From contig JAMPAU010000001.1 in NCBI GenBank assembly GCA_023667045.1, forward strand, positions 633,903 to 697,902: 64,000 bases of DNA, read 5' to 3'. Of the stretch, positions 1-64,000 are shown piece after piece (positions within the stretch are counted from its first letter, which is position 1; each line of letters starts with the position of its first letter). The notes below the pieces were generated by a model. It made no database searches. It saw nothing but the letters and a program-made list of their open reading frames with translations, and was not told the DNA's origin. Position numbers and translations under genes: made by a program. The stretch is from Ruminococcus flavefaciens (GTDB lineage: Bacteria > Bacillota > Clostridia > Oscillospirales > Ruminococcaceae).

Positions 1-55
1 AAAAAACAGGAAAGTAGAGTTAAACGAAAAAATACAAAGTTGCACCAAATGTATA
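1..55. repeat. Left copy of the element-bounding direct repeat
   Basis: Identical over 55 bases to 7392-7446. It runs into the window edge, so its true length is unknown. Its first bases read as codons K-K-T-G-K-stop, the same 3' end as the phage gene at 7034-7408. This implies that another copy of the element, or a relative, ends just before the window. It finishes with the core TTGCACCAAATGTATA. Confidence 0.85.
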
Positions 56-104
56 CTATTTATCACTTTTACTTGTGGTTAAGTGTCAAGTTGGGGGTTA
101 AGTC

Positions 105-161
105 AAAAGTTTCCCCCCGACAAACACCTAGCTTATCAAGGTTTGTCGGGGGGGAACTTTT
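105..161. repeat. 21-bp hairpin with C6/G7 tracts
   Basis: Arms 105-125 and 141-161 pair over 21 positions with one mismatch around a 15-nt loop. The loop holds TATCAAG (134-140), the complement of the pC194-family nick core CTTGATA. In filamentous phages such hairpins serve as packaging signal or strand origin; which role applies here is not shown. Confidence 0.75.
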
Positions 162-174
162 CTGCGCGAGGGGT

Positions 175-199
175 GTGGGGAGACCGCATAGCTCCCCAC
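175..199. repeat. Small hairpin between two large ones
   Basis: GTGGGGAG at 175-182 pairs with CTCCCCAC at 192-199. It is packed directly between the large hairpins at 105-161 and 200-270, giving a three-hairpin cluster with no coding capacity. Confidence 0.6.
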
Positions 200-270
200 C
201 AATATTTTTCCGTCCCCCCTCCTAACTCTTCTATTTGGTAATCTTCGGAGGGGGGACAGGGAAAATATTG
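200..270. repeat. 23-bp hairpin with C6/G6 tracts
   Basis: Arm 200-222 pairs with 247-270 almost perfectly, with one bulge and one mismatch, around a 24-nt loop. It is the third stem of the noncoding cluster upstream of the first phage gene. Together the three stems resemble the hairpin-rich intergenic region of filamentous phages, which carries packaging and minus-strand origin signals. Confidence 0.7.
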
Positions 271-337
271 AACGGTTCGGACAGTATCTATAGCTTACAA
301 AATTCTATAGGCGAGTGATTTGAAAGGTGGTGATATT

Positions 338-610
338 ATGTCAAAAAATGTACAGATAGATAGGGACTTTTTCTTTGAAATCTATGATTACTTCTTCGGA
401 GACGATTCACCAAAGGACTGTCGTGCCGATGAAATCCGCTATCAGCTGAACGATAAGCTTGACAAAATGCTTGCAAGAGAGTTTTTTTCAGAGTATAAGC
501 GGTCTCCATCCGGTGAAGAACGTGAAGAACTCCGCCGTCGGTATCTCGACTACTGCGGTTACAGTCGTGACTTCTGCTCTGATGTGGAGATACATAAAGA
601 CGAGCTATAA
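338..610 (+). CDS. Small phage protein of unknown function
   Basis: A 90-residue soluble, strongly charged protein, probably all helical, with the stretch SPSGEEREELRRRYLDY near the C-terminus. The start is ATG 338, chosen because AAAGGTGGTGAT lies just upstream; a GTG/TTG-type start at 320 has no site. It resembles a family of short charged proteins I have seen repeatedly in Firmicutes mobile elements, but I cannot name a function. It is the first gene of the element and is separated from the main + operon by the repressor region. Confidence 0.75.
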   Translation: MSKNVQIDRDFFFEIYDYFFGDDSPKDCRADEIRYQLNDKLDKMLAREFFSEYKRSPSGEEREELRRRYLDYCGYSRDFCSDVEIHKDEL

Positions 611-632
611 GGGTTTCCGCCTATTTGGTATC

Positions 633-656
633 ACGTCGGCGTGTATATGCCGACGT
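633..656. repeat. Perfect 8-bp hairpin after the first phage gene
   Basis: ACGTCGGC (633-640) pairs with GCCGACGT (649-656). No T-run follows, so it is not an obvious terminator. It lies in the 611-933 noncoding stretch with the twin hairpins further downstream. Confidence 0.5.
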
Positions 657-704
657 AATGTGCGGACAGCATACTAAAAGTTATGGTACATTTATAGGCG
701 TATG

Positions 705-784
705 TATTTCTCTTTTATGGTCTACGCATTCTAGGTGCGCTTCTTCGGAAGCGTGCCGGACGGTTCTCTTTTTACTGCGTAAAG
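705..784. repeat. Twin hairpin repeat, copy A
   Basis: About 80 bases repeated at 821-895. Its core hairpin (734-743 with 748-757) is a 10-bp stem closed by a c(TTCG)g tetraloop. The flanking sequences TATTTCTC, GGTCTA and CGGACGGTTCTCTTTT are shared with copy B. No open frame with a ribosome binding site overlaps it, so it probably acts as an RNA or ssDNA structure. Confidence 0.75.
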
Positions 785-820
785 CGTTCTGCGGTATACA
801 GCAAGCTATTTGTAAGTAAA

Positions 821-895
821 TATTTCTCATGGTCTATGTATTCTAGGTGCGCTCCTCTGGGAGCGTGCCGGACGGTTCTCTTTTACTGCATAAAA
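821..895. repeat. Twin hairpin repeat, copy B
   Basis: Diverged direct repeat of 705-784. The stem 846-855 with 860-869 keeps the same 10 pairs, and the T742-A749 pair of copy A is C854-G861 here, a compensatory change. The loop differs (TCTG instead of TTCG). This supports selection for the folded form. Confidence 0.75.
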
Positions 896-898
896 TAT

Positions 899-927
899 CC
901 GGCTATGCCGTTTATCAGCACAACCGG
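899..927 (-). terminator. Terminator-like hairpin after the 934-1134 gene
   Basis: CCGGCTATGC (899-908) pairs with GCACAACCGG (918-927) with two wobble pairs on the - strand. It lies directly downstream of the - strand gene ending at 934. Related bases recur at 1191-1226, after the repressor. Confidence 0.5.
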
Positions 928-933
928 TTTATT

Positions 934-1134
934 TTAATATCTATATTTTCTTTTTCTTGGGGTTTTTGAAGATAGTTTAATAATCATATATATTATTGCT
1001 ACTACACCTGTCATTATTATTAAAGTTATTAGTATTTCTTCAGGTATTTCTTCTTTTATCAATTCTAATATCATTGTGAATAACCCTTTTAATACTTCAA
1101 TTATGATTATTACAGCTTCTTTCATTGCTTCCAT
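934..1134 (-). CDS. Small membrane protein of the phage, - strand
   Basis: 66 residues with an amphipathic, Glu/Lys-containing N-terminal half, a hydrophobic segment at about 35-53 and a basic tail ending KTPRKRKYRY. AGGAGG lies 8 bases before ATG 1134. The overall plan resembles a filamentous coat protein (amphipathic, membrane, basic), but it is transcribed with the repressor, away from the structural genes. It could be an immunity or superinfection-exclusion protein, or a minor coat protein. No family is recognised. Confidence 0.65.
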   Translation of the reverse strand: MEAMKEAVIIIIEVLKGLFTMILELIKEEIPEEILITLIIMTGVVAIIYMIIKLSSKTPRKRKYRY

Positions 1135-1190
1135 TATTTTCGCCTCCTTTCCTTAGGGGGCATTCTTTTTTTCTCTTTAGTGTGTTTCGT

Positions 1191-1226
1191 TCCGGCTATG
1201 CTCTCATCAGCACGAACACAGCCGGA
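1191..1226. terminator. Hairpin terminator after the repressor gene
   Basis: TCCGGCT (1191-1197) pairs with AGCCGGA (1220-1226), with TTTTTGTTTT on the + side. It sits at the 3' end of the - strand repressor and before the 934-1134 gene, and shares GCTATGC and ATCAGCAC words with 899-927. Confidence 0.5.
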
Positions 1227-1234
1227 TTTTTGTT

Positions 1235-1450
1235 TTATCTCATTACTGCGTATCTTCCTACAAGTACATCAATTGGTATTTTGTAGTAGTTTGCTATGTC
1301 TATTAGCATATCTATTGAGGGCTCTCGTCTTCCGGTTTCATAATTGCTGTATGTCCTTTGTGTTATGTTTAATTCTTTTGCTACTTCTGTTTGTGTTTTT
1401 TTACTTTCGGCTCTGAGTTCTTTTAGAACTTTATGAAAACTATTATTCAT
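1235..1450 (-). CDS. XRE-family HTH repressor of the phage
   Basis: 71 residues consisting almost only of a Cro/CI-type helix-turn-helix: TQTEVAKELNITQRTYSNYE (about 19-38) followed by GRREPSIDMLIDIANYY. ATG 1450 is chosen because GAGGTG ends 6 bases upstream; two in-frame starts (1456, 1459) overlap that site. It is divergent to the + strand phage operon and faces three operator-like palindromes at 1514-1589. The likely role is a lysogeny or expression switch. There is no protease-type C-terminal domain, so induction would not follow the LexA/CI self-cleavage route. Confidence 0.9.
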   Translation of the reverse strand: MNNSFHKVLKELRAESKKTQTEVAKELNITQRTYSNYETGRREPSIDMLIDIANYYKIPIDVLVGRYAVMR

Positions 1451-1467
1451 GTTCATCACCTCTATTA

Positions 1468-1496
1468 ATTATCGCATTTTTATATAAATTTGTCAA
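1468..1496 (-). promoter_or_regulatory. Promoter of the phage repressor
   Basis: On the - strand, TTGACA (complement 1491-1496), 17-nt spacer, GATAAT (complement 1468-1473). Transcription would start near 1461, only about 10 nt before the start codon, so the message has almost no leader. Confidence 0.75.
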
Positions 1497-1513
1497 TATG
1501 TTACAAAAAATGC

Positions 1514-1589
1514 TACTACTTTTCGTACTATCCACCAATTGACTTTTAGTACGAAAAGTAGTAATATATTTATAGTACTAAAAGTACTA
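1514..1589. promoter_or_regulatory. Phage + promoter with three operator-like palindromes
   Basis: TTGACT (1539-1544), 17-nt spacer, TAATAT (1562-1567). Perfect 17-nt inverted arms at 1514-1530 and 1547-1563 share the word TAGTACGAAAAGTAG; the second fills the promoter spacer. A third site, TAGTACTAAAAGTACTA (1573-1589), lies at the predicted transcription start. Binding by the adjacent XRE protein is inferred. Confidence 0.8.
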
Positions 1590-1773
1590 AAGAAAAAGCG
1601 AATACCGACACGACAAAAACACATCAAGTCAGACCCATATATGCCGTTAACGCCCTGTCGGTAAGTGCTTTGTTTGGTTTCCAACAATCTCCTGAGCCTA
1701 CACGCATACAGCAGGTCTTACCGGAAGAAGTCTCTGCTGTGGTGTGGCACAGGAAATGAAAGTAGGTGATGAA
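1590..1773 (+). other. 5' leader of the phage operon
   Basis: A leader of about 180 nt between the operator region and the first gene of the + operon. CAGCAG (1709-1714) and CTGCTG (1734-1739) can form a hairpin with an inner TCTT/AAGA stem just before the ribosome binding site. Nothing else is recognised. Confidence 0.35.
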
Positions 1774-1986
1774 ATGCTATTGGGTGAATTTATGAGTACT
1801 TATGGTGAGGGTGAAGGTAATGACCTTATCAGCATTGAAAATTTCTTTGGTTCATGTTCACAGGAAGAAATTATGACATCTGAGGTTTATGAGAGTATCA
1901 AAGGACGAACTATAAAGAGTTGGCAGACTATCGGTGGTGGTGCTTATCCTGTTGAGATATGTGTTTTTTTAGCAGATGAGAGTTAA
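1774..1986 (+). CDS. Small phage protein, first gene of the + operon
   Basis: 70 residues, acidic and Gly-rich at the N-terminus, ending PVEICVFLADES. TAGGTGAT lies 5 bases before ATG 1774. In-frame starts at 1744 (GTG) and 1756 (ATG) are possible but have weaker sites. No family is recognised. As the first gene after the repressor-controlled promoter it may be a regulator or early function. Confidence 0.55.
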   Translation: MLLGEFMSTYGEGEGNDLISIENFFGSCSQEEIMTSEVYESIKGRTIKSWQTIGGGAYPVEICVFLADES

Positions 1987-2030
1987 GTTCTAAATATGAT
2001 AAATCCGATGAGTGAAAGTTGGTGTGAATT

Positions 2031-2255
2031 ATGTACATAAGTATAAGGTTAAAGGAAGAAGACTGGGAAGATGTAATTCGTGCACTTTTGTTTAAAAAAT
2101 TTTTTAACGAGGGAGTTATAGAGTTTGATAAAAGTGCTTCTGATGAGAAGATTAAGTACTTAAAAGATGAAAATTCAGATTTTCGGAGGATTCGCAATCG
2201 TATTGCTTCTGAAGTTAATAAATCTTTGGAAGTTGAGAGATTTTTGAAAGAATGA
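2031..2255 (+). CDS. Small charged phage protein
   Basis: 74 residues, rich in Lys, Glu and Asp, predicted mostly helical, with DFRRIRNRIASEVNKSLEVE near the C-terminus. The ribosome binding site is weak (TTGGTG). No family is recognised. Its place between the regulatory region and the ssDNA-binding candidate suggests a replication or regulatory helper. Confidence 0.55.
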   Translation: MYISIRLKEEDWEDVIRALLFKKFFNEGVIEFDKSASDEKIKYLKDENSDFRRIRNRIASEVNKSLEVERFLKE

Positions 2256-2307
2256 GACAGCACAAATTTTTTTTTTTTTCCAACAGATTATGAAATGAGG
2301 TGATAAA

Positions 2308-2622
2308 ATGGCTACATACTTAGTTGGATTCGGTATCAGTCAAGGCGAGTTTCTAAATAATCAGAAAGAGACAGTCTCTTACTCTAACCGTCTTCTCAGA
2401 TGTGTTACCGACAATGCACAGGATAGCTTAAACTTCGGGTTCTCCGGCTTCGAGTTTAAAATTAAGGCATCTGACATATCAAAGTCTCTTGGTGTTTCCG
2501 ATAAAGATGACGCTGTAGACACTGCTCTGAAGAATCTTTACAAAAAGCCAATTGAGCTTATCTATGCTCCTGTAAAGAACGAACTTACTGTTATCGGCAT
2601 ACGTCCTGTTTACACCAAATAG
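2308..2622 (+). CDS. Candidate ssDNA-binding protein of the phage
   Basis: 104 residues, soluble, with alternating beta-rich stretches (SGFEFKIKAS, NELTVIGIRPVY). A good site (GAGGTGATAAA) precedes ATG 2308. It sits immediately upstream of the major coat candidate, where filamentous phages often place the ssDNA-binding protein (gpV). The size fits, but no diagnostic motif is visible, so the function is inferred from position. Confidence 0.6.
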   Translation: MATYLVGFGISQGEFLNNQKETVSYSNRLLRCVTDNAQDSLNFGFSGFEFKIKASDISKSLGVSDKDDAVDTALKNLYKKPIELIYAPVKNELTVIGIRPVYTK

Positions 2623-2639
2623 GAAAGGGGGTGAGTTAT

Positions 2640-2813
2640 ATGCCTGAAATGGTCGCTGTTGTTATTGAGTTTCTTTTAAACAATATGAAAGCTCTGATTG
2701 CTACGATTATGGCTGACGCTGTTTTGGCATTTCCTGTTGTAGTCGGTATGCTTGGTGCTATCATCGGTCTTACATTCAGATTGCTTGGTCGCAAACGTCG
2801 CAAAGGAGGTTAA
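2640..2813 (+). CDS. Candidate major coat protein
   Basis: 57 residues: short N-terminal segment with one Glu, hydrophobic stretch through MADAVLAFPVVVGMLGAIIG, and a basic tail GRKRRKGG that would contact DNA. This is the classic plan of filamentous major coat proteins, although no cleavable signal is evident. ATG 2640 is chosen because GGAAAGGGGGTG precedes it; an in-frame GTG at 2631 overlaps that site. A terminator follows 8 bases after the stop, as after gene VIII of Ff phages, which favours high coat expression. Confidence 0.75.
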   Translation: MPEMVAVVIEFLLNNMKALIATIMADAVLAFPVVVGMLGAIIGLTFRLLGRKRRKGG

Positions 2814-2820
2814 TGACTGT

Positions 2821-2839
2821 GGGGGAGTTTTCCCCCTTT
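2821..2839 (+). terminator. Terminator after the coat gene
   Basis: GGGGGA (2821-2826), loop GTTT, TCCCCC (2831-2836), then TTT. It lies between the coat candidate and the adsorption-protein gene, so it would reduce transcription of the downstream structural genes relative to coat. Confidence 0.7.
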
Positions 2840-2858
2840 AATTTTAGGCATTTTATCT

Positions 2859-4379
2859 ATGAAAAAATTTCTTAAAAAATTTGGACTTTTTTTGGTTCTG
2901 TTTCTTGTTATTATGTACTTCATCGGCTCGTGTACAGAACATCCCGACTATCAGCCTAAAGAGGAAAAAGGTTACACTCCGGAGTACACGGAGCTTACGC
3001 CGGACGAGTATCAAAAGCAAATGGACGAACTTGTTAAACAACCGCCTGTAACCCAAACTGCTTTTAAAAGTCCTGTTATGACAGCCTATGCTGATTTTTC
3101 TTCACTATATTATACTTTGTATGATACTTTGAAAGAATACTATGATAAAACTACATATTTTTTCAGAGATAACTGGTTGATTGGTGCAAAAGATATTTAT
3201 AATTATTTTTTTGATGACAATGAATCATATCCGAGTGCAGAAGATGATGTTTCAGTTGAGCCTAAAGAAGAAGTTACAATACCGTTCCAGTACGACTTTT
3301 ACGGCAAAAACAGGGTTGTGTACGACAACGGCACATACGAAATAATTACCTGCCGTATCATTACAACTTCGGCGAAATCAAGCGGAAAAACCGGACATAT
3401 ACGTTATACACGTGAAAACCAGTATCACCAGTTCACACAGTTTGGTTTTGATATCAGAGTATCGAATCTTTCTCGCAAATTTGATAATAATGAAGCTTTT
3501 ACTGTTGTTTACTATGGCTTGAAAAGCGGTATGTCTGGGCTGACTTCTTCCTTTGTTGACAGTGAACTTGCTTCTTCTCATAAGGCAGTTTTTTTAGGAA
3601 ACTCGAAAAATAGCCTTAAACAGTTTAACGCCCATTTTGTGAATGCTGTTGAAATTTCAGATATTTGTGATATTTATAACTCCAGTTCTTCACCAAACTA
3701 CTTCACTATCAGCAGTACAACTACAAATGACTATGAATTTTCGCAATCTGTCAATAACTACTATTTCAATTATAAATATTGGCGTTTGCCAAATGTCTAC
3801 TACAATAACAATGCCGGAGATATTATTACAAAGAATAATATTAACAATTACAATGAATACGGCTATACATACAATACAGTTACAAACAGCATAGAGTTTG
3901 ACCCGAATTTATACGCCGATTTTTTTGACCTTAACATCAAGCCACAGCTTGAATTGGAGTTTGATAGGATTTTTTCAAAGTTTCCGGACATAGACGCTAC
4001 ATATTCCGACGACGACACGACTATTAATTACATCGATTTGGTTACTATCATGAAAGAAATTCAAGCCACGTCAACCACGACTACGGCTGTTACCGGAACT
4101 TATCCGCTGATGACAGGCGACATAAACGTGAATGTTGATGTGACTATGACATTTCCGCCGGAGTTCTACAAGACTTATCCGGCACTTACCACAGAACCGG
4201 CTTTCGTCGCCGAAAATCCCGACGTTGATTTTGCCCTTGATGAGCCTTTGCCCGTTCACGCTTTGGAAGTCTCCGGCGGTTTGCTGACCCTTGCAAGTAG
4301 TTTTTTTGATGATGTCGGTCTTATGCCCATTATTTTGATGAGTGTTGCACTTGGATTTGTTGTAATGTTTTTTTTGTGA
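2859..4379 (+). CDS. Candidate adsorption (pIII-like) minor coat protein
   Basis: 506 residues, by far the largest protein of the element. It has a basic N-terminus and membrane segment (KKFGLFLVLFLVIMYFIGSC, about 6-25) that could be a signal peptide or lipobox, a long Tyr/Asn/Thr-rich exterior region, and one C-terminal membrane segment (about 484-506). Filamentous phage receptor-binding proteins have the same plan and the same position after the coat gene. No sequence family is recognised. The ribosome binding site is poor (TTAGG), consistent with low expression. Confidence 0.65.
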   Translation: MKKFLKKFGLFLVLFLVIMYFIGSCTEHPDYQPKEEKGYTPEYTELTPDEYQKQMDELVKQPPVTQTAFKSPVMTAYADFSSLYYTLYDTLKEYYDKTTYFFRDNWLIGAKDIYNYFFDDNESYPSAEDDVSVEPKEEVTIPFQYDFYGKNRVVYDNGTYEIITCRIITTSAKSSGKTGHIRYTRENQYHQFTQFGFDIRVSNLSRKFDNNEAFTVVYYGLKSGMSGLTSSFVDSELASSHKAVFLGNSKNSLKQFNAHFVNAVEISDICDIYNSSSSPNYFTISSTTTNDYEFSQSVNNYYFNYKYWRLPNVYYNNNAGDIITKNNINNYNEYGYTYNTVTNSIEFDPNLYADFFDLNIKPQLELEFDRIFSKFPDIDATYSDDDTTINYIDLVTIMKEIQATSTTTTAVTGTYPLMTGDINVNVDVTMTFPPEFYKTYPALTTEPAFVAENPDVDFALDEPLPVHALEVSGGLLTLASSFFDDVGLMPIILMSVALGFVVMFFL

Positions 4380-4389
4380 GGTGTTTTAA

Positions 4390-4611
4390 ATGTTCAGTAT
4401 CATGGAAAATATATATTCCGGTTGGCAATATGTCATGAATCTTCTTTCACTTGTCGGCGGAAACTTCCATATCGTTATTGAAAATATCCCTAAATTTTCG
4501 GGTTACATTTCAAATCTGTTTGCTAATTTTCCTGTTCCTGCATGGATTTCTTTAACTTTTTTGGCTGTTCTTGGTTATGGTATTGTCGCAAAATTCTGCC
4601 ATTGGGGGTAG
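4390..4611 (+). CDS. Small phage membrane protein 1
   Basis: 73 residues with an amphipathic N-terminal half and a membrane segment near the C-terminus (PAWISLTFLAVLGYGIVAKF). GAGGTG lies 7 bases before the ATG. It directly follows the adsorption-protein candidate, the slot of gene VI in Ff phages. A minor coat or assembly role is inferred. Confidence 0.65.
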   Translation: MFSIMENIYSGWQYVMNLLSLVGGNFHIVIENIPKFSGYISNLFANFPVPAWISLTFLAVLGYGIVAKFCHWG

Positions 4612-4614
4612 CTT

Positions 4615-4800
4615 ATGGGAAATGTTGTCTTAGAATTTATACGTGATAGTGTATCTGAAATTACTAATATTATGAAGGAAACTATAATTTTTAGTGCAGA
4701 TTCATCTGAATTTTTTAAAGTTTCTGTAACATTGTGGGATATTTTCATAGGCGTTCTTACTGCTTCTACTATTATGAGTATTTTTGGATTTGATGATTAG
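4615..4800 (+). CDS. Small phage membrane protein 2
   Basis: 61 residues with one membrane segment in the C-terminal half (LWDIFIGVLTASTIMSIFGF). It begins 3 bases after the previous stop with GGGGGT as ribosome binding site. No family is recognised; a minor coat or assembly component is likely from the operon context. Confidence 0.6.
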   Translation: MGNVVLEFIRDSVSEITNIMKETIIFSADSSEFFKVSVTLWDIFIGVLTASTIMSIFGFDD

Positions 4801-4811
4801 GTGGTGTTTTT

Positions 4812-5009
4812 TTGCTTATAGAACTTCTTGAAATTTTTTTGGGAGCATTCAATTATTTTTTTTCGCCCGAAGACCCCAACTATTTATGGTTTTCCGAACT
4901 TCTTATTTTTTGTGTGTCTTTGATTATTCTCATCACAGCTTGTATCTGCTTGATTATCATTCTTCATGATGTTTTGAAGTTTATTGGTACGTGGGGGAAA
5001 TGGCGATGA
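4812..5009 (+). CDS. Small phage membrane protein 3
   Basis: 65 residues with a TTG start preceded by TAGGTGGTG at 7 bases. One long hydrophobic segment (LLIFCVSLIILITACICLII, about 30-50) and a basic, Trp-containing end. The stop overlaps the next start as ATGA at 5006. No family is recognised. Confidence 0.6.
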   Translation: MLIELLEIFLGAFNYFFSPEDPNYLWFSELLIFCVSLIILITACICLIIILHDVLKFIGTWGKWR

Positions 5010-5128
5010 CAATATTTTTAAACTTTATATTATTTCTTTTTCAGACAAAGTTTTTTCAAACTATGCTCATTGTACTCATGTTTTTTGCTACTTTAAAGCT
5101 TGTCTATGGTCTTCTCATTCGGAGGTGA
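5006..5128 (+). CDS. 40-residue phage membrane protein
   Basis: A short frame beginning with the ATGA overlap at 5006-5009 and ending in CGGAGGTGA, whose bases are also the ribosome binding site of the Zot-like gene. One hydrophobic helix (about 17-37) and the basic end LLIRR. Coupling on both sides supports real translation. It resembles the tiny membrane proteins (pVII/pIX type) of filamentous phages in size only. Confidence 0.5.
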   Translation: MTIFLNFILFLFQTKFFQTMLIVLMFFATLKLVYGLLIRR

Positions 5129-5132
5129 TTTT

Positions 5133-5753
5133 GTGATTTCCGGTATTTTCGGACTGCCCGGCAGTGGCAAATCTCTTTTTCTTGGCATGATTGCACAGCG
5201 TGCTGTCAATGGAAAAAGTATTAACTATCATGGGCTTTCGCTCGGCGACTTAAAAAAGTACGATTATGTTTATACAAACTTTAGCTGTGACGGCTGTTAC
5301 AAACTCGACTATGATAAACTCGGCGTTTATAACTATGAGAATTGTCTGATACTCGTTGATGAGATTATGCTACTTTCCGACGCACGTGACTACAGAAGTT
5401 TTACTGATAACCTTAAACTTTTTTATTCTGAGCATAGAAAATCCAAATGTGATTTTATTTATGCCAGTCAAGGTTACAAAGATGTTGACATCAAGATACG
5501 CAACCGAACTAAGCAATATTATTACATTGAGGATTTTTTTCTTGAATTTTCCCGTGTCCGTCGTATTGATTTCTTTTTTGATATTATCAATTTTTCTATT
5601 ACTGAGGGATTTTCTTTTGCTCCGGTTGCTACTGACTTTTTCTTTTGGAGACCTCATTTTTATGAAAACATTGATTCTTATGAGCTTATTAACGGCACTT
5701 TGCATGGTACTCCTGATTTGATTCCATGGAAAGATAAGTCTGACCCCCTTTAA
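5133..5753 (+). CDS. Zot/pI-type phage assembly ATPase
   Basis: 206 residues. P-loop GIFGLPGSGKS at the N-terminus and Walker B CLILVDEIMLL (about 80), the arrangement of the Zot (gene I) morphogenesis ATPases that drive filamentous phage extrusion through the inner membrane. GTG 5133 is chosen because GGAGGTGA lies 5 bases upstream. It is short: the C-terminal membrane segment and periplasmic domain of Gram-negative pI proteins are not visible, plausible in a host without an outer membrane. It is the main marker for calling the element an inovirus. Confidence 0.85.
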   Translation: MISGIFGLPGSGKSLFLGMIAQRAVNGKSINYHGLSLGDLKKYDYVYTNFSCDGCYKLDYDKLGVYNYENCLILVDEIMLLSDARDYRSFTDNLKLFYSEHRKSKCDFIYASQGYKDVDIKIRNRTKQYYYIEDFFLEFSRVRRIDFFFDIINFSITEGFSFAPVATDFFFWRPHFYENIDSYELINGTLHGTPDLIPWKDKSDPL

Positions 5754-5771
5754 AAGCTTAATTCGGGTGAG

Positions 5772-5803
5772 GGGGTTGCCCCCACTTTAGTGGGGGTAAC
5801 CCC
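5772..5803. repeat. 14-bp hairpin in the origin region
   Basis: Arms 5772-5785 and 5790-5803 pair with one wobble around a TTTA loop. It lies between the Zot-like gene and the Rep nick site. It has no T-run, so a role in replication or packaging is as likely as termination. Confidence 0.65.
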
Positions 5804-5860
5804 ATTGCTTTTGCATTACAGATAGTATAAAAAGTTCGGTCTTAGTAGCCGTTTGAAGCC

Positions 5861-5880
5861 TTTCCTTGATAATATAGAAA
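5861..5880 (+). other. Probable rolling-circle double-strand origin
   Basis: CTTGATA at 5865-5871 within TTTCCTTGATAATATAGAAA. This core matches the nick site recognised by pC194/pUB110-type Rep proteins, and it lies 100 bases upstream of a Rep of that family, on the coding (virion-like) strand. Nicking is inferred. Confidence 0.7.
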
Positions 5881-5970
5881 TACCTTTGATGTTTATGATT
5901 TTCATGTTCATGAAGTTACTTCATTTTGCCTAAATTTAGCCAAAAATCAAAATGTAAGGAGATTTAACAA

Positions 5971-7023
5971 ATGAATTTTACAGAATGTTTAAGAACTGCT
6001 GATTTGGAGTTGCAGAACAGTTTTAAAGAAAGTAAGATATACACACGCTATTTGTATCAGTCTTACTATCGTCTTCATAGTAAAAACTGTAGTTTCGGCG
6101 GTTTTGACTTCAAGAAAATGTCTGATACAGTGCGTTCCTGTGCTAAATTTTTAAAATTTAAACATACTGATACTGAAGAAGTTAAATTGCATAAATCTAA
6201 TTTTTGCAGAGACAGGCTTTGTCCCATGTGTGCAAGTCGGAGGTCTAAAAAGATATATAGTCAAGTTCATTCCTGTGTTGACTATATGAAAAACGATTAC
6301 CAGTTTATAATGTTAACTCTTACAGTTCGTAATTGTTCTGCAAATGCATTATCTGATACTATCAGTTATATGAATAATTCATTTAATAAAATGATTAAGT
6401 ATAAGGCTTTCAACCGTATATGCAGAGGGTGTTTAAAGTGTCTTGAAATTACTTATAACCGTGAAAGAGACGACTATCACCCGCATTTTCATGTACTTAT
6501 TGCTGTTGATAACAACTACTTTAAGTCTGACAGCTATTTACATCAGTCTGATTATCTCGCCATGTGGCAAAAAGCTACCAAGGACTATTCCATAACTCAA
6601 GTAGATGTACGTAAGATACACTATAATCCTAACCGCCCTGAACTTAGTGACATTTCTTCAGCAGTTGCAGAGGTGGCTAAATATGCAATTAAACCAACTG
6701 ATTATCTTTTTCCGGACAATCTTTTTCTTACTGATAAAGTAGTATATACTCTATCTACTTGTCTTAAAAATCGACGTACTTTCAGTTTTCGTGGTATTTT
6801 TGATAAAGTTCATAAACTTCTCGGTTTAGATGATGCATTCGACGGTGATTTGATTCATACTGATGAGAATGTAAAAGACGGTGAGGTTGTATTTTATTCA
6901 AGTTACGTTTGGTCGCATGGACGTTATCATCTTTATGCCATTGAAGTTCCTAACAAGTTCGTTTTAACCTGTTCGCACGACTTCTTTGTAGATTTGCAGA
7001 CTTGTGAAATTTTGGTGGAGTAG
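5971..7023 (+). CDS. Rolling-circle replication initiator (Rep_1/pC194 type)
   Basis: 350 residues. A Cys motif CRDRLCPMCASRRSKK (about 73-88), motif 1 FIMLTLTVRNC, the HUH metal-binding motif HPHFHVLIAVD, and motif 3 EVAKYAIKPTDYLF with the candidate catalytic Tyr, in the order of the pC194 family. It would nick the origin at 5865-5871 and start virion-strand synthesis. AAGGAGA precedes the ATG. The intact length and motifs indicate a functional replicon. A plasmid-type Rep in an inovirus fits the known mixing of these modules. Confidence 0.92.
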   Translation: MNFTECLRTADLELQNSFKESKIYTRYLYQSYYRLHSKNCSFGGFDFKKMSDTVRSCAKFLKFKHTDTEEVKLHKSNFCRDRLCPMCASRRSKKIYSQVHSCVDYMKNDYQFIMLTLTVRNCSANALSDTISYMNNSFNKMIKYKAFNRICRGCLKCLEITYNRERDDYHPHFHVLIAVDNNYFKSDSYLHQSDYLAMWQKATKDYSITQVDVRKIHYNPNRPELSDISSAVAEVAKYAIKPTDYLFPDNLFLTDKVVYTLSTCLKNRRTFSFRGIFDKVHKLLGLDDAFDGDLIHTDENVKDGEVVFYSSYVWSHGRYHLYAIEVPNKFVLTCSHDFFVDLQTCEILVE

Positions 7024-7033
7024 GGGATATATT

Positions 7034-7408
7034 ATGACAAAAAAAGAAACTGAAAAACTTTTGGCTTACATATACAACAACCGTTGTCAGCTCGAAAATG
7101 AACTTGATGAACATCAAGCTAACGTCAGATTCCGCAAAGCTTCTATCACAGACTGCGTTGAGCTGATATATTCTCTTGCTTATGAAGACTGCTTCCGTCA
7201 AACAACTGATGACGTAATGAATCTGCTTACGCTTTACTCTCATAGGAAAGATGAGTTTTGTGTTTACTGTCGGAACTGCAAGTTTCTTGGTATAGAGTGT
7301 GAAGGCTTCCAGTGTGGCTTGCCTAAATGCGACGGCGATTTATGTGCCTACGAAAAAGACTTTGCATGGTGTTTTGTGCCTTTAAATCGTAAAAAAACAG
7401 GAAAGTAG
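7034..7408 (+). CDS. Cys-rich phage protein, last gene of the element
   Basis: 124 residues. A charged N-terminal half, then eight Cys in the C-terminal part (CVYCRNCKF, CEGFQCGLPKC, LCAYEKDFAWC), probably a zinc-binding fold. ATG 7034 has AGGGGATA upstream and starts 10 bases after rep. Function is unknown; a replication partner or regulator is possible. The last 17 bases of the gene are within the element-bounding direct repeat. Confidence 0.75.
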   Translation: MTKKETEKLLAYIYNNRCQLENELDEHQANVRFRKASITDCVELIYSLAYEDCFRQTTDDVMNLLTLYSHRKDEFCVYCRNCKFLGIECEGFQCGLPKCDGDLCAYEKDFAWCFVPLNRKKTGK

Positions 7409-7446
7409 AGTTAAACGAAAAAATACAAAGTTGCACCAAATGTATA
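7392..7446. repeat. Right copy of the direct repeat (attachment junction)
   Basis: Identical to 1-55. It ends exactly after the 6-bp centre (TGTATA, 7441-7446) of a perfect 11-6-11 palindrome at 7430-7457 (GTTGCACCAAA / TTTGGTGCAAC). The layout, left arm plus centre shared and right arm different, is what XerCD-dependent integration leaves. The arms do not match the usual dif consensus. Confidence 0.75.
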
Positions 7447-7467
7447 TTTGGTGCAACTTTAAACAGT

Positions 7468-7498
7468 GACCGGAACATCTTATACAGAAATTCCGGTC
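7468..7498 (+). terminator. Terminator-like hairpin right of the prophage
   Basis: GACCGGAA (7468-7475) pairs with TTCCGGTC (7491-7498), followed by TTGATTT. It is probably the end of the transcription unit disrupted or bordered by the phage insertion. Confidence 0.5.
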
Positions 7499-7563
7499 TT
7501 GATTTGTCAGTTATGCACAGAATTGCTTTTAAATTATTCGGGGCTGTTTTTCTATTACAGGAC

Positions 7564-7592
7564 TTGCATTTTTTCCGGACTTGTTGTATAAT
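7564..7592 (+). promoter_or_regulatory. Promoter of the small membrane gene
   Basis: TTGCAT (7564-7569), 17-nt spacer, TATAAT (7587-7592). AGGAGG follows at 7612-7617. Confidence 0.7.
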
Positions 7593-7624
7593 AATATTAT
7601 TATCAGCAGGCAGGAGGAATTTTT

Positions 7625-7927
7625 ATCCGGAGTTTCTTATGCAAAACATTCTTTATAGTTCTTTTTTTTATTTTCATACTGCTTAATTTTCCGCTTCTGG
7701 ACTGGTTCTTGCATTCCGAAAAATTACAGTATGCAGATATATATGAGTTAAACCCTAATAATTCTTTTGTTGCGTGCTGTATGATATTTATTTTACTGAT
7801 GATTATAACGGCATACAAGGATTTAAAAAACGATAGAAAAATCAAAAAACTATTATTTTATATAATTCCGTGTGTATACGCTCCGCAGTATTGGGCTTAC
7901 ATTGATGATATTGTTTCTTCCGCTTGA
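7625..7927 (+). CDS. Small membrane protein with possible non-AUG start
   Basis: About 100 residues: an N-terminal hydrophobic helix (FFIVLFFIFILLNFPLL), the motif ELNPNNSFVACCMIFILLMI forming a second helix, and a Lys/Asp-rich then hydrophobic end. AGGAGG at 7612-7617 is correctly spaced to an ATC codon at 7625, and the frame is open back to 7595 without ATG, GTG or TTG. The first conventional start is TTG 7709, which would delete helix 1. No family is recognised. The frame looks coding; the start is unresolved. Confidence 0.5.
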   Translation: MRSFLCKTFFIVLFFIFILLNFPLLDWFLHSEKLQYADIYELNPNNSFVACCMIFILLMIITAYKDLKNDRKIKKLLFYIIPCVYAPQYWAYIDDIVSSA

Positions 7928-7952
7928 CAAAATAAAATTAATGGTATATAAT
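7924..7952 (+). promoter_or_regulatory. Consensus promoter of plsY
   Basis: TTGACA (7924-7929), 17-nt spacer, TATAAT (7947-7952). It overlaps the stop codon of the preceding gene. Confidence 0.85.
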
Positions 7953-7962
7953 TAAAGTATAT

Positions 7963-7995
7963 AAAAACAGATGAAGATGACTTTGTCTGTTTTTT
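7963..7995 (+). terminator. Hairpin with T-run in the plsY leader
   Basis: AAAAACAGA (7963-7971) pairs with TCTGTTTTT (7986-7994) within the first 40 nt of the transcript. It could be an attenuator, but most T residues are in the stem, so termination may be weak. Confidence 0.4.
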
Positions 7996-8027
7996 ATATT
8001 GCAATATTATAATGGAGGTGCGTTTTT

Positions 8028-8654
8028 ATGCAGATTGTTTTATGTTCACTTCTTGGCTATCTTATCGGCAATATCAATCCGGCTTACATACTTTCAAAGC
8101 TTAAGGGATTTGATATACGTGAAAGAGGTTCGGGAAATGCCGGAGCGTCAAACGTAACTATGGTAATGGGCAAAAAAGCCGGCGTATTTACTGCCTTATT
8201 TGATATTTTCAAGGCTTTTTCTGCCACAATTATTGCCGTGCATTTATTTCCGCAGATAAGATATGCTAAAATCCTCGCCGGAGTTTCATGCATAATGGGT
8301 CATATTTTTCCTTTCTTCATGAAATTTCATGGTGGAAAAGGTCTCGCTTGTCTCGGCGGACTGATACTTTCATTCAATCAGACCGTATTCTTCTCTCTCC
8401 TGCTCATTGAAGTGATAATTGCACTGGCAGTTGACTACATATGTATTGTAGCACCGTCTGGAGCAGTTATATTCACTTTCGTCTATGCCTTTATTACAGG
8501 AGACCCTACAGGAACTTTTCTGCTTGCTGTCGTCTCTGTAATTATTCTTTTCAAGCATATTGAAAACTTTGAAAGAATACACAACGGCGAAGAAGCACAC
8601 ATCAGTTTCTTATGGAACAAAAACAACGAGATTAACCGTCTCAAAAAACACTGA
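8028..8654 (+). CDS. plsY: Glycerol-3-phosphate acyltransferase PlsY
   Basis: 208 residues, integral membrane. PlsY transfers the acyl group of acyl-phosphate to glycerol-3-phosphate, the first acylation in phospholipid synthesis. The conserved GSGNAGASNV motif (about 35-44), HGGKGLA (about 100-106) and a late Asn/Glu-containing segment lie between about five hydrophobic helices, as in the family. GGAGGTG precedes the ATG. It has its own consensus promoter and a terminator, so it is monocistronic. Confidence 0.95.
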   Translation: MQIVLCSLLGYLIGNINPAYILSKLKGFDIRERGSGNAGASNVTMVMGKKAGVFTALFDIFKAFSATIIAVHLFPQIRYAKILAGVSCIMGHIFPFFMKFHGGKGLACLGGLILSFNQTVFFSLLLIEVIIALAVDYICIVAPSGAVIFTFVYAFITGDPTGTFLLAVVSVIILFKHIENFERIHNGEEAHISFLWNKNNEINRLKKH

Positions 8655-8677
8655 GTATATCAGTACATACAGAAAAG

Positions 8678-8704
8678 CCGTTCCGCAAAGGAGCGGTTTT
8701 TTTT
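8678..8704 (+). terminator. Terminator of plsY
   Basis: CCGTTCC (8678-8684) pairs with GGAGCGG (8690-8696) with one wobble, followed by TTTTTTTT. Confidence 0.85.
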
Positions 8705-8784
8705 ATTGCAGTTATGTAACATAATATAAGCTATCTGAATATAATAATACTGATATTATATTTCTGAAAGGAGGTCTGTATTAT

Positions 8785-9138
8785 ATGGATATGACAATAG
8801 TAATCTCTGTGATGATACTTATATTTATAGTTATTCTGGAATTTGTCAGTCTTTTCCGGAGCAGGTCATGCAATGAAAATATCCTTGATTTTGCAGTGGT
8901 TGTGCCGGTATTTCCTTCAGACAGCAATCTCTCCGTAAGGCTTGACTGTCTTTCCGAAAAAATCGCCTGCGGACAGTGCCGTGCTGAAGAAATAATACTT
9001 ATAAGCTACAATGCGTCTTCTGAACAGCTTGAAATATGCCGACGTTTCTGTCTTGACAATCCGTGTGCCGTTATAGCGGATTCGGCAGAAGTTGAAAAAA
9101 TATTGTCAGAAATATTTGCAATTGACACGATAACATAG
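8785..9138 (+). CDS. Membrane-anchored small protein of unknown function
   Basis: 117 residues. One N-terminal membrane helix (VISVMILIFIVILEFVSLF, about 6-24), then a soluble domain with a beta-alpha pattern (FAVVVPVFPSD, EEIILISYNAS, CAVIADSAE). AAGGAGG precedes the ATG. It lies just upstream of recD2, whose promoter overlaps its 3' end. No family is recognised; the alternating pattern faintly resembles part of a glycosyltransferase-like or Rossmann fold, but it is too short to say. Confidence 0.7.
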   Translation: MDMTIVISVMILIFIVILEFVSLFRSRSCNENILDFAVVVPVFPSDSNLSVRLDCLSEKIACGQCRAEEIILISYNASSEQLEICRRFCLDNPCAVIADSAEVEKILSEIFAIDTIT

Positions 9139-9180
9139 TATAATATAATAAGACATGAAATTTTCGGGAGGTATTTTTTT

Positions 9181-11367
9181 ATGGAACAGGAATTATTACG
9201 CATTCAAGGTACAGTGGAAAACATAGTTTTCAGAAACAACAGCAACGGATATACGGTACTTGACTTTGATTCCGGCGGAGACTGGATAACCGTTGTCGGA
9301 GAGTTCGGCGAAATCTCCGACGGCGAAAGTCTTATTATTGAGGGTAACTATGTAACTCACTCAAAATTCGGCACACAGTTTAAAGCAGAATACTATGAAC
9401 AGAAATTCCCCGATACATCTGTGAATATAGAAAAATACCTTGCTTCCGGAGCTATAAAGGGCATAGGTGCTAAACTTGCAGTTAAAATAGTAAATGTTTT
9501 CGGAGACAAAACCCTTGATATTATTGAAAAAGAACCTCACCGGCTTGCTGAAATCAAGGGAATCTCTCCGAAAAAATGCAAGGAAATAACTCAGGACGCT
9601 AAGAGAGTTTTCGCATTAAGAATACTTACATCATTCTTGAAAAAATACTATGTAAAAACCAGCTATGCAATGAAAGCCTATCTTGAATTTGGCTCGGAGG
9701 CTTACAACCTAATACGAAAGAATCCGTACATACTCTGCAATGACAGCATTGAACTTGATTTCCGCAAAGCCGACGAAATAGCTTTATCACTCGGCTGTAT
9801 GGAAGAAAACAAGTATTCACGCATTGTCGCCGTTATATGCTCGATACTCAAACATAGTGCCGAAAACGGTCATTCATGTATGCCTATAGAACTTCTCAAC
9901 CATGAAATCGCTTACTCTTACGAGAATCTGCCACAGGAAGACTTTACGGAAATATATATACAGGCTTTTAAAAAGCAGGAACTCTTTAAATATACATACA
10001 ATAATATCGACTATATATATCTTCCTAAATACTACAAGGCAGAACGTTACATAGCCGACAGGATAAAATCAATCGCTAAAAACAAAAAACTCAGCTGTGA
10101 TTTGCTTATCAACGATGAGGAAAAGAAAAACAATATAAAATACAATCCTATACAGCGTAAGGCGATTTCTTCCGCTGTTTCCGGAAATGCCCTAATACTT
10201 ACAGGCGGTCCGGGTACTGGCAAGACTACTACCCTAAAAGCCGTTATTTCCATATTTGAAAAAAAAGGACTGAAAGTATTCCTTACTGCTCCTACCGGAC
10301 GTGCTGTAAAACGTCTTTCTGAACTCACAGGGCATGAAGCTAAGACTATTCACCGTCTGCTTGAAGTCAATGCAGAAAACAAGGAATTTTTCATACGCAA
10401 TGAAGAAAATCCTCTTAACTGCGATGCCGTTATAATTGATGAAACATCAATGGTAGATGTACTTCTCTTTGAAGCCCTGCTCCGTGCCTTACGTCCGAAC
10501 TGTAAGCTTATTCTTACCGGAGACAGCGACCAGTTGCCGTCAGTAGGTGCTGGAAATCTTCTCGGCGACCTTATAGACGGACAGGCACTTACAGTTATCC
10601 GTCTTGAAGAAATATTCCGGCAGGCACAGAAAAGCTGTATTATTATGAACGCTCACAGGATAGTCTCCGGAGAATATCCCGACCTTACACAGAAAAATAA
10701 TGACTTCTTCTTTTTCAGACGTTCAAACAGTGAATCAGCTATGAATCTTACAGTATCTCTTGTAAAGGAAAGACTTCCGAAAGCCTATAACTACTCCCCT
10801 TTTGACGATATACAGGTAATAGCACCGTCCAGAAAAGGAAGCATAGGCACAAATGAAATAAACAGAGTATTACAGAATGAAATAAATCCTCCAAGTCCGC
10901 TTAAAGCTGAATACTCCGGAATCAACGGAATATTCAGACAGGGCGACAAGATTATGCAGACCGTAAATAATTACAGCATAGAATGGTCTAAAAAAGGCGA
11001 AAAGGGCAAGGGGATTTTTAATGGCGATATAGGCAGAATAATAAGCATAAATACTTCTTCAAAAAATGCCGTTATTGATTTCGACGGCAGAATAGCAGAA
11101 TATACTTTTGAACTGCTTATACAGATTGAACTTGCTTACGCAATAACAGTACATAAAAGTCAGGGCTGTGAATTTGAGGCGGTTATAATTCCGGTACAAA
11201 GCGGATTCGATATGCTTAATCACAGAAATCTTCTTTATACAGCTGTAACACGTGCAAAAAAACTTCTGATACTGATAGGAAACGAACAGGTGATACAGAG
11301 AATGGTTAACAATGTACACAGCACAAAACGCTATACCTGCCTAAGAAATATGCTGGAAAATAACTGA
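9181..11367 (+). CDS. recD2: RecD2-type ATP-dependent DNA helicase
   Basis: 728 residues, superfamily 1B 5'-3' helicase that acts without RecBC in Firmicutes DNA repair. N-terminal OB-like region (GTVENIVFRNNSNGYTVLDF), helix-hairpin-helix region (LASGAIKGIGAKLAVKIV, about 92-109), Walker A TGGPGTGKTT (about 341-350), Walker B AVIIDETSMVD (about 416-426) and the C-terminal motif AITVHKSQGCEF (about 650). GGGAGGT precedes the ATG. Length and motifs fit the RecD2/YrrC family. The MreB-like gene follows after 15 bases, so the two are probably cotranscribed. Confidence 0.95.
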   Translation: MEQELLRIQGTVENIVFRNNSNGYTVLDFDSGGDWITVVGEFGEISDGESLIIEGNYVTHSKFGTQFKAEYYEQKFPDTSVNIEKYLASGAIKGIGAKLAVKIVNVFGDKTLDIIEKEPHRLAEIKGISPKKCKEITQDAKRVFALRILTSFLKKYYVKTSYAMKAYLEFGSEAYNLIRKNPYILCNDSIELDFRKADEIALSLGCMEENKYSRIVAVICSILKHSAENGHSCMPIELLNHEIAYSYENLPQEDFTEIYIQAFKKQELFKYTYNNIDYIYLPKYYKAERYIADRIKSIAKNKKLSCDLLINDEEKKNNIKYNPIQRKAISSAVSGNALILTGGPGTGKTTTLKAVISIFEKKGLKVFLTAPTGRAVKRLSELTGHEAKTIHRLLEVNAENKEFFIRNEENPLNCDAVIIDETSMVDVLLFEALLRALRPNCKLILTGDSDQLPSVGAGNLLGDLIDGQALTVIRLEEIFRQAQKSCIIMNAHRIVSGEYPDLTQKNNDFFFFRRSNSESAMNLTVSLVKERLPKAYNYSPFDDIQVIAPSRKGSIGTNEINRVLQNEINPPSPLKAEYSGINGIFRQGDKIMQTVNNYSIEWSKKGEKGKGIFNGDIGRIISINTSSKNAVIDFDGRIAEYTFELLIQIELAYAITVHKSQGCEFEAVIIPVQSGFDMLNHRNLLYTAVTRAKKLLILIGNEQVIQRMVNNVHSTKRYTCLRNMLENN

Positions 11368-11382
11368 AAGGAATTTATAAAT

Positions 11383-12402
11383 ATGTCAAATAATGATATT
11401 GGTATTGATTTAGGAACGTCAAATATTGTGATAACTATGGGCAACAAAGGCGTTGTGCTGAGTGAACCGTCTGTTATAGCCTATAATACCCGCACTGAGC
11501 GTGTACTCGCTGTCGGAAAAGAGGCTTACGAAATGATAGGAAGAAATCCGGACTACATATGCGTTGCACGTCCGGTATGCGACGGAGTTATTTCAGACGA
11601 CGACCTCGCTAAAAGTATGATACGTGAGTTTATTATAAAAATAGCCGGTCATCAGTTACTTAAACCAAGAATTATAATATGTGTTCCGGCTTTTGTTACC
11701 GATATAGAAAGCCGTGCAGTAGTTGAATCAGCCAAAAGTGCCGGTGCACGTCAGGTATACCTCATACAAGAACCTGTAGCCGCTATGATTGGTGCAGAAG
11801 TGGATATTGCAAAGGCAAAAGGTCACATGATTGTCGATATAGGCGGAGGAACTACAGATATAGCTATTGTATCAATGAACGGCGTTGTAACGTCCCACAC
11901 CATAAAAACCGCCGGAAACTCTATTGACCGCTCTATAATAAAATATATGCAGAACCGCTATAAACTTCTGATAGGCGAACGCACCGCAGAAAAAGTAAAA
12001 ATAGGTCTCTGCAATCTGTATGACCCGTCTGACGATATAACCTTTATCGTAAAGGGTCGTAGCCTGCTCAAAGGTCTGCCCTCTCAGGTACTTTTAAGCG
12101 AAACTGAACTTTTTAAAGCAGTAGAAGATGATACTTTCGCTATCATGGAAGCTATAAGAAAAGTCCTTGAAGAATCACCGCCCGAACTTGTCGGGGATAT
12201 TTACGATAACGGTTTACTACTTACCGGAGGCGGTGCTTTGCTCGGCGGTCTTGCTCACCTCATAAACCGCACTCTCGGTATAAAGTGCAACGTCGCCAAA
12301 GACGCTCTGAACTGTGTTGCTAAAGGCACTGGGCTTGCTTTCGGTAAAATGAAACATATGCTTGACGGTTTCGAGACGGCAGGTATTTACAAATGCTCAT
12401 AA
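11383..12402 (+). CDS. MreB/Mbl-family actin-like protein
   Basis: 339 residues, bacterial actin. Phosphate 1 motif IGIDLGTSNIVI at the N-terminus, phosphate 2 motif MIVDIGGGTTDIAIV (about 150), the connecting region QEPVAAMIGA and the adenosine motif LLLTGGGALLGGL (about 285) are all present. It would form membrane filaments guiding cell-wall synthesis. It is not next to mreCD here, so it is a stand-alone paralogue such as Mbl or MreBH; I cannot say which. It is coupled to recD2 by spacing and ends at a strong terminator. Confidence 0.92.
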   Translation: MSNNDIGIDLGTSNIVITMGNKGVVLSEPSVIAYNTRTERVLAVGKEAYEMIGRNPDYICVARPVCDGVISDDDLAKSMIREFIIKIAGHQLLKPRIIICVPAFVTDIESRAVVESAKSAGARQVYLIQEPVAAMIGAEVDIAKAKGHMIVDIGGGTTDIAIVSMNGVVTSHTIKTAGNSIDRSIIKYMQNRYKLLIGERTAEKVKIGLCNLYDPSDDITFIVKGRSLLKGLPSQVLLSETELFKAVEDDTFAIMEAIRKVLEESPPELVGDIYDNGLLLTGGGALLGGLAHLINRTLGIKCNVAKDALNCVAKGTGLAFGKMKHMLDGFETAGIYKCS

Positions 12403-12404
12403 CA

Positions 12405-12438
12405 AAAAGACTGTACGGAAATCTCTGTACAGTCTTTT
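12405..12438. terminator. Bidirectional terminator between mreB-like gene and eno
   Basis: AAAAGACTGTAC (12405-12416) pairs perfectly with GTACAGTCTTTT (12427-12438). It serves the convergent + and - strand operons. Confidence 0.9.
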
Positions 12439-12441
12439 CTT

Positions 12442-13800
<1,359 letters not shown>

Positions 13801-14625
13801 TTAAAGATTTTCAATTTTGTCAATTGCATTATTGAGCAGGTCACTCTCGAATGTCTCTATATTGCCGTTATCACAGAGCTTTGCAAGGTCTGTGCATATG
13901 GGCAGTCTTGCAAGAACCGGAATGCCATACTGTCCGGCGATTTCGTCAAGGTGGCTGTCTCCGAATACATTTATTTTCTTTTTGCAGTCGGGACATTCGT
14001 AATAACTCATATTCTCAATAACTCCAATGATTGGAATATTCATTATCTTTGCCATTTTAACAGCCTTGCCGACAATCATTGATACGAGTTCCTGCGGAGA
14101 CGTTACAATAACAATGCCGTCAACAGGAAGCGACTGGAAAACAGTTAAAGGCACGTCGCCTGTTCCGGGTGGCATATCAACAAAGAGATAGTCTGTATCT
14201 TTCCAGATAACATCTGTCCAGAACTGCTTTACAACTCCGGCGATAACAGGACCTCTCCATACAACAGGGTCGGACTCATTCTCAAGCAGAAGATTAACAG
14301 ACATAACGTCAATACCGCCCTTACTCTTTGACGGAATAATACCCTCCTCGCAAGCCTCAGCCTGTCCATGTACGCCAAAAGCCTTAGGTACTGACGGACC
14401 TGTTATATCAGCGTCAAGAATACCTACGTTTTTATTTCTTCTTTTCATGCCTACAGCCAAAAGAGAAGAAACCATAGTTTTGCCTACACCGCCCTTACCG
14501 CTGACAATACCTATAACTTTGCCGACATTGCTGAGTTTATTAGGCTTTTCAAGAAAACTCTGTGGCTGGTTGCAGTTTCCGGCACTTGCACAGCTTGAAC
14601 AGTCGTTATTGCATTCATTTGACAT
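13801..14625 (-). CDS. mrp: Mrp/NBP35-family iron-sulfur carrier ATPase
   Basis: 274 residues, ParA-like P-loop NTPase that carries and delivers Fe-S clusters. N-terminal Cys cluster (Cys 5, 9, 12 and 18) as in Nbp35, deviant Walker A GKGGVGKT (43-50), DADITGPSVPKA, and the C-terminal CxxC in YYECPDCKK that bridges a cluster in the dimer. This fits the heavy Fe-S demand of the Hdr/Flx cluster further along. It lies 25 bases after upp in the same operon. Confidence 0.93.
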   Translation of the reverse strand: MSNECNNDCSSCASAGNCNQPQSFLEKPNKLSNVGKVIGIVSGKGGVGKTMVSSLLAVGMKRRNKNVGILDADITGPSVPKAFGVHGQAEACEEGIIPSKSKGGIDVMSVNLLLENESDPVVWRGPVIAGVVKQFWTDVIWKDTDYLFVDMPPGTGDVPLTVFQSLPVDGIVIVTSPQELVSMIVGKAVKMAKIMNIPIIGVIENMSYYECPDCKKKINVFGDSHLDEIAGQYGIPVLARLPICTDLAKLCDNGNIETFESDLLNNAIDKIENL

Positions 14626-14650
14626 AATTTCAGATTCTCCTTTTTATAGA

Positions 14651-15280
14651 TTATTTTGTACCAAACATTCTGTCGCCTGCGTCGCCTATACCGGGAACTA
14701 TGAACTTATTTTCGTTAAGTCCGTTGTCCTTTGCTCCGGCATAAATCTCAACGTCCGGGTGTTCTTTCTGTACAGCCTCAACACCCTCCGGCGAACAGAT
14801 GATACACATGAACTTTATATTTTTAACGCCGAGTTTTTTCAGTTCATCTATAGCTACACAAGCAGAATATCCGGTAGCAAGCATAGGGTCAATAATAATA
14901 CAGTCTCTTTCTGCCACGTCGTCCGGAAGTTTTGCATAGTATTTTACAGCTTGATGAGTTTCGGGGTCACGGAACAAACCGATATGTCCGATTTTGGCAG
15001 CTGGAACAAGTGCGGTAACACCCTCTACCATTCCGAGACCTGCTCTCAGAATCGGCACGAATGCAAGTTTTCTGCCGGAAATAACTTTTGTCTTTGCAAC
15101 AGCTACCGGAGTTTCAAGCTCGATTTCCTTTAATGGCAAATCTCTTGTTGCCTCATAGCAGATAAACATAGCTGTCTCAGAAACAAGCTCCCTAAACTCC
15201 TTAGAGCCGGTATTCTTGTCTCTCATAAGTGAAATTTTGTGCTGAACAAGCGGGTGGTCAATGATGTGCAACTCTCCCAT
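14651..15280 (-). CDS. upp: Uracil phosphoribosyltransferase
   Basis: 209 residues. Converts uracil and PRPP to UMP in pyrimidine salvage. The PRPP loop [13 protein letters not shown] (about 127-139), [10 protein letters not shown] and the C-terminal uracil-binding [14 protein letters not shown] are typical; length is normal. AGGAGGT precedes the ATG. It lies 35 bases downstream of the rpiB gene, a common neighbour pair in Clostridia. Confidence 0.96.
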
Positions 15281-15315
15281 AATTCAGTACCTCCTTTATT
15301 ATTTTAACCTGAATA

Positions 15316-16008
15316 TTACAGATTATTATTTTCTATATCGGTGATGAGGTCTATTCTCCTCTGATGACGACCGCCTTCAAATCCTGTAGTAAGGAATATT
15401 TCGGCGAGTTCAACGGCAAGACCGTTTCCGAGTACTCTCGCACCCATGCACATAACGTTAGCGTCGTTGTGCAGACGTGTGAATTTTGCGGAAAAAGAAT
15501 CAGAACAAAGTGCAGAACGTATGCCCTTTATCTTGTTTGAAGCCATTGACATACCTATACCAGTACCGCATATCAGTATGCCCTTTTCACAGTTGCCGGA
15601 AGTGATTTCCTCACATACTGCCTTAGCGATAACAGGATAGTCACACGGCTGACCGTCTGTACCCATATCCTTAAATTCAAAACCTTTTTCTGAAAGTGCC
15701 TCAATAACGGCTTTTTTCATTTCCACACCGGCGTGGTCGCAACCTATAGCAATCATTTTATAGTCCTCCGATTTCATTAGTATTATATGGTTTTTGCTTT
15801 TCATGTCAGAAATAATCCTGTCTGCTATTTCGTCGTCGGAGCAGTTATTGTCAAGCCCGACTAATTCGCACCAGTAAATATAGTCCGAAACGTTTACAAG
15901 ACCTGTTTCCTTTTCCAGTACATCAAGCCAGTAATCGTTTTCTTCCTCCGACGAAAACTCACAGTTGTATATTTTTCTGACAGTTTCACGGATTTCAGAT
16001 TCTGTCAT
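15316..16008 (-). CDS. rpiB: RpiB sugar isomerase with N-terminal immunity-like extension
   Basis: 230 residues. Residues 85-230 are ribose-5-phosphate isomerase B: MIAIGCDHAGVEMK start, CGTGIGMSMASNK active-site loop, HNDANVMCMGARV. Residues 1-80 form a separate small domain with LEKETGLVNVSDYIYW and SDDEIADRII, resembling the colicin-immunity fold family (Im7/Im9 pattern ending in a D-x-I-Y motif). ATG 16008 overlaps the tsaB stop as ATGA. There is no stop between the parts, but GGAGGA lies 7 bases before an internal ATG at 15756, so RpiB alone may also be made. RpiB call firm; extension call tentative. Confidence 0.85.
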   Translation of the reverse strand: MTESEIRETVRKIYNCEFSSEEENDYWLDVLEKETGLVNVSDYIYWCELVGLDNNCSDDEIADRIISDMKSKNHIILMKSEDYKMIAIGCDHAGVEMKKAVIEALSEKGFEFKDMGTDGQPCDYPVIAKAVCEEITSGNCEKGILICGTGIGMSMASNKIKGIRSALCSDSFSAKFTRLHNDANVMCMGARVLGNGLAVELAEIFLTTGFEGGRHQRRIDLITDIENNNL

Positions 16009-16685
16009 CTGTTCTTTTCCTCCAAATCCTTTTCCGCCTTGACTTTCTGCAAGTATGATACTTCCAGTTCTTCGGGCGTAACTTCTTCCCTTGAAAGCGA
16101 TGCAAGACATACTCCGCAAGCATTCTGCAACCTGCTATGAGGTGGTGCAACAAATAAATCTTCTGATTTATAGTCATTGAAGAAATCACCTGCTCCTTCG
16201 CCACACAGTAGTGTTTCCGTACCTGCAAGAAACTCTGCAAGTTCGTCACGGCTTATAATGGACTCTTCACATAATGGTTTAAGTGAAAAGCCGTCACTCA
16301 TGTATGAGCAGGTATAGACTAATTCACCACGAGCTTTCATTACTGCACATATTCTGCCATGAAAAGCTACATTATTATATGCCAGTCCCTCCAGTGTGGA
16401 AACTCCAGTACACTTACAGCCGAGTGCAAAACACATAGCCTTTACTCCGGCAACGCCTATTCTAAGTCCGGTATACGAGCCTGGACCATTTGCGACGGCT
16501 ATTCTGTCAATATCGGAGAGAGTTTTTCCGGCATCGGCTATCATGCTTTTTATCATCGGCATTATTACCTGTGAATGCGTTTTCTGTGTGTACAGGGTAC
16601 TTTCAGCAAGAAAAGTCTCCGTTTCAGTATCAAACAAAGCAGACGAGGCGGTTTTTCCGGAAGTATCAATCCCAAGTATCAGCAA
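16005..16685 (-). CDS. tsaB: tRNA t6A biosynthesis protein TsaB
   Basis: About 226 residues, the YeaZ/TsaB member of the ASKHA fold that partners TsaD and TsaE in making threonylcarbamoyladenosine at tRNA position 37. LILGIDTSGKTASSALFD at the N-terminus and VANGPGSYTGLRIGVAGVKA (about 70) are diagnostic. The start is uncertain: TTG 16685 has GAGGGTGGTGA upstream, while GTG 16694 and TTG 16703 are in frame. It overlaps the end of tsaE and its stop overlaps the next ATG. Confidence 0.9.
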   Translation of the reverse strand: MLILGIDTSGKTASSALFDTETETFLAESTLYTQKTHSQVIMPMIKSMIADAGKTLSDIDRIAVANGPGSYTGLRIGVAGVKAMCFALGCKCTGVSTLEGLAYNNVAFHGRICAVMKARGELVYTCSYMSDGFSLKPLCEESIISRDELAEFLAGTETLLCGEGAGDFFNDYKSEDLFVAPPHSRLQNACGVCLASLSREEVTPEELEVSYLQKVKAEKDLEEKNR

Positions 16686-17112
16686 ATCTTTCACCACCCT
16701 CAATAATAATCTCTCTTTTGTCTTCTCCGACGGTATTTATAGTGATATATATTGTATCTTTCGGCAGGAAGTCTTCTATATTCTCCGACCACTCAATGAC
16801 AGCTATATTTTCCTCAAAAGGATAGTCAAAAAATCCAGTTGATTCCAGACCGTCCTCTGTCTGTATTCTGTACATATCGAAATGATACAGAGTAATATTT
16901 TCTCCTCTGTATTCATTTACAAGAGCGAAAGTCGGCGAGGAAACACAGTCCCCCAGTCCGAGACCGGAGACTATGCCACGTGTGAAAGTAGTCTTTCCTG
17001 CACCAAGACCGCCCTTATATGCAATCATATCCCCTGCTCTGAGACGTGAGCCGAGTTTTTCAGCGGTCTTAATAGTTTCTTCCGGCGAATGCGTTATAAC
17101 TCTTATACTCAT
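16666..17112 (-). CDS. tsaE: tRNA t6A biosynthesis ATPase TsaE
   Basis: 148 residues. P-loop GGLGAGKTTFTRGI (about 34-47), CVSSPTFALVNEY and LYHFDMYRI are the signature segments of TsaE/YjeE. It drives turnover of the TsaBDE complex. Its ATG overlaps the fhs stop (TGATG at 17112), so translation is coupled to fhs, an unusual pairing of one-carbon metabolism with tRNA modification. Confidence 0.93.
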   Translation of the reverse strand: MSIRVITHSPEETIKTAEKLGSRLRAGDMIAYKGGLGAGKTTFTRGIVSGLGLGDCVSSPTFALVNEYRGENITLYHFDMYRIQTEDGLESTGFFDYPFEENIAVIEWSENIEDFLPKDTIYITINTVGEDKREIIIEGGERFADTWD

Positions 17113-18785
17113 CAGAATAACCCTGTAATATTGCCGTTTTCGTCGCAGTCAATTCCGAATGCAGACGGCTTTTTAGGCAGACCCGGCATTGTGAGAATAT
17201 CTCCGGTATAGATAACAATAAATCCTGCTCCGGAAGAAAGTTTAGCGTCACGGACTGTTATTTTAAAGTTTTCGGGTTTGCCGAGCAGTGCCGGATTATC
17301 GGAAAGCGAATACTGTGTCTTTGCAACGCATACCGGCAACTGTCCGAATCCTATACCCTCAATTTCCTTGATAGCCTTTTCAGCCTGTGCAGTATATATA
17401 ACACCGTCCGCACGGTAAATCTCCCTTGCGATAGTTTCTATTTTTTCCTTTATCGGAAGTTTTTCGTCATATATTGGAGCAAAGTTATTTTCCGTTTCTG
17501 AATCAATAACAGCACATACTTTTTCCGCAAGGTCTGTACCGCCTGCTCCGCCCTTTGCGAAAACTTCACACATTGAGACTTTCACTCCCATTTCTGCACA
17601 GAAGTCCTCAATGAATTTAACTTCACTGTCTGTATCAGTTCCAAACCTATTTATCGCAACTACAACAGGTACGTTGTATTTCTGCATATTTTCTATGTGC
17701 GTTTTGAGGTTTACAATGCCTTTTTCAAGTGCAGTGAGGTTTTCAGCAGACAAGTCAGCCTTTGCAACACCGCCGTTGTATTTCAAGGCACGTATAGTAG
17801 CAACAAGCACAACGCATGACGGCTTTAATTTTCCGTAACGGCACTTTATATCAAAGAACTTTTCAGCACCTAAGTCAGAACCGAATCCGGCTTCTGTAAT
17901 GCAGTAGTCGCCGAGTTTAAGGGCAAGTTTTGTAGCACGGAGAGAGTTACAGCCGTGTGCTATATTTGCGAAAGGTCCGCCGTGTATGAATGCCGGATTA
18001 TTTTCAAGGGTCTGCACAAGATTAGGCTTTAAAGCGTCTTTGAGCAGGGCGGTCATAGCACCACATACGCCTAACTGTTCAGCAAAGACCGGCTCGCCGT
18101 CAAGATTATAGGCAACAAGAATATTTCCAAGTCTTTTCTTTAGGTCTGCAATATCAGATGCAAGGCAGAGTATAGCCATAATCTCAGAGGCAACAGTTAT
18201 ATTAAAACCGTCCTCACGTGGCACGCCGTTTACTTTACCGCCCAGACCGATTACAATATTTCTTAAAGCACGGTCGTTCATGTCCATACAGCGTTTGAAC
18301 ATTATACGTCTCTGGTCTATGCGAAGTTCGTTACCCTGCTGAATGTGATTGTCAATTACTGCACAGAGCAGATTATTAGCAGAAGTTATAGCGTGCATAT
18401 CTCCGGTAAAGTGCAAATTTATGTCTTCCATAGGCACTACCTGTGCGTAACCACCTCCGGCAGCACCGCCCTTTATTCCAAAGACAGGACCAAGAGACGG
18501 CTCACGGAGTGCAAGGACAGCATTTTTGCCGATTCTGCCCATAGCCTCAGCAAGTCCGGCACTTACAGTAGTTTTGCCCTCTCCTGCCGGAGTGGGATTT
18601 ATGGCAGTAACAAGAATTAACTTTCCGTCTTCCCTGCCGTCAAGCTTTGAATAAAGATTCTCTGAAACCTTTGCCTTATAGTGTCCGTAAGGTTCAAGGT
18701 CTTCATACCCTATGCCGACTGATTCGGCAATTTCATTAATATACTTCATTTTTGCATTCTGAGCAATTTCTATATCAGATAACAT
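17112..18785 (-). CDS. fhs: Formate-tetrahydrofolate ligase
   Basis: 557 residues, full length. ATP-dependent formation of 10-formyl-THF from formate. The P-loop region [16 protein letters not shown] (about 65-80), [20 protein letters not shown] and [13 protein letters not shown] are characteristic. GGAGGAAAT precedes the ATG. It is the first gene of the seven-gene - strand operon ending with eno, and would supply one-carbon units from formate in this anaerobe. Confidence 0.97.
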
Positions 18786-18825
18786 GGATTTCCTCCGGTT
18801 TTATAAATTTTTTTGTCACAGTAAT

Positions 18826-18854
18826 ATTCTACCACATATCAGAAATAAATGCAA
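18826..18854 (-). promoter_or_regulatory. Promoter of the fhs operon
   Basis: On the - strand TTGCAT (complement 18849-18854), 17-nt spacer, TAGAAT (complement 18826-18831). It lies about 40 bases before the fhs ATG. Confidence 0.7.
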
Positions 18855-18869
18855 GTGTAAATTTAATGA

Positions 18870-18898
18870 TTGACAAAACACTCTGTATATATTATAAT
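18870..18898 (+). promoter_or_regulatory. Consensus promoter of the symporter gene
   Basis: TTGACA (18870-18875), 17-nt spacer, TATAAT (18893-18898). It is divergent to the fhs promoter. Confidence 0.85.
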
Positions 18899-18905
18899 AA
18901 GAGTA

Positions 18906-18939
18906 CACTTCTTTAAACTGATAAAGCTTTAAAGAAGTG
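18906..18939 (+). promoter_or_regulatory. Perfect 12-bp inverted repeat at the symporter transcript start
   Basis: CACTTCTTTAAA (18906-18917) and TTTAAAGAAGTG (18928-18939) around a 10-nt loop. It begins right at the predicted +1, so it could be an operator or a 5'-end stabilising hairpin. Confidence 0.55.
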
Positions 18940-18967
18940 AATTTTTACAGAACGGAGAAGTTTTTAA

Positions 18968-20530
18968 ATGAAAACCGCAACTCTTGTTATTCTCGCCGTA
19001 TACGTCTTGATTATGGTGGGAATAGGTTTCTACACTTCAAGGCTCACAAAGTCAACAGATGACTTTATGCTCGGCGGTCGTAGTGTAGGTGGCTGGCTCA
19101 CAGCCTTTTCTTACGGCACTACCTATTTTTCGGCAGTGGTATTTATCGGATACGCCGGACAGTTCGGGTGGATGTACGGAGTATCTGCCGCATGGGTAGG
19201 TATCGGAAACGCCATAATAGGCAGTCTTATCCCCTTTTTCCTTATCGGAAAACGCACACGTCTGATGTCGAATCACCTACAGGCAAAGACAATGCCGGAG
19301 TTCTTTGAATATCGTTTCGATTCAAAATCCCTTAAAACAGCGTCTGCCGTTATTGTTTTTGTATTCCTTATACCTTATACAGCTTCAGTATATAACGGTC
19401 TGTCAAGGCTTTTCAGAATGGTCTTTGATTTCGGTGAAAACGGCTCTACAGTGATAATCATTGCTATGGCTGTACTTTCTGCCGTGTATGTAATGTTAGG
19501 CGGTTACAAGGCTACCGCACTTAACGATTTCTTTCAGGGAATTATCATGCTGATAGGTATCTCAACAGTCGTTGCTCTCACAGTCAAGACAAAGGGCGGA
19601 TTTTCCAGTGCAATAGACCAGCTTTCAGAAATTGCCGAAACTGAAAAACTCGGCTCTTTGTTAGGTCCAGACCCTCTGAACCTGCTCGGCGTTGTTATCC
19701 TCACGTCGTTAGGTACTTGGGGACTTCCTCAGATGATACAGAAATTCTATGCAATAAAGGACGAACAGGCTATTAAAAAAGGTGCGATAATCTCAACTTT
19801 CTTTGCACTCGTCGTTGCCGGCGGTTCTTACTTCATGGGCGGATTCGTAAGGCTTTACTGTACTCTCGACCCGAATGAAACAGGAAAAGACTTCATTGAA
19901 ACAGTCAACGGCAAACCCGTTTATGACACAATGGTTCCTGCCCTGCTCCAAAAGGCTTTACCAAGCGTATTAATCGGACTGGTTGTTGTTCTGGTTCTTT
20001 CTGCGTCACTGTCAACACTTTCTTCACTTGTTTTAACATCAAGCTCCACCCTCACAAACGACCTTATCAAGCCTCATGTAAAGAATTTTTCCGACAAGAA
20101 ACAGATGACAGTTATGCGTGTGTTTATAGGCGTTTTCCTGCTTATTTCCGTAATTATTGCCTGCAACAAAAACGCTTCTATTTCTACTCTCATGTCGTAT
20201 TCATGGGGTGCATTGTCGGGGGCATTTTTAGGACCTTTCTTATATGGTTTATTCATGAAAAAAGCCACAAAAACTGCTTGCTGGACAAGTTTCTGTACTG
20301 GTATCGGTATAAGCGTTTTACATATGCTTTTATTCAGCATGAATATATCTGCATTTGACGGTCTGAAACAGTCTGTCATTGACATGGGTCTGAAAATAAA
20401 TCTCCTGTCTCCTATCAACGCCGGAGCTTTTGCAATGATTATCTCGCTTATTGTAGTGCCGGTTGTGAGCGGTTTCACAAAAGCACCCGACGAAAAAGTT
20501 GTTGAAAACGCATTCAGTGTAATAAAGTAA
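18968..20530 (+). CDS. Sodium:solute symporter (SSS family)
   Basis: 520 residues with about 13 hydrophobic helices. The N-terminal motif STDDFMLGGRSVGGWLTAFS and the core GWMYGVSAAWVGIGNA and SASLSTLSSLVLTSSSTL (sodium site serines) place it in the SSS family with PutP and PanF. Substrate cannot be told from sequence; an organic acid, amino acid or vitamin is plausible. Own promoter and terminator indicate a monocistronic gene. Confidence 0.9.
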   Translation: MKTATLVILAVYVLIMVGIGFYTSRLTKSTDDFMLGGRSVGGWLTAFSYGTTYFSAVVFIGYAGQFGWMYGVSAAWVGIGNAIIGSLIPFFLIGKRTRLMSNHLQAKTMPEFFEYRFDSKSLKTASAVIVFVFLIPYTASVYNGLSRLFRMVFDFGENGSTVIIIAMAVLSAVYVMLGGYKATALNDFFQGIIMLIGISTVVALTVKTKGGFSSAIDQLSEIAETEKLGSLLGPDPLNLLGVVILTSLGTWGLPQMIQKFYAIKDEQAIKKGAIISTFFALVVAGGSYFMGGFVRLYCTLDPNETGKDFIETVNGKPVYDTMVPALLQKALPSVLIGLVVVLVLSASLSTLSSLVLTSSSTLTNDLIKPHVKNFSDKKQMTVMRVFIGVFLLISVIIACNKNASISTLMSYSWGALSGAFLGPFLYGLFMKKATKTACWTSFCTGIGISVLHMLLFSMNISAFDGLKQSVIDMGLKINLLSPINAGAFAMIISLIVVPVVSGFTKAPDEKVVENAFSVIK

Positions 20531-20535
20531 AATGC

Positions 20536-20570
20536 AAGAACGGATATTTTTAGAATGTTCGTTCTTTTTT
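20536..20570 (+). terminator. Terminator of the symporter gene
   Basis: AAGAACG (20536-20542) pairs with CGTTCTT (20560-20566), with T-run to 20570. The next promoter begins 2 bases later. Confidence 0.7.
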
Positions 20571-20571
20571 C

Positions 20572-20600
20572 TTGACATATTCTTTAATTTATGGTATAAT
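20572..20600 (+). promoter_or_regulatory. Promoter of the amber-interrupted gene
   Basis: TTGACA (20572-20577), 17-nt spacer, TATAAT (20595-20600). AGGAGG follows before ATG 20628. Confidence 0.85.
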
Positions 20601-20627
20601 AAATAAAACAACTTTAGGAGGAAAATT

Positions 20628-21521
20628 ATGTCAAAAATCGGCATGGAAAACGTTCCGGAGAACGTTGACGGAAACTACCACAAGGAAGAAAAAGAATTTT
20701 TAGTCTTATGTGTACATACGCCTGAAACTGCGTCACAATTAGGGGGAAACGATTACTGGACAAAATCCGTTAAAATTCTCGGATATGTCGAAAATGAAAG
20801 CGGTCGCACAAGCAGTACAGAGGGCAATATGAGCTACACTGTCAAAGAACATGATGAACCGGAGTTTTTCACAAAAGACGGCATTTACAGGGTAAAAGGC
20901 AGACTGCCGAAACTTATTGACGGTGCAGAACCTTGGGTTAACAACGAGTACCGCATGAGCGGTCTTTATGTTACCGAAATAATTTCTGACAATGAAGAAA
21001 ATGATTTTCTTGAAAACCTGCTCACAGAATATAACAAGGAAGTTTCAATCTATTCCGAAGTACTTGGAAAATTAATTCTTGACAGACAGCTTGACTGGTA
21101 TCAAACAGAAAACAATCTCGAATGGTGCGGAGAAGATGATGTGGAATTTTCAATCAGTCCGGACGGCGAAACTGATATAAATGAATTTTTGCCGTTGGCT
21201 GAGGAATTTTATAAAAACCGTTAGGAATGGGACAAAAAATTACGTGAGTTTTCCGCTTCTCAGCTTACCGAAGACGCTAACGACTGGTTAGAAGAAGAAT
21301 ACGATGACGAAGATGGAGAATCAGACGAAGAAGCAAAACCTGTCAAAGAAATAACAGAAAAGGAATTTGCAGAAAGAATTTCAATCTGTGGTATCTCTTT
21401 ATATACTGACGGAAATTTTGAGGTATTCTATGACGACGACGATATGTTTTGGGGTCATTCAATCATTGTGGACGGCAATATAAAAACAGGCGAATTAGAA
21501 TCGTCTTACATTGCAGGTTAA
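20628..21521 (+). pseudogene. DUF2262-type protein split by an in-frame TAG
   Basis: The first 198 codons read cleanly, then TAG at 21222-21224, and the same frame continues for 98 more codons to TAA at 21519-21521. The downstream part is clearly coding: acidic linker, then LYTDGNFEVFYDDDDMFWGH and an end GELESSYIAG typical of the DUF2262 family. The upstream part contains a beta-rich domain (FLVLCVHTPETASQLGGNDY). One substitution of a sense codon such as AAG or CAG would explain the stop. It has a good promoter and AGGAGG site, so the short form is probably still made. Either recent inactivation or stop readthrough. Confidence 0.8.
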
Positions 21522-21526
21522 TCAAC

Positions 21527-21555
21527 AGGGGCGGAAGAAAATCCGTCCTTTTTTA
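21527..21555 (+). terminator. Terminator after the DUF2262 gene
   Basis: GGGGCGGA (21528-21535) pairs imperfectly with TCCGTCC (21542-21548), followed by TTTTTTT. Confidence 0.65.
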
Positions 21556-21584
21556 TTGACAAATCAAAATATAAATGCTAAAAT
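21556..21584 (+). promoter_or_regulatory. Promoter of the peptidase/two-component operon
   Basis: TTGACA (21556-21561), 17-nt spacer, TAAAAT (21579-21584). It overlaps the T-run of the preceding terminator. Confidence 0.7.
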
Positions 21585-21617
21585 ATATTTAAAATTATTA
21601 TAAAAAAGGAGATTTCT

Positions 21618-23891
21618 ATGGAACAAAAAAGACCACGTTCAAGGGAAAAAAACGTGACTTCCGGCGGAAACGGAGTACACAAAAGAGGAGACGGTCTCGG
21701 CACTGGAAACGTCGGAGGACAAGACTATTCCTGTAAAAAATCTTCCGGCGGTGCTAAACGTGCAGCAGCCGGAGGCGGTGGCGGAATACTTCTGCTTGCA
21801 TTAGTTATAATGTTCTTAAAAGGCGGTGTCGGCGGACTTCTCGGCAGTAATACCGACAAGCCCGATACTTCTGGACATTCCGCAAGCACGGAGACAAAAG
21901 TTGATAATATAGTGGCTAAAGGTTCACGGGAAAAGCGTACAAATATCATCGGAAACAATCAAGACAAAATAACAATAATGGTCTATATGTGCGGTACTGA
22001 CCTTGAATCAAAATATAAAATGGCTTCTTCCGACATTGAGGAAATGAAGTCTGCTACTCTCGGCAAAAATATTGATATAATAATATATACCGGCGGTTGC
22101 AGTGACTGGAAATCAAATAATATAAGCTCGTCAGTGAATCAGATTTATCAGATTAAGGACGGCAGACTTGTTAATCTTGTTTCTGACGACGGTGCAAAGT
22201 CCATGACAGACCCTAAAACACTTTCCGGATTTATAAAGTACTGCAATGCAAACTTTCCGGCAAACAGAAACGAGTTAATTTTATGGGACCACGGTGGTGG
22301 ATCTGTAAGCGGTTACGGATATGACGAAAAATACAAATCCGGCGGTTCAATGAACTTAGGCGGAATAAGTCAGGCACTCAAAGACGGCGGTGTTACTTTT
22401 GATTTTATAGGCTTTGACGCTTGTCTTATGGCTACCGCTGAAACTGCATTCATGCTTGACGACTATGCAGATTATCTCATAGCCTCAGAGGAAACAGAAC
22501 CCGGTATAGGCTGGTACTATACAGACTGGCTCAGTAAATTAGGTACAAATACTTCCATGCCAACCGTTGACATAGGAAAAAATATCATTGATGATTTCGT
22601 CACACGCTGTGACCAGAAGTGCAAGGGGCAAAAGACCACGCTTTCAATTATTGATTTGGCAGAGTTTTCAAATACTGTGCCGGAAAAGCTTAACGGTTTT
22701 GCACAGTCTGTCAGCAGTAAGATAGTAAACAAGGAATATGAACAGATTTCAAACGCACGATACAATACAAGGGAGTTTGCACAGAGTTCAAAAATAGACC
22801 AAATTGATTTGGTTAATTTTGCGGAAAACGTCGGCACACCAGAGGCAAAGGAACTAAGCAAGGTTCTGAAAAATGCTGTAAAATATAACCGCACATCTTC
22901 TAGTATCACAAATGCTTACGGCGTGTCGATATATTTTCCGTATCAGCGGACATCATATGTTGATTCGGCTTGCAATATATACAGCAATATCGGCATGGAT
23001 TCTGAATACGGCAACTGTATAAGGCAGTTTGCAAAAATCGAGACAAGCGGACAGGTCGCAAACAGCAGTAATCATAATTCCCCGCTTTCTTCGGTTTTCA
23101 ATATGCTTAATGATACTTTTGTTTCGCCTTCTTCAGATACAAACGTTATCAGCGAACTTGTAAGTACCTTTATTAAAGCTCCGCAAGTAAAAAACATTGA
23201 CTATATGAGTGATACTTCTGTATCACAGGAAAATATAAACGAGTATATATCGGATAATTTTTTTGATACAAGCAATCTCGTATGGGAACAGAACGAAAAC
23301 GGTTATTTTATGTCACTGCCGGAAAGCCAGTGGAAACTTGTCCATAAAATAGACCTTAATATGTTCTATGATGACGGCAACGGCTATATTGATTTGGGTC
23401 TTGATAATATATATGAGTTTGACGGCGACGGTAATCTAATTCCCGATACTGACAGAAACTGGCTCGCAATAAACGGTCAGCCTGTAGCGTACTACCACAC
23501 AGACACTACAGAAATCGGCGATGATTACACAATTACCGGATATGTTCCGGCTATGCTAAACGGCGACAGAGTTAATCTGATTCTTGTCTTTGATAACGAA
23601 AATCTAGACGGCTACATTGCTGGTGCTTCAACGGATTACATCAACGGCGAAACCGATACAATCCCGAAAAGCATGACTGAAATAAATGTCGGCGATACTC
23701 TTGATTTCCTGTGCGATTTCTATAACTATAACGGCGAATATCAAGACAGCTATTATCTCGGCGAAAGCATGACTGTTCCGGAGAATATAACCATAAGCAA
23801 TGTTGATGTCGGCGACGGCGAAGTGAAACTGATGTATCGCTTTACAGATATATACAATCAGGAATACTGGTCTGAGGCAATAACGAAATAA
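21618..23891 (+). CDS. Membrane-anchored clostripain-family (C11) cysteine peptidase
   Basis: 757 residues. A Gly/Lys/Arg-rich cytoplasmic N-terminus, one membrane helix (GILLLALVIMFLKGG, about 55-70), then an exterior C11 peptidase domain starting MVYMCGTDLESK. Catalytic His in LWDHGGGSVSGYG (about 226) and Cys in GFDACLMATAETAF (about 269) match the family, which cleaves after basic residues. A C-terminal domain of about 300 residues rich in Asp/Asn/Tyr is probably beta-sandwich. AAGGAG precedes the ATG. A two-component pair follows after 10 bases, suggesting envelope stress or peptide sensing. Confidence 0.92.
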   Translation: MEQKRPRSREKNVTSGGNGVHKRGDGLGTGNVGGQDYSCKKSSGGAKRAAAGGGGGILLLALVIMFLKGGVGGLLGSNTDKPDTSGHSASTETKVDNIVAKGSREKRTNIIGNNQDKITIMVYMCGTDLESKYKMASSDIEEMKSATLGKNIDIIIYTGGCSDWKSNNISSSVNQIYQIKDGRLVNLVSDDGAKSMTDPKTLSGFIKYCNANFPANRNELILWDHGGGSVSGYGYDEKYKSGGSMNLGGISQALKDGGVTFDFIGFDACLMATAETAFMLDDYADYLIASEETEPGIGWYYTDWLSKLGTNTSMPTVDIGKNIIDDFVTRCDQKCKGQKTTLSIIDLAEFSNTVPEKLNGFAQSVSSKIVNKEYEQISNARYNTREFAQSSKIDQIDLVNFAENVGTPEAKELSKVLKNAVKYNRTSSSITNAYGVSIYFPYQRTSYVDSACNIYSNIGMDSEYGNCIRQFAKIETSGQVANSSNHNSPLSSVFNMLNDTFVSPSSDTNVISELVSTFIKAPQVKNIDYMSDTSVSQENINEYISDNFFDTSNLVWEQNENGYFMSLPESQWKLVHKIDLNMFYDDGNGYIDLGLDNIYEFDGDGNLIPDTDRNWLAINGQPVAYYHTDTTEIGDDYTITGYVPAMLNGDRVNLILVFDNENLDGYIAGASTDYINGETDTIPKSMTEINVGDTLDFLCDFYNYNGEYQDSYYLGESMTVPENITISNVDVGDGEVKLMYRFTDIYNQEYWSEAITK

Positions 23892-23901
23892 GGGGTGTAT
23901 T

Positions 23902-24573
23902 ATGAATAAAATTCTGCTTGTTGAGGACGACAAGAATATTATAGAAAATCTCACGGAATTTTTACGCCATGAGGGCTTTGATGTAAAAAATGCTGTCGGA
24001 CAGACTTCTGCCCTTTCACTGCTCCGTGAAAATGCCTTCGACCTCGTACTGTTGGACATAATGCTTGCCGACGGAAACGGCTTTACAACCTGCTCCGCTA
24101 TAAAGTCAGAATACAATATACCAGTTATATTTCTTACTGCTTCCAGCGACGAGTACAGCACGGTGACAGGTTTTGAACTGGGTGCGGACGACTACATTTC
24201 AAAGCCTTTCCGCCCACGTGAACTTATCTCACGGATAAAGAATATTCTCCGGCTTACCGGAAACTCCGGCGGTATAACTCAGCTCGGCGACGTTATGGTT
24301 GATACTGTACGTGGCACTGCCAGCCGTGACGGAAAGGATTTATATTTATCTGCCCTTGAATACAGACTACTGCTTGTTTTTATAAATAATAAAAATACTA
24401 TCCTTACGAGAACACAGCTACTTGAAACTATATGGGACGTTGCCGGAGAATTTGTAAACGATAATACTCTTACTGTATATATAAAACGTCTCCGTGAAAA
24501 AATTGAAAAAGACCCTCAGAATCCCGAAATAATAAAGACGGTTCGTGGTATGGGGTACAGGCTTGACTTATGA
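23902..24573 (+). CDS. OmpR/PhoB-family response regulator
   Basis: 223 residues. Receiver domain with acidic pair VEDD (8-10), phosphoacceptor Asp52 in DLVLLDIMLADG, and Lys in YISKPFRPREL; C-terminal winged helix with NDNTLTVYIKRLREKIE and TVRGMGYRLDL. The stop overlaps the kinase start (ATGA at 24570). With a kinase and an ABC pair encoded opposite, it probably controls that transporter, as BceR/VraR-type systems do. Confidence 0.95.
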   Translation: MNKILLVEDDKNIIENLTEFLRHEGFDVKNAVGQTSALSLLRENAFDLVLLDIMLADGNGFTTCSAIKSEYNIPVIFLTASSDEYSTVTGFELGADDYISKPFRPRELISRIKNILRLTGNSGGITQLGDVMVDTVRGTASRDGKDLYLSALEYRLLLVFINNKNTILTRTQLLETIWDVAGEFVNDNTLTVYIKRLREKIEKDPQNPEIIKTVRGMGYRLDL

Positions 24574-25565
24574 TGATTATGCGTAACAATGAAGTCCACA
24601 GGGCATTCGCTTTACAATGTATTGTTGCTGTCACTGCAACAGTACTCACTGCCCTGCTTGATATAAAATACGGTCTTATAACGCTTGCCGTATGTGCTTT
24701 GCTTATAATAATCTATGTTGTTTCTGTAAAGAAAAGATATAAACTTTTTTCAGAGCTGGCACTTGATATAGACAGGATTTTACACAGCGACAACGACATT
24801 ATGCTTGAAAAATATGATGAGGGAGAACTCGCTATACTACAAAACGAACTATACAAAATGGTAAGCCGTTTACGTCAGCAACAGCAGACCCTGCAAAACG
24901 ACAAGATTTATCTTTCTGATTCTATCGCCGACATATCTCATCAGCTACGCACTCCCCTTACCTCAATAAACCTGCTCCTATCTATGCTCTCTGAGCCGGA
25001 TTTGACGGAAAGAAAAAAAGCTGAAATAATCCATAAACTTTATGAAATGCTGTCACGCACCGACTGGCTTATTACTACGCTTCTTAAAATATCACGCCTT
25101 GATACAGGTACGGTTGAGTTTCGCCGTGAAAGTATTCCACTTGCCGAACTTATAAAGAAATCCTGTTCTCCGCTTAATATCCCCATAGAAATACGTGAAC
25201 AGAAACTTATCATAAATGCAGACGGTGATTTTTCCGGTGATATTTCATGGACTTGCGAGGCTATAGGAAATATAGTCAAAAACTGCATGGAACACACCAA
25301 CTCCGGCGGAACTATCACTATAAATGCCATAGGAAATCCTCTTTATACGGAAATAGTAATTTCTGATACAGGAGACGGCATAGCGGAAAAGGATTTACCG
25401 CACATCTTTGAACGTTTCTACAAAGGCGACGACAGCGACGAAAATAGTTTCGGAATAGGTCTTGCTCTTGCAAGAATGATTATCACCAAACAAAACGGCA
25501 CTATCAAAGCTGAAAACAAAAAAGGTGCGGTTTTCACAATAAGATTCTATAAAGTAACCGTTTAA
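24570..25565 (+). CDS. Sensor histidine kinase
   Basis: 331 residues. Two adjacent membrane helices at about 13-52 with almost no exterior loop, a linker with coiled-coil, the dimerisation/phosphorylation helix SIADISHQLRTPLTS (His124), N box EAIGNIVKNCMEHT, and ATP lid motifs DTGDGIAEKDLPHIFERFYK and FGIGLALARMI. The lack of an exterior sensor is typical of kinases that sense through a partner ABC transporter of the FtsX type, and such a pair is encoded at 26140-29504. Confidence 0.93.
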   Translation: MMIMRNNEVHRAFALQCIVAVTATVLTALLDIKYGLITLAVCALLIIIYVVSVKKRYKLFSELALDIDRILHSDNDIMLEKYDEGELAILQNELYKMVSRLRQQQQTLQNDKIYLSDSIADISHQLRTPLTSINLLLSMLSEPDLTERKKAEIIHKLYEMLSRTDWLITTLLKISRLDTGTVEFRRESIPLAELIKKSCSPLNIPIEIREQKLIINADGDFSGDISWTCEAIGNIVKNCMEHTNSGGTITINAIGNPLYTEIVISDTGDGIAEKDLPHIFERFYKGDDSDENSFGIGLALARMIITKQNGTIKAENKKGAVFTIRFYKVTV

Positions 25566-25580
25566 TAAGGAGGAATTTTA

Positions 25581-26099
25581 ATGGAATATATTTTTCATGA
25601 CATTGAAGACCTTACAACGCCTGTCGGAAATTTCAGCGTATATTATGCGGACAAAAAAATTCCCTTTTCCGTAATAAGAAATAATTTTGATATTCCGTAT
25701 AGTGAAATAAATATCTCTGATACGTACTATATATTAATAAGCACGTCTGCCCTTGAAATAGGGTCGGTATATAGAGTGGCTTTTTCGTGCGGACAATGGG
25801 AGTTTGAAGATTCTGACGAACACACAACCTGTTATTGTTCAGTGATAGGAAACTGGGTTGTAGGCATAGGAGCGTACGACCCGAATGATGACGAAAAAAC
25901 AGCTCAGATTTTTTCAGTATTCAAAATTAAATGGTTTTAATGGCTTAAGATGTCCAGATAAATATGACGAATCAAAATTCATATCGCATATAATTGAAAC
26001 GCTCCTTGAAAAAAACGGATACAGTTTCCGGTTGCATGGATTGAAGTTAATGAACACAGTGCAGAAACTTACAGAAGTGTGTTAGGTTTCTGGCTGACG
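25581..26099 (+). pseudogene. Frameshifted accessory gene of unknown family
   Basis: Starts cleanly with AAGGAGG and ATG 25581 and reads 119 codons to 25940. Coding character then moves to frame +1 (CPDKYDESKFISHIIETLLE) and returns to the first frame in the last 30 codons (AWIEVNEHSAETYRSVLGFW, stop at 26097-26099). Two opposite single-base indels, around 25915-25945 and 26010-26030, would restore one protein of about 172 residues. The overall look resembles small immunity-type proteins. Sequencing error cannot be excluded, but two in one gene favours decay. Confidence 0.65.
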
Positions 26100-26113
26100 T
26101 GAAAATAAGGAAA

Positions 26114-26142
26114 TCCCCCGTACTATCGGGGGACTTTTTTTA
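26114..26142 (+). terminator. Terminator after the frameshifted gene
   Basis: TCCCCCG (26114-26120) pairs with CGGGGGA (26127-26133), followed by CTTTTTTTAT. It also lies directly at the 3' end of the - strand permease gene. Confidence 0.85.
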
Positions 26143-28824
26143 TAAGTTTTCGTTTTTAAGTGTTTCTATGAGATTGTCAGCTTTTGTCTTGTTGACTGAG
26201 TATATCATAGTTGAGAATACCACTGCAAACACACTGAACACTGCCACAGCTACGGCTTTCCATGGCATAAAGAAAGAGCTTTCAATGCCTATATCAATTG
26301 ACTTGTATATAAGGAATGTAACTACTGCTGATACAGGCAGTCCGTATATGAGGGACTTTGCACCATACATTATGCACTCATAATTCATCATGCGGTAAAG
26401 TTCTTTGTTGGTCATGCCTATTGATTTCAGCATTGCGAAATCACGCCGTCTGAGGTTTATATTTGTCGAAATCGTATTAAAGACGTTAGCGGCTGCAATA
26501 AGCGAAATCAGTATTATAAATCCGTATGCGAAAACCCTTATTATAACAATAACGTTCATTTCCCTTTCATTTTCTGCTATTCTGTCGTAAGAATATGCAT
26601 ATATTGATAAGTCATCAAGCTGTTTCTGTATGTTTTCATAGGTTGCGGAATGATTATCAGTGGTCATATAGTATGTGAAATAATGAGTACTCAGATTACG
26701 CTGAGTAATCTTTTCGTACATACTGTACGGATATACAAAACCAAAGAAAGCTCCAGAATAAGTGTACCAGTATGGCTTTTCAGTGAGGACTTTTCCGCAC
26801 CTAAGATTTATATTGTCTGTTGCCTGACTGCGAGTGAATTTCTTTACATCATTGTCATCTGTCTGGCTTCTGTACATAATGAGAGATTCGCCGTTTTCTT
26901 CAATATATCCTTCAAAATAATATCCGTCTATATTTTTGAGCAGTTCTATTGAAAAGTCAAACTCATCTGTATTGTACATATATTTTTTTGAATACCTCTG
27001 ACTTTTATAATCAAACTGCATATAGCCGTCAAAAGTTACGGCAAGCGGATTGTCGGGATTCATAAATTTTTCTTCATCGAGGTTGTTTTCTTTAAGCAGT
27101 TCACGGAAAGATTTATCGTCCACAAAAGTTATCTGCACATATGAATCTGTCATGCCGTCGCCTGTATCTGACTGAAATTCTTCCGTGAGAGATGACGTTT
27201 CTATATAACCGTTAGTGTTTCCGTAAGTGAGATATGACAAGCCTGTTATGTTTTCGTCCGAACTGAACGCATTATACAGCGTTTCAATTGTTTCGTCAGT
27301 ATCTTCTTCAATTTTATCATATAGATAATCGCAACTTATGTCATAGCTGTAGTCATTTCCTAAAGGCGTATCTATAGACTTTATCAGATATTCACACAAT
27401 GCCGAAGACGATATGAACAGTACTATACTCATGAAAAGACTCATTATAGTGGAACGGTATTTCTTTCTGCTCCGCTTGAAATATTTCTGTGCAAGCATTC
27501 CGGAAAGTCCGAAAATTTTATATACAATTTTAGGGGTTTTTATAGGCTTATTTTTTGCCTTTATGTCCCTGCTCTGCCGTATCGCTTCAACTGCCGTTAT
27601 GCGTGTTGCTCTTATTGACGGAATCCATGCAGAAATCATTACTGTAACAATGGAAACTCCGCAAGCTATGAGTATTGCCGGAAGTGAGATACTCATTTTC
27701 ATGGGAATGTCAAAACTTATAACGTTGCTTATTTTACTGCCTATTACAGAAAGAGTTATGCCTATTCCGGTAATGCCGACAATAATTCCTGCCGGTATGC
27801 CTGTTATGCTCAGTATAAAAGCCTCATGGAATACCATTTTTCTTAGCTGTTTCTTTGTAGCACCAACTGATGAAAGAATACCAAACTGTTTTGTACGTTC
27901 TGATACAGATATTGCAAAGGCGTTATATATCAGCGAAACAGAACCTAACATTATAAGCATGATAAGTATTGTCACTATACTGCGAATCACCTTGTAAAAG
28001 CTGTCATATCTTGATACACCGGAAAACATAAGCAATTCATAGTTTGTAGAGCCGTTAATATTGTTGTCCTCTATGAAATCATATATATCTTTAGGATTTT
28101 TCATAGTAAAGAAAGTAGTGTATACTGTATCTTCACTGAAACCGTCATCAAGGACAATCGCCGTATATCCGGGAGCGTAAAATGATTCAAAGGACGGTCG
28201 CTCATAGAATCCGCTTACTGTATAGGTGCGTGTTTCTCTCGGCACAAATTCTTCTTCTGTAAATTTTTCCTGAACACTTCCGATACTGTTATATACGTTG
28301 TAATATATCGGATTGTACTGGTGCATTTTATAGTCTTCGGTTATTCTGTCTCCTATTTCGAGTTCGATTTTGTCACCGATATTATAGACAATTCCTCCGT
28401 CGGAACTGAGATGCTCCGGAATAAGAATCTCGTCTGCTGAATCGGGATATTCGCCTTTAGTTATATTTATTGGTATGATATTGTCGGTATTGTCCCCTAC
28501 CGCTGACACGATACACAGATAGGGCTTGTATTCATTCTGACTTTCTGTTTCGGCATATCCTATTTCTTTTATTGCTACATAGTTTTCAACTTTTTCCGAA
28601 TCCTTTATTTTGCTGAAATCCTCATAGTTCATGCAGTCAGATTGTCCGTGCCAGCTACCATTAGTGCGTATGAAATACTGAGTAGCATAATCTATAAAGC
28701 TCGATACTGAGGTTGTCACCGCACATATAAGGGCAGTAGAAAGGATTATTCCTATTATTGTAACTATAGTACGTGTTTTGTTTTTGCGGAGCGACTGTGT
28801 TGTAACTCTGTTAAAAATATTCAT
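26140..28824 (-). CDS. ABC transporter permease with FtsX domains
   Basis: 894 residues. N-terminal helix (TIVTIIGIILSTALICAVT), a large exterior domain, a first FtsX core at about 280-400 (SVSERTKQFGILSSVGATKK), a second anchored half beginning near RSRKKYRSTIMSLFMSIVLF, another exterior domain, and a final FtsX core (RRRDFAMLKSIGMTNKELYR). This two-FtsX plan is that of large antimicrobial-peptide or lipoprotein-type ABC permeases. Its ATG overlaps the ATPase stop. Probably regulated by the two-component system at 23902-25565. Confidence 0.92.
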   Translation of the reverse strand: MNIFNRVTTQSLRKNKTRTIVTIIGIILSTALICAVTTSVSSFIDYATQYFIRTNGSWHGQSDCMNYEDFSKIKDSEKVENYVAIKEIGYAETESQNEYKPYLCIVSAVGDNTDNIIPINITKGEYPDSADEILIPEHLSSDGGIVYNIGDKIELEIGDRITEDYKMHQYNPIYYNVYNSIGSVQEKFTEEEFVPRETRTYTVSGFYERPSFESFYAPGYTAIVLDDGFSEDTVYTTFFTMKNPKDIYDFIEDNNINGSTNYELLMFSGVSRYDSFYKVIRSIVTILIMLIMLGSVSLIYNAFAISVSERTKQFGILSSVGATKKQLRKMVFHEAFILSITGIPAGIIVGITGIGITLSVIGSKISNVISFDIPMKMSISLPAILIACGVSIVTVMISAWIPSIRATRITAVEAIRQSRDIKAKNKPIKTPKIVYKIFGLSGMLAQKYFKRSRKKYRSTIMSLFMSIVLFISSSALCEYLIKSIDTPLGNDYSYDISCDYLYDKIEEDTDETIETLYNAFSSDENITGLSYLTYGNTNGYIETSSLTEEFQSDTGDGMTDSYVQITFVDDKSFRELLKENNLDEEKFMNPDNPLAVTFDGYMQFDYKSQRYSKKYMYNTDEFDFSIELLKNIDGYYFEGYIEENGESLIMYRSQTDDNDVKKFTRSQATDNINLRCGKVLTEKPYWYTYSGAFFGFVYPYSMYEKITQRNLSTHYFTYYMTTDNHSATYENIQKQLDDLSIYAYSYDRIAENEREMNVIVIIRVFAYGFIILISLIAAANVFNTISTNINLRRRDFAMLKSIGMTNKELYRMMNYECIMYGAKSLIYGLPVSAVVTFLIYKSIDIGIESSFFMPWKAVAVAVFSVFAVVFSTMIYSVNKTKADNLIETLKNENL

Positions 28825-29504
28825 CGGCGAATCACCTCGTCGCTGATAATTTTTCCGTCCTCAATATCAAGAATCCTGTCAGCCTGTAAAGCTATATTTT
28901 CGTCGTGAGTGATGATAATAAGGGTCTGGTTGTATTTCTGATTGGACATTCTGAGCAGGTTTATAATTTCCTGACTGTTTTTGCTGTCAAGATTTCCTGT
29001 AGGCTCATCGGCAAGCATAACCGCCGGAGCGTTCATTAAGGCACGTCCTATAGAAACTCTCTGTTGCTGTCCTCCGGAAAGCTGATTAGGCAGATGATTT
29101 TCACGACCTTTCAGCTTGAATATTTCAAGCAGTTCCTGTAGACGTTCTTGATTTACTTCTCTGCCGTCCATGAGAACAGGCAAAGTTATATTTTCTGTGA
29201 CATTCAGCACCGGAATTAAATTATAGAACTGATACACAAGCCCTACCTGCCGTCTTCTGAAGACAGCCAGCTTTTCGTCGCTCTGTGCATAGATGTCCTG
29301 ATTGTTCATAAAGACTTTTCCACTTGTGGGCTTGTCAACTCCGCCAAGAATATGAAGCAGGGTTGATTTTCCCGAACCCGAAGGACCTATGATTGCTAAA
29401 AATTCACCCTGTTTCACGGAAAATGAAACGTCGCTGAGAGCATGGACTTCATTTTCACCTTTGCCGTAGACCTTGCATAGATTTTCTACTCTTAAAATTT
29501 CCAT
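28821..29504 (-). CDS. ABC transporter ATPase (MacB/BceA type)
   Basis: 227 residues. Walker [11 protein letters not shown]-loop region [20 protein letters not shown], signature LSGGQQQRV, Walker [16 protein letters not shown], and switch His in IITHDENIA. This subgroup works with FtsX-type permeases. ATG 29504 is chosen because GAGGTG lies 7 bases upstream; TTG 29510 is in frame but overlaps the spacer. The -10-like TATAAT upstream lacks a good -35, consistent with activator control. Confidence 0.94.
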
Positions 29505-29594
29505 AATCAAACACCTCTTTTTTATTTTATGTATATATTATATATCGTTAACATTACGTGGCGGTGACTTGAAAATAACAAAAGTGTCACAATC

Positions 29595-29630
29595 AACAAA
29601 ACGACTGTCGCAGTGACAGCCGTTTTGTTT
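29595..29630. terminator. Terminator between dockerin gene and ABC operon
   Basis: AACAAAACGACTGTC pairs with GACAGCCGTTTTGTT around GCAGT. It is directly downstream of the - strand dockerin gene and carries T-rich sequence on both strands. Confidence 0.7.
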
Positions 29631-29634
29631 TATA

Positions 29635-30522
29635 TTATAATTGAAATTCGGTTTTCAGAAATTCAGCGAAACCGAGTTCACCGTTTGTGGAAAGATATGC
29701 ATAATAGCTGAGAATAGCCGTTGCGTCAACAGAATCTACAAATTCGTCGACATTGATATTAGCAGAGTTTGTCTGTTCAATAGTAAAAGTGCTTGTATTG
29801 TCAGTTGAGAGAGAGGCATATTCAATAAGTACAGCAGTTGCGTCCACAGCGTCAATTAATCCGTCGTCATTCACATCGCCTAACATACGGTCTGAAACAA
29901 CTATTTTCTGGTCTTTCACCTCAGGGGTAAAAGAAGCTGAACTGCCGTTATCATAGCGGAAAGATATTGAAGATGTACGCTGTTCGGGTTCGTCTTCCGG
30001 TTCAGTAAGAAAATAGATTCTGTAGTTTCCGGCAGGAATTTCAGAATTAACATCAGCGTTAAAGTAAGCAATCGGGTAATCATCAGTATTTTCGCCGACA
30101 ACTTCTAATTTTGTTTCAGCAGGAAACATAGGCGTTTTGAAAGTAATATTTACTGTGTTGTAGTCTGTATCAACAGTAGAAAGAAATTCATGGTTTGAAT
30201 CATATGCAGTAGTGTCATTTTCAATAGCTTCTTCATTGAATTTTATATTTCCGTCCGCACATTTTACTTTCGGGGCGATATTCCAACAGCTTTTTGATTC
30301 GTCCTGTACATAGATATTCACACGGATTGAGTCTTCACCGGTAAGGTCTTTGCTGTTTATGTATACTGTGCCGTCCGGCAGAACTGATATTTTGTCATTG
30401 TCCTCAATGGAAAGATACATGACAGGCAGATAATTTTCATCGGGGTCAGCCATTGCACTGAAAGGAGTAACCGCTGTCAGCGACATTGCAAGAGCGGTTA
30501 TTAAGGCAGGTATTTTTTTCAT
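29635..30522 (-). CDS. Secreted protein with C-terminal type I dockerin
   Basis: 295 residues. Signal peptide KKIPALITALAMSLTAVTPF with an AMA-D cleavage site (about 25), a beta-rich domain of about 180 residues, then a dockerin: GDVNDDGLIDAVDATAVLIE (about 215-234) and a second repeat ANINVDEFVDSVDATAILSY whose calcium loop is weaker. Dockerins dock extracellular proteins onto scaffoldin cohesins in Ruminococcus cellulosomes. The N-terminal domain has no recognised enzyme motif; a carbohydrate-binding or structural role is possible. GAAAGGAAAG precedes the ATG. Confidence 0.85.
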   Translation of the reverse strand: MKKIPALITALAMSLTAVTPFSAMADPDENYLPVMYLSIEDNDKISVLPDGTVYINSKDLTGEDSIRVNIYVQDESKSCWNIAPKVKCADGNIKFNEEAIENDTTAYDSNHEFLSTVDTDYNTVNITFKTPMFPAETKLEVVGENTDDYPIAYFNADVNSEIPAGNYRIYFLTEPEDEPEQRTSSISFRYDNGSSASFTPEVKDQKIVVSDRMLGDVNDDGLIDAVDATAVLIEYASLSTDNTSTFTIEQTNSANINVDEFVDSVDATAILSYYAYLSTNGELGFAEFLKTEFQL

Positions 30523-30538
30523 GTCTTTTTCTTTCCTT

Positions 30539-31216
30539 TCATATGATTTCGGTCATTCTAAGGACTATATCAGCCACTCTTTTAGCGGCGATTTTTTCAA
30601 ATTCATCAAAAGACATAGCACCGTCGTCATCGGCATTGTCGGAGATACAGCGTACACTTACATACGGCTTGTCATTGAGGAAACAGCAGTGACCTACAGC
30701 GGCACTTTCCATATCAACGGCATAGGGGTTAAGCCTGCTCTGTATTTCTGCCTTTACTTCATTGCTGGAAATAAAAGCCTCGCCGGAGACAATTCTTCCT
30801 CTGAAACTTTTTACAGAAAATTCATCACATACTTTTTCAGCAGTTTCAATGAGTTTTTCGTCAGCCTTGAAAACTGCACAGTACGGCGGATAGTCATTAA
30901 GGAAATGCGGGTCGAGGTCGTGCGGAAGTACTTCCGTAGAAATAACAACGTCGCAGACTTTTACAGCGGAGTTCATACCTCCGGCTATACCGGTATTTAT
31001 AACGCAGTCCGGACGGAAGTTGTCAATCATTACCTGAGTACAGAGTGCGGCGTTGACCTTTGCGATGCCACAGCAGGAATTAATGACTGTCTTTCCCTTG
31101 TATTCGTTGACATAGAACTCAAAGCCAGAGATTTTTTTTACCTCTGCACTGCCGAGAGTTTTTCTGATGTCTGCAAGTTCGGACGGCATAGCACCGATTA
31201 TTGCAATTGTTTTCAT
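30539..31216 (-). CDS. mtnN: 5'-methylthioadenosine/S-adenosylhomocysteine nucleosidase
   Basis: 225 residues. Hydrolyses MTA and SAH, removing the adenine. TIAIIGAMPSELADI at the N-terminus, INTGIAGGMNSAVKVCDVVI (about 75-94), FISSNEVKAEI, and the substrate motif VDMESAAVGHCC with catalytic Asp further on (RCISDNADDDG). Length is normal. AAGGAGAATG lies upstream. Own promoter at 31251-31279, divergent to 6S RNA. Confidence 0.94.
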   Translation of the reverse strand: MKTIAIIGAMPSELADIRKTLGSAEVKKISGFEFYVNEYKGKTVINSCCGIAKVNAALCTQVMIDNFRPDCVINTGIAGGMNSAVKVCDVVISTEVLPHDLDPHFLNDYPPYCAVFKADEKLIETAEKVCDEFSVKSFRGRIVSGEAFISSNEVKAEIQSRLNPYAVDMESAAVGHCCFLNDKPYVSVRCISDNADDDGAMSFDEFEKIAAKRVADIVLRMTEII

Positions 31217-31250
31217 GTTTTCATTCTCCTTTATATAAATTTCTTATTTG

Positions 31251-31279
31251 ATTATAACATACTTTTAATCAGAAATCAA
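31251..31279 (-). promoter_or_regulatory. Promoter of mtnN
   Basis: On the - strand TTGATT (complement 31274-31279), 17-nt spacer, TATAAT (complement 31251-31256). Confidence 0.75.
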
Positions 31280-31329
31280 CAGTAATTTCAGCTTAAAAAA
31301 ATTTTTTTGAATTTTTTTGTAAACAAGGG

Positions 31330-31358
31330 TTGATTTTTCTGTAATTATGTGTTATAAT
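31330..31358 (+). promoter_or_regulatory. Promoter of 6S RNA
   Basis: TTGATT (31330-31335), 17-nt spacer, TATAAT (31353-31358). An A/T-tract region lies upstream at 31295-31320 and could act as an UP element. Confidence 0.75.
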
Positions 31359-31365
31359 ATAAACA

Positions 31366-31587
31366 TCAAATACAAGTTAATATTCTGCCTTGTTCGAGTA
31401 ATTATAGTTTTTTATAATCCAACACATCTCATTAGGGAATACAGCTCCGGCTGTGGATTGCAGACCTCCCGACATACAGACATTTTTTCTGTGTGCGGAA
31501 GAAGGGAGCGTGAAGCATTCGGGCGTTTACCCACCTGCTTCGTGCGGGTTTTATGCACTATATGACGGCAAGGCGGATTATTTTTTT
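31366..31587 (+). ncRNA. ssrS: 6S RNA
   Basis: About 220 nt. The 5' part TTCTGCCTTGTTCGAG pairs with the 3' part GACGGCAAGGCGGATTA as a closing stem, and the transcript ends in T7 (31581-31587). The inner 3' arm ACCCACCTGCTTCGTGCGGG and the long open central region match Firmicutes 6S RNA. It binds the housekeeping RNA polymerase and adjusts transcription in stationary phase. No convincing ORF overlaps it. Confidence 0.85.
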
Positions 31588-31597
31588 AGGTGAAAAT

Positions 31598-31951
31598 ATG
31601 ATTGTCGAATGTTTTAATTTTATTTCAAATAACAAATCTTACTTTATTATAGAATTATTAATAGTTGCAGTAAATATTTTTGGTATGGTTAAATTCATGA
31701 AAACACCACGAAAAAAATTTCTGCACAGCTTTTTAGGCATGACTGTATTTTACATAATTCTTGATGTCATCTATCACTTGTCTGATTTTGATTTGTCGGA
31801 TATGAATATATTGCAGAAAATTTTTCACTTGTTTTTTTCACTTCTTGGTGGGTATGTATTTTATCTTTTTGCGACTTTTTCCATGCTGTCTATGATAGCT
31901 TTTCTTGTAAGATATATTGTCCTCACCATATATGAAAGGAATAAAATATGA
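31598..31951 (+). CDS. Small membrane protein, first of a paralogous trio
   Basis: 117 residues with about three hydrophobic helices. After helix 1 it has PRKKFLHSFLGMTVFYIILD, a basic-then-hydrophobic segment also seen in the next two genes (KKRFLFGFFIFMAMSVIS and KKCFLLGFIISTGIFIFS). ATG 31598 is chosen because AGGTGA lies 6 bases upstream. It starts 10 bases after the 6S RNA end and overlaps the next gene as ATGA. No family is recognised. Confidence 0.65.
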   Translation: MIVECFNFISNNKSYFIIELLIVAVNIFGMVKFMKTPRKKFLHSFLGMTVFYIILDVIYHLSDFDLSDMNILQKIFHLFFSLLGGYVFYLFATFSMLSMIAFLVRYIVLTIYERNKI

Positions 31952-32298
31952 TTGCTGAATTATTTGAAAATATCCTCATCATGACAGGGTGGTTTCCGCC
32001 GGTGGCTGTAATTCCGGCAATTATCGTTATACTTATTATCAGAAAATCCAAAGATAAAAGCAAGCTGAAAAAGCGTTTTCTTTTTGGATTTTTTATTTTT
32101 ATGGCAATGTCCGTGATTTCTGAAACGATTCTGTATACCGACGCTATAAATTTCGTGGAAAGTTTATCTGACCATTTGGGCGGATTCTTTTTTATGGTGG
32201 TTTATTATGCAGTGCAGGCGTTTTGTTTTTTCAGCGGTGTTACTTTGCTTGTGGCTTGTATAGTCCTTTCCGTGCAGGAAAAAAAAGAGCGAATATAA
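31948..32298 (+). CDS. Small membrane protein, second of a paralogous trio
   Basis: 116 residues with three hydrophobic helices: PPVAVIPAIIVILII, KKRFLFGFFIFMAMSVISET, and SGVTLLVACIVLSVQEKKER at the end. Starts inside the previous stop (ATGA at 31948). It shares layout with its neighbours, so the trio arose by tandem duplication. Function is unknown. Confidence 0.65.
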   Translation: MIAELFENILIMTGWFPPVAVIPAIIVILIIRKSKDKSKLKKRFLFGFFIFMAMSVISETILYTDAINFVESLSDHLGGFFFMVVYYAVQAFCFFSGVTLLVACIVLSVQEKKERI

Positions 32299-32631
32299 TT
32301 GATTATTACTGAAATTTTTGACAGTTTAATTATTGTTTTAAAGAAACTTGTTTCGGCATTATTTGAAATACTATACTATATATTAGGAATATTTGAAGAC
32401 TGCAAATATTTTTGTAACAAATATTATATAATTATAATTGTTTCAGTAATTATGAGTATTGCGCTTATAATACTGAAATACCGAAAAGACAAAAAGTTAA
32501 AAAAATGTTTTCTTTTGGGATTTATTATTTCTACAGGAATTTTTATATTTTCTGCAATCGGACTTATTTTTTTACGTTCTGATTTTAGTTTTTCTGAAAA
32601 TATTTATTTATTTATTTATTTATTTTTATAG
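32299..32631 (+). CDS. Third trio member, truncated within a (TATT)6 tract
   Basis: As read, 110 residues from a TTG start right after the previous stop, ending in a repetitive IYLFIYLF tail coded by the TATT repeats. The expected last helix of this family is present just downstream in another frame (VNIFSQAVSVVNSLVLFSAY, stop 32727-32729). Gaining one TATT unit or losing two would join it to the gene. The current state is therefore the OFF or truncated form of a probably phase-variable membrane protein. Confidence 0.6.
   Translation: MIITEIFDSLIIVLKKLVSALFEILYYILGIFEDCKYFCNKYYIIIIVSVIMSIALIILKYRKDKKLKKCFLLGFIISTGIFIFSAIGLIFLRSDFSFSENIYLFIYLFL
32601..32624. repeat. (TATT)6 tetranucleotide repeat
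   Basis: Six perfect TATT units inside the 3' part of the third trio gene. Slippage by one unit changes the frame. Simple tracts of this kind are known contingency loci in host-associated bacteria; activity here is inferred. Confidence 0.8.
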
Positions 32632-32715
32632 TAAATATATTTTCACAGGCTGTTTCCGTTGTAAATTCGCTGGTATTGTTTTCAGCGTACGTATTTGTTT
32701 GTATAAGGGGGAAAT

Positions 32716-33525
32716 ATGAAAAATTTTAAGATAAATTTTAAATTAAAAAACATAAATGACATTGAGCTGTGGGGCAATTCTCTGCACTGGTTTGCACTCA
32801 CTGACGGTACACTTTATATACAGGCAGGCGACGAAAAAATATATGAATACTCAGATTCTGCACGGGATTACTTTAAATCCGACATAAAATACAATGATTA
32901 TTATTTAGCAAGATTTGTATTTGATTTTATGGAGACTTTCCAGTTTATCCGTGAACCAATTCTGGAAATCCTCTACAATAACATAGATAAATTTGAAGAT
33001 ATGACGGATTTATGGAAAGATATGTACATAGACAAGCCGGACGATATATTTGATGAATTTTATTTCGGAGATTATGACACGCTTACTGAATGGTACTATA
33101 TGCAACGCACATTTGATTCTTCCCACCTTGTCGGCGGTCAGCATATAGGATTTTTCCGGCATGGTGATAAAATTAAAATTCTATGGAAAAGCTATGATAA
33201 TGCCATACTGGAAAACGGCAAAAATATATGGACTTCCCCGAATGGTGTATATGAAATGTCATGGGAAAATTTCAAGGAGGAGGTTAAAGATTTCTACTGG
33301 AGATTCCGGCGTAAAATGGACGCACAGACATATCGTACCTATCACGGTATTGACGGCGTGGAAATAGACAAAAAACTTCTTCTTAAAAGCAACAGCGACA
33401 ATATAACGGCTTTTGCACAGCATCTGGAGTTGCTTTTTTCGGACGATTACGAAAAGACAGATTTTAACCGCATACTCGACCTTTACGAAAAAATGAGGAG
33501 TGAAATTAATGAGCAGGAGTTATAA
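32716..33525 (+). CDS. Uncharacterised protein resembling DUF5984
   Basis: 269 residues, soluble, rich in Asp, Tyr and Phe. The N-terminal motif NSLHWFALTDGTLYIQAGDE and the later HIGFFRHGDKIKILW resemble the DUF5984 family, recalled from memory and not searched. GGGGGAAAT precedes the ATG. The neighbourhood of small duplicated genes suggests an accessory or immunity-type locus. The 3' end overlaps the next gene by 17 bases. Confidence 0.65.
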   Translation: MKNFKINFKLKNINDIELWGNSLHWFALTDGTLYIQAGDEKIYEYSDSARDYFKSDIKYNDYYLARFVFDFMETFQFIREPILEILYNNIDKFEDMTDLWKDMYIDKPDDIFDEFYFGDYDTLTEWYYMQRTFDSSHLVGGQHIGFFRHGDKIKILWKSYDNAILENGKNIWTSPNGVYEMSWENFKEEVKDFYWRFRRKMDAQTYRTYHGIDGVEIDKKLLLKSNSDNITAFAQHLELLFSDDYEKTDFNRILDLYEKMRSEINEQEL

Positions 33526-33805
33526 AAAATTTCCGGTAGTAAAAGACCGTTGCAGAACATCTAAAGATTGTTGCAAGCCGAAAACTTCCGCAAACCGTGC
33601 AGTACGTCACTATAGTGAAATTCCAACCGGAAAATCATGCTTTTTCAAAAAAATATACTGTAGCTATGATATATGTGATTATAAGTTTATCGGTTACGCA
33701 AACAAAACAGAAGTTCTGAAAAAATGGAAAACTAAAGATTATATTTTCCATGATACATACGAAGAGGCTCTATGGTTCTGGAAAAAATACTACATAAGAA
33801 AGTAG
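33509..33805 (+). CDS. MSRSYKKFPV-type small protein, copy 1
   Basis: 98 residues, basic, beginning MSRSYKKFPVVKDRC and ending EEALWFWKKYYIRK, with central SEIPTGKSCFFKKIY and DYKFIGYANKTE. A clear paralogue lies at 34066-34356. ATG 33509 is preceded by GAGGAGTG. Proteins starting MSRSYK-P occur in many Firmicutes, without an assigned function that I know. Cys-rich in this copy (positions 15, 21, 22), unlike copy 2. Confidence 0.7.
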   Translation: MSRSYKKFPVVKDRCRTSKDCCKPKTSANRAVRHYSEIPTGKSCFFKKIYCSYDICDYKFIGYANKTEVLKKWKTKDYIFHDTYEEALWFWKKYYIRK

Positions 33806-33812
33806 GAACAGA

Positions 33813-34100
33813 ATGAAAAAAATATTTCCTATCGTAATTAAAATGCTTTTAAGATTATATTATTTCGTAAATATATGCGTAATGCTTTTATCTGCGTATG
33901 TAGTTATTGAATGGATAAGAGCAAAGATAATGAATGACGGTTTAGCATTAATCGGACTGATTGGCATGATAGCCGGTCATGCATTAGTAACGCTGATAGT
34001 TTCAGTCTTGATTTTTATTATTCTCACAAGAATATTTCTAAGAAACAGAAAAAAGCAGGTGGAATATGAGCAGGAGTTACAGAAAGTTTCCAGTAATTAA
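33813..34100 (+). CDS. Small membrane protein between the two MSRSY genes
   Basis: 95 residues with two or three hydrophobic helices (LLRLYYFVNICVMLLSAYVV, LIGLIGMIAGHALVTLIVSV, LIFIILTRIFL) and a charged end. It starts 7 bases after copy 1 and its last 35 bases overlap copy 2 in another frame. No family is recognised; tight packing suggests cotranscription with both MSRSY genes. Confidence 0.65.
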   Translation: MKKIFPIVIKMLLRLYYFVNICVMLLSAYVVIEWIRAKIMNDGLALIGLIGMIAGHALVTLIVSVLIFIILTRIFLRNRKKQVEYEQELQKVSSN

Positions 34101-34356
34101 AGAAAGTCATTTTAAAGACAGAAGCCCCATTAAATCAAAGGATTTCGCTAACTGTGCCGTCTGGAAAAGTAAGGAAATACCGTCCGGCAGGGGCGGTTAC
34201 AAGAAAATATATGACAGTTATTTCATATCAGATTACAGGTTTATCGGCTACATGGAAAAGTCAGAATTAAAAATCAGATACGAAAACGGAAATATAAGTT
34301 TTAGTGAATACCAACAGGCATTATATGAATGGAAAAAATACTACATAATAAAATAA
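34066..34356 (+). CDS. MSRSYRKFPV-type small protein, copy 2
   Basis: 96 residues, about half identical to the protein at 33509-33805: MSRSYRKFPVIKESHFKD start, KEIPSGRGGYKKIYDSYFIS, DYRFIGYMEKSELK and ALYEWKKYYIIK end. It lies on the 3' end of the membrane gene (overlap 34066-34100). A duplicated pair around a membrane gene is typical of evolving accessory cassettes. Confidence 0.7.
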   Translation: MSRSYRKFPVIKESHFKDRSPIKSKDFANCAVWKSKEIPSGRGGYKKIYDSYFISDYRFIGYMEKSELKIRYENGNISFSEYQQALYEWKKYYIIK

Positions 34357-34380
34357 TCCGGAGCGTTGATACTCCGGATT
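34355..34380. terminator. Bidirectional terminator before nrdG
   Basis: AATCCGGAG (34355-34363) pairs perfectly with CTCCGGATT (34372-34380), with TTTATTT on the + side. It separates convergent genes. Confidence 0.85.
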
Positions 34381-34384
34381 TTAT

Positions 34385-34885
34385 TTATATGTTTATTTCA
34401 ATTGCTTTTCCGGCTTTAAGGCTTGCCGGACAGTCAATATATCGCTGATTTGAACTGCCACGAAATTTTATAGTCCAGTCTTTGAGTTCTTGAATAAATT
34501 TTCCGTCAATGAGAACGTCCGTAACTGAAAGAAGTTCGTCCCAGTGGGGATTTTTTCTGTTATAAAGTTCCTCGAAAGTATAGCCCGTGTACGTCGTTAT
34601 GTTAAGACCGAGTGCTTTTATCTGTCCGCCTAAAACAGCCAGTTCGTGTGCCTGACAGAAAGGTTCTCCGCCGCTGAAAGTCACGCCGTCAAGCAACGGA
34701 TTGGACTTTATTTTTTCAAGCAGTTCACTTGTATTTATTAAAGTACCGCCGTTGAAGTCATGGGTCTGCGGATTGTGACAACCCGTGCATTTATGCGGAC
34801 AGCCCTGTGTAAAAATCGTAAACCTTATGCCGTCGCCGTCAACAATAGAATCGTTGACAGTTCCGGCTATTCTTATTTCAGACAT
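34385..34885 (-). CDS. nrdG: Anaerobic ribonucleotide reductase activase
   Basis: 166 residues, radical SAM. CPHKCTGCHNPQ holds the CX3CX2C cluster motif, followed by GVTFSGGEPFCQAHELAVLG. It generates the glycyl radical on NrdD. The ATG overlaps the end of nrdD by 8 bases, consistent with coupled expression. Confidence 0.96.
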   Translation of the reverse strand: MSEIRIAGTVNDSIVDGDGIRFTIFTQGCPHKCTGCHNPQTHDFNGGTLINTSELLEKIKSNPLLDGVTFSGGEPFCQAHELAVLGGQIKALGLNITTYTGYTFEELYNRKNPHWDELLSVTDVLIDGKFIQELKDWTIKFRGSSNQRYIDCPASLKAGKAIEINI

Positions 34886-37196
34886 TGTGTTTTACTCTGT
34901 CGTGTTCTTCTGCACGCTTGCCGTTATTGAAACGGTCGAGAGTTCCGACAAGATAACCGGTTATACGGCGTATTCTGTCGAATGTCATATTGCCGGAGTT
35001 TTCACGTCTGCCGCAGCATGGACAGGTTTCACCGATAATTCCGGTATAGCCACAGCATGGGTCACGGTCAACAGGGTGGTTTATAGCACCGTAACCGATT
35101 CCGGATTCTTTCATACAGCGGACGATTTTTTCAAAGGCGTTAAGATTTTCGAGTGGGTCGCCGTCAAGTTCGATGTAACTGATGTGTCCGGCGTTGGTGA
35201 GTTCGTGATAGGGTGCTTCAATTTTGATTTTTTCAAATGCACTTATCGGGTAGTAAACAGGCACATGGAAAGAGTTTGTGTAGTAGTCTCTGTCGGTAAC
35301 GCCTTCTATTATGCCGAATTTTTTAGCGTCCATGCGTACAAAACGTCCGGAAAGTCCCTCTGCTGGAGTAGCAAGCAGTGAGAAGTTGAGACCGGTTCTT
35401 TTAGCTTCTTCATCAAGGCGTTTACGCATTGTTGTGACGATTTCGAGACCGAGTTCACGAGCGTCTTCACTTTCACCATGATGTACGCCTATGAGTGCTT
35501 TAAGAGCCTCAGCAAGTCCGATAAAGCCCACTGACAGAGTACCATGTTTCAGTACTTCTTCAATGCTGTCATCGGCTGAAAGCTTGTCCGAATCAATCCA
35601 TATACCCTGTCCCATAAGGAACGGAAAATTACGTACTTTTTTCTGACACTGAATTTTAAATCTGTGCATAAGCTGGTCAATAGTCAAATCCATCATATCT
35701 TCGAGCATATCAAAGAAAAGTCCTACATTGTGGTCAGCTTTTATTGCAAGTCTCGGAAGATTTATAGATGTAAAGCTGAGATTTCCCCTGCCTGTTACTA
35801 TTTCACGTGACGGGTCATAATTGTTTCCGATAACACGTGTACGGCAACCCATATAGGCAATCTCTGTGTCGGGGTCGCCCTCTTTGTAGTACTGGAGATT
35901 GAAAGGTGCGTCAATAAATGAGAAGTTCGGGAAAAGTCTTTTTGCAGAAACACGGCAGGCAAGCTTGAATAAATCATAGTTAGGGTCGGTAGGATTGTAG
36001 TTAACTCCCTCTTTTATCTTGAAAATATGTATCGGGAAAATAGGAGTTTCGCCGTTTCCTAAACCAGCCTCCTGAGCAAGAAGAACGTTCTTTATAACCA
36101 TTCTGCCTTCCGGTGAAGTATCAGTACCATAGTTGATAGAACTGAAAGGGGTCTGAGCGCCTGCACGGCTGTTCATGGTATTGAGGTTGTGAATAAGAGC
36201 CTCCATAGCCTGATACGTTGCACGGTCGGTTTCCTTGACGGCATTTTTCACAGCAAAAGCCTGTATTTTCTTTGCAGTTTCAGAATCGGTATGCTTTATG
36301 AGTAATTCATATTCCTTTTCCTGATAGCCGTTGTCGTTTGCGAGATTAGGAATTATATTATATTTTTCAGTGATTTCTTTCTTTATGCTCTCGGCAATTT
36401 CAAACTCGTCTTCTACTCCGCCGATAAGAGACAAAGCCCTTGCAACATTCTGGACATACCTTGAAGCATAAGTTTTTTTAACGCCGTCTGACATAGCATA
36501 GTCAAATGTCGGTACGCTCTGACCGCCGTGCTGGTCGTTCTGGTTGGACTGAATGGCGATACAGGCAAGTGCTGAATAACTTGAAATATCATTGGGTTCT
36601 CTGAGGAATCCGTGACCAGTAGAAAAACCGTTTGTAAAGAGTTTTTTCAAGTCAATCTGAGTGCAGGTAGTTGTAAGCGTGTAGAAATCAAGGTCATGAA
36701 TATGAATATCGCCGTTGCGGTGAGCCTTTGAGTGCTTGGGGTCGAGAACGTACATTCCGTAATATTCTTTAGCGGAAACAGAGCCGTATTTCAGCATAGT
36801 ACCCATAGCTGTGTCGCCGTCGATATTGGCATTTTCACGTTTTATATCGCTGTCCTTTGCAGAGCTGAAAGTCAGTTCATTGAGTACGCACATGAGATTA
36901 GTTTTCATTTCACGTGAGCGTGTGCGTTCATAGCGATAAAGGATATAAGCCTTAGCTGTTTTTGCGTGACCTTTTTCGATAAGGGTCTTTTCGACTAAAT
37001 CTTGAATCTCCTCAACGGTCGGGACTTTTCCGGCGTTTTCGTTTTCGTATGTACTGCATACTTCTACAGCCACTTCCATAGCTGTGTTGAAGTCCGTACC
37101 ACCGCATGACTGTGCTGCTCTGAAAATAGCGTTTGCGATTTTTTCGATATTAAACGGCACTTTTCGACCGTCTCTTTTCATAATATGAATTATCAT
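34878..37196 (-). CDS. nrdD: Anaerobic (class III) ribonucleoside-triphosphate reductase
   Basis: 772 residues. N-terminal ATP cone (KRDGRKVPFNIEKIANAIFR), catalytic barrel with HIHDLDFYTLTTTCTQIDLK, C-terminal zinc cysteines (PCCGYTG and CPCCGRR) and the glycyl-radical segment RITGYLVGTLDRFN near the end. It reduces NTPs to dNTPs in strict anaerobes. GGAGGTATGAC precedes the ATG. Consensus promoter upstream; an NrdR site is possible but not convincing. Confidence 0.97.
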   Translation of the reverse strand: MIIHIMKRDGRKVPFNIEKIANAIFRAAQSCGGTDFNTAMEVAVEVCSTYENENAGKVPTVEEIQDLVEKTLIEKGHAKTAKAYILYRYERTRSREMKTNLMCVLNELTFSSAKDSDIKRENANIDGDTAMGTMLKYGSVSAKEYYGMYVLDPKHSKAHRNGDIHIHDLDFYTLTTTCTQIDLKKLFTNGFSTGHGFLREPNDISSYSALACIAIQSNQNDQHGGQSVPTFDYAMSDGVKKTYASRYVQNVARALSLIGGVEDEFEIAESIKKEITEKYNIIPNLANDNGYQEKEYELLIKHTDSETAKKIQAFAVKNAVKETDRATYQAMEALIHNLNTMNSRAGAQTPFSSINYGTDTSPEGRMVIKNVLLAQEAGLGNGETPIFPIHIFKIKEGVNYNPTDPNYDLFKLACRVSAKRLFPNFSFIDAPFNLQYYKEGDPDTEIAYMGCRTRVIGNNYDPSREIVTGRGNLSFTSINLPRLAIKADHNVGLFFDMLEDMMDLTIDQLMHRFKIQCQKKVRNFPFLMGQGIWIDSDKLSADDSIEEVLKHGTLSVGFIGLAEALKALIGVHHGESEDARELGLEIVTTMRKRLDEEAKRTGLNFSLLATPAEGLSGRFVRMDAKKFGIIEGVTDRDYYTNSFHVPVYYPISAFEKIKIEAPYHELTNAGHISYIELDGDPLENLNAFEKIVRCMKESGIGYGAINHPVDRDPCCGYTGIIGETCPCCGRRENSGNMTFDRIRRITGYLVGTLDRFNNGKRAEEHDRVKHNV

Positions 37197-37250
37197 TTGT
37201 CATACCTCCGGCTACAATATGTTGTATCTTGATTGATGTGTGCATATATT

Positions 37251-37279
37251 AGTATAATCCAAATAGAGCCAGTTGTCAA
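37251..37279 (-). promoter_or_regulatory. Promoter of nrdDG
   Basis: On the - strand TTGACA (complement 37274-37279), 17-nt spacer, TATACT (complement 37251-37256). Confidence 0.8.
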
Positions 37280-37394
37280 TTGTATGATTTCACGATAAGA
37301 ATGCCTAAAAAATCTTTATTTTTGTGCATAGTGCTTTATTTTATCTTTTAAAAATAGTCTTTTCGGCGATATTTCGTTGATTTTGTAACATAAT

Positions 37395-37431
37395 AAAAAA
37401 CGACAGCACACCACAATATATAGTGATGTGC
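37395..37431 (-). terminator. Terminator of the SGNH-like gene
   Basis: On the - strand GCACATCAC (complement 37423-37431) pairs with GTGGTGTGC (complement 37406-37414), then TGTCGTTTTTT. Confidence 0.7.
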
Positions 37432-37439
37432 AGAAAAGA

Positions 37440-38294
37440 TTATGCAACATGAGTAATAATATATTCTGATACAGCCTTGTACATATCAGCAGTAAATTTC
37501 TTTTCTTCTGCCGACCAGTATTCTTCTTTCAGATTGCCGTCAACGGATTTAAGCGCTGTGCTTGTGTCAATACAGTAAACTCCGCATGAATTTGCCATAG
37601 CTAAAAGCTGTTCATTGTAGGTGTTTATAAGTTCGTTTGTAACCGGCGGTGCGTCGGCTCTTACTGGCGGTATCTGCATTATATAGATATTCATATCCGG
37701 AAGAACAGCAGTAAGATTATTGATAAGGTCGGTATAACCTGCTATCATGTCTTCAGTTTCGCTTGTGCCTATATCACTGCCGAGCATAAAGTAAACGTTT
37801 TCCGGCTTTTTGATTTTAAGAGTGTCATATATTGTGACTGCTCCGTAATTGCTTTCAACCTTTGCCGTTATGCAGTTTGAGGCATTAAGAGCGGAATCGC
37901 CGATAATGTCGGTAAATGAGGTATATTCGCCGATTTCAAGGAGAGTTGAATCAGTAATCAGACAGCAGTTTTCAAAATACGTGTAATCAACGGCGGTTGA
38001 CTGCGGAACAGGATTCGTAATGGGAGCTTTAGGAGCAGGCTGGTTTTCCGGCTCTAAAACTTCATCGCTGTCCGGCTCAGAGGTTTCTTCCTCAGACGTT
38101 TCCGGAGTATCTTCAATAACTACGGCTTCAAATTCGCTTTTGAAGAAGTCTTCATTTAGATTCACGGCGGTCATATACAGAGCAAAACACGCACTGAATG
38201 ACAGCACGAATATAATAAGCAGTATGCCGAAATTAAATCTCACTTTAGGTCTTTTGTATCTTTTATTTGATTTTTTACCTTTATTTTTATCCAT
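37440..38294 (-). CDS. Membrane-anchored SGNH/GDSL-hydrolase-like protein
   Basis: 284 residues. Basic cytoplasmic start, one membrane helix (FGILLIIFVLSFSACFALYM, about 23-42), a Glu/Pro-rich linker, then an exterior domain. CLITDSTLLEIGEY matches block I of SGNH hydrolases with a candidate Ser, and ENVYFMLGSDIGT resembles block III (normally with Asn). The C-terminal Asp-x-x-His dyad is not obvious, so activity is uncertain. A role in cell-envelope polysaccharide deacylation is plausible but unproven. Confidence 0.7.
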   Translation of the reverse strand: MDKNKGKKSNKRYKRPKVRFNFGILLIIFVLSFSACFALYMTAVNLNEDFFKSEFEAVVIEDTPETSEEETSEPDSDEVLEPENQPAPKAPITNPVPQSTAVDYTYFENCCLITDSTLLEIGEYTSFTDIIGDSALNASNCITAKVESNYGAVTIYDTLKIKKPENVYFMLGSDIGTSETEDMIAGYTDLINNLTAVLPDMNIYIMQIPPVRADAPPVTNELINTYNEQLLAMANSCGVYCIDTSTALKSVDGNLKEEYWSAEEKKFTADMYKAVSEYIITHVA

Positions 38295-38432
38295 AATATC
38301 TCCATAATAAAAAAATTTTACATTCTGTACTGTATTTTAACAGTACCCTATAATATTATACCTTGTTTAAATATTTTTTTCAAGGGGTTTTTAGTATTTT
38401 TATTTTTAACTTAATGTCCTCATGAAATTTTC

Positions 38433-38461
38433 TTGACTTAACCGATTTTACATGATATAAT
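38433..38461 (+). promoter_or_regulatory. Promoter of the zinc-ribbon gene
   Basis: TTGACT (38433-38438), 17-nt spacer, TATAAT (38456-38461). Divergent from the SGNH-like gene. Confidence 0.8.
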
Positions 38462-38516
38462 TAAAGCATATATTATCCTGACGGCTGTAGCTGCCTGAAA
38501 ACGGAGGGGACTTTTT

Positions 38517-38870
38517 ATGATTTGCGTGAAATGCAGAAAACCTATGATTGCAGGAGAGTTCCGCATGGAACAGCACAGCACCGACAAAAGCATATATCAT
38601 GCCTATCCTATGGCAACATGGTACAAAGACGGCAAAAAATACTGTGAAACCCCTCAGAGTACAACGCTCGGCTTTTATTGTGCGGACTGCGGAATGATGG
38701 CAGGTATATTTCAGTATACAAACCCTGTCGGCTTTATCGGACGTTTTGATGAGGATATTGACGACAAGATTGATATTCTGCCAGTAAAAAAATGTCCGGA
38801 ATGCAGTGCGGAAATTGATATAGACTATCCGAGATGTCCACAGTGCGGATATTTGTATGAATCCATATAG
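38517..38870 (+). CDS. Zinc-ribbon protein of unknown function
   Basis: 117 residues with three CxxC-type pairs: MICVKCRKPM, FYCADCGMM, and a C-terminal double pair CPECSAEIDIDYPRCPQCG. Zinc binding is nearly certain; partner and role are unknown. AACGGAGGGG precedes the ATG. Own promoter; three PIN/NYN-like genes follow 70 bases later. Confidence 0.75.
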   Translation: MICVKCRKPMIAGEFRMEQHSTDKSIYHAYPMATWYKDGKKYCETPQSTTLGFYCADCGMMAGIFQYTNPVGFIGRFDEDIDDKIDILPVKKCPECSAEIDIDYPRCPQCGYLYESI

Positions 38871-38946
38871 GTGTAATATGCTTGTTATCTCATATTTTAT
38901 GGTTTGAATTGCGGTATTAAAAAAATTGATTTAAAAGGAAGTGGCT

Positions 38947-39564
38947 ATGATGTCTGACAAAAAAAGCGAAAAGAAACACAGAACATATTACCTCGTGGAC
39001 TATGAAAATGTACATAAAACTGGTCTTAACGGAATTGATGAACTCGATAAAAATGACAATGTAATTATCTTTTACAGCCATAATGCCGATAAACTGCCTT
39101 TCAGTCTGCACAGTCAGATTATTGAAACAAAAGCCAAAACTACATATTTTGAGGTGGATACAACCGGAAAAAATGCCCTTGACTTTCAGCTTTCTTCTTA
39201 TATCGGCTATATAGTGGGCAAGCACCCTAAATGCACGTGCTATATAATCAGCAAGGACAACGGTTATGAAAATGTATGTAATTTCTGGAGAAAATACGGC
39301 AGAAAAATATGTCTTATTCCGGAGATTGCACAATCCAAAAAATTTGAACCGATTAAAAAATCTGACATAAAAGAAGCCGTTTCTGCACTTGAACTTGAAA
39401 AGGAAGATACAGAGTTTATAAAGAATCTTATTATTGAAAATGCAGAAAGATTTGATATGCCTGTGCCTAAAATAAAATGCTTTGTAAATCAGGAACTTTG
39501 TAAGAGATTCGGCAGTGAAAAAACCAAAATAATTTACTCAGCAGTAAAGCAGTTTATAAAATAG
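38947..39564 (+). CDS. PIN/NYN-like nuclease-family protein, copy 1
   Basis: 205 residues. N-terminal PIN-like domain: YYLVDYENVHKTGLNGI (first acidic Asp), NALDFQLSSYIGYIVG, and YIISKDNGYENVCNFW carry the conserved acidic residues of the NYN/PIN RNase fold. A C-terminal helical domain of about 60 residues follows. ATG 38947 has AAGGAAG upstream. It is the first of three tandem paralogues. RNA cleavage is inferred from the family; a defence or regulatory role is possible. Confidence 0.8.
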   Translation: MMSDKKSEKKHRTYYLVDYENVHKTGLNGIDELDKNDNVIIFYSHNADKLPFSLHSQIIETKAKTTYFEVDTTGKNALDFQLSSYIGYIVGKHPKCTCYIISKDNGYENVCNFWRKYGRKICLIPEIAQSKKFEPIKKSDIKEAVSALELEKEDTEFIKNLIIENAERFDMPVPKIKCFVNQELCKRFGSEKTKIIYSAVKQFIK

Positions 39565-39572
39565 GAGAAGAA

Positions 39573-40244
39573 ATGGAAAACACAGACAATAACATTACAG
39601 AAGAAATACACCTCATAAGATATTACCTCATAGACTATGAAAACGTCCATCAGACTGGTATGAACGGCATAGAAAAGCTGACTGAAAAAGACAGGCTTGT
39701 GATATTTTATACGGCAAATGCAGAAACTCTTACCTTTTCACTCTATGAAAAACTCGTGCAGTGCAAAGCGGAAATACAGCTTTATAAGGTTCAGTGCGGA
39801 GCAAAAAACGCCCTTGACTTTCAGCTTGCTACTTTTTTAGGCTATATTCTCGGAGATAATCCGGACACAGACTGTCATATTATCAGCAGTGACAAGGGTT
39901 ATGAATACGTAAGAAGTTTCTGGAAAGAAAAAAATATAAAAATCAAAATATCTTCCGATATTGAGGGCAATGTAAAGCAGACAGAAAACTCACCTGCTCC
40001 TGTCGCTAAAACAGTAACCCCCTCTCCTGTCTCAAAGTCTGCTGAAACGGATTTCGACAAGGCTGTAAAACCTCTTAATCTTTCTAAATCAGACAAGCAG
40101 AAATTATCTGATATATATAATAAGGCTTTGTTGTTGAAAGACAATGTAAAAATAAGACAACAAATTAATAATCAGATAGGTAAAATATTTGGTTCAGAAA
40201 ATCAAAAAAAATATTATTCGGCTATTAAACCGCTGATAAAATAA
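39573..40244 (+). CDS. PIN/NYN-like nuclease-family protein, copy 2
   Basis: 223 residues. YYLIDYENVHQTGMNGI, NALDFQLATFLGYILG and HIISSDKGYEYVRSFW retain all acidic motif residues of copy 1. A Thr/Pro/Ser-rich linker precedes the helical end LNLSKSDKQKLSDIYNKA. It begins 8 bases after copy 1 with AGGAGAAG as site. Likely cotranscribed and perhaps assembling with its paralogues. Confidence 0.8.
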   Translation: MENTDNNITEEIHLIRYYLIDYENVHQTGMNGIEKLTEKDRLVIFYTANAETLTFSLYEKLVQCKAEIQLYKVQCGAKNALDFQLATFLGYILGDNPDTDCHIISSDKGYEYVRSFWKEKNIKIKISSDIEGNVKQTENSPAPVAKTVTPSPVSKSAETDFDKAVKPLNLSKSDKQKLSDIYNKALLLKDNVKIRQQINNQIGKIFGSENQKKYYSAIKPLIK

Positions 40245-40256
40245 AGGAGCGTATTT

Positions 40257-40907
40257 ATGGAAGAAACAAAGGAAAATTCCGAAAAGTTCTATATTGTTGA
40301 CTATCCCAGCGTAAAACAGGACGGTCTTGACGGAATAGAAAATCTCACTTCTAATGACAGAGCAGTAATATTCTATAAGGGAAAAGAAAACATAATGGAG
40401 CTTTCATTTGTGGAAAAAGTCCATTCGAGCAAGGCAAAAATAAAGTTCAGAAATATTTCCGAGAGCGATGATTTCGGGTATATTCTGTCAGCGTATGCAG
40501 GGTACATTATTGGCATCGACCCCGACACAAATTTATGCATTGTAAGCAGTGAAGACAGATATAATTCTCTTAATAATTTCTGTCCTAATGAAAAATTCAG
40601 CATATGTGTGCAGGGTAGTATTTCCGGAAAAGTGCCGGAAAAAAACGCTGAATTAACAATCATCGAGGAGAAAATTACAGAGGAAGTTGTTGAAGAAAAA
40701 ACATCATACAATAAAATTGAGCAGGCTTTAAAACCTTTTAATCTTACCGAATCAAGTATATCATATTTGATTGAACTGATAAATAACAGCCGTAAAAAAT
40801 ATCCGAAAAATAGAGAATATCGCTGTAACCATGTTTATAAAAGAATGAATGATTTACCTGATTCTTATAAAGACAAGATTTTCTTTAAAATTAAACCGTA
40901 CATATAA
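40257..40907 (+). CDS. PIN/NYN-like protein, copy 3, degenerate active site
   Basis: 216 residues, same two-domain plan but DYENVH has become DYPSVK, NALDFQL has become DDFGYIL, and SKDNGYE has become SSEDRYN. Only the first Asp and part of the second motif remain, so catalysis is doubtful. The frame is intact with AAGGAGCG before the ATG, so it is probably kept for a non-catalytic role such as regulator or substrate-binding subunit of the catalytic copies. Confidence 0.75.
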   Translation: MEETKENSEKFYIVDYPSVKQDGLDGIENLTSNDRAVIFYKGKENIMELSFVEKVHSSKAKIKFRNISESDDFGYILSAYAGYIIGIDPDTNLCIVSSEDRYNSLNNFCPNEKFSICVQGSISGKVPEKNAELTIIEEKITEEVVEEKTSYNKIEQALKPFNLTESSISYLIELINNSRKKYPKNREYRCNHVYKRMNDLPDSYKDKIFFKIKPYI

Positions 40908-40940
40908 GCGGTTGAATATAAAAATAAAGGAGTTAAAAAA

Positions 40941-41591
40941 ATGACTTACAAAGAAAGTTTTATCAAGTTTATGGTGGACTGCGGTGTGCTTACATTCGGA
41001 GAGTTCACCCTCAAAAGCGGACGTAAAGCACCCTACTTCATAAACTGCGGTAACTACAAAACAGGTGCACAGCTTGCCAAGCTCGGCGAGTACTACGCTG
41101 AATGCATTCACGCAAACAATATCCCTGTTGAGACCCTTTTTGGTCCTGCCTATAAGGGCATACCGCTTGCCGTATCTGCCGTTGTGGCACTCAGTAATAA
41201 ATTCGGCGTGGACGTTTCTTACTGTTTCGACCGCAAGGAAGCCAAAGACCACGGCGAAGGCGGAATGTTTGTCGGAAAGAAACTCACTGACGGCGAAAAG
41301 GTCGTTATCATTGATGATGTTATGACTTCCGGAAAGGCTCTCCGTGAGTCCATGCCTAAGCTGAAATCTGCTGCCGACGTTGATGTTACCGGAATGGTTA
41401 TCACCGTTGACAGAATGGAAAAAGGTACAGGCGAACTCTCAGCCGTACAGGAAGTAAAGCGTGATTTCGGAGTAACTGTCTACCCGATAGTTACTATGGA
41501 AGACATCATTGACGCTATAAAAAATGATGTAGTTTCCGGCAAGGAATACCTCGACAAAATGCTTGAATACAGAAATACTTACGGCGTATAA
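40941..41591 (+). CDS. pyrE: Orotate phosphoribosyltransferase
   Basis: 216 residues. Converts orotate and PRPP to OMP. LKSGRKAPYFINCGNYKTG at the N-terminus and the PRPP motif KVVIIDDVMTSGKALRES (about 119-136) are diagnostic. AAAGGAG precedes the ATG. It stands apart from other pyr genes here, with a terminator immediately after it. Confidence 0.96.
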   Translation: MTYKESFIKFMVDCGVLTFGEFTLKSGRKAPYFINCGNYKTGAQLAKLGEYYAECIHANNIPVETLFGPAYKGIPLAVSAVVALSNKFGVDVSYCFDRKEAKDHGEGGMFVGKKLTDGEKVVIIDDVMTSGKALRESMPKLKSAADVDVTGMVITVDRMEKGTGELSAVQEVKRDFGVTVYPIVTMEDIIDAIKNDVVSGKEYLDKMLEYRNTYGV

Positions 41592-41595
41592 AAAC

Positions 41596-41624
41596 AAGGC
41601 ACGGACTTAAAAAATCCGTGCCTT
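41596..41624. terminator. Terminator of pyrE
   Basis: AAGGCACGGA (41596-41605) pairs with TCCGTGCCTT (41615-41624), followed by ATTTGTTTTT. It also borders the stop of the convergent gene. Confidence 0.9.
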
Positions 41625-42336
41625 ATTTGTTTTTAGGAGCGTTTCCCCATGCCCATATTTTTCTGTCATCATATTTTGCTATCAGGTCTAATAATTCCTT
41701 GTCTTTCTGGCTCACAATGCCGTCATTCATGACCCATTTTTCAGCATTTTCATGCAGATTATAATTTCCATTTATAACTTTTGCACCATGTTCCAATGAG
41801 AATTTAACAGTATCTATTATTTCATCGGTTGTGTTTCCGCTGACATGATAAAAAAAGCGACGTAAAAAATCACTGTCTATATTTAATTTAGAATCGTTGA
41901 ATTTTTCGCCGTGTTTTAAGGCACACTTCATCATATCAACGTCAAGGTGATAAAGCCCATAATAAAGCAACGTCCCTCTGTCACGGTCTTCACGAATTTT
42001 ATAATATATCAGTGCCGGATATTTTTCAAGAATTTCATTAATTTTTTCAACGTCCATATTTGTGACGTATTTTTCATATTTATCACAGATTGTTTCTTTA
42101 ATTTTTACTTCTCCGTCAGACGTTTTAATAGTTACTCTGAAAGTTTTTTCATAAATTTTCCACGCCATAAAACCAAGAAAATTAAGCCCTGAAAGTACAA
42201 ACATAATTATAGCAATAGTCTTGTGTGTTTCAAAAAGCAGAAGTCCAGCGACTAAAAAAATTCCGGCGAATACAATCATTAAATTAAGTATAATGCCGAA
42301 AATTATTATAAGAAACGCAAATCCTAAAAAACCCAT
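41623..42336 (-). CDS. Membrane protein with ankyrin-like C-terminal region
   Basis: 237 residues. Two N-terminal membrane helices (about 3-25 and 37-58), then a soluble helical domain with repeat-like units (GLYHLDVDMMKCALKHGEKF and TVKFSLEHGAKV) reminiscent of ankyrin repeats. No enzyme motif. It lies 13 bases after the GNAT gene, so the two are probably one operon with the 43578-43811 gene. Confidence 0.65.
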   Translation of the reverse strand: MGFLGFAFLIIIFGIILNLMIVFAGIFLVAGLLLFETHKTIAIIMFVLSGLNFLGFMAWKIYEKTFRVTIKTSDGEVKIKETICDKYEKYVTNMDVEKINEILEKYPALIYYKIREDRDRGTLLYYGLYHLDVDMMKCALKHGEKFNDSKLNIDSDFLRRFFYHVSGNTTDEIIDTVKFSLEHGAKVINGNYNLHENAEKWVMNDGIVSQKDKELLDLIAKYDDRKIWAWGNAPKNK

Positions 42337-42349
42337 ATTATCCTCCTTG

Positions 42350-43576
42350 TTAAATATCGACGAATCCTCTTATTCCACCGCATTTATTTCTTAAATCGTA
42401 CTCACTGCAAAGATAAGTTTCTTCTTGGAATGTAAAAGGCTGTTCTTCAAGATACTTGTGATAATCGTTTCTGCCATGTACTTTCAGACAGTTTTCCTTG
42501 CATTCACGGTAACACATAATTCCGCCGAAACCGTTTTGTCCGTACGGCGAATAGTCAGAATACTGACAGGTAAAGCACGACTTTATATAATAATCCTGTT
42601 TTATTTTTCCGCATATGTCGGATAAAGCCGTTTCAAAGTCAATGGTATTCTTTTCGCTGTGATAGCTTTTTCCGTCAACGCAAAGACTGAAATCGTCAAC
42701 AATAACGTCATCACAGTAAATCCTCACGCCGTTGCACAAGATAATGCCATGAGGTTTTTTCATATCATGCTTGACAAGATGAAGCGATATATTGATAGTT
42801 CCAGTAATCTCGGCATTGTCGGCTTTGCGGAAAACGTGTACGGGTATTTCCACATCAAGAGAATATCTCCAAAGAATGTAAAAATACGTTGGTATTCTGC
42901 GGGTTGAGTATTTGTCAAGAAGATAACCGTAATACTTTACCACATGGAATTTATTTTCAATATCGTCCGACGGTTCTGTACTTTCGTATTCAATCTCGCT
43001 TATGTCAGTTCCAAGACAGAACTTGAATCCGTCCAGAATAAAGAATCTTTCAGAACCGTCATTTAATATTTCTATGTCAGTATCATGGAACTCGTCCTTA
43101 TAATGAGCTTTCCAGACCTGCATAGCTTTTTTCTCTAACTTAACTAAATATTCTTCTGTATCATCTTCTGGCTTTCTTTCATTGGTAATGCAGAATCCAT
43201 GTTTTTTATAGAACGAAATCGCTCTTGTATTCTTTTCTAAAGCCCATAAGAACTCAATTTCATGGTTATTTATAACATACTCCAATAGTGCCGAACCGAT
43301 TGATTTTCCCTGCAAAACCGGCTCAACAAATAGTTTTTTTATTTCATGTCCGTCAATGCTTATAAAACCTTTTATTACTCCGTCATCATAGACATATGTA
43401 TTATTTGTCATTTTACTATTGCAGAGGTATTTTTCTGCCAGTGCGTTAACTTTAAGTTCACTGAAATAAAACTGGTCATTTTGGAATATCGGGTAAAAGT
43501 TAAGCCTGTAATTAAAGACTTCAATTTCAGCAATTCTTGAAAAATCTTCCGGTTTTGCTTTTCTTATGTAATTCAT
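42350..43576 (-). CDS. GNAT acetyltransferase fused to a Cys-containing domain
   Basis: 408 residues. Residues 1-145 are a GNAT domain: MNYIRKAKPEDFSRIAEIE start, acetyl-CoA loop KLFVEPVLQGKSIGSALLEY, and end NTRAISFYKKHGF. Residues from about 153 form a second domain beginning MQVWKAHYKDEF, with a Cys-rich end (CFTCQYSDYSPYG, MCYRECKENCLK) resembling DUF6304-type proteins, recalled from memory. ATG 43576 has AGAGGGGATA upstream. The join may be a true fusion or loss of a stop between two genes. Targets unknown. Confidence 0.75.
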   Translation of the reverse strand: MNYIRKAKPEDFSRIAEIEVFNYRLNFYPIFQNDQFYFSELKVNALAEKYLCNSKMTNNTYVYDDGVIKGFISIDGHEIKKLFVEPVLQGKSIGSALLEYVINNHEIEFLWALEKNTRAISFYKKHGFCITNERKPEDDTEEYLVKLEKKAMQVWKAHYKDEFHDTDIEILNDGSERFFILDGFKFCLGTDISEIEYESTEPSDDIENKFHVVKYYGYLLDKYSTRRIPTYFYILWRYSLDVEIPVHVFRKADNAEITGTINISLHLVKHDMKKPHGIILCNGVRIYCDDVIVDDFSLCVDGKSYHSEKNTIDFETALSDICGKIKQDYYIKSCFTCQYSDYSPYGQNGFGGIMCYRECKENCLKVHGRNDYHKYLEEQPFTFQEETYLCSEYDLRNKCGGIRGFVDI

Positions 43577-43577
43577 A

Positions 43578-43811
43578 TTATCCCCTCTTTTTGTAAAGCT
43601 TTCTGATGTCCCTGTCATATACGTAATCCGGAGTTACATTATTTTCAATAAAGATATAGCCGTAAATTCTGCACATTATTTCAATAAAATTATCTGTCTC
43701 AGAATCATGAATATTTTCCACTGTTTCAAGCTGTTTTTTCAGTGCGGCGAAACTTACCGTTTTGCCCGATAAAATAGTATCTTTTTTATAGTATTCAATT
43801 TCAAGTAGCAT
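43578..43811 (-). CDS. Small protein upstream of the GNAT gene
   Basis: 77 residues, acidic and soluble, with LSGKTVSFAALKKQLETVEN and the end PDYVYDRDIRKLYKK. AGGAGAAG precedes the ATG at 43811. Its stop lies directly before the GNAT start. No named family; similar short proteins are found in other Clostridia, as I recall. Confidence 0.65.
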   Translation of the reverse strand: MLLEIEYYKKDTILSGKTVSFAALKKQLETVENIHDSETDNFIEIMCRIYGYIFIENNVTPDYVYDRDIRKLYKKRG

Positions 43812-43867
43812 TTTAACTTCTCCTGTTTTCTGTAAATTATATCATATATTTTCCGGAATGTCAATAA

Positions 43868-43899
43868 AAAAAACCGCTCCCCGAAAGGAACGGTTTTAT
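43868..43899 (-). terminator. Terminator of the AspT-like gene
   Basis: On the - strand AAAACCGTTCC pairs with GGAGCGGTTTT around TTTCGGG, followed by TTTTATTG. It ends the fumarate reductase region. Confidence 0.85.
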
Positions 43900-43904
43900 T
43901 GTTT

Positions 43905-45143
43905 TTACTTGAATACCATAAGCAGAACCTGTGAAACCACAACTACTGCTATGAGTGCTACCGGATATGTAGCTGCATATGCAGAAGCAACGTTTTCTGT
44001 GCCGGCTGTGCTGATGAGAGTACCAAGAGCCGGAGTAGAAGTCATACCGCCTGTGATTGAACCGAGGTTATTGAGCAGGCTGAGTTTGAGAACGTACTTA
44101 GCAAAGATAAATCCTATAATCATCGGAACAAGTGTCATTACTATACCGTACAGGAAGTAAACAGCTTTGAAGTGTTCAACAAAGCTTGCACCTCCAGCAA
44201 CACCAGCACCAATAAGGAAAAGCATAAGTCCGAACTCACGGAAAACTTTAAGTGTGTTTTCTTTAGGTGTAACGGACATTGCACCGAAGTTTCCGAAATG
44301 TCCGAAGATAAGGGAAACAAGCAGACAACCGCCTGTTGTTGTAAGTGAGAAGTTGCCGAACTTGATTGAACCAACAAAGATACCGAGAATTGCAGCAAGT
44401 GCAAAAGGCATGAATCCAAATTCGTCCATTTCAATGAGTTTGCCTGTTTTCTTTTTCTTTTCGCCTGTATCAGCGGCAACGAGTAATTTACGTTCTTCTG
44501 CCATGTTGGCTTTCATGAACTTAGGCACAAGCTGAACGAAAAGAACAACACCGATTACTCCGAAAAGATAAGCAATACCATGTCCAACTGTTACGAGTTC
44601 TTCAAGGGTTTCGCCGTTGGCACGTTCTGCAACTGTTGCCTTTGCGGCTGAGAATGCAGGTGTACTTGTGAGAGAACCGGAAAGAAGACCTACGAGCATT
44701 GAAGCACTTTCTTCCTTTGAATCTCCGGAAATACCTGTATCAATAAGAATACAACCGCCACAGGCAAGTCCGCCGGCAATGATTACAACGAGTGCGAGAA
44801 GTACATACGACTTGAAATTCTTTTTGAAGTTTCCAAAGAAGTTAGGTCCTGCAATGAATCCTACAGACGTTACAAACAATATAAGTCCGAGATTTTCAAC
44901 AACTTTCAGTGCTTTTCCGACGTAAGTTGCGTCGCCTACAAGAAGATTGTCGCCGAGATTGCTGTAGAAGAAACAGCCGTAAAGGAGTGAAACAATGAAT
45001 ACTCCGGCAGTACCGAGCGAAACGCCTTTAATAGTAATTCTGCCGAGAAGATAGCCTACAGTCGTGATTAAGAAGACCGTAAACATGAGAAAAGTTATTT
45101 CCTTGATACCAATGGAAAAACTTCCCGCTGAGATTAATTCCAT
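43905..45143 (-). CDS. AspT/YidE-family transporter, possible succinate exporter
   Basis: 412 residues with about ten helices in two similar halves (GVSLGTAGVFIVSLLYGCFF and later TTTGGCLLVSLIFGHFG; GSLTSTPAFSAAKA and GGMTSTPALGTLI), the internal duplication of the aspartate:alanine exchanger family. The loop between the halves is short, with no TrkA-C domains. Corynebacterium SucE1, a succinate exporter, belongs to this family. It lies 136 bases after frdA in the same direction, so dicarboxylate or succinate export is a reasonable inference. Confidence 0.8.
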   Translation of the reverse strand: MELISAGSFSIGIKEITFLMFTVFLITTVGYLLGRITIKGVSLGTAGVFIVSLLYGCFFYSNLGDNLLVGDATYVGKALKVVENLGLILFVTSVGFIAGPNFFGNFKKNFKSYVLLALVVIIAGGLACGGCILIDTGISGDSKEESASMLVGLLSGSLTSTPAFSAAKATVAERANGETLEELVTVGHGIAYLFGVIGVVLFVQLVPKFMKANMAEERKLLVAADTGEKKKKTGKLIEMDEFGFMPFALAAILGIFVGSIKFGNFSLTTTGGCLLVSLIFGHFGNFGAMSVTPKENTLKVFREFGLMLFLIGAGVAGGASFVEHFKAVYFLYGIVMTLVPMIIGFIFAKYVLKLSLLNNLGSITGGMTSTPALGTLISTAGTENVASAYAATYPVALIAVVVVSQVLLMVFK

Positions 45144-45279
45144 AATCTACAACCTCTTTCTATTAAATTTTCCGTGATACTGCATAAATTTTGTGCAATA
45201 TCACAATATGTATATAACCGCATAAACCGACGAACACAGAAAATGCCCGTCGGTTTTAGTGGATTATATTTTAAGTAAA

Positions 45280-46884
45280 TTACTTAGCTTTTCTTGCATA
45301 GTGCGGGAGAAGCATAGGTGAAACCTTACCTGTATTAATACCGGCATTGTCAAGCTCTGCATTGAACTTGTTAACGTGTTCAAGAGTAAGCTTTTCGGGA
45401 GTTGCAGTTTCCTTAGCCTTTTTAGCTGCATAGATACCTGCATTTCTGCCGAATACAATAACGTCGAGGAGAGAGTTACCCATAAGTCTGTTACGTCCGT
45501 GAATACCGCCAGCAACTTCGCCTGCTGCAAAGAGATTTTCAACATCTGTTGCACATTCGTCAGTAATATCAATACCGCCGTTCTGGTAGTGGAGTGTCGG
45601 GAATACAAGGATAGGCTCTTTGCGTATATCAATGCCGTACTTGCCGAACATTCTCAGCATAGCAGGGATTCTCTTTTCAATAGTTCCCTCACCGTGAATG
45701 AGTTCTATCATAGGAGTATCGAGCCATACAGCCTTACCGAGATTTGTTTCAATGCCCTTGTCACGAGCTGTACACTCACGGATAATTGAAGAAGCTGTTA
45801 CGTCACGTGTTTCAAGGGGATTCATGAAAACTTCGCCGTCGATGTTAACAAGCTTTGCACCGAGTGAACGAACCTTTTCAGTAACCAATGCACCGAAAAT
45901 CTGTTCCGGATAGCCTGTACCTGTCGGGTGATACTGGAGTGTATCAACATCACGGAGTTTTGCACCTGCTCTGTAGCTGAGAATAAGACCGTCAGCTGTT
46001 GCACCATAGTGGTTAGAAGTCGGGAATCCCTGATAGTGCATTCTTCCTGCACCGCCTGTAGCGATAACAACAGTCTTTGCTCTTGCTACCATAAGTTCCT
46101 TAGTTTCCATATTCATGAGGACAGCACCAGCAGCCTTGCCGTTTTCGTCAAGAATAATTTCAACAGCTGCTGTGAAGTCGATAACCGGAATACCTCTGTT
46201 GAGAACTTCATCACGGAGAGTACGCATGATTTCAGCACCGGAATAATCCTTAGCAGCGTGCATTCTCTTTCTTGAAGTACCACCGCCGTGAGTTGTAATC
46301 ATAGTACCGTCAGCTTCCTTATCGAACTCAACGCCGAGTTTGTTGAGCCACTGGATAGCCTCAGGAGCTTTTGTAACGAGCTTTTTAACGAGTTCGGGTT
46401 TAGCGGCAAAGTGTCCGCCACCGAAAGCGTCAACATAGTGGATAGCCGGAGAATCGTTTGGCTTGTCAGCAGCCTGAATACCGCCCTCTGCCATCATTGT
46501 GTTAGCGTCGCCGATACGGAGCTTTGTAACTATCATAGCCTTAACGCCAGCTTCGTCAGCCTCGATTGCACATGAAGAACCAGCACCGCCACCGCCGATG
46601 ATAAGCACGTCTGTGTCATAGTCGGGATTTGATAAATCTATATCAGCAGGGTTGATTCTGCTCTTGCCCTGAAGGAGTTCTGCAAGCTGTGTAGGAACTT
46701 TTCCGCCCTTGTTAGCACCTACTTCAAGAATGCTGAACTGGTCTTCTCTGTAGTCTGGGTGGAATGTTTTCAGAAGAACGTCTTTTTCTTCAGCAGTCAT
46801 TCTTCTTGGTTCGAGCTTTGCGTTGTATTCTCTTTTTTCAGCAACTACCTTTGCAAGCTCATTAAGCTTATCAATTTTATACAT
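45280..46884 (-). CDS. frdA: Soluble fumarate reductase flavoprotein subunit
   Basis: 534 residues. FAD-binding Rossmann DTDVLIIGGGGAGSSCAIEA at about 90-109, after an N-terminal extension of about 88 residues absent from classical FrdA. The family motifs GGGTSRKRMHAAKDYSG, LQYHPTGTGYPEQIFGALVT, the capping-domain region and GGIHGRNRLMGNSLLDVIVF are present. It would reduce fumarate to succinate. L-aspartate oxidase shares the fold, but the adjacent Fe-S subunit and fumarase favour Frd. No membrane subunit is encoded nearby. Confidence 0.9.
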   Translation of the reverse strand: MYKIDKLNELAKVVAEKREYNAKLEPRRMTAEEKDVLLKTFHPDYREDQFSILEVGANKGGKVPTQLAELLQGKSRINPADIDLSNPDYDTDVLIIGGGGAGSSCAIEADEAGVKAMIVTKLRIGDANTMMAEGGIQAADKPNDSPAIHYVDAFGGGHFAAKPELVKKLVTKAPEAIQWLNKLGVEFDKEADGTMITTHGGGTSRKRMHAAKDYSGAEIMRTLRDEVLNRGIPVIDFTAAVEIILDENGKAAGAVLMNMETKELMVARAKTVVIATGGAGRMHYQGFPTSNHYGATADGLILSYRAGAKLRDVDTLQYHPTGTGYPEQIFGALVTEKVRSLGAKLVNIDGEVFMNPLETRDVTASSIIRECTARDKGIETNLGKAVWLDTPMIELIHGEGTIEKRIPAMLRMFGKYGIDIRKEPILVFPTLHYQNGGIDITDECATDVENLFAAGEVAGGIHGRNRLMGNSLLDVIVFGRNAGIYAAKKAKETATPEKLTLEHVNKFNAELDNAGINTGKVSPMLLPHYARKAK

Positions 46885-46896
46885 TTTCGCTCCTCC

Positions 46897-47580
46897 TTAC
46901 TTTTCAATCTCACGATTATTATAAAGGTTCTTTACTTCCTCGACATTATCAACTGACTTAGCCATAAGTTCAGCGATTTTTTCGTCGTAGATACCTTCAT
47001 TGATTTCGTTTACACGGTCAGCGAGATGTCCGCATTCGGGAGCGATGTACTTACCGTTGAGTCTTCTTGCGAGCATAGCAACCTGTGGGTGAGAGATTCC
47101 GGCAGGACAGCGTGAAGAACATACACCGCACATTACGCAGTCAAAAGATTCTTCTGCACACTTGTCAAATTCACCTCTCTGAGCATAAGCTATGTACTGC
47201 ATTGTGTTGAGTTCCTGAGTACAAGCCTTTGTGCAGGCATTACAGCCGATACAGCTGTAGATTTCAGGATATAACTGCATCATAATCTGAGCGTTGGGCT
47301 TGATTTCCTCGATATTGTAAATCTGCTTTACAAGCGGGAAGAAAGGCAGTGTAGCAACATACATACCCTCCTGTACTTCTGTCTGACAAGCAAGACAGGC
47401 ATGAAGTGGCTGTTCGCCCTTAATTCTGTAGATAGTAGCACAAGCACCGCAGAAACCGTTACGGCAACCACAGCCTCTTACGAGTTCATAGCCGGCATAT
47501 TCCATAGCCGTCATTATGGTAAGTCCTGCCGGCACCTGATACTTCTTGCCGAACAGGTAAACGTTTAACATATTTTCCAT
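46897..47580 (-). CDS. frdB: Fumarate reductase iron-sulfur subunit
   Basis: 227 residues. N-terminal 2Fe-2S ferredoxin domain with CGCRNGFCGACATIYR and a later CLAC, then two 4Fe-4S motifs CIGCNACTKACTQ and CVMCGVCSSRCPAG. The C-terminal CCG domain found in methanogen TfrB is missing; here HdrB is a separate gene. ATG 47580 is chosen because GGAG lies 8 bases upstream; TTG 47586 is in frame. It lies 12 bases before frdA. It would pass electrons from the Hdr module to FrdA. Confidence 0.88.
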   Translation of the reverse strand: MENMLNVYLFGKKYQVPAGLTIMTAMEYAGYELVRGCGCRNGFCGACATIYRIKGEQPLHACLACQTEVQEGMYVATLPFFPLVKQIYNIEEIKPNAQIMMQLYPEIYSCIGCNACTKACTQELNTMQYIAYAQRGEFDKCAEESFDCVMCGVCSSRCPAGISHPQVAMLARRLNGKYIAPECGHLADRVNEINEGIYDEKIAELMAKSVDNVEEVKNLYNNREIEK

Positions 47581-47595
47581 GTTCAATACTCCTTA

Positions 47596-48441
47596 TTAAT
47601 ATTCGTCAGGCAGTTCGTCGAGCTGGTCAAAGCGGAAAACAGGACCGTCTTTGCAGACATACTTGTCGCCGATATTACATCTTCCGCACTTGCCGACAGC
47701 ACACTTCATGCGAAGTTCCATAGTTGTGTAAACCTGAGTTTCGGTGAATCCGAGTTCTTTAAGACCTGCAAGTGTGAACTTAATCATAATCGGAGGTCCG
47801 CAGATGAGAACTGTCTTGCTGAGTGAGGGATTAAGCTCCTTTACATAGTTCGGAACAAAACCTACATGACCGTCCCAGCCTTCCTGTTCTCTGTCGATAG
47901 TGAGGTTTACGGTTATGCCGTCGTCCTGCATCCACTCGTTGATGATTTCCTGATAGTCAACGAGGTCGTCCTTTGAACGTGAGCCGTATACAATCTGTAC
48001 ATCGCCGTAGTTTGCACGGTTGTCACGTACATAGTTTATAACCGAGCGGAGCGGTGCAAGACCGATACCGCCGGCGATAAAGAGTAAATCCTTACCCTTG
48101 AGTTCTGTTTCAACAGGGAAATTATTACCGTAAGGACCTCTGAGAGTAACCTGCTGACCTACTTCCATAGCATGAAGCCATGAAGTGAGACAACCACACT
48201 TCTTTATGCTAAATTCCATAAATTCCTTGTTTGTCGGTGAAGATGTTATGGAGAACATACCCTCGCCTACTCCGGGAATGGAAAGCATTGCACACTGACC
48301 GGGCATATGTTCAAAAACCTTACCGCTCACTGTACCGTCCGGCTGTATAGCGTTTACTCTGAAAGTCTTTACATCAGGAGTGTCCTGTCTTATATCGGTA
48401 ACAACGCCGATATAAGGGATTAATGTATCATTAGCGTTCAT
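47596..48441 (-). CDS. FlxA-like FAD/NAD(P)H-binding subunit
   Basis: 281 residues, ferredoxin-reductase fold as in AsrB, HydG-type and FlxA proteins. MPGQCAMLSIPGVGEGMFSI (FAD), LLFIAGGIGLAPLRSVINYV (pyridine nucleotide), and a C-terminal 2Fe-2S site MRMKCAVGKCGRCNIG-like (CAVGKCGRCNIGDKYVC). ATG 48441 overlaps the flxB stop (ATGA) with GGAGGT upstream; the frame extends 22 codons further inside flxB. It would oxidise NAD(P)H and feed electrons to FlxBCD. Confidence 0.88.
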   Translation of the reverse strand: MNANDTLIPYIGVVTDIRQDTPDVKTFRVNAIQPDGTVSGKVFEHMPGQCAMLSIPGVGEGMFSITSSPTNKEFMEFSIKKCGCLTSWLHAMEVGQQVTLRGPYGNNFPVETELKGKDLLFIAGGIGLAPLRSVINYVRDNRANYGDVQIVYGSRSKDDLVDYQEIINEWMQDDGITVNLTIDREQEGWDGHVGFVPNYVKELNPSLSKTVLICGPPIMIKFTLAGLKELGFTETQVYTTMELRMKCAVGKCGRCNIGDKYVCKDGPVFRFDQLDELPDEY

Positions 48442-49460
48442 CACTTTACCTCCAATGCTTTCATTACCTTGACGATATTCATTGAGATAGGACACTTTGA
48501 CATACAACGTCCACAGCCTACACAGCCGAATTCGCCGTTATTGTTTGAAGGGAAATATACAAGCTTGTGCATGAATCTCTGACGGAAACGCTCAAGCTGA
48601 GAGTTACGGATATTGCCGTGAGCCATTTTTGTGAAATCCGAGTACATACATGAATCCCAGCATCTGAAACGCTTGATTCCGTGACCGGTGTTGAAGTCCT
48701 TTATATCATAGCACTGGCAGGTCGGGCATACGAAAGTACAAGTACCGCAACCCAGACAGCTTTCAGAGAGTTCAGCCCACTTTTCAGACTTGAAGTGTTC
48801 CATGAGCTTATCACCGCCGAATGCCTCAGTTGAGAGATTAGCAAGCGGAAGTCTGCCCATAATTTCCTTAGTCTTGGCTTTTGTCTCGTCGAGTTTTGCA
48901 GTGTCGCCGTCTTCGAGGAGACCGGAAACAGAATCAACAAAAGTCTGACCCTTTTCAGTATTAGCCTTGAAGAAAATGCTCTCGCCGTCAGACCAACAAG
49001 CAACATCTCCCTCCGGTTCAGTGGGGTCGATTCCGAAAGTCTGACAGAAACAGGTTTCAGCAGGCTTTGTGCAAGCCATAGTCACAATAGTGCCGTGGTC
49101 ACGGCGGTTCTTGTAGTAGCTGTCAACCGGTTCGCTGAGGAAAACTTTATCAAGGATAGTGAAACTTCTTGCATCACAGGCACGCACGCCGAAAATAACA
49201 AAATCTTCTGATTCTTCACGCACGTCAATAACCTCAATCTTCTTGCCTTCCATTTTGAAGTCAGCGAGATTTTCAGTCTGTGGAAAGAAAAAGTCCTTAG
49301 CACTGCGGAGTGTGTTGAGGTTGTTGCTAAGTTTCATGCCGTCTTCGTACTTCTTGTACTCGGAAGCACCGTCTGCACGGTCAGCCGGAATGTAAAGAGT
49401 CTGCTTTTCAGCGACAGCCTTAAACAGCTCGTCAAGTTTTTCGATAGAAATTTTAAGCAT
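48441..49460 (-). CDS. FlxB/AsrA-like 4Fe-4S subunit
   Basis: 339 residues. N-terminal domain with FGVRACDARSFTILDKVF and MACTKPAETCFCQTFGIDP, then two 4Fe-4S motifs CLGCGTCTFVCPTCQCYD and CVGCGRCMSKCPISMN. This matches subunits of anaerobic sulfite reductase (AsrA) and the FlxB/FlxC proteins of the Flx-Hdr complex. Its ATG overlaps the flxC stop. It is one of two paralogues in tandem. Confidence 0.85.
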   Translation of the reverse strand: MLKISIEKLDELFKAVAEKQTLYIPADRADGASEYKKYEDGMKLSNNLNTLRSAKDFFFPQTENLADFKMEGKKIEVIDVREESEDFVIFGVRACDARSFTILDKVFLSEPVDSYYKNRRDHGTIVTMACTKPAETCFCQTFGIDPTEPEGDVACWSDGESIFFKANTEKGQTFVDSVSGLLEDGDTAKLDETKAKTKEIMGRLPLANLSTEAFGGDKLMEHFKSEKWAELSESCLGCGTCTFVCPTCQCYDIKDFNTGHGIKRFRCWDSCMYSDFTKMAHGNIRNSQLERFRQRFMHKLVYFPSNNNGEFGCVGCGRCMSKCPISMNIVKVMKALEVK

Positions 49461-50431
49461 TACTCAACACCCCTTTCATGAACTATGCTTGCTTCACAGT
49501 CTTCCTTAGTATAATCATTGAGAGGAGCTCTTGAAGTAGTGTCAGCTCCTGCCTGATATTCGCCGTAAAGAGAGTTTATATCCTTGATAAACTTTCTGTT
49601 GAGGAGATGAAGCGGAATATTCTGAGGACAGACTCTTGAACATTCACCGCAGTCGGTACATCTTCCGGCAACATGGAAAGCACGGATAATATGGAACATA
49701 TTTTCCTCAAAGCTGTCTGCTGCTGCTTTATTCTGCACTCCAGAATTTGGATTATCAAATACACAATTTTCGCAGGTACAAGCCGGACAAACGTTACGGC
49801 AAGCATTACAACGGATACACTTTGAGAGTTCACCTCTCCAGAAGTCATAACGCTCCTGAGAAGTCATATTTTCGAGCTTTTCAACCATATCAAAACGGTC
49901 AGAAGTAATAATTTCGCCGTCTTCGCCTATGAGTTCGTCATAAGTAACATGCTTTTTGCTCTTACAGCTAAGACACTTGTTGCTCATAGCCTCAGCAACA
50001 GGCATGGTCTCGTCGCCGTAGATAGTGCTTATTTTAAGAGTTTCGCCGTCTCTCTCAACGCCTGTTATGCCAGTGATACCCTTAGCCTTGATTTTTTCAG
50101 CGTCGAGCTTGCCGTTGCTCTGAATACCTACCACATAGATATTGTCACGGTTAACTCTGTGTTCTTTGGTAAGCTGATTAAGGCTGTATGTATCGCAAGG
50201 TTTGAGGAAAGCAAGGATTTTGCCTTCTTTTTTGCTTTCCTTTACGAGATACTTTGAAACGTTGGCAGACGTGAAATCGTCATATACGAAATCAGCGTCA
50301 ATTTCCTCTGGGCTTTCAAAAATCGCCGGAGTGATGTCGTAAGCAAATTCGCCCTTTTTCCAGCCGATAACACGTGTAACTGTGCCGTCGGCGAGAAGCT
50401 GTTTTGCCTTGCTTATCATTGCTTCCTGCAT
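49460..50431 (-). CDS. FlxC/AsrA-like 4Fe-4S subunit
   Basis: 323 residues, paralogous to the previous gene: ILAFLKPCDTYSLNQLTKEH, then CIRCNACRNVCPACTCENC and CTDCGECSRVCPQNIP. The N-terminal half resembles the FrhB/HdrA2-linked flavin or cluster domain. It relays electrons between FlxA and FlxD/HdrA by analogy to FlxABCD. The frame starts inside the end of flxD. Confidence 0.85.
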   Translation of the reverse strand: MQEAMISKAKQLLADGTVTRVIGWKKGEFAYDITPAIFESPEEIDADFVYDDFTSANVSKYLVKESKKEGKILAFLKPCDTYSLNQLTKEHRVNRDNIYVVGIQSNGKLDAEKIKAKGITGITGVERDGETLKISTIYGDETMPVAEAMSNKCLSCKSKKHVTYDELIGEDGEIITSDRFDMVEKLENMTSQERYDFWRGELSKCIRCNACRNVCPACTCENCVFDNPNSGVQNKAAADSFEENMFHIIRAFHVAGRCTDCGECSRVCPQNIPLHLLNRKFIKDINSLYGEYQAGADTTSRAPLNDYTKEDCEASIVHERGVE

Positions 50432-50862
50432 CGTAAATCCTCCAATCTCCTGTTAGGACCAAGTTTTTTCACAGCTTCTGTGAACTCGTTCATAGTAGCG
50501 GCGAATTTAGCACCCTCAGCGGCAGAAACCCACTCTACTCTTGTACGGTCACGTTCAATACCAAGAAAATCAAGCATACTGAAAAGAAGTGTCATACGTC
50601 TTCTTGTAAAGTAGTTGCCCGATGTATAGTGACAGTCGCCGGGGTGACAGCCACAGAGAATAACTCCGTCTGCACCTCTCTGAAATGCTCTGAGAATGAA
50701 CATCGGATTAACACGGCATGAGCATGGTACTCTGATTATTTTTACGTTTGTCGGATAATTCAGTCTGTTTGTGCCTGAGAGGTCAGCACCTGCATATGAA
50801 CACCAGTTACAGCAGAATGCGACAATCAACGGCTGAAATTCTTTGTTATCATTTACTTGCAT
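50416..50862 (-). CDS. FlxD/MvhD-like iron-sulfur subunit
   Basis: 148 residues. VAFCCNWCSYAGADLSG, VPCSCRVNP and LCGCHPGDCHYTSGN are the hallmark cysteines of MvhD/FlpD/FlxD, the 2Fe-2S protein that connects an electron donor module to HdrA. Overlaps hdrA by 10 bases and flxC by 16, so it is tightly coupled to both. Confidence 0.92.
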   Translation of the reverse strand: MQVNDNKEFQPLIVAFCCNWCSYAGADLSGTNRLNYPTNVKIIRVPCSCRVNPMFILRAFQRGADGVILCGCHPGDCHYTSGNYFTRRRMTLLFSMLDFLGIERDRTRVEWVSAAEGAKFAATMNEFTEAVKKLGPNRRLEDLRCRKQ

Positions 50863-52859
50863 ATTGCGTCTACCTCCGCCATAATCTGACTGTTAGAGAA
50901 TCCGTTCAAATCCATTGCACCAGACGGACAAGCAACTGTACAAGCACCACAGCCCTGACATACAGCAGGGTTAACGCTTGCAACACGTCTCATTACTGTC
51001 GTGCGGTATGGTGTTCTGAATTCCTTGTCCTGATAAGTAATAGCACCATAAGGACAAACCTTTTCACACGCTGAACAGCCGTTACACATAAGTTCGTTTG
51101 AATGAGCAACACATGGGTTGCAGGTGATACTGTCTTTCACAAGAAGACCGATAGCCTTAGCAGCAGCGGCACTTGCCTGAGCAACAGTTTCCGGAATATC
51201 CTTTGGTCCTTGACAAGCACCGGAAAGGAAGATACCGGCGGTAGCACTTTCAACAGGACGGAGCTTTGCATGAGCCTCTGTGAAGAAGTCATTAGTATCC
51301 ATCTGTGTTGTAAGCATTGTAGCAAGCGGACGTGCAGTCTTGTCCGGTTCGATAGCTGTAGCGAGTACAACCAAATCAGCGTCAATGTGGAGCTGTTCAT
51401 TTGAAAGCAGGTCTGAAGCCTGTACGTCTATAGTGCCGTCAGCCTTAGGTGTAACCTTGCCGACCATGCCCTTTATATAATGAACGTTGTACTGCTCAAC
51501 GGCACGTCTGTAGAACTCATCAAAGTTCTTGCCGGGGGTACGTACATCTATGTAGAATACATAAACCTCTGTATCCGGATATTTTTCACGGATAAGCATA
51601 GCGTGCTTAGCTGTGTACATACAGCAAATTTTTGAACAATACGGCTTGCCCTTGCTGTCGTCACATCTTGAACCTACACACTGTACAAAAACAATCTTGT
51701 GCGGGTGTGTCTTATCGGACGGTCTGAGAAGTGTACCGCCGTTAGGACCAGCAGCGTTCATAAGTCTTTCGAGTTCAAGAGATGTTACAACGTCCGGACA
51801 CTGATTATATGCAAATTCATCATACTTGTCAAGCTTAATCGGGTTAAAGCCAGTAGCAACAACGATTGCACCGTATTTCTGTTCAATATACTCGTCCTGC
51901 TGATGATAGTTGATAGCACCAACTGTACAAGCCTGTGAACACTTACCGCAGACTTTTTCGTTTACATCGCCCTTGCGGAGTTTCAGACAGTAATTAGCGT
52001 CGATTGTAGCAACCTTAGGTACAGCCTGTGCAAAAGGAATATAAATAGCACCTCTGTTATTGAGACCGAGATTGAAAGCGTTAGGAACTTTCTGCATAGG
52101 ACAAACTTCTGTACAAGCACCGCAACCAGTACACTTTGTTTCGTCAACAAAACGTCTCTTTTTCTTTATTGTAGCTGTAAAGTTACCTACAAATCCCTTT
52201 ACCGCACTTACTTCACTGTATGAGTGAATAGTAATTTTTTCGTTCTGTGATGCCTCAACCATTTTAGGTGTGAGAATACAAGCGGCACAGTCGAGGGTCG
52301 GAAAAGTCTTATCAATCTGAGCCATTTTACCGCCGATAGTAGCTTCTTTTTCTACTATATCAACTTCAAATCCAGCCTCTGCAATATCGAGTGCTGTCTG
52401 AATGCCGGCGATACCGCCACCGATAACCAACGCTCTTTTTGCAACAGGGCTTTCGCCTGCTGTAAGAGGTGTGTTAAGGTGAACCTTAGCGATAGCAGCT
52501 TTGCCGAGAATAATAGCCTTTTCGGTAGCTGTGGCAATATCTTTGTGAATCCATGAACACTGCTCACGGATATTAGCGATTTCAACGAGATACGGGTTGA
52601 GACCTACAGAGGCGGCTGCCTTTCTGAAAGTATTTTCATGCATACGTGGTGAACATGAACATACAACAATACCTGTAAGACCGTATTCTTTTATAGAATC
52701 CTTTATGAGATTCTGACCTGCCTCAGAACACATATACTGATATTCCTTAGAGATAACCACTCCGTCCTCATGACTGAGAGCTTCTGCAACTGCCTTTACG
52801 TCAACAGTTGCGGCAATATTAGTACCGCAGTGACAGACAAATACACCAATTCTCTGCAT
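50853..52859 (-). CDS. hdrA: Heterodisulfide reductase subunit A (HdrA)
   Basis: 668 residues, complete. N-terminal FVCHCGTNIAATVDV and CSCSPRMHENTFRKAA, FAD-binding ALVIGGGIAGIQTALDIAEA, 4Fe-4S pairs CTGCGACTEVCPM and CGKCSQACTVGA, the C-terminal FAD segment GIFLSGACQGPKDIPETVAQ, and two ferredoxin-like motifs CNGCSACEKVCPYG and CQGCGACTVACPSG. In known systems the HdrA flavin bifurcates electrons to ferredoxin and to HdrBC. AGGAGGAG precedes the ATG. Confidence 0.95.
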   Translation of the reverse strand: MQRIGVFVCHCGTNIAATVDVKAVAEALSHEDGVVISKEYQYMCSEAGQNLIKDSIKEYGLTGIVVCSCSPRMHENTFRKAAASVGLNPYLVEIANIREQCSWIHKDIATATEKAIILGKAAIAKVHLNTPLTAGESPVAKRALVIGGGIAGIQTALDIAEAGFEVDIVEKEATIGGKMAQIDKTFPTLDCAACILTPKMVEASQNEKITIHSYSEVSAVKGFVGNFTATIKKKRRFVDETKCTGCGACTEVCPMQKVPNAFNLGLNNRGAIYIPFAQAVPKVATIDANYCLKLRKGDVNEKVCGKCSQACTVGAINYHQQDEYIEQKYGAIVVATGFNPIKLDKYDEFAYNQCPDVVTSLELERLMNAAGPNGGTLLRPSDKTHPHKIVFVQCVGSRCDDSKGKPYCSKICCMYTAKHAMLIREKYPDTEVYVFYIDVRTPGKNFDEFYRRAVEQYNVHYIKGMVGKVTPKADGTIDVQASDLLSNEQLHIDADLVVLATAIEPDKTARPLATMLTTQMDTNDFFTEAHAKLRPVESATAGIFLSGACQGPKDIPETVAQASAAAAKAIGLLVKDSITCNPCVAHSNELMCNGCSACEKVCPYGAITYQDKEFRTPYRTTVMRRVASVNPAVCQGCGACTVACPSGAMDLNGFSNSQIMAEVDAICK

Positions 52860-52874
52860 ATTATTATCTCCTCC

Positions 52875-53258
52875 TTACTTAGTATATTTTCTGAATGCCG
52901 TAACGATTGCCTGCTGTGGCAAATCCTCGTCGAGCATTTCGGGAATGTCATCGGCAATAAGGTGGTTATTGCCCTGTTTTCTTATAGCGGCAAGACGTAC
53001 TGCCTCAACAACCTTAGCCGGCTCAACTCCTCTGGGACATCTTTCAACACAGGCAAAGCAGGTAAGGCACTTATAGATTGACTTTGAGTTCATGAGGGCT
53101 TCAATGTTGCCTTTTTCCACCATATATACAAACTGGTGCGGGTGGTATTCCATCTCATCATATGACGGACAAGTGCCGGAGCATTTACCGCAACGCATAC
53201 ATTTAAGGACATTCACACCGCTTGAACGTATAACCTGTTCTTTGAGATTATTATTCAT
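52875..53258 (-). CDS. hdrC: Heterodisulfide reductase subunit C (HdrC)
   Basis: 127 residues with two 4Fe-4S motifs, CMRCGKCSGTCPS and CLTCFACVERCPRG, and the SYDEMEYHPHQFVYMVEKG segment between them, as in HdrC. It passes electrons from HdrA to HdrB. The ATG overlaps the hdrB stop. Confidence 0.93.
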   Translation of the reverse strand: MNNNLKEQVIRSSGVNVLKCMRCGKCSGTCPSYDEMEYHPHQFVYMVEKGNIEALMNSKSIYKCLTCFACVERCPRGVEPAKVVEAVRLAAIRKQGNNHLIADDIPEMLDEDLPQQAIVTAFRKYTK

Positions 53259-54048
53259 TGTCAGCCTCCTTTACTCCGAGAGCCTCGGCAAGAAGTTCAG
53301 TAAAGTAATAAACCGGAAGTTCAGAACCGGAGTTCTTTTTCAGATTGTACATACAGAGAGGACAGGCAGTAATAACCATATCTGCTCCCTGCTCCTGTGC
53401 AGAATCCATAACCTTAGCACTTCTCTTTTCAGCCTGTGCCTTGTCTTCCATAGTTATGTAACCGCCACAGCACTCGTTACGCTGTGAATAGATAACAGGA
53501 GTACCGCCGATAGCCTTTATGAAGTCTTCCATAATTGTAGGATTTTCGGGGTCGTCCATAGCAAGAGCCTTGCTCGGACGGAGAAGAAGACAGCCATAAT
53601 ATGCTGCTATTTTCTTGCCCTTGAAAGAATTTACAACCTTTTTCTTGAGATTGTCAAAACCTACTACATCACGGAGCATTTCAAGATAGTGATAAACTGT
53701 AGCCTCGCCTGTATAAGCCTCATCAAGCTGGAGATAGTTGTTTACCTTTGCAGCCATTTCCTCATCATTGGAAATATCATAGTTAGTCTGCTTGATAACA
53801 TTATGACAGGCGGAACAGACTGTGATAAGTGGCTGACCTGCTTCCTTAGCGGCGTTGAGAGTTCTTACCGCAGAAAGCTTTGTAGCTATTTCATCTTTAG
53901 CTGTAGTGTAAGCACCGCCACAGCACTGCCAGTTTTCCGGCTCTACAAGAGAGATACCGAGAGCCTCGGCAGAAGACCTTGCATAAGCGTCAAGGTCTTT
54001 AGCTTTGGTGCGGAGCGTACAGCCTGGATAATACATGAAAGTATTCAT
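53251..54048 (-). CDS. hdrB: Heterodisulfide reductase subunit B (HdrB)
   Basis: 265 residues with two complete CCG domains: YYPGCTLRTKAKDLDAYARS ... WQCCGG ... CSACHNV, and YYGCLLLRPSKALAM ... NECCGGY ... CPLCMYNL. In methanogens these bind noncubane 4Fe-4S clusters that reduce CoM-S-S-CoB. This host should lack that substrate, so HdrB probably hands electrons to FrdB or to another disulfide. It lies 24 bases downstream of fumC. Confidence 0.93.
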   Translation of the reverse strand: MNTFMYYPGCTLRTKAKDLDAYARSSAEALGISLVEPENWQCCGGAYTTAKDEIATKLSAVRTLNAAKEAGQPLITVCSACHNVIKQTNYDISNDEEMAAKVNNYLQLDEAYTGEATVYHYLEMLRDVVGFDNLKKKVVNSFKGKKIAAYYGCLLLRPSKALAMDDPENPTIMEDFIKAIGGTPVIYSQRNECCGGYITMEDKAQAEKRSAKVMDSAQEQGADMVITACPLCMYNLKKNSGSELPVYYFTELLAEALGVKEADNE

Positions 54049-54072
54049 TAGTACGTTTCCTTTCTGTTAATT

Positions 54073-55449
54073 TTATGCCATTTCTTCGGGGTGGAATACC
54101 TCGTCAAATCGTTCTGCTGTCAGGAAACCGAGTTCAACACAGGCTTCTTTAAGGGAAATATTATCCTTGAAAGCCTTCTTTGCGGTCTTGGCGGCGTTCT
54201 CATAACCAATATACGGATTAAGAGCAGTGACGAGCATAAGAGAATTGTGAAGATTATGGTGCATTTTTTCCTTGTTTGCCTTAATACCTACTGCACAGTT
54301 CTTGTTGAATGAGATAATAGATTCAGCAAGCAGACGTGCAGACTGGAGGAAATTATAAGCACATACAGGCATAAATACATTGAGTTCAAAGTTGCCCTGA
54401 GACGCAGCCATGCCTACTGCAACGTCGTTGCCCATTACCTGTACGGCTACCATAGTAACCTGTTCGCACTGAGTGGGGTTAACCTTGCCGGGCATGATTG
54501 ATGAACCGGGTTCATTTTCGGGGATAAAGATTTCACCGAGACCGTCACGTGGACCAGATGCAAGCCATCTCACATCATTTGCAATCTTCATCATATCAGC
54601 AGCGAGAGCCTTTAAAGCACCGTGTGCAAATACGATTTCGTCCTTTGATGTAAGAGAATGGAACTTATTAGGTGCAGTAACGAATTTCTTTCCAGAAATC
54701 TCGCTTATAGCCTCAGCAGCCTTTTCAGCAAATCCGGCAGGTGCGTTAAGACCTGTACCTACTGCTGTACCGCCGAGAGCAAGCTCACGGAGTTCTTCAA
54801 CAGCAGAGAGGAGCATTTTCTTGTCCTTTTCAAGAGAACTTCTCCAACCGCTTATCTCCTGTGAGAACTTAATAGGTGTAGCGTCCTGAAGATGAGTACG
54901 ACCGCTTTTTACAATGCCCTCGTTTTCTTCTTCAAGTCTCTTGAAAGTTTCAATCAGTGTATCAACAGCCGGAATAACCTTGTCTTCAACGGCAATAACA
55001 GCGGCAATATGCATAGCAGTCGGGAAAGTATCATTTGAGGACTGGCTCATATTTATGTCGTCGTTAGGGTGAAGAAGTTTAGCTCCGGCAATTTCGTTGC
55101 CTCTGTTTGCTATAACCTCGTTGGCATTCATATTTGACTGTGTACCGCTTCCGGTCTGCCAAACTACGAGGGGGAAATGTTCATTGAGAGAACCGCTCAT
55201 TACCTCATCGCACGCCTGTGAGATAGCAGAAAGTTTTTCATCAGTCATTCTTTCCGGCTTTACGGCATGGTTAGCGATAGCTGCGGCTTTTTTTAAAATT
55301 CCGAAAGCATGGGTAATTTCTCTCGGCATAGTTTCTATACCTACGCCTATAAGGAAATTTTCATGACTTCTTTCGGTCTGGGCTGCCCAGTACTTGTCAG
55401 CTGGTACTTTTACCTCGCCCATAGAATCGTGTTCGATACGGTATTCCAT
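54073..55449 (-). CDS. fumC: Fumarate hydratase class II
   Basis: 458 residues, oxygen-tolerant type. EYRIEHDSMGEVKVPADKYW start, TGSGTQSNMNANEVIANRG, SSNDTFPTAMHIAA, and the family signature GSSIMPGKVNPTQ. It forms fumarate from malate, directly feeding the fumarate reductase encoded downstream. ATG 55449 is chosen with GGGAGTGG 8 bases upstream. Aspartase shares these motifs but its neighbours support fumarase. First gene of the large - strand operon. Confidence 0.93.
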   Translation of the reverse strand: MEYRIEHDSMGEVKVPADKYWAAQTERSHENFLIGVGIETMPREITHAFGILKKAAAIANHAVKPERMTDEKLSAISQACDEVMSGSLNEHFPLVVWQTGSGTQSNMNANEVIANRGNEIAGAKLLHPNDDINMSQSSNDTFPTAMHIAAVIAVEDKVIPAVDTLIETFKRLEEENEGIVKSGRTHLQDATPIKFSQEISGWRSSLEKDKKMLLSAVEELRELALGGTAVGTGLNAPAGFAEKAAEAISEISGKKFVTAPNKFHSLTSKDEIVFAHGALKALAADMMKIANDVRWLASGPRDGLGEIFIPENEPGSSIMPGKVNPTQCEQVTMVAVQVMGNDVAVGMAASQGNFELNVFMPVCAYNFLQSARLLAESIISFNKNCAVGIKANKEKMHHNLHNSLMLVTALNPYIGYENAAKTAKKAFKDNISLKEACVELGFLTAERFDEVFHPEEMA

Positions 55450-55517
55450 TAAAATATCCACTCCCGAAATTTTTTTATAAATAAAAACGTTTCATACGTA
55501 TTTTTCATACAATATTA

Positions 55518-55546
55518 AGTATAACAGCAAGTGACGATAAATTCAA
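55518..55546 (-). promoter_or_regulatory. Promoter of the fumC-hdr-flx-frd operon
   Basis: On the - strand TTGAAT (complement 55541-55546), 17-nt spacer, TATACT (complement 55518-55523). Predicted start near 55511, giving a leader of about 60 nt. Confidence 0.7.
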
Positions 55547-55576
55547 ATGCGGTTTAAGAATATTGATATTCGGATA

Positions 55577-55594
55577 TTGATATAATATTAACAA
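55577..55594. promoter_or_regulatory. Candidate Rex-binding site
   Basis: TTGATATAATATTAACAA matches the Rex consensus (TTGTTAA, 4-nt gap, TTAACAA) at 12 of 14 fixed positions. It lies about 30 bases upstream of the operon -35, and rex itself is encoded at 56364-57020. Confidence 0.45.
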
Positions 55595-55864
55595 TAGATT
55601 TTGGATATGCTAAAGTTATATATTATCTGAATATCAGTATACACAAAAAACTGTTTTGTTGCGTATGGCTTACTTAAAAAAGATACGGCATTATTTAGAA
55701 GATTACAATAAAATCCACAGAAACATCATTGATAAAATTACATATATGAAAAAAATCGCCATATGCATGAAACTTTTAGCCATGCATAAAAAGAATATGC
55801 TTATTTATTTTTTGATATAATAAGAGCGTTTGATTGACAATTATTTCACATTCTGTCAAGTATA

Positions 55865-56377
55865 TTACCGGAGTACTTCCTTGAAATATTGTTCCAGTGG
55901 CAGAGTAGCACCGGAGTGTATGCCGTCCGGAACTATCCGGAAATCCTTGTTTCTGAGTAAATTCTCTGTAAAGTCGTGATAGTCTATTACATCGTCCCGA
56001 CCGCCTATTATTGTGCTTGTTCCCGATATATCCATATTGGCTATCTCTGAAAAAAGAATTATATAAGGGCGGATATTTCCTTCAAAGTTAAGTCTCGGCA
56101 GAGTAACAAAAGGCATAAGGCAGGGATTTACCAGGATAACGGGAACACTAAGCCGTGCTGAAAGTACTGCACCGAAAAATCCGCCAAGACTTGTGCCTAC
56201 AATACAGCCTATATTATTTTCAGTAATCTGCCGTCCGAGCGTGTCAAGAATATCTTCCGGCAACATAGAATCATAATCAAGCTGAGGTGAAATAACTTCA
56301 TAGCCTAATTTTCTGAGAACGGAGCAGGCAGAATTTTCAGCACTGCCAGTATATCCGTGAATATTAAGAATCTTCAT
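55865..56377 (-). CDS. YqiA/YcfP-like alpha/beta hydrolase
   Basis: 170 residues. MKILNIHGYTGSAENSACSV start, nucleophile elbow GTSLGGFFGAVL (Ser about 74), Asp in IIGGRDDVIDYHDF and His in DGIHSGATL complete a plausible triad of small bacterial esterases of the YqiA/UPF0227 type. ATG 56377 has AAGGAGCAGG upstream and overlaps the end of rex. Substrate unknown. Confidence 0.85.
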   Translation of the reverse strand: MKILNIHGYTGSAENSACSVLRKLGYEVISPQLDYDSMLPEDILDTLGRQITENNIGCIVGTSLGGFFGAVLSARLSVPVILVNPCLMPFVTLPRLNFEGNIRPYIILFSEIANMDISGTSTIIGGRDDVIDYHDFTENLLRNKDFRIVPDGIHSGATLPLEQYFKEVLR

Positions 56378-57020
56378 TTTCTTCCTGCTCCTTTTCTGCA
56401 TTTATAGCATATGAAAGAATTGTCAGACTGTCGCCTAAATGGACATTTTCAACCACCACGTTTTCATGGTTTATGCTCAAATCGCAGTGGGTGAAATTCC
56501 AGAAAGCATGAATACCATAGCTGATAAGCCTTTCAGCCTCTTTTTCGGCGACCTCCTGAGGAACGCACAGCACGACGGCAACGGGTTTATGTTCCATGCA
56601 GAACTGTTCAAGCTCCGAAATATCTTTCACAGTAATTTTTCCGAGCCGTCTGCCGATAATATCGGGGTTTACATCAAAAGCTCCGATAAGCTCAAAGCCT
56701 TTATTGCGGAAATCAATATGTCTTGCAATAGCCTTTCCGAGATTGCCTGCTCCCATAAGTATCATGGGATTTTTTTTGTCTAGACCAAGAATAATGCCAA
56801 TCTGACGGCGTAACTCGCTTACATTGTAGCCGTATCCCTGCTGACCGAACTCGCCAAAACAGTTAAAGTCCTGACGTATCTGCGAGGCGGTAAGCCCCAT
56901 TTTTTCGGCAAGTTCTCTTGAGGAAATGCGGACATAGCCGTTTTCCTCAAGTTCGCCTAAAAAACGATAGTAACGTGGAAGTCGCCGTATAACTGAGTTT
57001 GATATTGCATTTTTTGACAT
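56364..57020 (-). CDS. rex: Redox-sensing transcriptional repressor Rex
   Basis: 218 residues. N-terminal winged helix (LPRYYRFLGELEENGYVRIS, LTASQIRQDFNCFGEFGQQG) and C-terminal Rossmann domain ILMGAGNLGKAIARHIDF binding NAD(H), with the C-terminal domain-swap helix. Rex represses fermentation and electron-transfer genes when NADH/NAD+ is low. Lying next to the Hdr/Flx/Frd operon and icd, it is a natural candidate for their control. ATG 57020 is chosen; a longer frame to 57047 lacks family similarity. Confidence 0.95.
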   Translation of the reverse strand: MSKNAISNSVIRRLPRYYRFLGELEENGYVRISSRELAEKMGLTASQIRQDFNCFGEFGQQGYGYNVSELRRQIGIILGLDKKNPMILMGAGNLGKAIARHIDFRNKGFELIGAFDVNPDIIGRRLGKITVKDISELEQFCMEHKPVAVVLCVPQEVAEKEAERLISYGIHAFWNFTHCDLSINHENVVVENVHLGDSLTILSYAINAEKEQEENEDS

Positions 57021-57054
57021 TTTATCATGCCTTTCATATACGTACAAGAACTGA

Positions 57055-58266
57055 TTACATTAATTTGTCAAGTCTTGTCTTTATTTCGTCAAGGAAAGTC
57101 TTTGAGTCAACCTTTTTCTTGTTTTCAAGTTTTGAGATAAGATAGAGGTCGCCTGTCATCACGCCGTCTTCAATTGTCTGAATTGTAGCCTTTTCGAGCT
57201 TGTCAGCAAATTCACATAGTTCCGGAGTATTGTCAAGTTCTCCTCTTTTTCTTAAAGCACCACTCCATGCAAAGATAGTAGCTACAGAGTTTGTTGAAGT
57301 TTCCTCGCCTTTGAGGTACTTGTAGTAGTGTCTCTGTACAGTACCGTGAGCTGCTTCGTATTCATAGATGCCGTCGGGAGAAACGAGTACTGAAGTCATC
57401 ATGGCAAGACTGCCGTAAGCTGTGGAAACCATATCTGACATAACGTCGCCGTCATAGTTTTTGCAAGCCCAGATGTAACCGCCGTTTGAACGGATAACTC
57501 TTGCTACAGCGTCGTCTATGAGAGTGTAGAAATATTCAATTCCTGCCTGCTCATACTTTTCCTTATATTCATTATCGTAAATTTCCTGGAAAATATCCTT
57601 GAATCTGTGGTCATACTTCTTGGAAATTGTGTCCTTAGTTGCAAACCATACGTCTTGTTTGAGGTCGAGACCGTAATTCAGACAGGTTCTTGCAAAGCTT
57701 GCTATGCTGTCGTCGAGGTTGTGAAGTCCCTGAATGATACCGTCGCACTTTGAGAAGTCGTGGATAAGTTCACGTGTTTCGTTGCCGTTTTCGTCAGTAA
57801 CAACGAGTTCAGCCTTGCTGCCCTTGTTAACACGGAGTTCAGAGTTTTTGTAGACATCGCCGTATGCATGACGTGCGATAGTGATAGGCTTAGTCCATGT
57901 GGGAATATAAGGCTCAATTCCCTTTACGATAATAGGAGTACGGAAAACAGTACCGTCAAGAGCTGCACGGATAGTACCGTTAGGAGACTTCCACATCTGA
58001 GTGAGGTTGTACTCCGGCATTCTTGCGGCATTCGGTGTGATAGTTGCACACTTTACAGCAACGCCGTATTTCTTTGTAGCCTCAGCGGAATCCATAGTTA
58101 CCTTGTCTTTGGTAGCCTCTCTGTGTTCGAGACCTAAATCATAGTATTCTGTGTTGAGGTCTACATATGGTTCAAGGAGAGTTTCCTTAATCCACTTCCA
58201 GAGGATTCGTGTCATTTCGTCGCCGTCCATTTCGACAAGCGGAGTTTTCATAGTAATTTTAGCCAT
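57055..58266 (-). CDS. icd: NADP-dependent isocitrate dehydrogenase (type II)
   Basis: 403 residues, the homodimeric eukaryote-like form: [20 protein letters not shown] start, NITPNAAR-like [37 protein letters not shown], and the metal site [15 protein letters not shown]. Oxidatively decarboxylates isocitrate to 2-oxoglutarate for glutamate synthesis. GGAGGT lies before the ATG. With aconitase at 61775-63712 it provides the oxidative TCA branch opposite to the reductive succinate branch. Confidence 0.96.
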
Positions 58267-58289
58267 TGGTTTTTACCTCCTGTAATTTT

Positions 58290-58838
58290 TTAACCTGTCA
58301 TATATATTATGCCGTAAATTCCGGCAAATAACAGTATTATCACAATTTCAATAACAATAAGAACGATATTTTTTATAACTGCATATTTAAGCGTTATCTG
58401 GTCATCGTATGTACTCTTATGAACGCCCACGAGAAAAGCAAATATAACACCGAAAATCATATATCCGGCAAACCCGAAAGTACATATTCTTGCGACAGCA
58501 CAGCCGATAACAAAACCGGCAATATGCGGAAAAAGCACCTTGAATAAAGCATAGCCGTCAGCATATTCACTGCTTGCCTTGCGTGAATGAATACCCATTT
58601 TTTCAAGTTCGTCTTTTGAAAAGTGTTTTTCCAGAGAGTCTTCAGAAGCTCTTTTATATTCTGAATCTGAATGTGCAGAATAATGCCAAAGTTCAGTCAT
58701 CATAAGATTTTTCGGAAGGTCTGCCTTGTTGCTGTTTATGTCCTGAAAGTCGTCATATTTTTGTGCGTAATTCGTGTAATCGTCTTTGAGGTCTTCGAGA
58801 GCGTTTTTAATATCGTTCTTAAGTTCATTCTTATCCAT
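58290..58838 (-). CDS. Uncharacterised membrane protein
   Basis: 182 residues. A charged cytoplasmic half with coiled-coil-like DIKNALEDLKDDYTNYAQKY, then three hydrophobic helices (IAGFVIGCAVARICTFGFAG, YMIFGVIFAFLVGVH, VIKNIVLIVIEIVIILLFAG). ATG 58838 has GGGGACTT upstream; the longer frame to 58925 is unlikely. It lies 23 bases upstream of icd and may be cotranscribed. No family is recognised. Confidence 0.65.
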   Translation of the reverse strand: MDKNELKNDIKNALEDLKDDYTNYAQKYDDFQDINSNKADLPKNLMMTELWHYSAHSDSEYKRASEDSLEKHFSKDELEKMGIHSRKASSEYADGYALFKVLFPHIAGFVIGCAVARICTFGFAGYMIFGVIFAFLVGVHKSTYDDQITLKYAVIKNIVLIVIEIVIILLFAGIYGIIYMTG

Positions 58839-59050
58839 AAGTCCCCTGCCCCGCCCTTTCTTTACAGTCGATAACGTGGTAATAACAATAATCAAATATT
58901 TCCCAAAAATATCCTTGAATAACAATACATTTGTAAGCTATTGTGAGTGTAACAATAAAGATTGAAGACCACTCATATCTCCTTGACAAAATAAGTTATG
59001 CATTAAAGCATACGTGTTATCCGCCCTGCAAAAAATATACCGGATAAGAA
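58839..59050. other. Intergenic region
   Basis: About 210 bases, A/T rich, with GTTACA and ATTGTTATT words on the - strand but no promoter or hairpin that I would defend. Confidence 0.4.
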
Positions 59051-59509
59051 TTATTTTTCTATAAGGTCTACAGTCCAGTTGATACGCTGAATATTAACAT
59101 CAAGTTCACGCAGTTTTTTTGACATAGCGTCAACTTCTTTCTGCAATTCCGCAACGTCAACGGTACTGAGTATTTTGATTTCCGTATTTGAATAGCGGTT
59201 CACGACTGCACCAGCGTTTGAAAGAAAATTTTTCATAACGTTGACTTTTTCCCTTAAAACGTCCTTTTCTGCTATCATGTCGGTAAGCGAAACGCCGTTT
59301 TCAGTTGTCATGCAGTTGGTGTAGTTAATGTTTTTAATTAGACTTGTCATTTCGTCGGAAACGCTGTCCAGTTCCTTGATTAATGTATAAGGATTTTCAG
59401 CCGGTTTTTCGCCCTCCTGAACTTTAGCGTTGTTGTTAAGTCTGCTCTGGATATTGTTCATTTTGGTTTTCAGTTCTGCACGGAGTGCGAGAGCCTCAGC
59501 AAGTTTCAT
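59051..59509 (-). CDS. DIP1984/septicolysin-family protein
   Basis: 152 residues, all-helical, begins KLAEALALRAELKTKMNNIQ and contains NAKVQEGEKPAENPYTLIKE, NYTNCMTTENG, and SRYSN-like RYSNTEIKILSTVDVAELQK, the conserved blocks of the DIP1984 family. Biochemical function is unclear despite the septicolysin label. GGAGGTAA precedes the ATG. It lies 12 bases downstream of the PARG-like gene. Confidence 0.88.
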   Translation of the reverse strand: MKLAEALALRAELKTKMNNIQSRLNNNAKVQEGEKPAENPYTLIKELDSVSDEMTSLIKNINYTNCMTTENGVSLTDMIAEKDVLREKVNVMKNFLSNAGAVVNRYSNTEIKILSTVDVAELQKEVDAMSKKLRELDVNIQRINWTVDLIEK

Positions 59510-59521
59510 ATATTACCTCCT

Positions 59522-60214
59522 TTACGGCACAGCAAAAATAACTTCCATGCTGTCCGGAATATATTTATTTATAGCTTCCTCAAACAAAGGGAAAACGTCG
59601 TCACGCCTGTTACCGAACATACCACAACCGAATGCTCCCAGTATAAGAATATCCGTGTTTTTCCCGACAGCAAGCATGATTATTTTTTCAATGCGTGTTT
59701 TCATGATATTGTTTATTTTCTTTTGCGGAAACATGAATTTAGCGAAAGTCCTGTTTACCGCCGGACTTGTTATGAAGTTGCACGATACCGGACTTTCCAG
59801 CATTTTTCCAGAATCGTCACGGATAACAGGGACATTTTCCGAATAAATCATAGTATCGGTATAGTCGGGCAGAACGTGAAGCCTGTTTCTTTTGTAGTAG
59901 TCTTTCTGTGTGCGTATCGTATAGTAGAGGAGCGTGGCACGGCACAGACTTTCTTCTTGTGCGTTACCGCCGAGAACATAACCGCCTCCGGCATACATGG
60001 CATTAGCAAAGTTAAGAGCGGTGACTTTTCCATGTCCGGCACGTGAAATAATCGCTTGTACAGTGGTTGACTTTTCGGTGTGTTCGGCAACGGAAAAATA
60101 CTTTTCACGCTGTACAGTTTTTCCGGAAAAGGAATTTACTGTTTCAGAAATCATGCTGAAATTTCCGTCTCTGAAAATGCGGTCGTTTTCAGATTTTATC
60201 TGCATATAATTCAT
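59522..60214 (-). CDS. TIGR02452-type poly(ADP-ribose) glycohydrolase-like protein
   Basis: 230 residues, microbial PARG macrodomain. ALNFANAMYAGGGYVLG and NAQEESLCRATLLYY hold the GGG and QEE motifs that hydrolyse ADP-ribose linkages, and LILGAFGCGMFGN is the conserved late loop. It removes ADP-ribose from targets, in stress response or in countering ADP-ribosylating toxins. Its start lies inside the end of traX-like gene (overlap 26 bases). Confidence 0.9.
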   Translation of the reverse strand: MNYMQIKSENDRIFRDGNFSMISETVNSFSGKTVQREKYFSVAEHTEKSTTVQAIISRAGHGKVTALNFANAMYAGGGYVLGGNAQEESLCRATLLYYTIRTQKDYYKRNRLHVLPDYTDTMIYSENVPVIRDDSGKMLESPVSCNFITSPAVNRTFAKFMFPQKKINNIMKTRIEKIIMLAVGKNTDILILGAFGCGMFGNRRDDVFPLFEEAINKYIPDSMEVIFAVP

Positions 60215-60881
60215 AATTTATCACTCCCAACAGCAGAAGATGTGCAGGATAGAATACATAAAATACCCATTTGGTGTATTTTCCTCCGCCCTTTTTGCCG
60301 TTGTAGAGGAGCAGAAGCGGTATCGGTACGAAAATGCCCAGACTGTACCAGTTTTTATACACAAAAATCTGCATAAATCTGAACACACCAGCGGTTATGC
60401 CGTATGTCAAGAGTTGGTTTTTGCGGTTTTGGCGTGTGACTTCAAAGACAAGCGTATATATAACCGCTTCCATGCCCCAGTCACAGAAATCCGCAAGACA
60501 GCAGATAATAAGCACTGTCGGTAAAATAAATTCTTTTCTGCCCTTGTTCACCACATGAACCGCAAGCAGACATAGAAAAAGCGTTGTAATCATGCTTTCT
60601 TCGTGCGTATTGAAACAGAACGCAAAAGCAAAATGAGATATTACCGCAAAAACTGCCATACGCTGAAAATATTTCTTTAAGTTTCTTGTATAATGATAAC
60701 CCTCAGAAATAAAGAAACACATAATAGGTGCGGTAGTACGTCCGATAAAACGCATACAGCAGTAAAGCACTGTGCCATCCGGAACGAAAAGATAAGCCAC
60801 ATGGTCAATAAACATTGCCATAACAGCGATATATTTCAAGTCAGAGGCAGTCAGACCAGATTTTATTTTTATATTATTCAT
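60189..60881 (-). CDS. TraX-family membrane protein
   Basis: 230 residues with about seven helices. SDLKYIAVMAMFIDHVAYLF, RFIGRTTAPIMCFFISEGYH and KWVFYVFYPAHLLLLGVIN are typical TraX segments; the family acetylates pilin in F plasmid but is widespread and mostly uncharacterised in Firmicutes. It overlaps its neighbours at both ends. No conjugation genes are nearby, so a transfer role is unlikely. Confidence 0.88.
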   Translation of the reverse strand: MNNIKIKSGLTASDLKYIAVMAMFIDHVAYLFVPDGTVLYCCMRFIGRTTAPIMCFFISEGYHYTRNLKKYFQRMAVFAVISHFAFAFCFNTHEESMITTLFLCLLAVHVVNKGRKEFILPTVLIICCLADFCDWGMEAVIYTLVFEVTRQNRKNQLLTYGITAGVFRFMQIFVYKNWYSLGIFVPIPLLLLYNGKKGGGKYTKWVFYVFYPAHLLLLGVINYELYADKI

Positions 60882-61066
60882 TTTTTTAGATAACTACCAA
60901 GTATTGCAGAAAGCACAGCCCCTGCAATTCCTAATATACAGATGATGACAAGTCCACCGCCAATAATTTTAACTGTTTCCGCTGTGATAAAACCCGCACC
61001 GAAAACAGGAACGCAACCGTTATTGTCATTGTTTCCGTTAAATCGGTTAGAACACGGCGGTAACAT
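60878..61066 (-). CDS. Small membrane protein before the TraX-like gene
   Basis: 62 residues: Asn/Gly-rich start and one hydrophobic helix (IIGGGLVIICILGIAGAVLS). GAAAGGTTGATG precedes ATG 61066; the stop overlaps the TraX-like start as ATGA. Coupling on the 3' side supports expression. No family is recognised. Confidence 0.55.
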   Translation of the reverse strand: MLPPCSNRFNGNNDNNGCVPVFGAGFITAETVKIIGGGLVIICILGIAGAVLSAILGSYLKK

Positions 61067-61083
61067 ATCATCAACCTTTCAGA

Positions 61084-61725
61084 TTATTCATTATTTTTCA
61101 GTGATATGTTTAAATTTTCATCAATTGCAAAATCAATGTATTTATCGTGGGAATCACAGTCAAGAATTAAAGTAGTCTCGTCCTCTGCTGTTGCTTTTAC
61201 AACACAATAAGTATATCCTTTTGGTGTTTCGCCGTAATAATATACAGTATCGGAATTTAAAATTTCAATTTCGGAGTTTTCGCTTTTGTATCTGCATGAA
61301 TCAACGGTTTTTATTTCCTTAATACAGCCGGTCTGTCCGTAAAATACGGGAGTTTTCCACATAATTAAAGCCTCATCGCCTTGAATGAATACAGATACCT
61401 GTGAATTGGAATTATCATATTCTTTAAGCAGACTATAATTATATTTGTTATCTGAAAGTTTCGGCTTTGCCTGTTCGGAGAGTTCTTTTTTCATAAGACA
61501 TAAATCGAATACATCAAGTTTTCCGTCTTCACAGAAATCAGCGTTTGACCAGTTTTTTATTTCAGTATCTGATGATAACAGCCATTTCTGAAACAACGCA
61601 ACATCAGATACGTTAAATACACCGTCGCCGTTTATATCTCCCTTTATTTCCTCCGCAACAGCCGTCAGCGAAACGCACGAGAACATCATAGCGATTGAAA
61701 TCAATACAACCGGAAGTTTTTTCAT
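61084..61725 (-). CDS. Secreted protein with N-terminal dockerin
   Basis: 213 residues. Signal peptide LPVVLISIAMMFSCVSLTAV with AVAEE site (about 25), followed at once by a dockerin: KGDINGDGVFNVSDVALFQK and DFCEDGKLDVFDLCLMKKEL, both with good calcium loops. The remaining 130 residues are a beta-rich domain with no enzyme motif. ATG 61725 is preceded by GAGGTG. An N-terminal dockerin is less common than the C-terminal arrangement. Confidence 0.85.
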   Translation of the reverse strand: MKKLPVVLISIAMMFSCVSLTAVAEEIKGDINGDGVFNVSDVALFQKWLLSSDTEIKNWSNADFCEDGKLDVFDLCLMKKELSEQAKPKLSDNKYNYSLLKEYDNSNSQVSVFIQGDEALIMWKTPVFYGQTGCIKEIKTVDSCRYKSENSEIEILNSDTVYYYGETPKGYTYCVVKATAEDETTLILDCDSHDKYIDFAIDENLNISLKNNE

Positions 61726-61738
61726 AAAACACCTCATA

Positions 61739-61768
61739 TTCCCTGCTCCGTATGACCGGAGCAGGGAA
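61739..61768 (-). repeat. Perfect 12-bp hairpin between aconitase and dockerin genes
   Basis: TTCCCTGCTCCG (61739-61750) pairs perfectly with CGGAGCAGGGAA (61757-61768). It ends 4 bases before the dockerin GAGGTG site, with no T-run on the - strand. Probably an mRNA processing, stabilising or translation-control structure, or a weak terminator. Confidence 0.7.
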
Positions 61769-61774
61769 TATATT

Positions 61775-63712
61775 TTACTTCATGGATTCTCTTGTGTAGT
61801 CGAGAAGACCGCCAGCAAGCATAATGTCCTTAGTACGTCCGGAGAGTTCGCAGAGTACAGGGATTTCCTTTCCGTTTGTCTTGTTGAGTACTGTAAGTTC
61901 TGTCTGTCCGTTTTCAACAGCCTTTCTTACGTCAGCTAAAACAAGTTCGTCGCCCTGATTAATGCTGTCATAGTCAGCCTCGTTCACGAAAGTAAGCGGA
62001 AGTATACCTGCATTGATGAGGTTAGCACGGTGAATACGTGCGAATGACTTAACCAGTACAGCCTTTACGCCGAGATAAAGCGGAGCAAGTGCAGCGTGTT
62101 CACGTGATGAGCCCTGTCCGTAGTTTGAACCGCCCACGATAATGCTCTTTCCGAGAGACTTTGCTCTTTCGGGGAAGCTCTCATCACATACGGCAAAGCA
62201 GTGCTGTGAGATTTTCGGAATATTTGAACGGAGCGGAAGAATCTTAGCACCGGCAGGCATAATGTGGTCTGTGGTGATGTTGTCGCCTACTTTGAGTGAA
62301 ACAGGTGCGTCGATAGTTTCAAGGAGAGGTGAAGTTTCCGGATAAGGCTTTATGTTTGGTCCTCTGAGGATTTCAACGCTGTCCATTTCCTCAGCCGGAG
62401 CAGGCGGAACAACCATATTGTCGTTGATTGTGAAGATTTCCGGTAATTTAAATTCCGGCATATCGCCTAATTCACGTGGGTCTGTAAGGTAGCCGGTGAG
62501 CGCAGAGACAGCAGCCATTTCGGGTGATACAAGATAAATCTGACCGTCCTTAGTTCCGGAACGTCCCTCAAAGTTTCTGTTGAAAGTACGGAGTGAAATG
62601 CCCTTTGAATTAGGTGACTGTCCCATACCAATACATGGACCGCAGGCACTTTCAAGGATTCTCGCACCAGCTTCAATGAGGTCTGATAATGCACCGTTCT
62701 GAGCAAGCATATTAAGAACCTGTTTAGAACCGGGAGCAATCGAAAGTGAAACATCGGGGTTAACTGTCTTGCCCTTTAAGATGTGTGCAACTTTCAGCAT
62801 ATCAAGCAGTGAGGAGTTTGTGCATGAACCTATACAAACCTGGTCTACTTTAAGTCTGCCGATTTCCTCAACGCTCTTTACATTGTCGGGAGAGTGCGGA
62901 CAAGCAGCCAGCGGTACAAGTTCACTGAGGTTAATTGTGAGTTCCTCATCATAAACAGCGTCATCATCAGCAGAAAGAGGTGTCCAAACTTCCTCACGGC
63001 ACTGTGCCTTTAAGAACTGTCTTGTTGTTTCGTCAGACGGGAAAATAGAAGTTGTAGCACCGAGTTCAGCACCCATGTTTGTGATTGTGGCACGTTCCGG
63101 AACTGACAGGGTTTTAACGCCCTCACCACAGTATTCAATAACCTTTCCTACACCGCCCTTTACAGAGAGACGACGGAGAACTTCTAAAATAACGTCCTTT
63201 GCGGCTACCCATGGGCGAAGTTTACCGGTAAGCTCTACCTTTACGACCTTAGGACAGGTGATATAGTAAGCACCGCCACCCATAGCTACAGCAACGTCAA
63301 GACCGCCAGCACCTATGGCAATCATGCCGATACCGCCACCTGTGGGAGTGTGACTGTCCGAACCAATGAGAGTTTTTCCGGGAATGCCGAATCTTTCAAG
63401 GTGTACTTGATGACAGATACCATTACCGGGACGTGAAAAATATATGCCGTGTTTCTTTGCAACGCTTCCGATAAATCTGTGGTCGTCGGCGTTTTCAAAA
63501 CCGTTCTGGAGTGTGTTGTGGTCGATATATGCAACTGAACGCTCAGTTTTTACACGTGGCACGCCGATAGCCTCAAATTCGAGGTAAGCCATAGTGCCAG
63601 TAGCGTCCTGAGTGAGAGTCTGGTCAATGCGTATTCCGATTTCCTGACCCTTGACGTATTCACCGTCAACAAGGTGTGCTTTAAGTATCTTTTCTGTAAG
63701 GGTTAAACCCAT
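61775..63712 (-). CDS. acnA: Aconitate hydratase
   Basis: 645 residues, the shorter AcnA/mitochondrial-type enzyme common in Clostridia. 4Fe-4S ligands in GSCTNSSLLDMLK and SACGPCIGMGQ, substrate segment DSHTPTGGGIGMIAIG, and the swivel-domain NYGQGSSREHAAL. Converts citrate to isocitrate, serving icd. ATG 63712 has GAAAGGAATG upstream; the longer frame to 63772 runs through the promoter. Symbol assigned on family, not on regulation. Confidence 0.94.
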   Translation of the reverse strand: MGLTLTEKILKAHLVDGEYVKGQEIGIRIDQTLTQDATGTMAYLEFEAIGVPRVKTERSVAYIDHNTLQNGFENADDHRFIGSVAKKHGIYFSRPGNGICHQVHLERFGIPGKTLIGSDSHTPTGGGIGMIAIGAGGLDVAVAMGGGAYYITCPKVVKVELTGKLRPWVAAKDVILEVLRRLSVKGGVGKVIEYCGEGVKTLSVPERATITNMGAELGATTSIFPSDETTRQFLKAQCREEVWTPLSADDDAVYDEELTINLSELVPLAACPHSPDNVKSVEEIGRLKVDQVCIGSCTNSSLLDMLKVAHILKGKTVNPDVSLSIAPGSKQVLNMLAQNGALSDLIEAGARILESACGPCIGMGQSPNSKGISLRTFNRNFEGRSGTKDGQIYLVSPEMAAVSALTGYLTDPRELGDMPEFKLPEIFTINDNMVVPPAPAEEMDSVEILRGPNIKPYPETSPLLETIDAPVSLKVGDNITTDHIMPAGAKILPLRSNIPKISQHCFAVCDESFPERAKSLGKSIIVGGSNYGQGSSREHAALAPLYLGVKAVLVKSFARIHRANLINAGILPLTFVNEADYDSINQGDELVLADVRKAVENGQTELTVLNKTNGKEIPVLCELSGRTKDIMLAGGLLDYTRESMK

Positions 63713-63743
63713 TTTAATCATTCCTTTCAGTATTACTGATTTT

Positions 63744-63772
63744 ATTGTACAACAAATTATGCACTTTGTCAA
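63744..63772 (-). promoter_or_regulatory. Promoter of the aconitase gene
   Basis: On the - strand TTGACA (complement 63767-63772), 17-nt spacer, TACAAT (complement 63744-63749). Predicted leader about 25 nt. Confidence 0.8.
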
Positions 63773-63793
63773 GATTTAAACAAACTAAAATAA

Positions 63794-63820
63794 AAAAAAG
63801 AGATTACACACGGTAACCTC
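63794..63820 (-). terminator. Strong terminator upstream of the aconitase promoter
   Basis: On the - strand GAGGTTAC pairs with GTAATCTC around CGTGT, followed by TTTTTTTTT. It ends transcripts from the 63838-63866 promoter and from the gene cut by the window edge. Confidence 0.75.
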
Positions 63821-63837
63821 CTTGTTTGTCTGTAAGT

Positions 63838-63866
63838 ATTATATCATATATTTTCTGATTTGTCAA
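63838..63866 (-). promoter_or_regulatory. Perfect consensus promoter directly before a terminator
   Basis: On the - strand TTGACA (complement 63861-63866), 17-nt spacer, TATAAT (complement 63838-63843). Transcription would start near 63831 and meet the terminator about 35-40 nt later. The -35 lies inside the 3' end of the partial gene. Confidence 0.75.
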
Positions 63867-64000
63867 GACTTTCCGCACGATGTTTTTCTTCAAGTTTTTT
63901 TTTCAACCGCAACTGCCTTTCACGGAAAACAAAAAACCGAAGTACAAGAATATTCACAATCACGGGAACGGCATATATATTTATACTGATTAATATTCCG
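63844..64000 (-). CDS. 3' end of a membrane protein gene cut by the window
   Basis: 51 codons in the window: a hydrophobic helix (IYAVPVIVNILVLRFFVF) then a basic/acidic helical tail (RLKKKLEEKHRAESLDK), stop at 63844-63846. The start lies beyond the window. No family can be assigned. Confidence 0.5.
   Translation of the reverse strand, partial: GILISINIYAVPVIVNILVLRFFVFRERQLRLKKKLEEKHRAESLDKSENI

Follow-up and report, generated by a model that had tools for sequence, protein, structure and literature searches.

Organization of the operon

How does a gut bacterium that appears to make no quinone reduce fumarate? Succinate, a precursor of propionate, is among the major products of gut ruminococci, and fumarate reduction in quinone-free clostridia is biochemically unsettled. 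An operon that bears on this question lies in the stretch of Ruminococcus flavefaciens DNA analyzed here (64 000 nucleotides; the window), which contains no tRNA genes. We consider it probable that the operon, a succinate operon that may be under Rex-type NADH-responsive control, encodes a soluble electron-bifurcating NADH:fumarate, ferredoxin reductase. The original prediction had proposed such a cytosolic Flx–Hdr–Frd enzyme. This core is the best-supported reading, but the idea was already published, and the predicted energy conservation has limits.

The genes fumC-hdrB-hdrC-hdrA-flxD-flxC-flxB-flxA-frdB-frdA lie head to tail on the minus strand. ORF and profile evidence agrees with the ten genes, order, and single direction that had been predicted. 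The class II fumarase gene fumC (malate to fumarate; 54073–55449) scores 703.8 bits against NCBIfam TIGR00979 (cut-off 664.75). The profile scan used the ORF 54073–55461, and the ATG at 55449 is a more likely start than the GTG at 55461. The product of hdrB (53251–54048) has two CCG domains (PF02754, two stretches; PDB HdrB 8rvv_B, E 8.9e-36), and that of hdrC (52875–53258) has two [4Fe-4S] motifs (TIGR03290, 71.4 bits, under the cut-off of 160). The FAD protein encoded by hdrA (50853–52859) carries a C-terminal 2×[4Fe-4S] region and matches PDB 5odc_A; it scores 793 bits against NF040770, a model with a cut-off of 1100 that covers a fused MvhD as well.

FlxD (50416–50862) belongs to the MvhD/FlpD family (PF02662, E 1.8e-55). 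The next gene (49460–50431) encodes a [4Fe-4S] dicluster protein (PF13183, E 3.3e-9), which we take to be FlxC from its position and size, as in Flx operons. FlxB (48441–49460) is a sulfhydrogenase-beta/AsrA-like Fe-S protein (PF17179, E 1.2e-30; PDB 9nez_B, E 1.4e-44). FlxA (47596–48441), an FAD/NAD(P)-binding electron-transfer subunit (PF00175, PF10418, PF00970), is the likely entry point for NADH. FrdB (46897–47580) has a [2Fe-2S] motif and two four-Cys [4Fe-4S] motifs (PF13510, PF12838), and the fumarate reductase flavoprotein FrdA (45280–46884; PF00890, E 3e-73) has a 90-residue N-terminal extension. All seven Flx–Hdr subunit families are thus present, each with its cofactor motifs. The genes are tightly packed, with spacings of +24 (fumC-hdrB), −8 (hdrB-hdrC), +15 (hdrC-hdrA), −10 (hdrA-flxD), −16 (flxD-flxC), −1 (flxC-flxB, TAATG), −1 (flxB-flxA, TGATG), +15 (flxA-frdB), and +12 (frdB-frdA) bases.

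Position 43905, given earlier as the start of the ten-gene region, in fact marks where an eleventh gene, not named before, ends; the ten-gene part was correct. This gene (43905–45143, minus strand) encodes a 412-residue permease of the AspT/YidE family (Asp-Al_Ex; PF06826, E 5.9e-57; TIGR01625, 134 bits, cut-off 71.95). It lies 136 bases past frdA and ahead of a terminator-like hairpin (43870–43897, minus strand; 12 pairs, T-rich tail). A second stable hairpin (45195–45275, minus strand; −26.9 kcal mol−1, z −4.86), which has no clear U run, occupies the gap between frdA and the permease gene. The permease gene lies within 600 bases of frdA in 53/68 and 9/22 loci with enough sequence, and its product is a possible exporter of succinate. 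The claim of one promoter for the operon was not borne out. There is one extended −10 candidate (55518–55546), and the region has 31 promoter-like sites, a number that does not clearly exceed that of shuffled sequences (mean 23.8, sd 4.7).

Quinone, anchor, and hydrogenase genes

Genome searches found no UbiA prenyltransferase (PF01040; controls positive 14/14) and no Sdh_cyt anchor (PF01127; controls positive in 7/14). A membrane quinol:fumarate reductase was rejected on these grounds. The lack of an anchor gene for Frd noted earlier was confirmed for the operon and, as far as the Sdh_cyt family goes, for the genome. The system differs from quinone-linked complex II in having no PF01127 or PF01040 match and in the missing covalent-FAD histidine of FrdA. 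A second FrdA-like gene might have encoded a competing fumarate reductase, but this was rejected because its product is NadB-like (437.4 bits, just short of the 452.75 cut-off) and the gene lies beside nadC. That NADH normally leaves through an NADH-linked [FeFe] hydrogenase was also rejected, since the genome has just two Fe_hyd_lg_C genes, one of the monomeric B1 type over its cut-off and the other under every cut-off. GTP-dependent PEPCK is present (PF00821, E 1e-159), and PF01293 is absent from the genome.

Cofactor sites and proposed mechanism

HdrA aligns to the solved bifurcating HdrA (PDB 5odc_A) over residues 3–665, that is, over its full length (E 5.6e-198). The cysteines of its C-terminal clusters are intact in 71/71 loci with coverage among the best 80 of 579 relatives. 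HdrA is the likely site of bifurcation. In a plain NADH:fumarate reductase, Flx–Hdr would do no more than connect NADH to Frd, and fumarate would receive both electrons of a pair; the FAD motif and ferredoxin-side clusters of this full-length HdrA would then be superfluous.

HdrB has all ten cysteines of the non-cubane clusters. They are kept in 63/63 hdrB loci among the best 80 of the 579 relatives, and in 17/17 others. These are all the ligands of a thiol/disulfide site, and they count against the proposed direct electron transfer from HdrB to FrdB. We therefore weighed a thiol relay, in which HdrB would be where Flx–Hdr reduces a disulfide, either of a small molecule or of a protein; FrdBA would then reduce fumarate with the resulting thiol, directly or via another protein. 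The models for it are the methanogen thiol:fumarate reductase and the DsrC link of the Flx–Hdr of D. vulgaris, in which DsrC interacts with FlxABCD-HdrABC (as cited in PMC10504309). Methanogen TfrAB resembles the system described here. It is soluble, TfrA is the closest NCBIfam model of FrdA, and FrdB-type and HdrB-type modules cooperate. However, FrdA scores 354 bits where the TfrA cut-off is 718, FrdB and HdrB are encoded by separate genes, and HdrA and Flx are added. TfrB combines FrdB-like and CCG modules in one chain, whereas the FrdB of the window has no CCG domain. The only CCG-domain protein of the genome is HdrB, and a separate TfrB-like thiol oxidase is therefore missing. We regard the thiol relay as rather unlikely.

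The twelve ligand cysteines of FrdB are kept in every relative whose match spans them. In FrdA, an asparagine is aligned to the histidine that binds FAD covalently in SdhA/FrdA. It is an asparagine in 116/116 relatives, and the FAD is predicted to be non-covalent in all of them. Non-covalent FAD is described as fitting fumarate reduction only (PMC9557727), and one-way fumarate reduction is thus expected from this residue. In a check for the catalytic His and Arg residues of a fumarate reductase flavoprotein, H319, E336, R339, R360, H432, and R466 were kept in the same 116/116 relatives. R360 may correspond to E. coli Arg287 by hand alignment, a placement that HMMER did not give.

From gene content, gene order, conserved ligands, and co-occurrence we infer a bifurcating complex that would use NADH over NADPH, with electrons passing toward fumarate by an HdrB–FrdB contact. 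FumC would supply fumarate from malate. FlxA would take a hydride from NADH, and FlxB, FlxC, and FlxD would carry the electrons to the flavin of HdrA, where each pair would be split. One electron would go through the C-terminal HdrA clusters to ferredoxin. The other would pass by way of HdrC, HdrB, and FrdB to the non-covalent FAD of FrdA, the site of fumarate reduction; the succinate formed is probably exported by the permease. The net reaction would be 2 NADH + fumarate + Fd(ox) → 2 NAD+ + succinate + Fd(red), with a free energy of about −33 to −49 kJ per fumarate (computed, with assumed ferredoxin potentials).

Likely fate of reduced ferredoxin

No RnfC over the cut-off was found in the genome (best E 4.4e-10), and an Ech-type large subunit (Complex1_49kDa) is absent. 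Reduced ferredoxin would therefore meet no known ion pump in this cell. The original prediction had coupled ferredoxin reduction to energy conservation; its ferredoxin-reducing part belongs to the best-supported reading, but conservation could not run via Rnf or an Ech-type hydrogenase here. The electrons of reduced ferredoxin would more likely end up in H2, by the monomeric [FeFe] hydrogenase. A special link between Frd and Rnf is unsupported across the window's family, because RnfC is no more frequent in genomes with FrdA (21/26 at E 1e-80 or better, versus 165/197 over the cut-off overall; up to eight scored candidates per genome).

The plain reductase gains from the missing pump, as reduced ferredoxin would be of little direct benefit to a cell with neither Rnf nor an Ech-type subunit. 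Cultures of R. flavefaciens form succinate and acetate in similar amounts, a ratio to be expected if each fumarate takes one NADH (or if bifurcation is combined with Rnf). A literature search found no printed fermentation stoichiometry for the species. Against the plain reductase, bifurcation would lift the ATP yield from 3.0 to 3.33 per glucose by textbook stoichiometry, even with no pump. Taken with the HdrA evidence, we judge the plain reductase unlikely.

The bifurcating reading can be taken further. All nine proteins might form one soluble complex in which the non-cubane clusters of HdrB are a wire to FrdB and not a thiol site, so that the high-potential branch of HdrA bifurcation ends at fumarate. 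Where ruminococci have neither Rnf nor Ech, fumarate would then pump NADH electrons into ferredoxin and H2, with more acetate and ATP, no membrane step, and control by Rex. We put this fuller version forward tentatively, as a serious possibility. If true, the yields would be 0.67 succinate, 1.33 acetate, and 2 H2 per glucose, versus 1:1:1. Should the complex bifurcate, fumarate would also become a further acceptor for HdrA-type bifurcation, and the yields of succinate, H2, and ATP would be coupled in fiber-degrading gut bacteria.

Conservation of the gene order

We searched other genomes for the ten-gene order, a check proposed with the prediction, and compared the best 80 of 579 confirmed relatives. 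The full order is present in 62 of these 80 loci, including that of R. flavefaciens FD-1, a culturable species. A further 17 match up to the contig end (in some, just one or two genes at the end of the order are covered), and one (L076) has the other nine genes and no fumC. This recurrence is more than chance.

Among 197 genomes of the window's family, HdrA was found in 23 (up to six scored candidates per genome), each of which also has FrdA; 171 have neither. FrdA occurs in 26, and the three without HdrA are two whose contigs stop within the operon (G072, G086) and one of 70% completeness in which FrdA is a fragment (G034). The window genome has one HdrA copy. In the 23 family neighborhoods examined (from 25 non-window genomes with FrdA, leaving out G034 and G182), frdA is never separated from flx/hdr, save at contig ends.

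Outside the family, 36 of 40 non-window places in the phylum were covered (leaving out G540, G576, G437, and G520), and L144, whose contig ends beside frdA, was omitted from the context counts. Of the 35 informative loci, 18 have the FrdBA pair with no Hdr or Flx nearby, although in three of these 18 the upstream sequence spans only 1.4–4 kb. Hdr is therefore not needed for FrdBA as such. These relatives adjoin a class I fumarase and malic enzyme, multiheme cytochromes, or a cytochrome b561-like anchor. Unlinked frd genes, named beforehand as evidence against the proposal, thus do occur outside the family, but not within its 23 neighborhoods. Such modularity of FrdBA would allow that the shared operon reflects co-regulation only, with Flx–Hdr serving another acceptor and Frd another donor, both for succinate fermentation. 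However, HdrA is confined to FrdA genomes across the family, and complete Flx–Hdr plus FrdBA sets occur in three gene orders, each at its own position in the FrdA tree (54 of 55 rows used; L128 left out). Co-regulation alone is very unlikely. The bifurcating reductase gains support from the co-occurrence of HdrA and FrdA, the three arrangements, the missing UbiA, the single CCG protein, and the full-length HdrA with its ferredoxin clusters. The predicted non-covalent FAD, the GTP-PEPCK, the Rex gene with its operator-like site, and the computed free energy also speak for it.

Relation to known systems

The operon type and the idea of bifurcation are already published for Pseudoclostridium thermosuccinogenes; the comparative support is what is new. 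In PMC7282089, which cites a 2019 preprint, this "succinate operon" is described and fumarate reduction is linked to that of ferredoxin. By the locus-tag order described there, it comprises a fumarase, seven Flx–Hdr genes, two Frd genes, and a putative succinate transporter, in the sequence seen in the window. The same account reports that the operon is up about 4-fold under CO2 limitation and that succinate is almost abolished by H2 addition. The GTP-PEPCK route to oxaloacetate is common to both organisms, but that host is described as having Rnf and Ech, unlike the window genome. Full-text literature searches found no biochemical description or purified enzyme for this operon or any relative, and the earlier statement that the ten-gene complex lacks a biochemical description stands for the literature searched, although the idea itself is in print. 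With the comparison across genomes, what had been a published guess for a single thermophile can now be tested in culturable species such as R. flavefaciens FD-1.

All seven gene families of the D. vulgaris FlxABCD-HdrABC are in the window operon, which differs in having FrdBA and fumC built in. A 2015 study by Ramos is said to have linked the D. vulgaris system to ethanol metabolism and DsrC. HdrABC-MvhAGD and its relatives share HdrA, HdrB, HdrC, and an MvhD-like subunit; here, however, the donor side is FlxABC, not a hydrogenase or formate dehydrogenase, and the acceptor is FrdBA. In tubeworm symbionts and Thioflavicoccus, an rTCA cluster has flxABCD-hdrABC interspersed with tfrAB, and direct transfer of electrons within a complex is suggested (PMC6315080). 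As described, that cluster differs in belonging to Gammaproteobacteria, in its korABCD genes and role in carbon fixation, and in having TfrAB and not FrdBA of the window type.

Rex gene and operator-like site

A gene for the NADH-sensing repressor Rex (56364–57047, minus strand; NF003990, 280.7 bits, cut-off 233) lies upstream of the operon. A Rex-operator-like palindrome (55577–55594, minus strand), with two mismatches to TTGTTAAN4TTAACAA, is found 145 nucleotides ahead of the fumC ATG. A scan of the whole window for the consensus gave no excess (8 matches versus 11.06 expected), and a good site is absent from most loci beyond the closest relatives. The best site scores at least 12 of 14 in 20/75 loci versus 22/3000 shuffles, and among the window and its closest relatives the pattern is present upstream in 20/32 regions. 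These sites suggest that the operon may be under Rex-type NADH-responsive control.

Operon organization and conservation

The operon is real and well conserved. Its ten genes run fumC-hdrB-hdrC-hdrA-flxD-flxC-flxB-flxA-frdB-frdA on the minus strand, in the order originally described, with gaps of at most 24 bases and several overlaps. An eleventh gene, for an AspT/YidE-family permease, lies 136 bases after frdA, and a terminator-like hairpin (43870–43897) closes the operon behind it. The stretch between frdA and the permease gene folds into a stable hairpin that lacks a clear U run; the permease may therefore be partly separate from the rest. The single promoter that had been proposed is plausible, but promoter-like sites were not clearly above those in shuffled sequences. 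Downstream of the terminator, a gene at 42350–43618 (minus strand) encodes a protein that combines a GNAT domain with DUF6304, and a 6S RNA is present at 31379–31583 (plus strand; Rfam RF00013, 67.7 bits).

The host genome (3.64 Mb, 112 contigs) is 99.99% complete and 4.84% contaminated. The nearest relative of its FrdA is from a Ruminococcus sp. MAG (96%), and the same operon occurs in R. flavefaciens FD-1, whose FrdA is at 87%. The full ten-gene order was found in 62 of the best 80 of 579 confirmed relatives, and 17 more agree until the contig ends; the last lacks only fumC. The 23 family neighbourhoods fetched comprise 18 with the full order, four that end in the contig, and one (G106) without fumC beside hdrB. 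The permease gene is within 600 bases of frdA in 53/68 and 9/22 loci with enough sequence. One operon of this type (L060) lies on a contig that bears the label uncultured Treponema sp., through transfer or mis-binning.

FrdA (E ≤ 1e-100) is present in 26 of the 197 family genomes. HdrA (E ≤ 1e-60) was found in 23 genomes, each of which also has FrdA; 171 have neither. The overlap has p of about 4e-27 if genomes are independent, which is only a guide because they are related. Two of the three genomes with FrdA and no HdrA (G072 and G086) have contigs that end inside the operon. The third is G034, a genome of 70% completeness in which FrdA is a fragment.

Subunits and predicted activity

HdrA matches a solved bifurcating HdrA from end to end, and both C-terminal [4Fe-4S] motifs lie within the match. 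In HdrB, all ten ligands of the two non-cubane clusters are kept (63/63 and 17/17 sequences). FrdB carries a single [2Fe-2S] motif and a pair of four-Cys [4Fe-4S] motifs; the third centre of classical SdhB is [3Fe-4S]. FrdA lacks the histidine for covalent FAD; asparagine occupies this position in 116/116 sequences. According to PMC9557727, soluble enzymes whose FAD is non-covalent catalyse fumarate reduction only. Judged from sequence, a bifurcating NADH:fumarate, ferredoxin reductase is the most likely product, as had been proposed.

This is an already published operon type, not a new one. PMC7282089 places the genes for fumarate hydratase, Flx-Hdr and fumarate reductase in one operon, along with a candidate succinate transporter. 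Coupling to the reduction of ferredoxin is assumed there "as proposed previously", and a 2019 preprint by Koendjbiharie and van Kranenburg is cited. In another setting, PMC6315080 proposes an Flx-Hdr complex with TfrAB and KorABCD. No enzymology of such a complex was found in the open-licence full-text literature, which takes in neither subscription papers nor preprints, and within that scope the original statement that no biochemical description is known holds.

Possible Rex regulation

A rex repressor gene (56364–57047, minus strand) is one ORF upstream of fumC, and an NADP-isocitrate dehydrogenase gene is at 57055–58266. A putative Rex-like operator before fumC (55577–55594) is conserved in close relatives; the Clostridiaceae Rex consensus was taken from PMC9600882. 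The motif TTGT[TG]AAN4ATATCA[AC], with varied spacer, is present upstream in 20 of 32 loci (that of the window and those of its closest relatives) against 21 matches in total across 1.37 Mb on both strands, a contrast that is partly circular because the motif was drawn from the same data. Seven more regions have the weaker form TTGTTAAN4-5TCACTA, and five have neither. A second Rex-like site (63766–63783, two mismatches) is located where the aconitase gene (61775–63772) begins.

FrdBA outside the family

FrdA was found in 40 of 398 phylum genomes; 36 places were fetched and 35 were informative. The expected linkage of frd to hdr/flx holds here in part: hdrB and hdrC are nearby in 17/35, and no Hdr is nearby in 18/35, three of which show just 1.4 to 4 kb upstream. 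The partners in these 18 are class I fumarase and malic enzyme, pyruvate carboxylase, 2-oxoacid:ferredoxin oxidoreductase, multihaem NapC/NirT-type cytochromes, or a cytochrome b561-like protein. At two loci (L134 and L138), the neighbours of FrdBA are an FMN-binding Fe-S protein and a pair of genes that match no family, and L134 also has NapC/NirT-type multihaem cytochromes; soluble FrdBA may receive electrons by another route there.

All 17 Hdr-bearing loci have hdrB and hdrC. These stand alone in four, are joined in eight by hdrA together with a second HdrA protein of larger size (1076 aa in the one scanned), and form the order frdBA-hdrBCA-flxDCBA in four; one (L151) reads hdrCBA-flxDCBA-frdBA. 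In phylum family f56 (L121, L122, L124, L125, L129, L131, and L132), the second HdrA-like protein has 1053–1098 aa and is encoded between hdrA and flxD. These operons also carry 2-oxoacid:ferredoxin oxidoreductase genes, and the protein of L121, the one scanned, has two HdrA-like units.

In a quick FrdA tree (54 rows; rooted on NadB with a very long branch, the root being unsure), the window type is one clade with a support of 85, which is not strong. Presence or absence of Hdr needs three changes, and complete Flx-Hdr sets occur at three places. From the tree and the varied contexts, FrdBA is therefore a portable soluble module, its commonest Hdr partner is HdrBC, and full Flx-Hdr coupling recurs.

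Ferredoxin outlet

UbiA prenyltransferase, Sdh_cyt, and Complex1_49kDa were not found in the host genome, and RnfC matches were far below the cut-off. The genome encodes a single HdrA and a single CCG protein, together with GTP-PEPCK and a monomeric B1 [FeFe] hydrogenase. The same-genus genome G135 is likewise without RnfC over the cut-off; G019 has it. The low RnfC match, the lack of Complex1_49kDa, and the B1 hydrogenase thus suggest that reduced ferredoxin most likely exits as H2 in this cell. With bifurcation, the computed yield (textbook stoichiometry) rises from 3.0 to 3.33 ATP per glucose even without a pump; the gain would come from carbon shifted from succinate to acetate.
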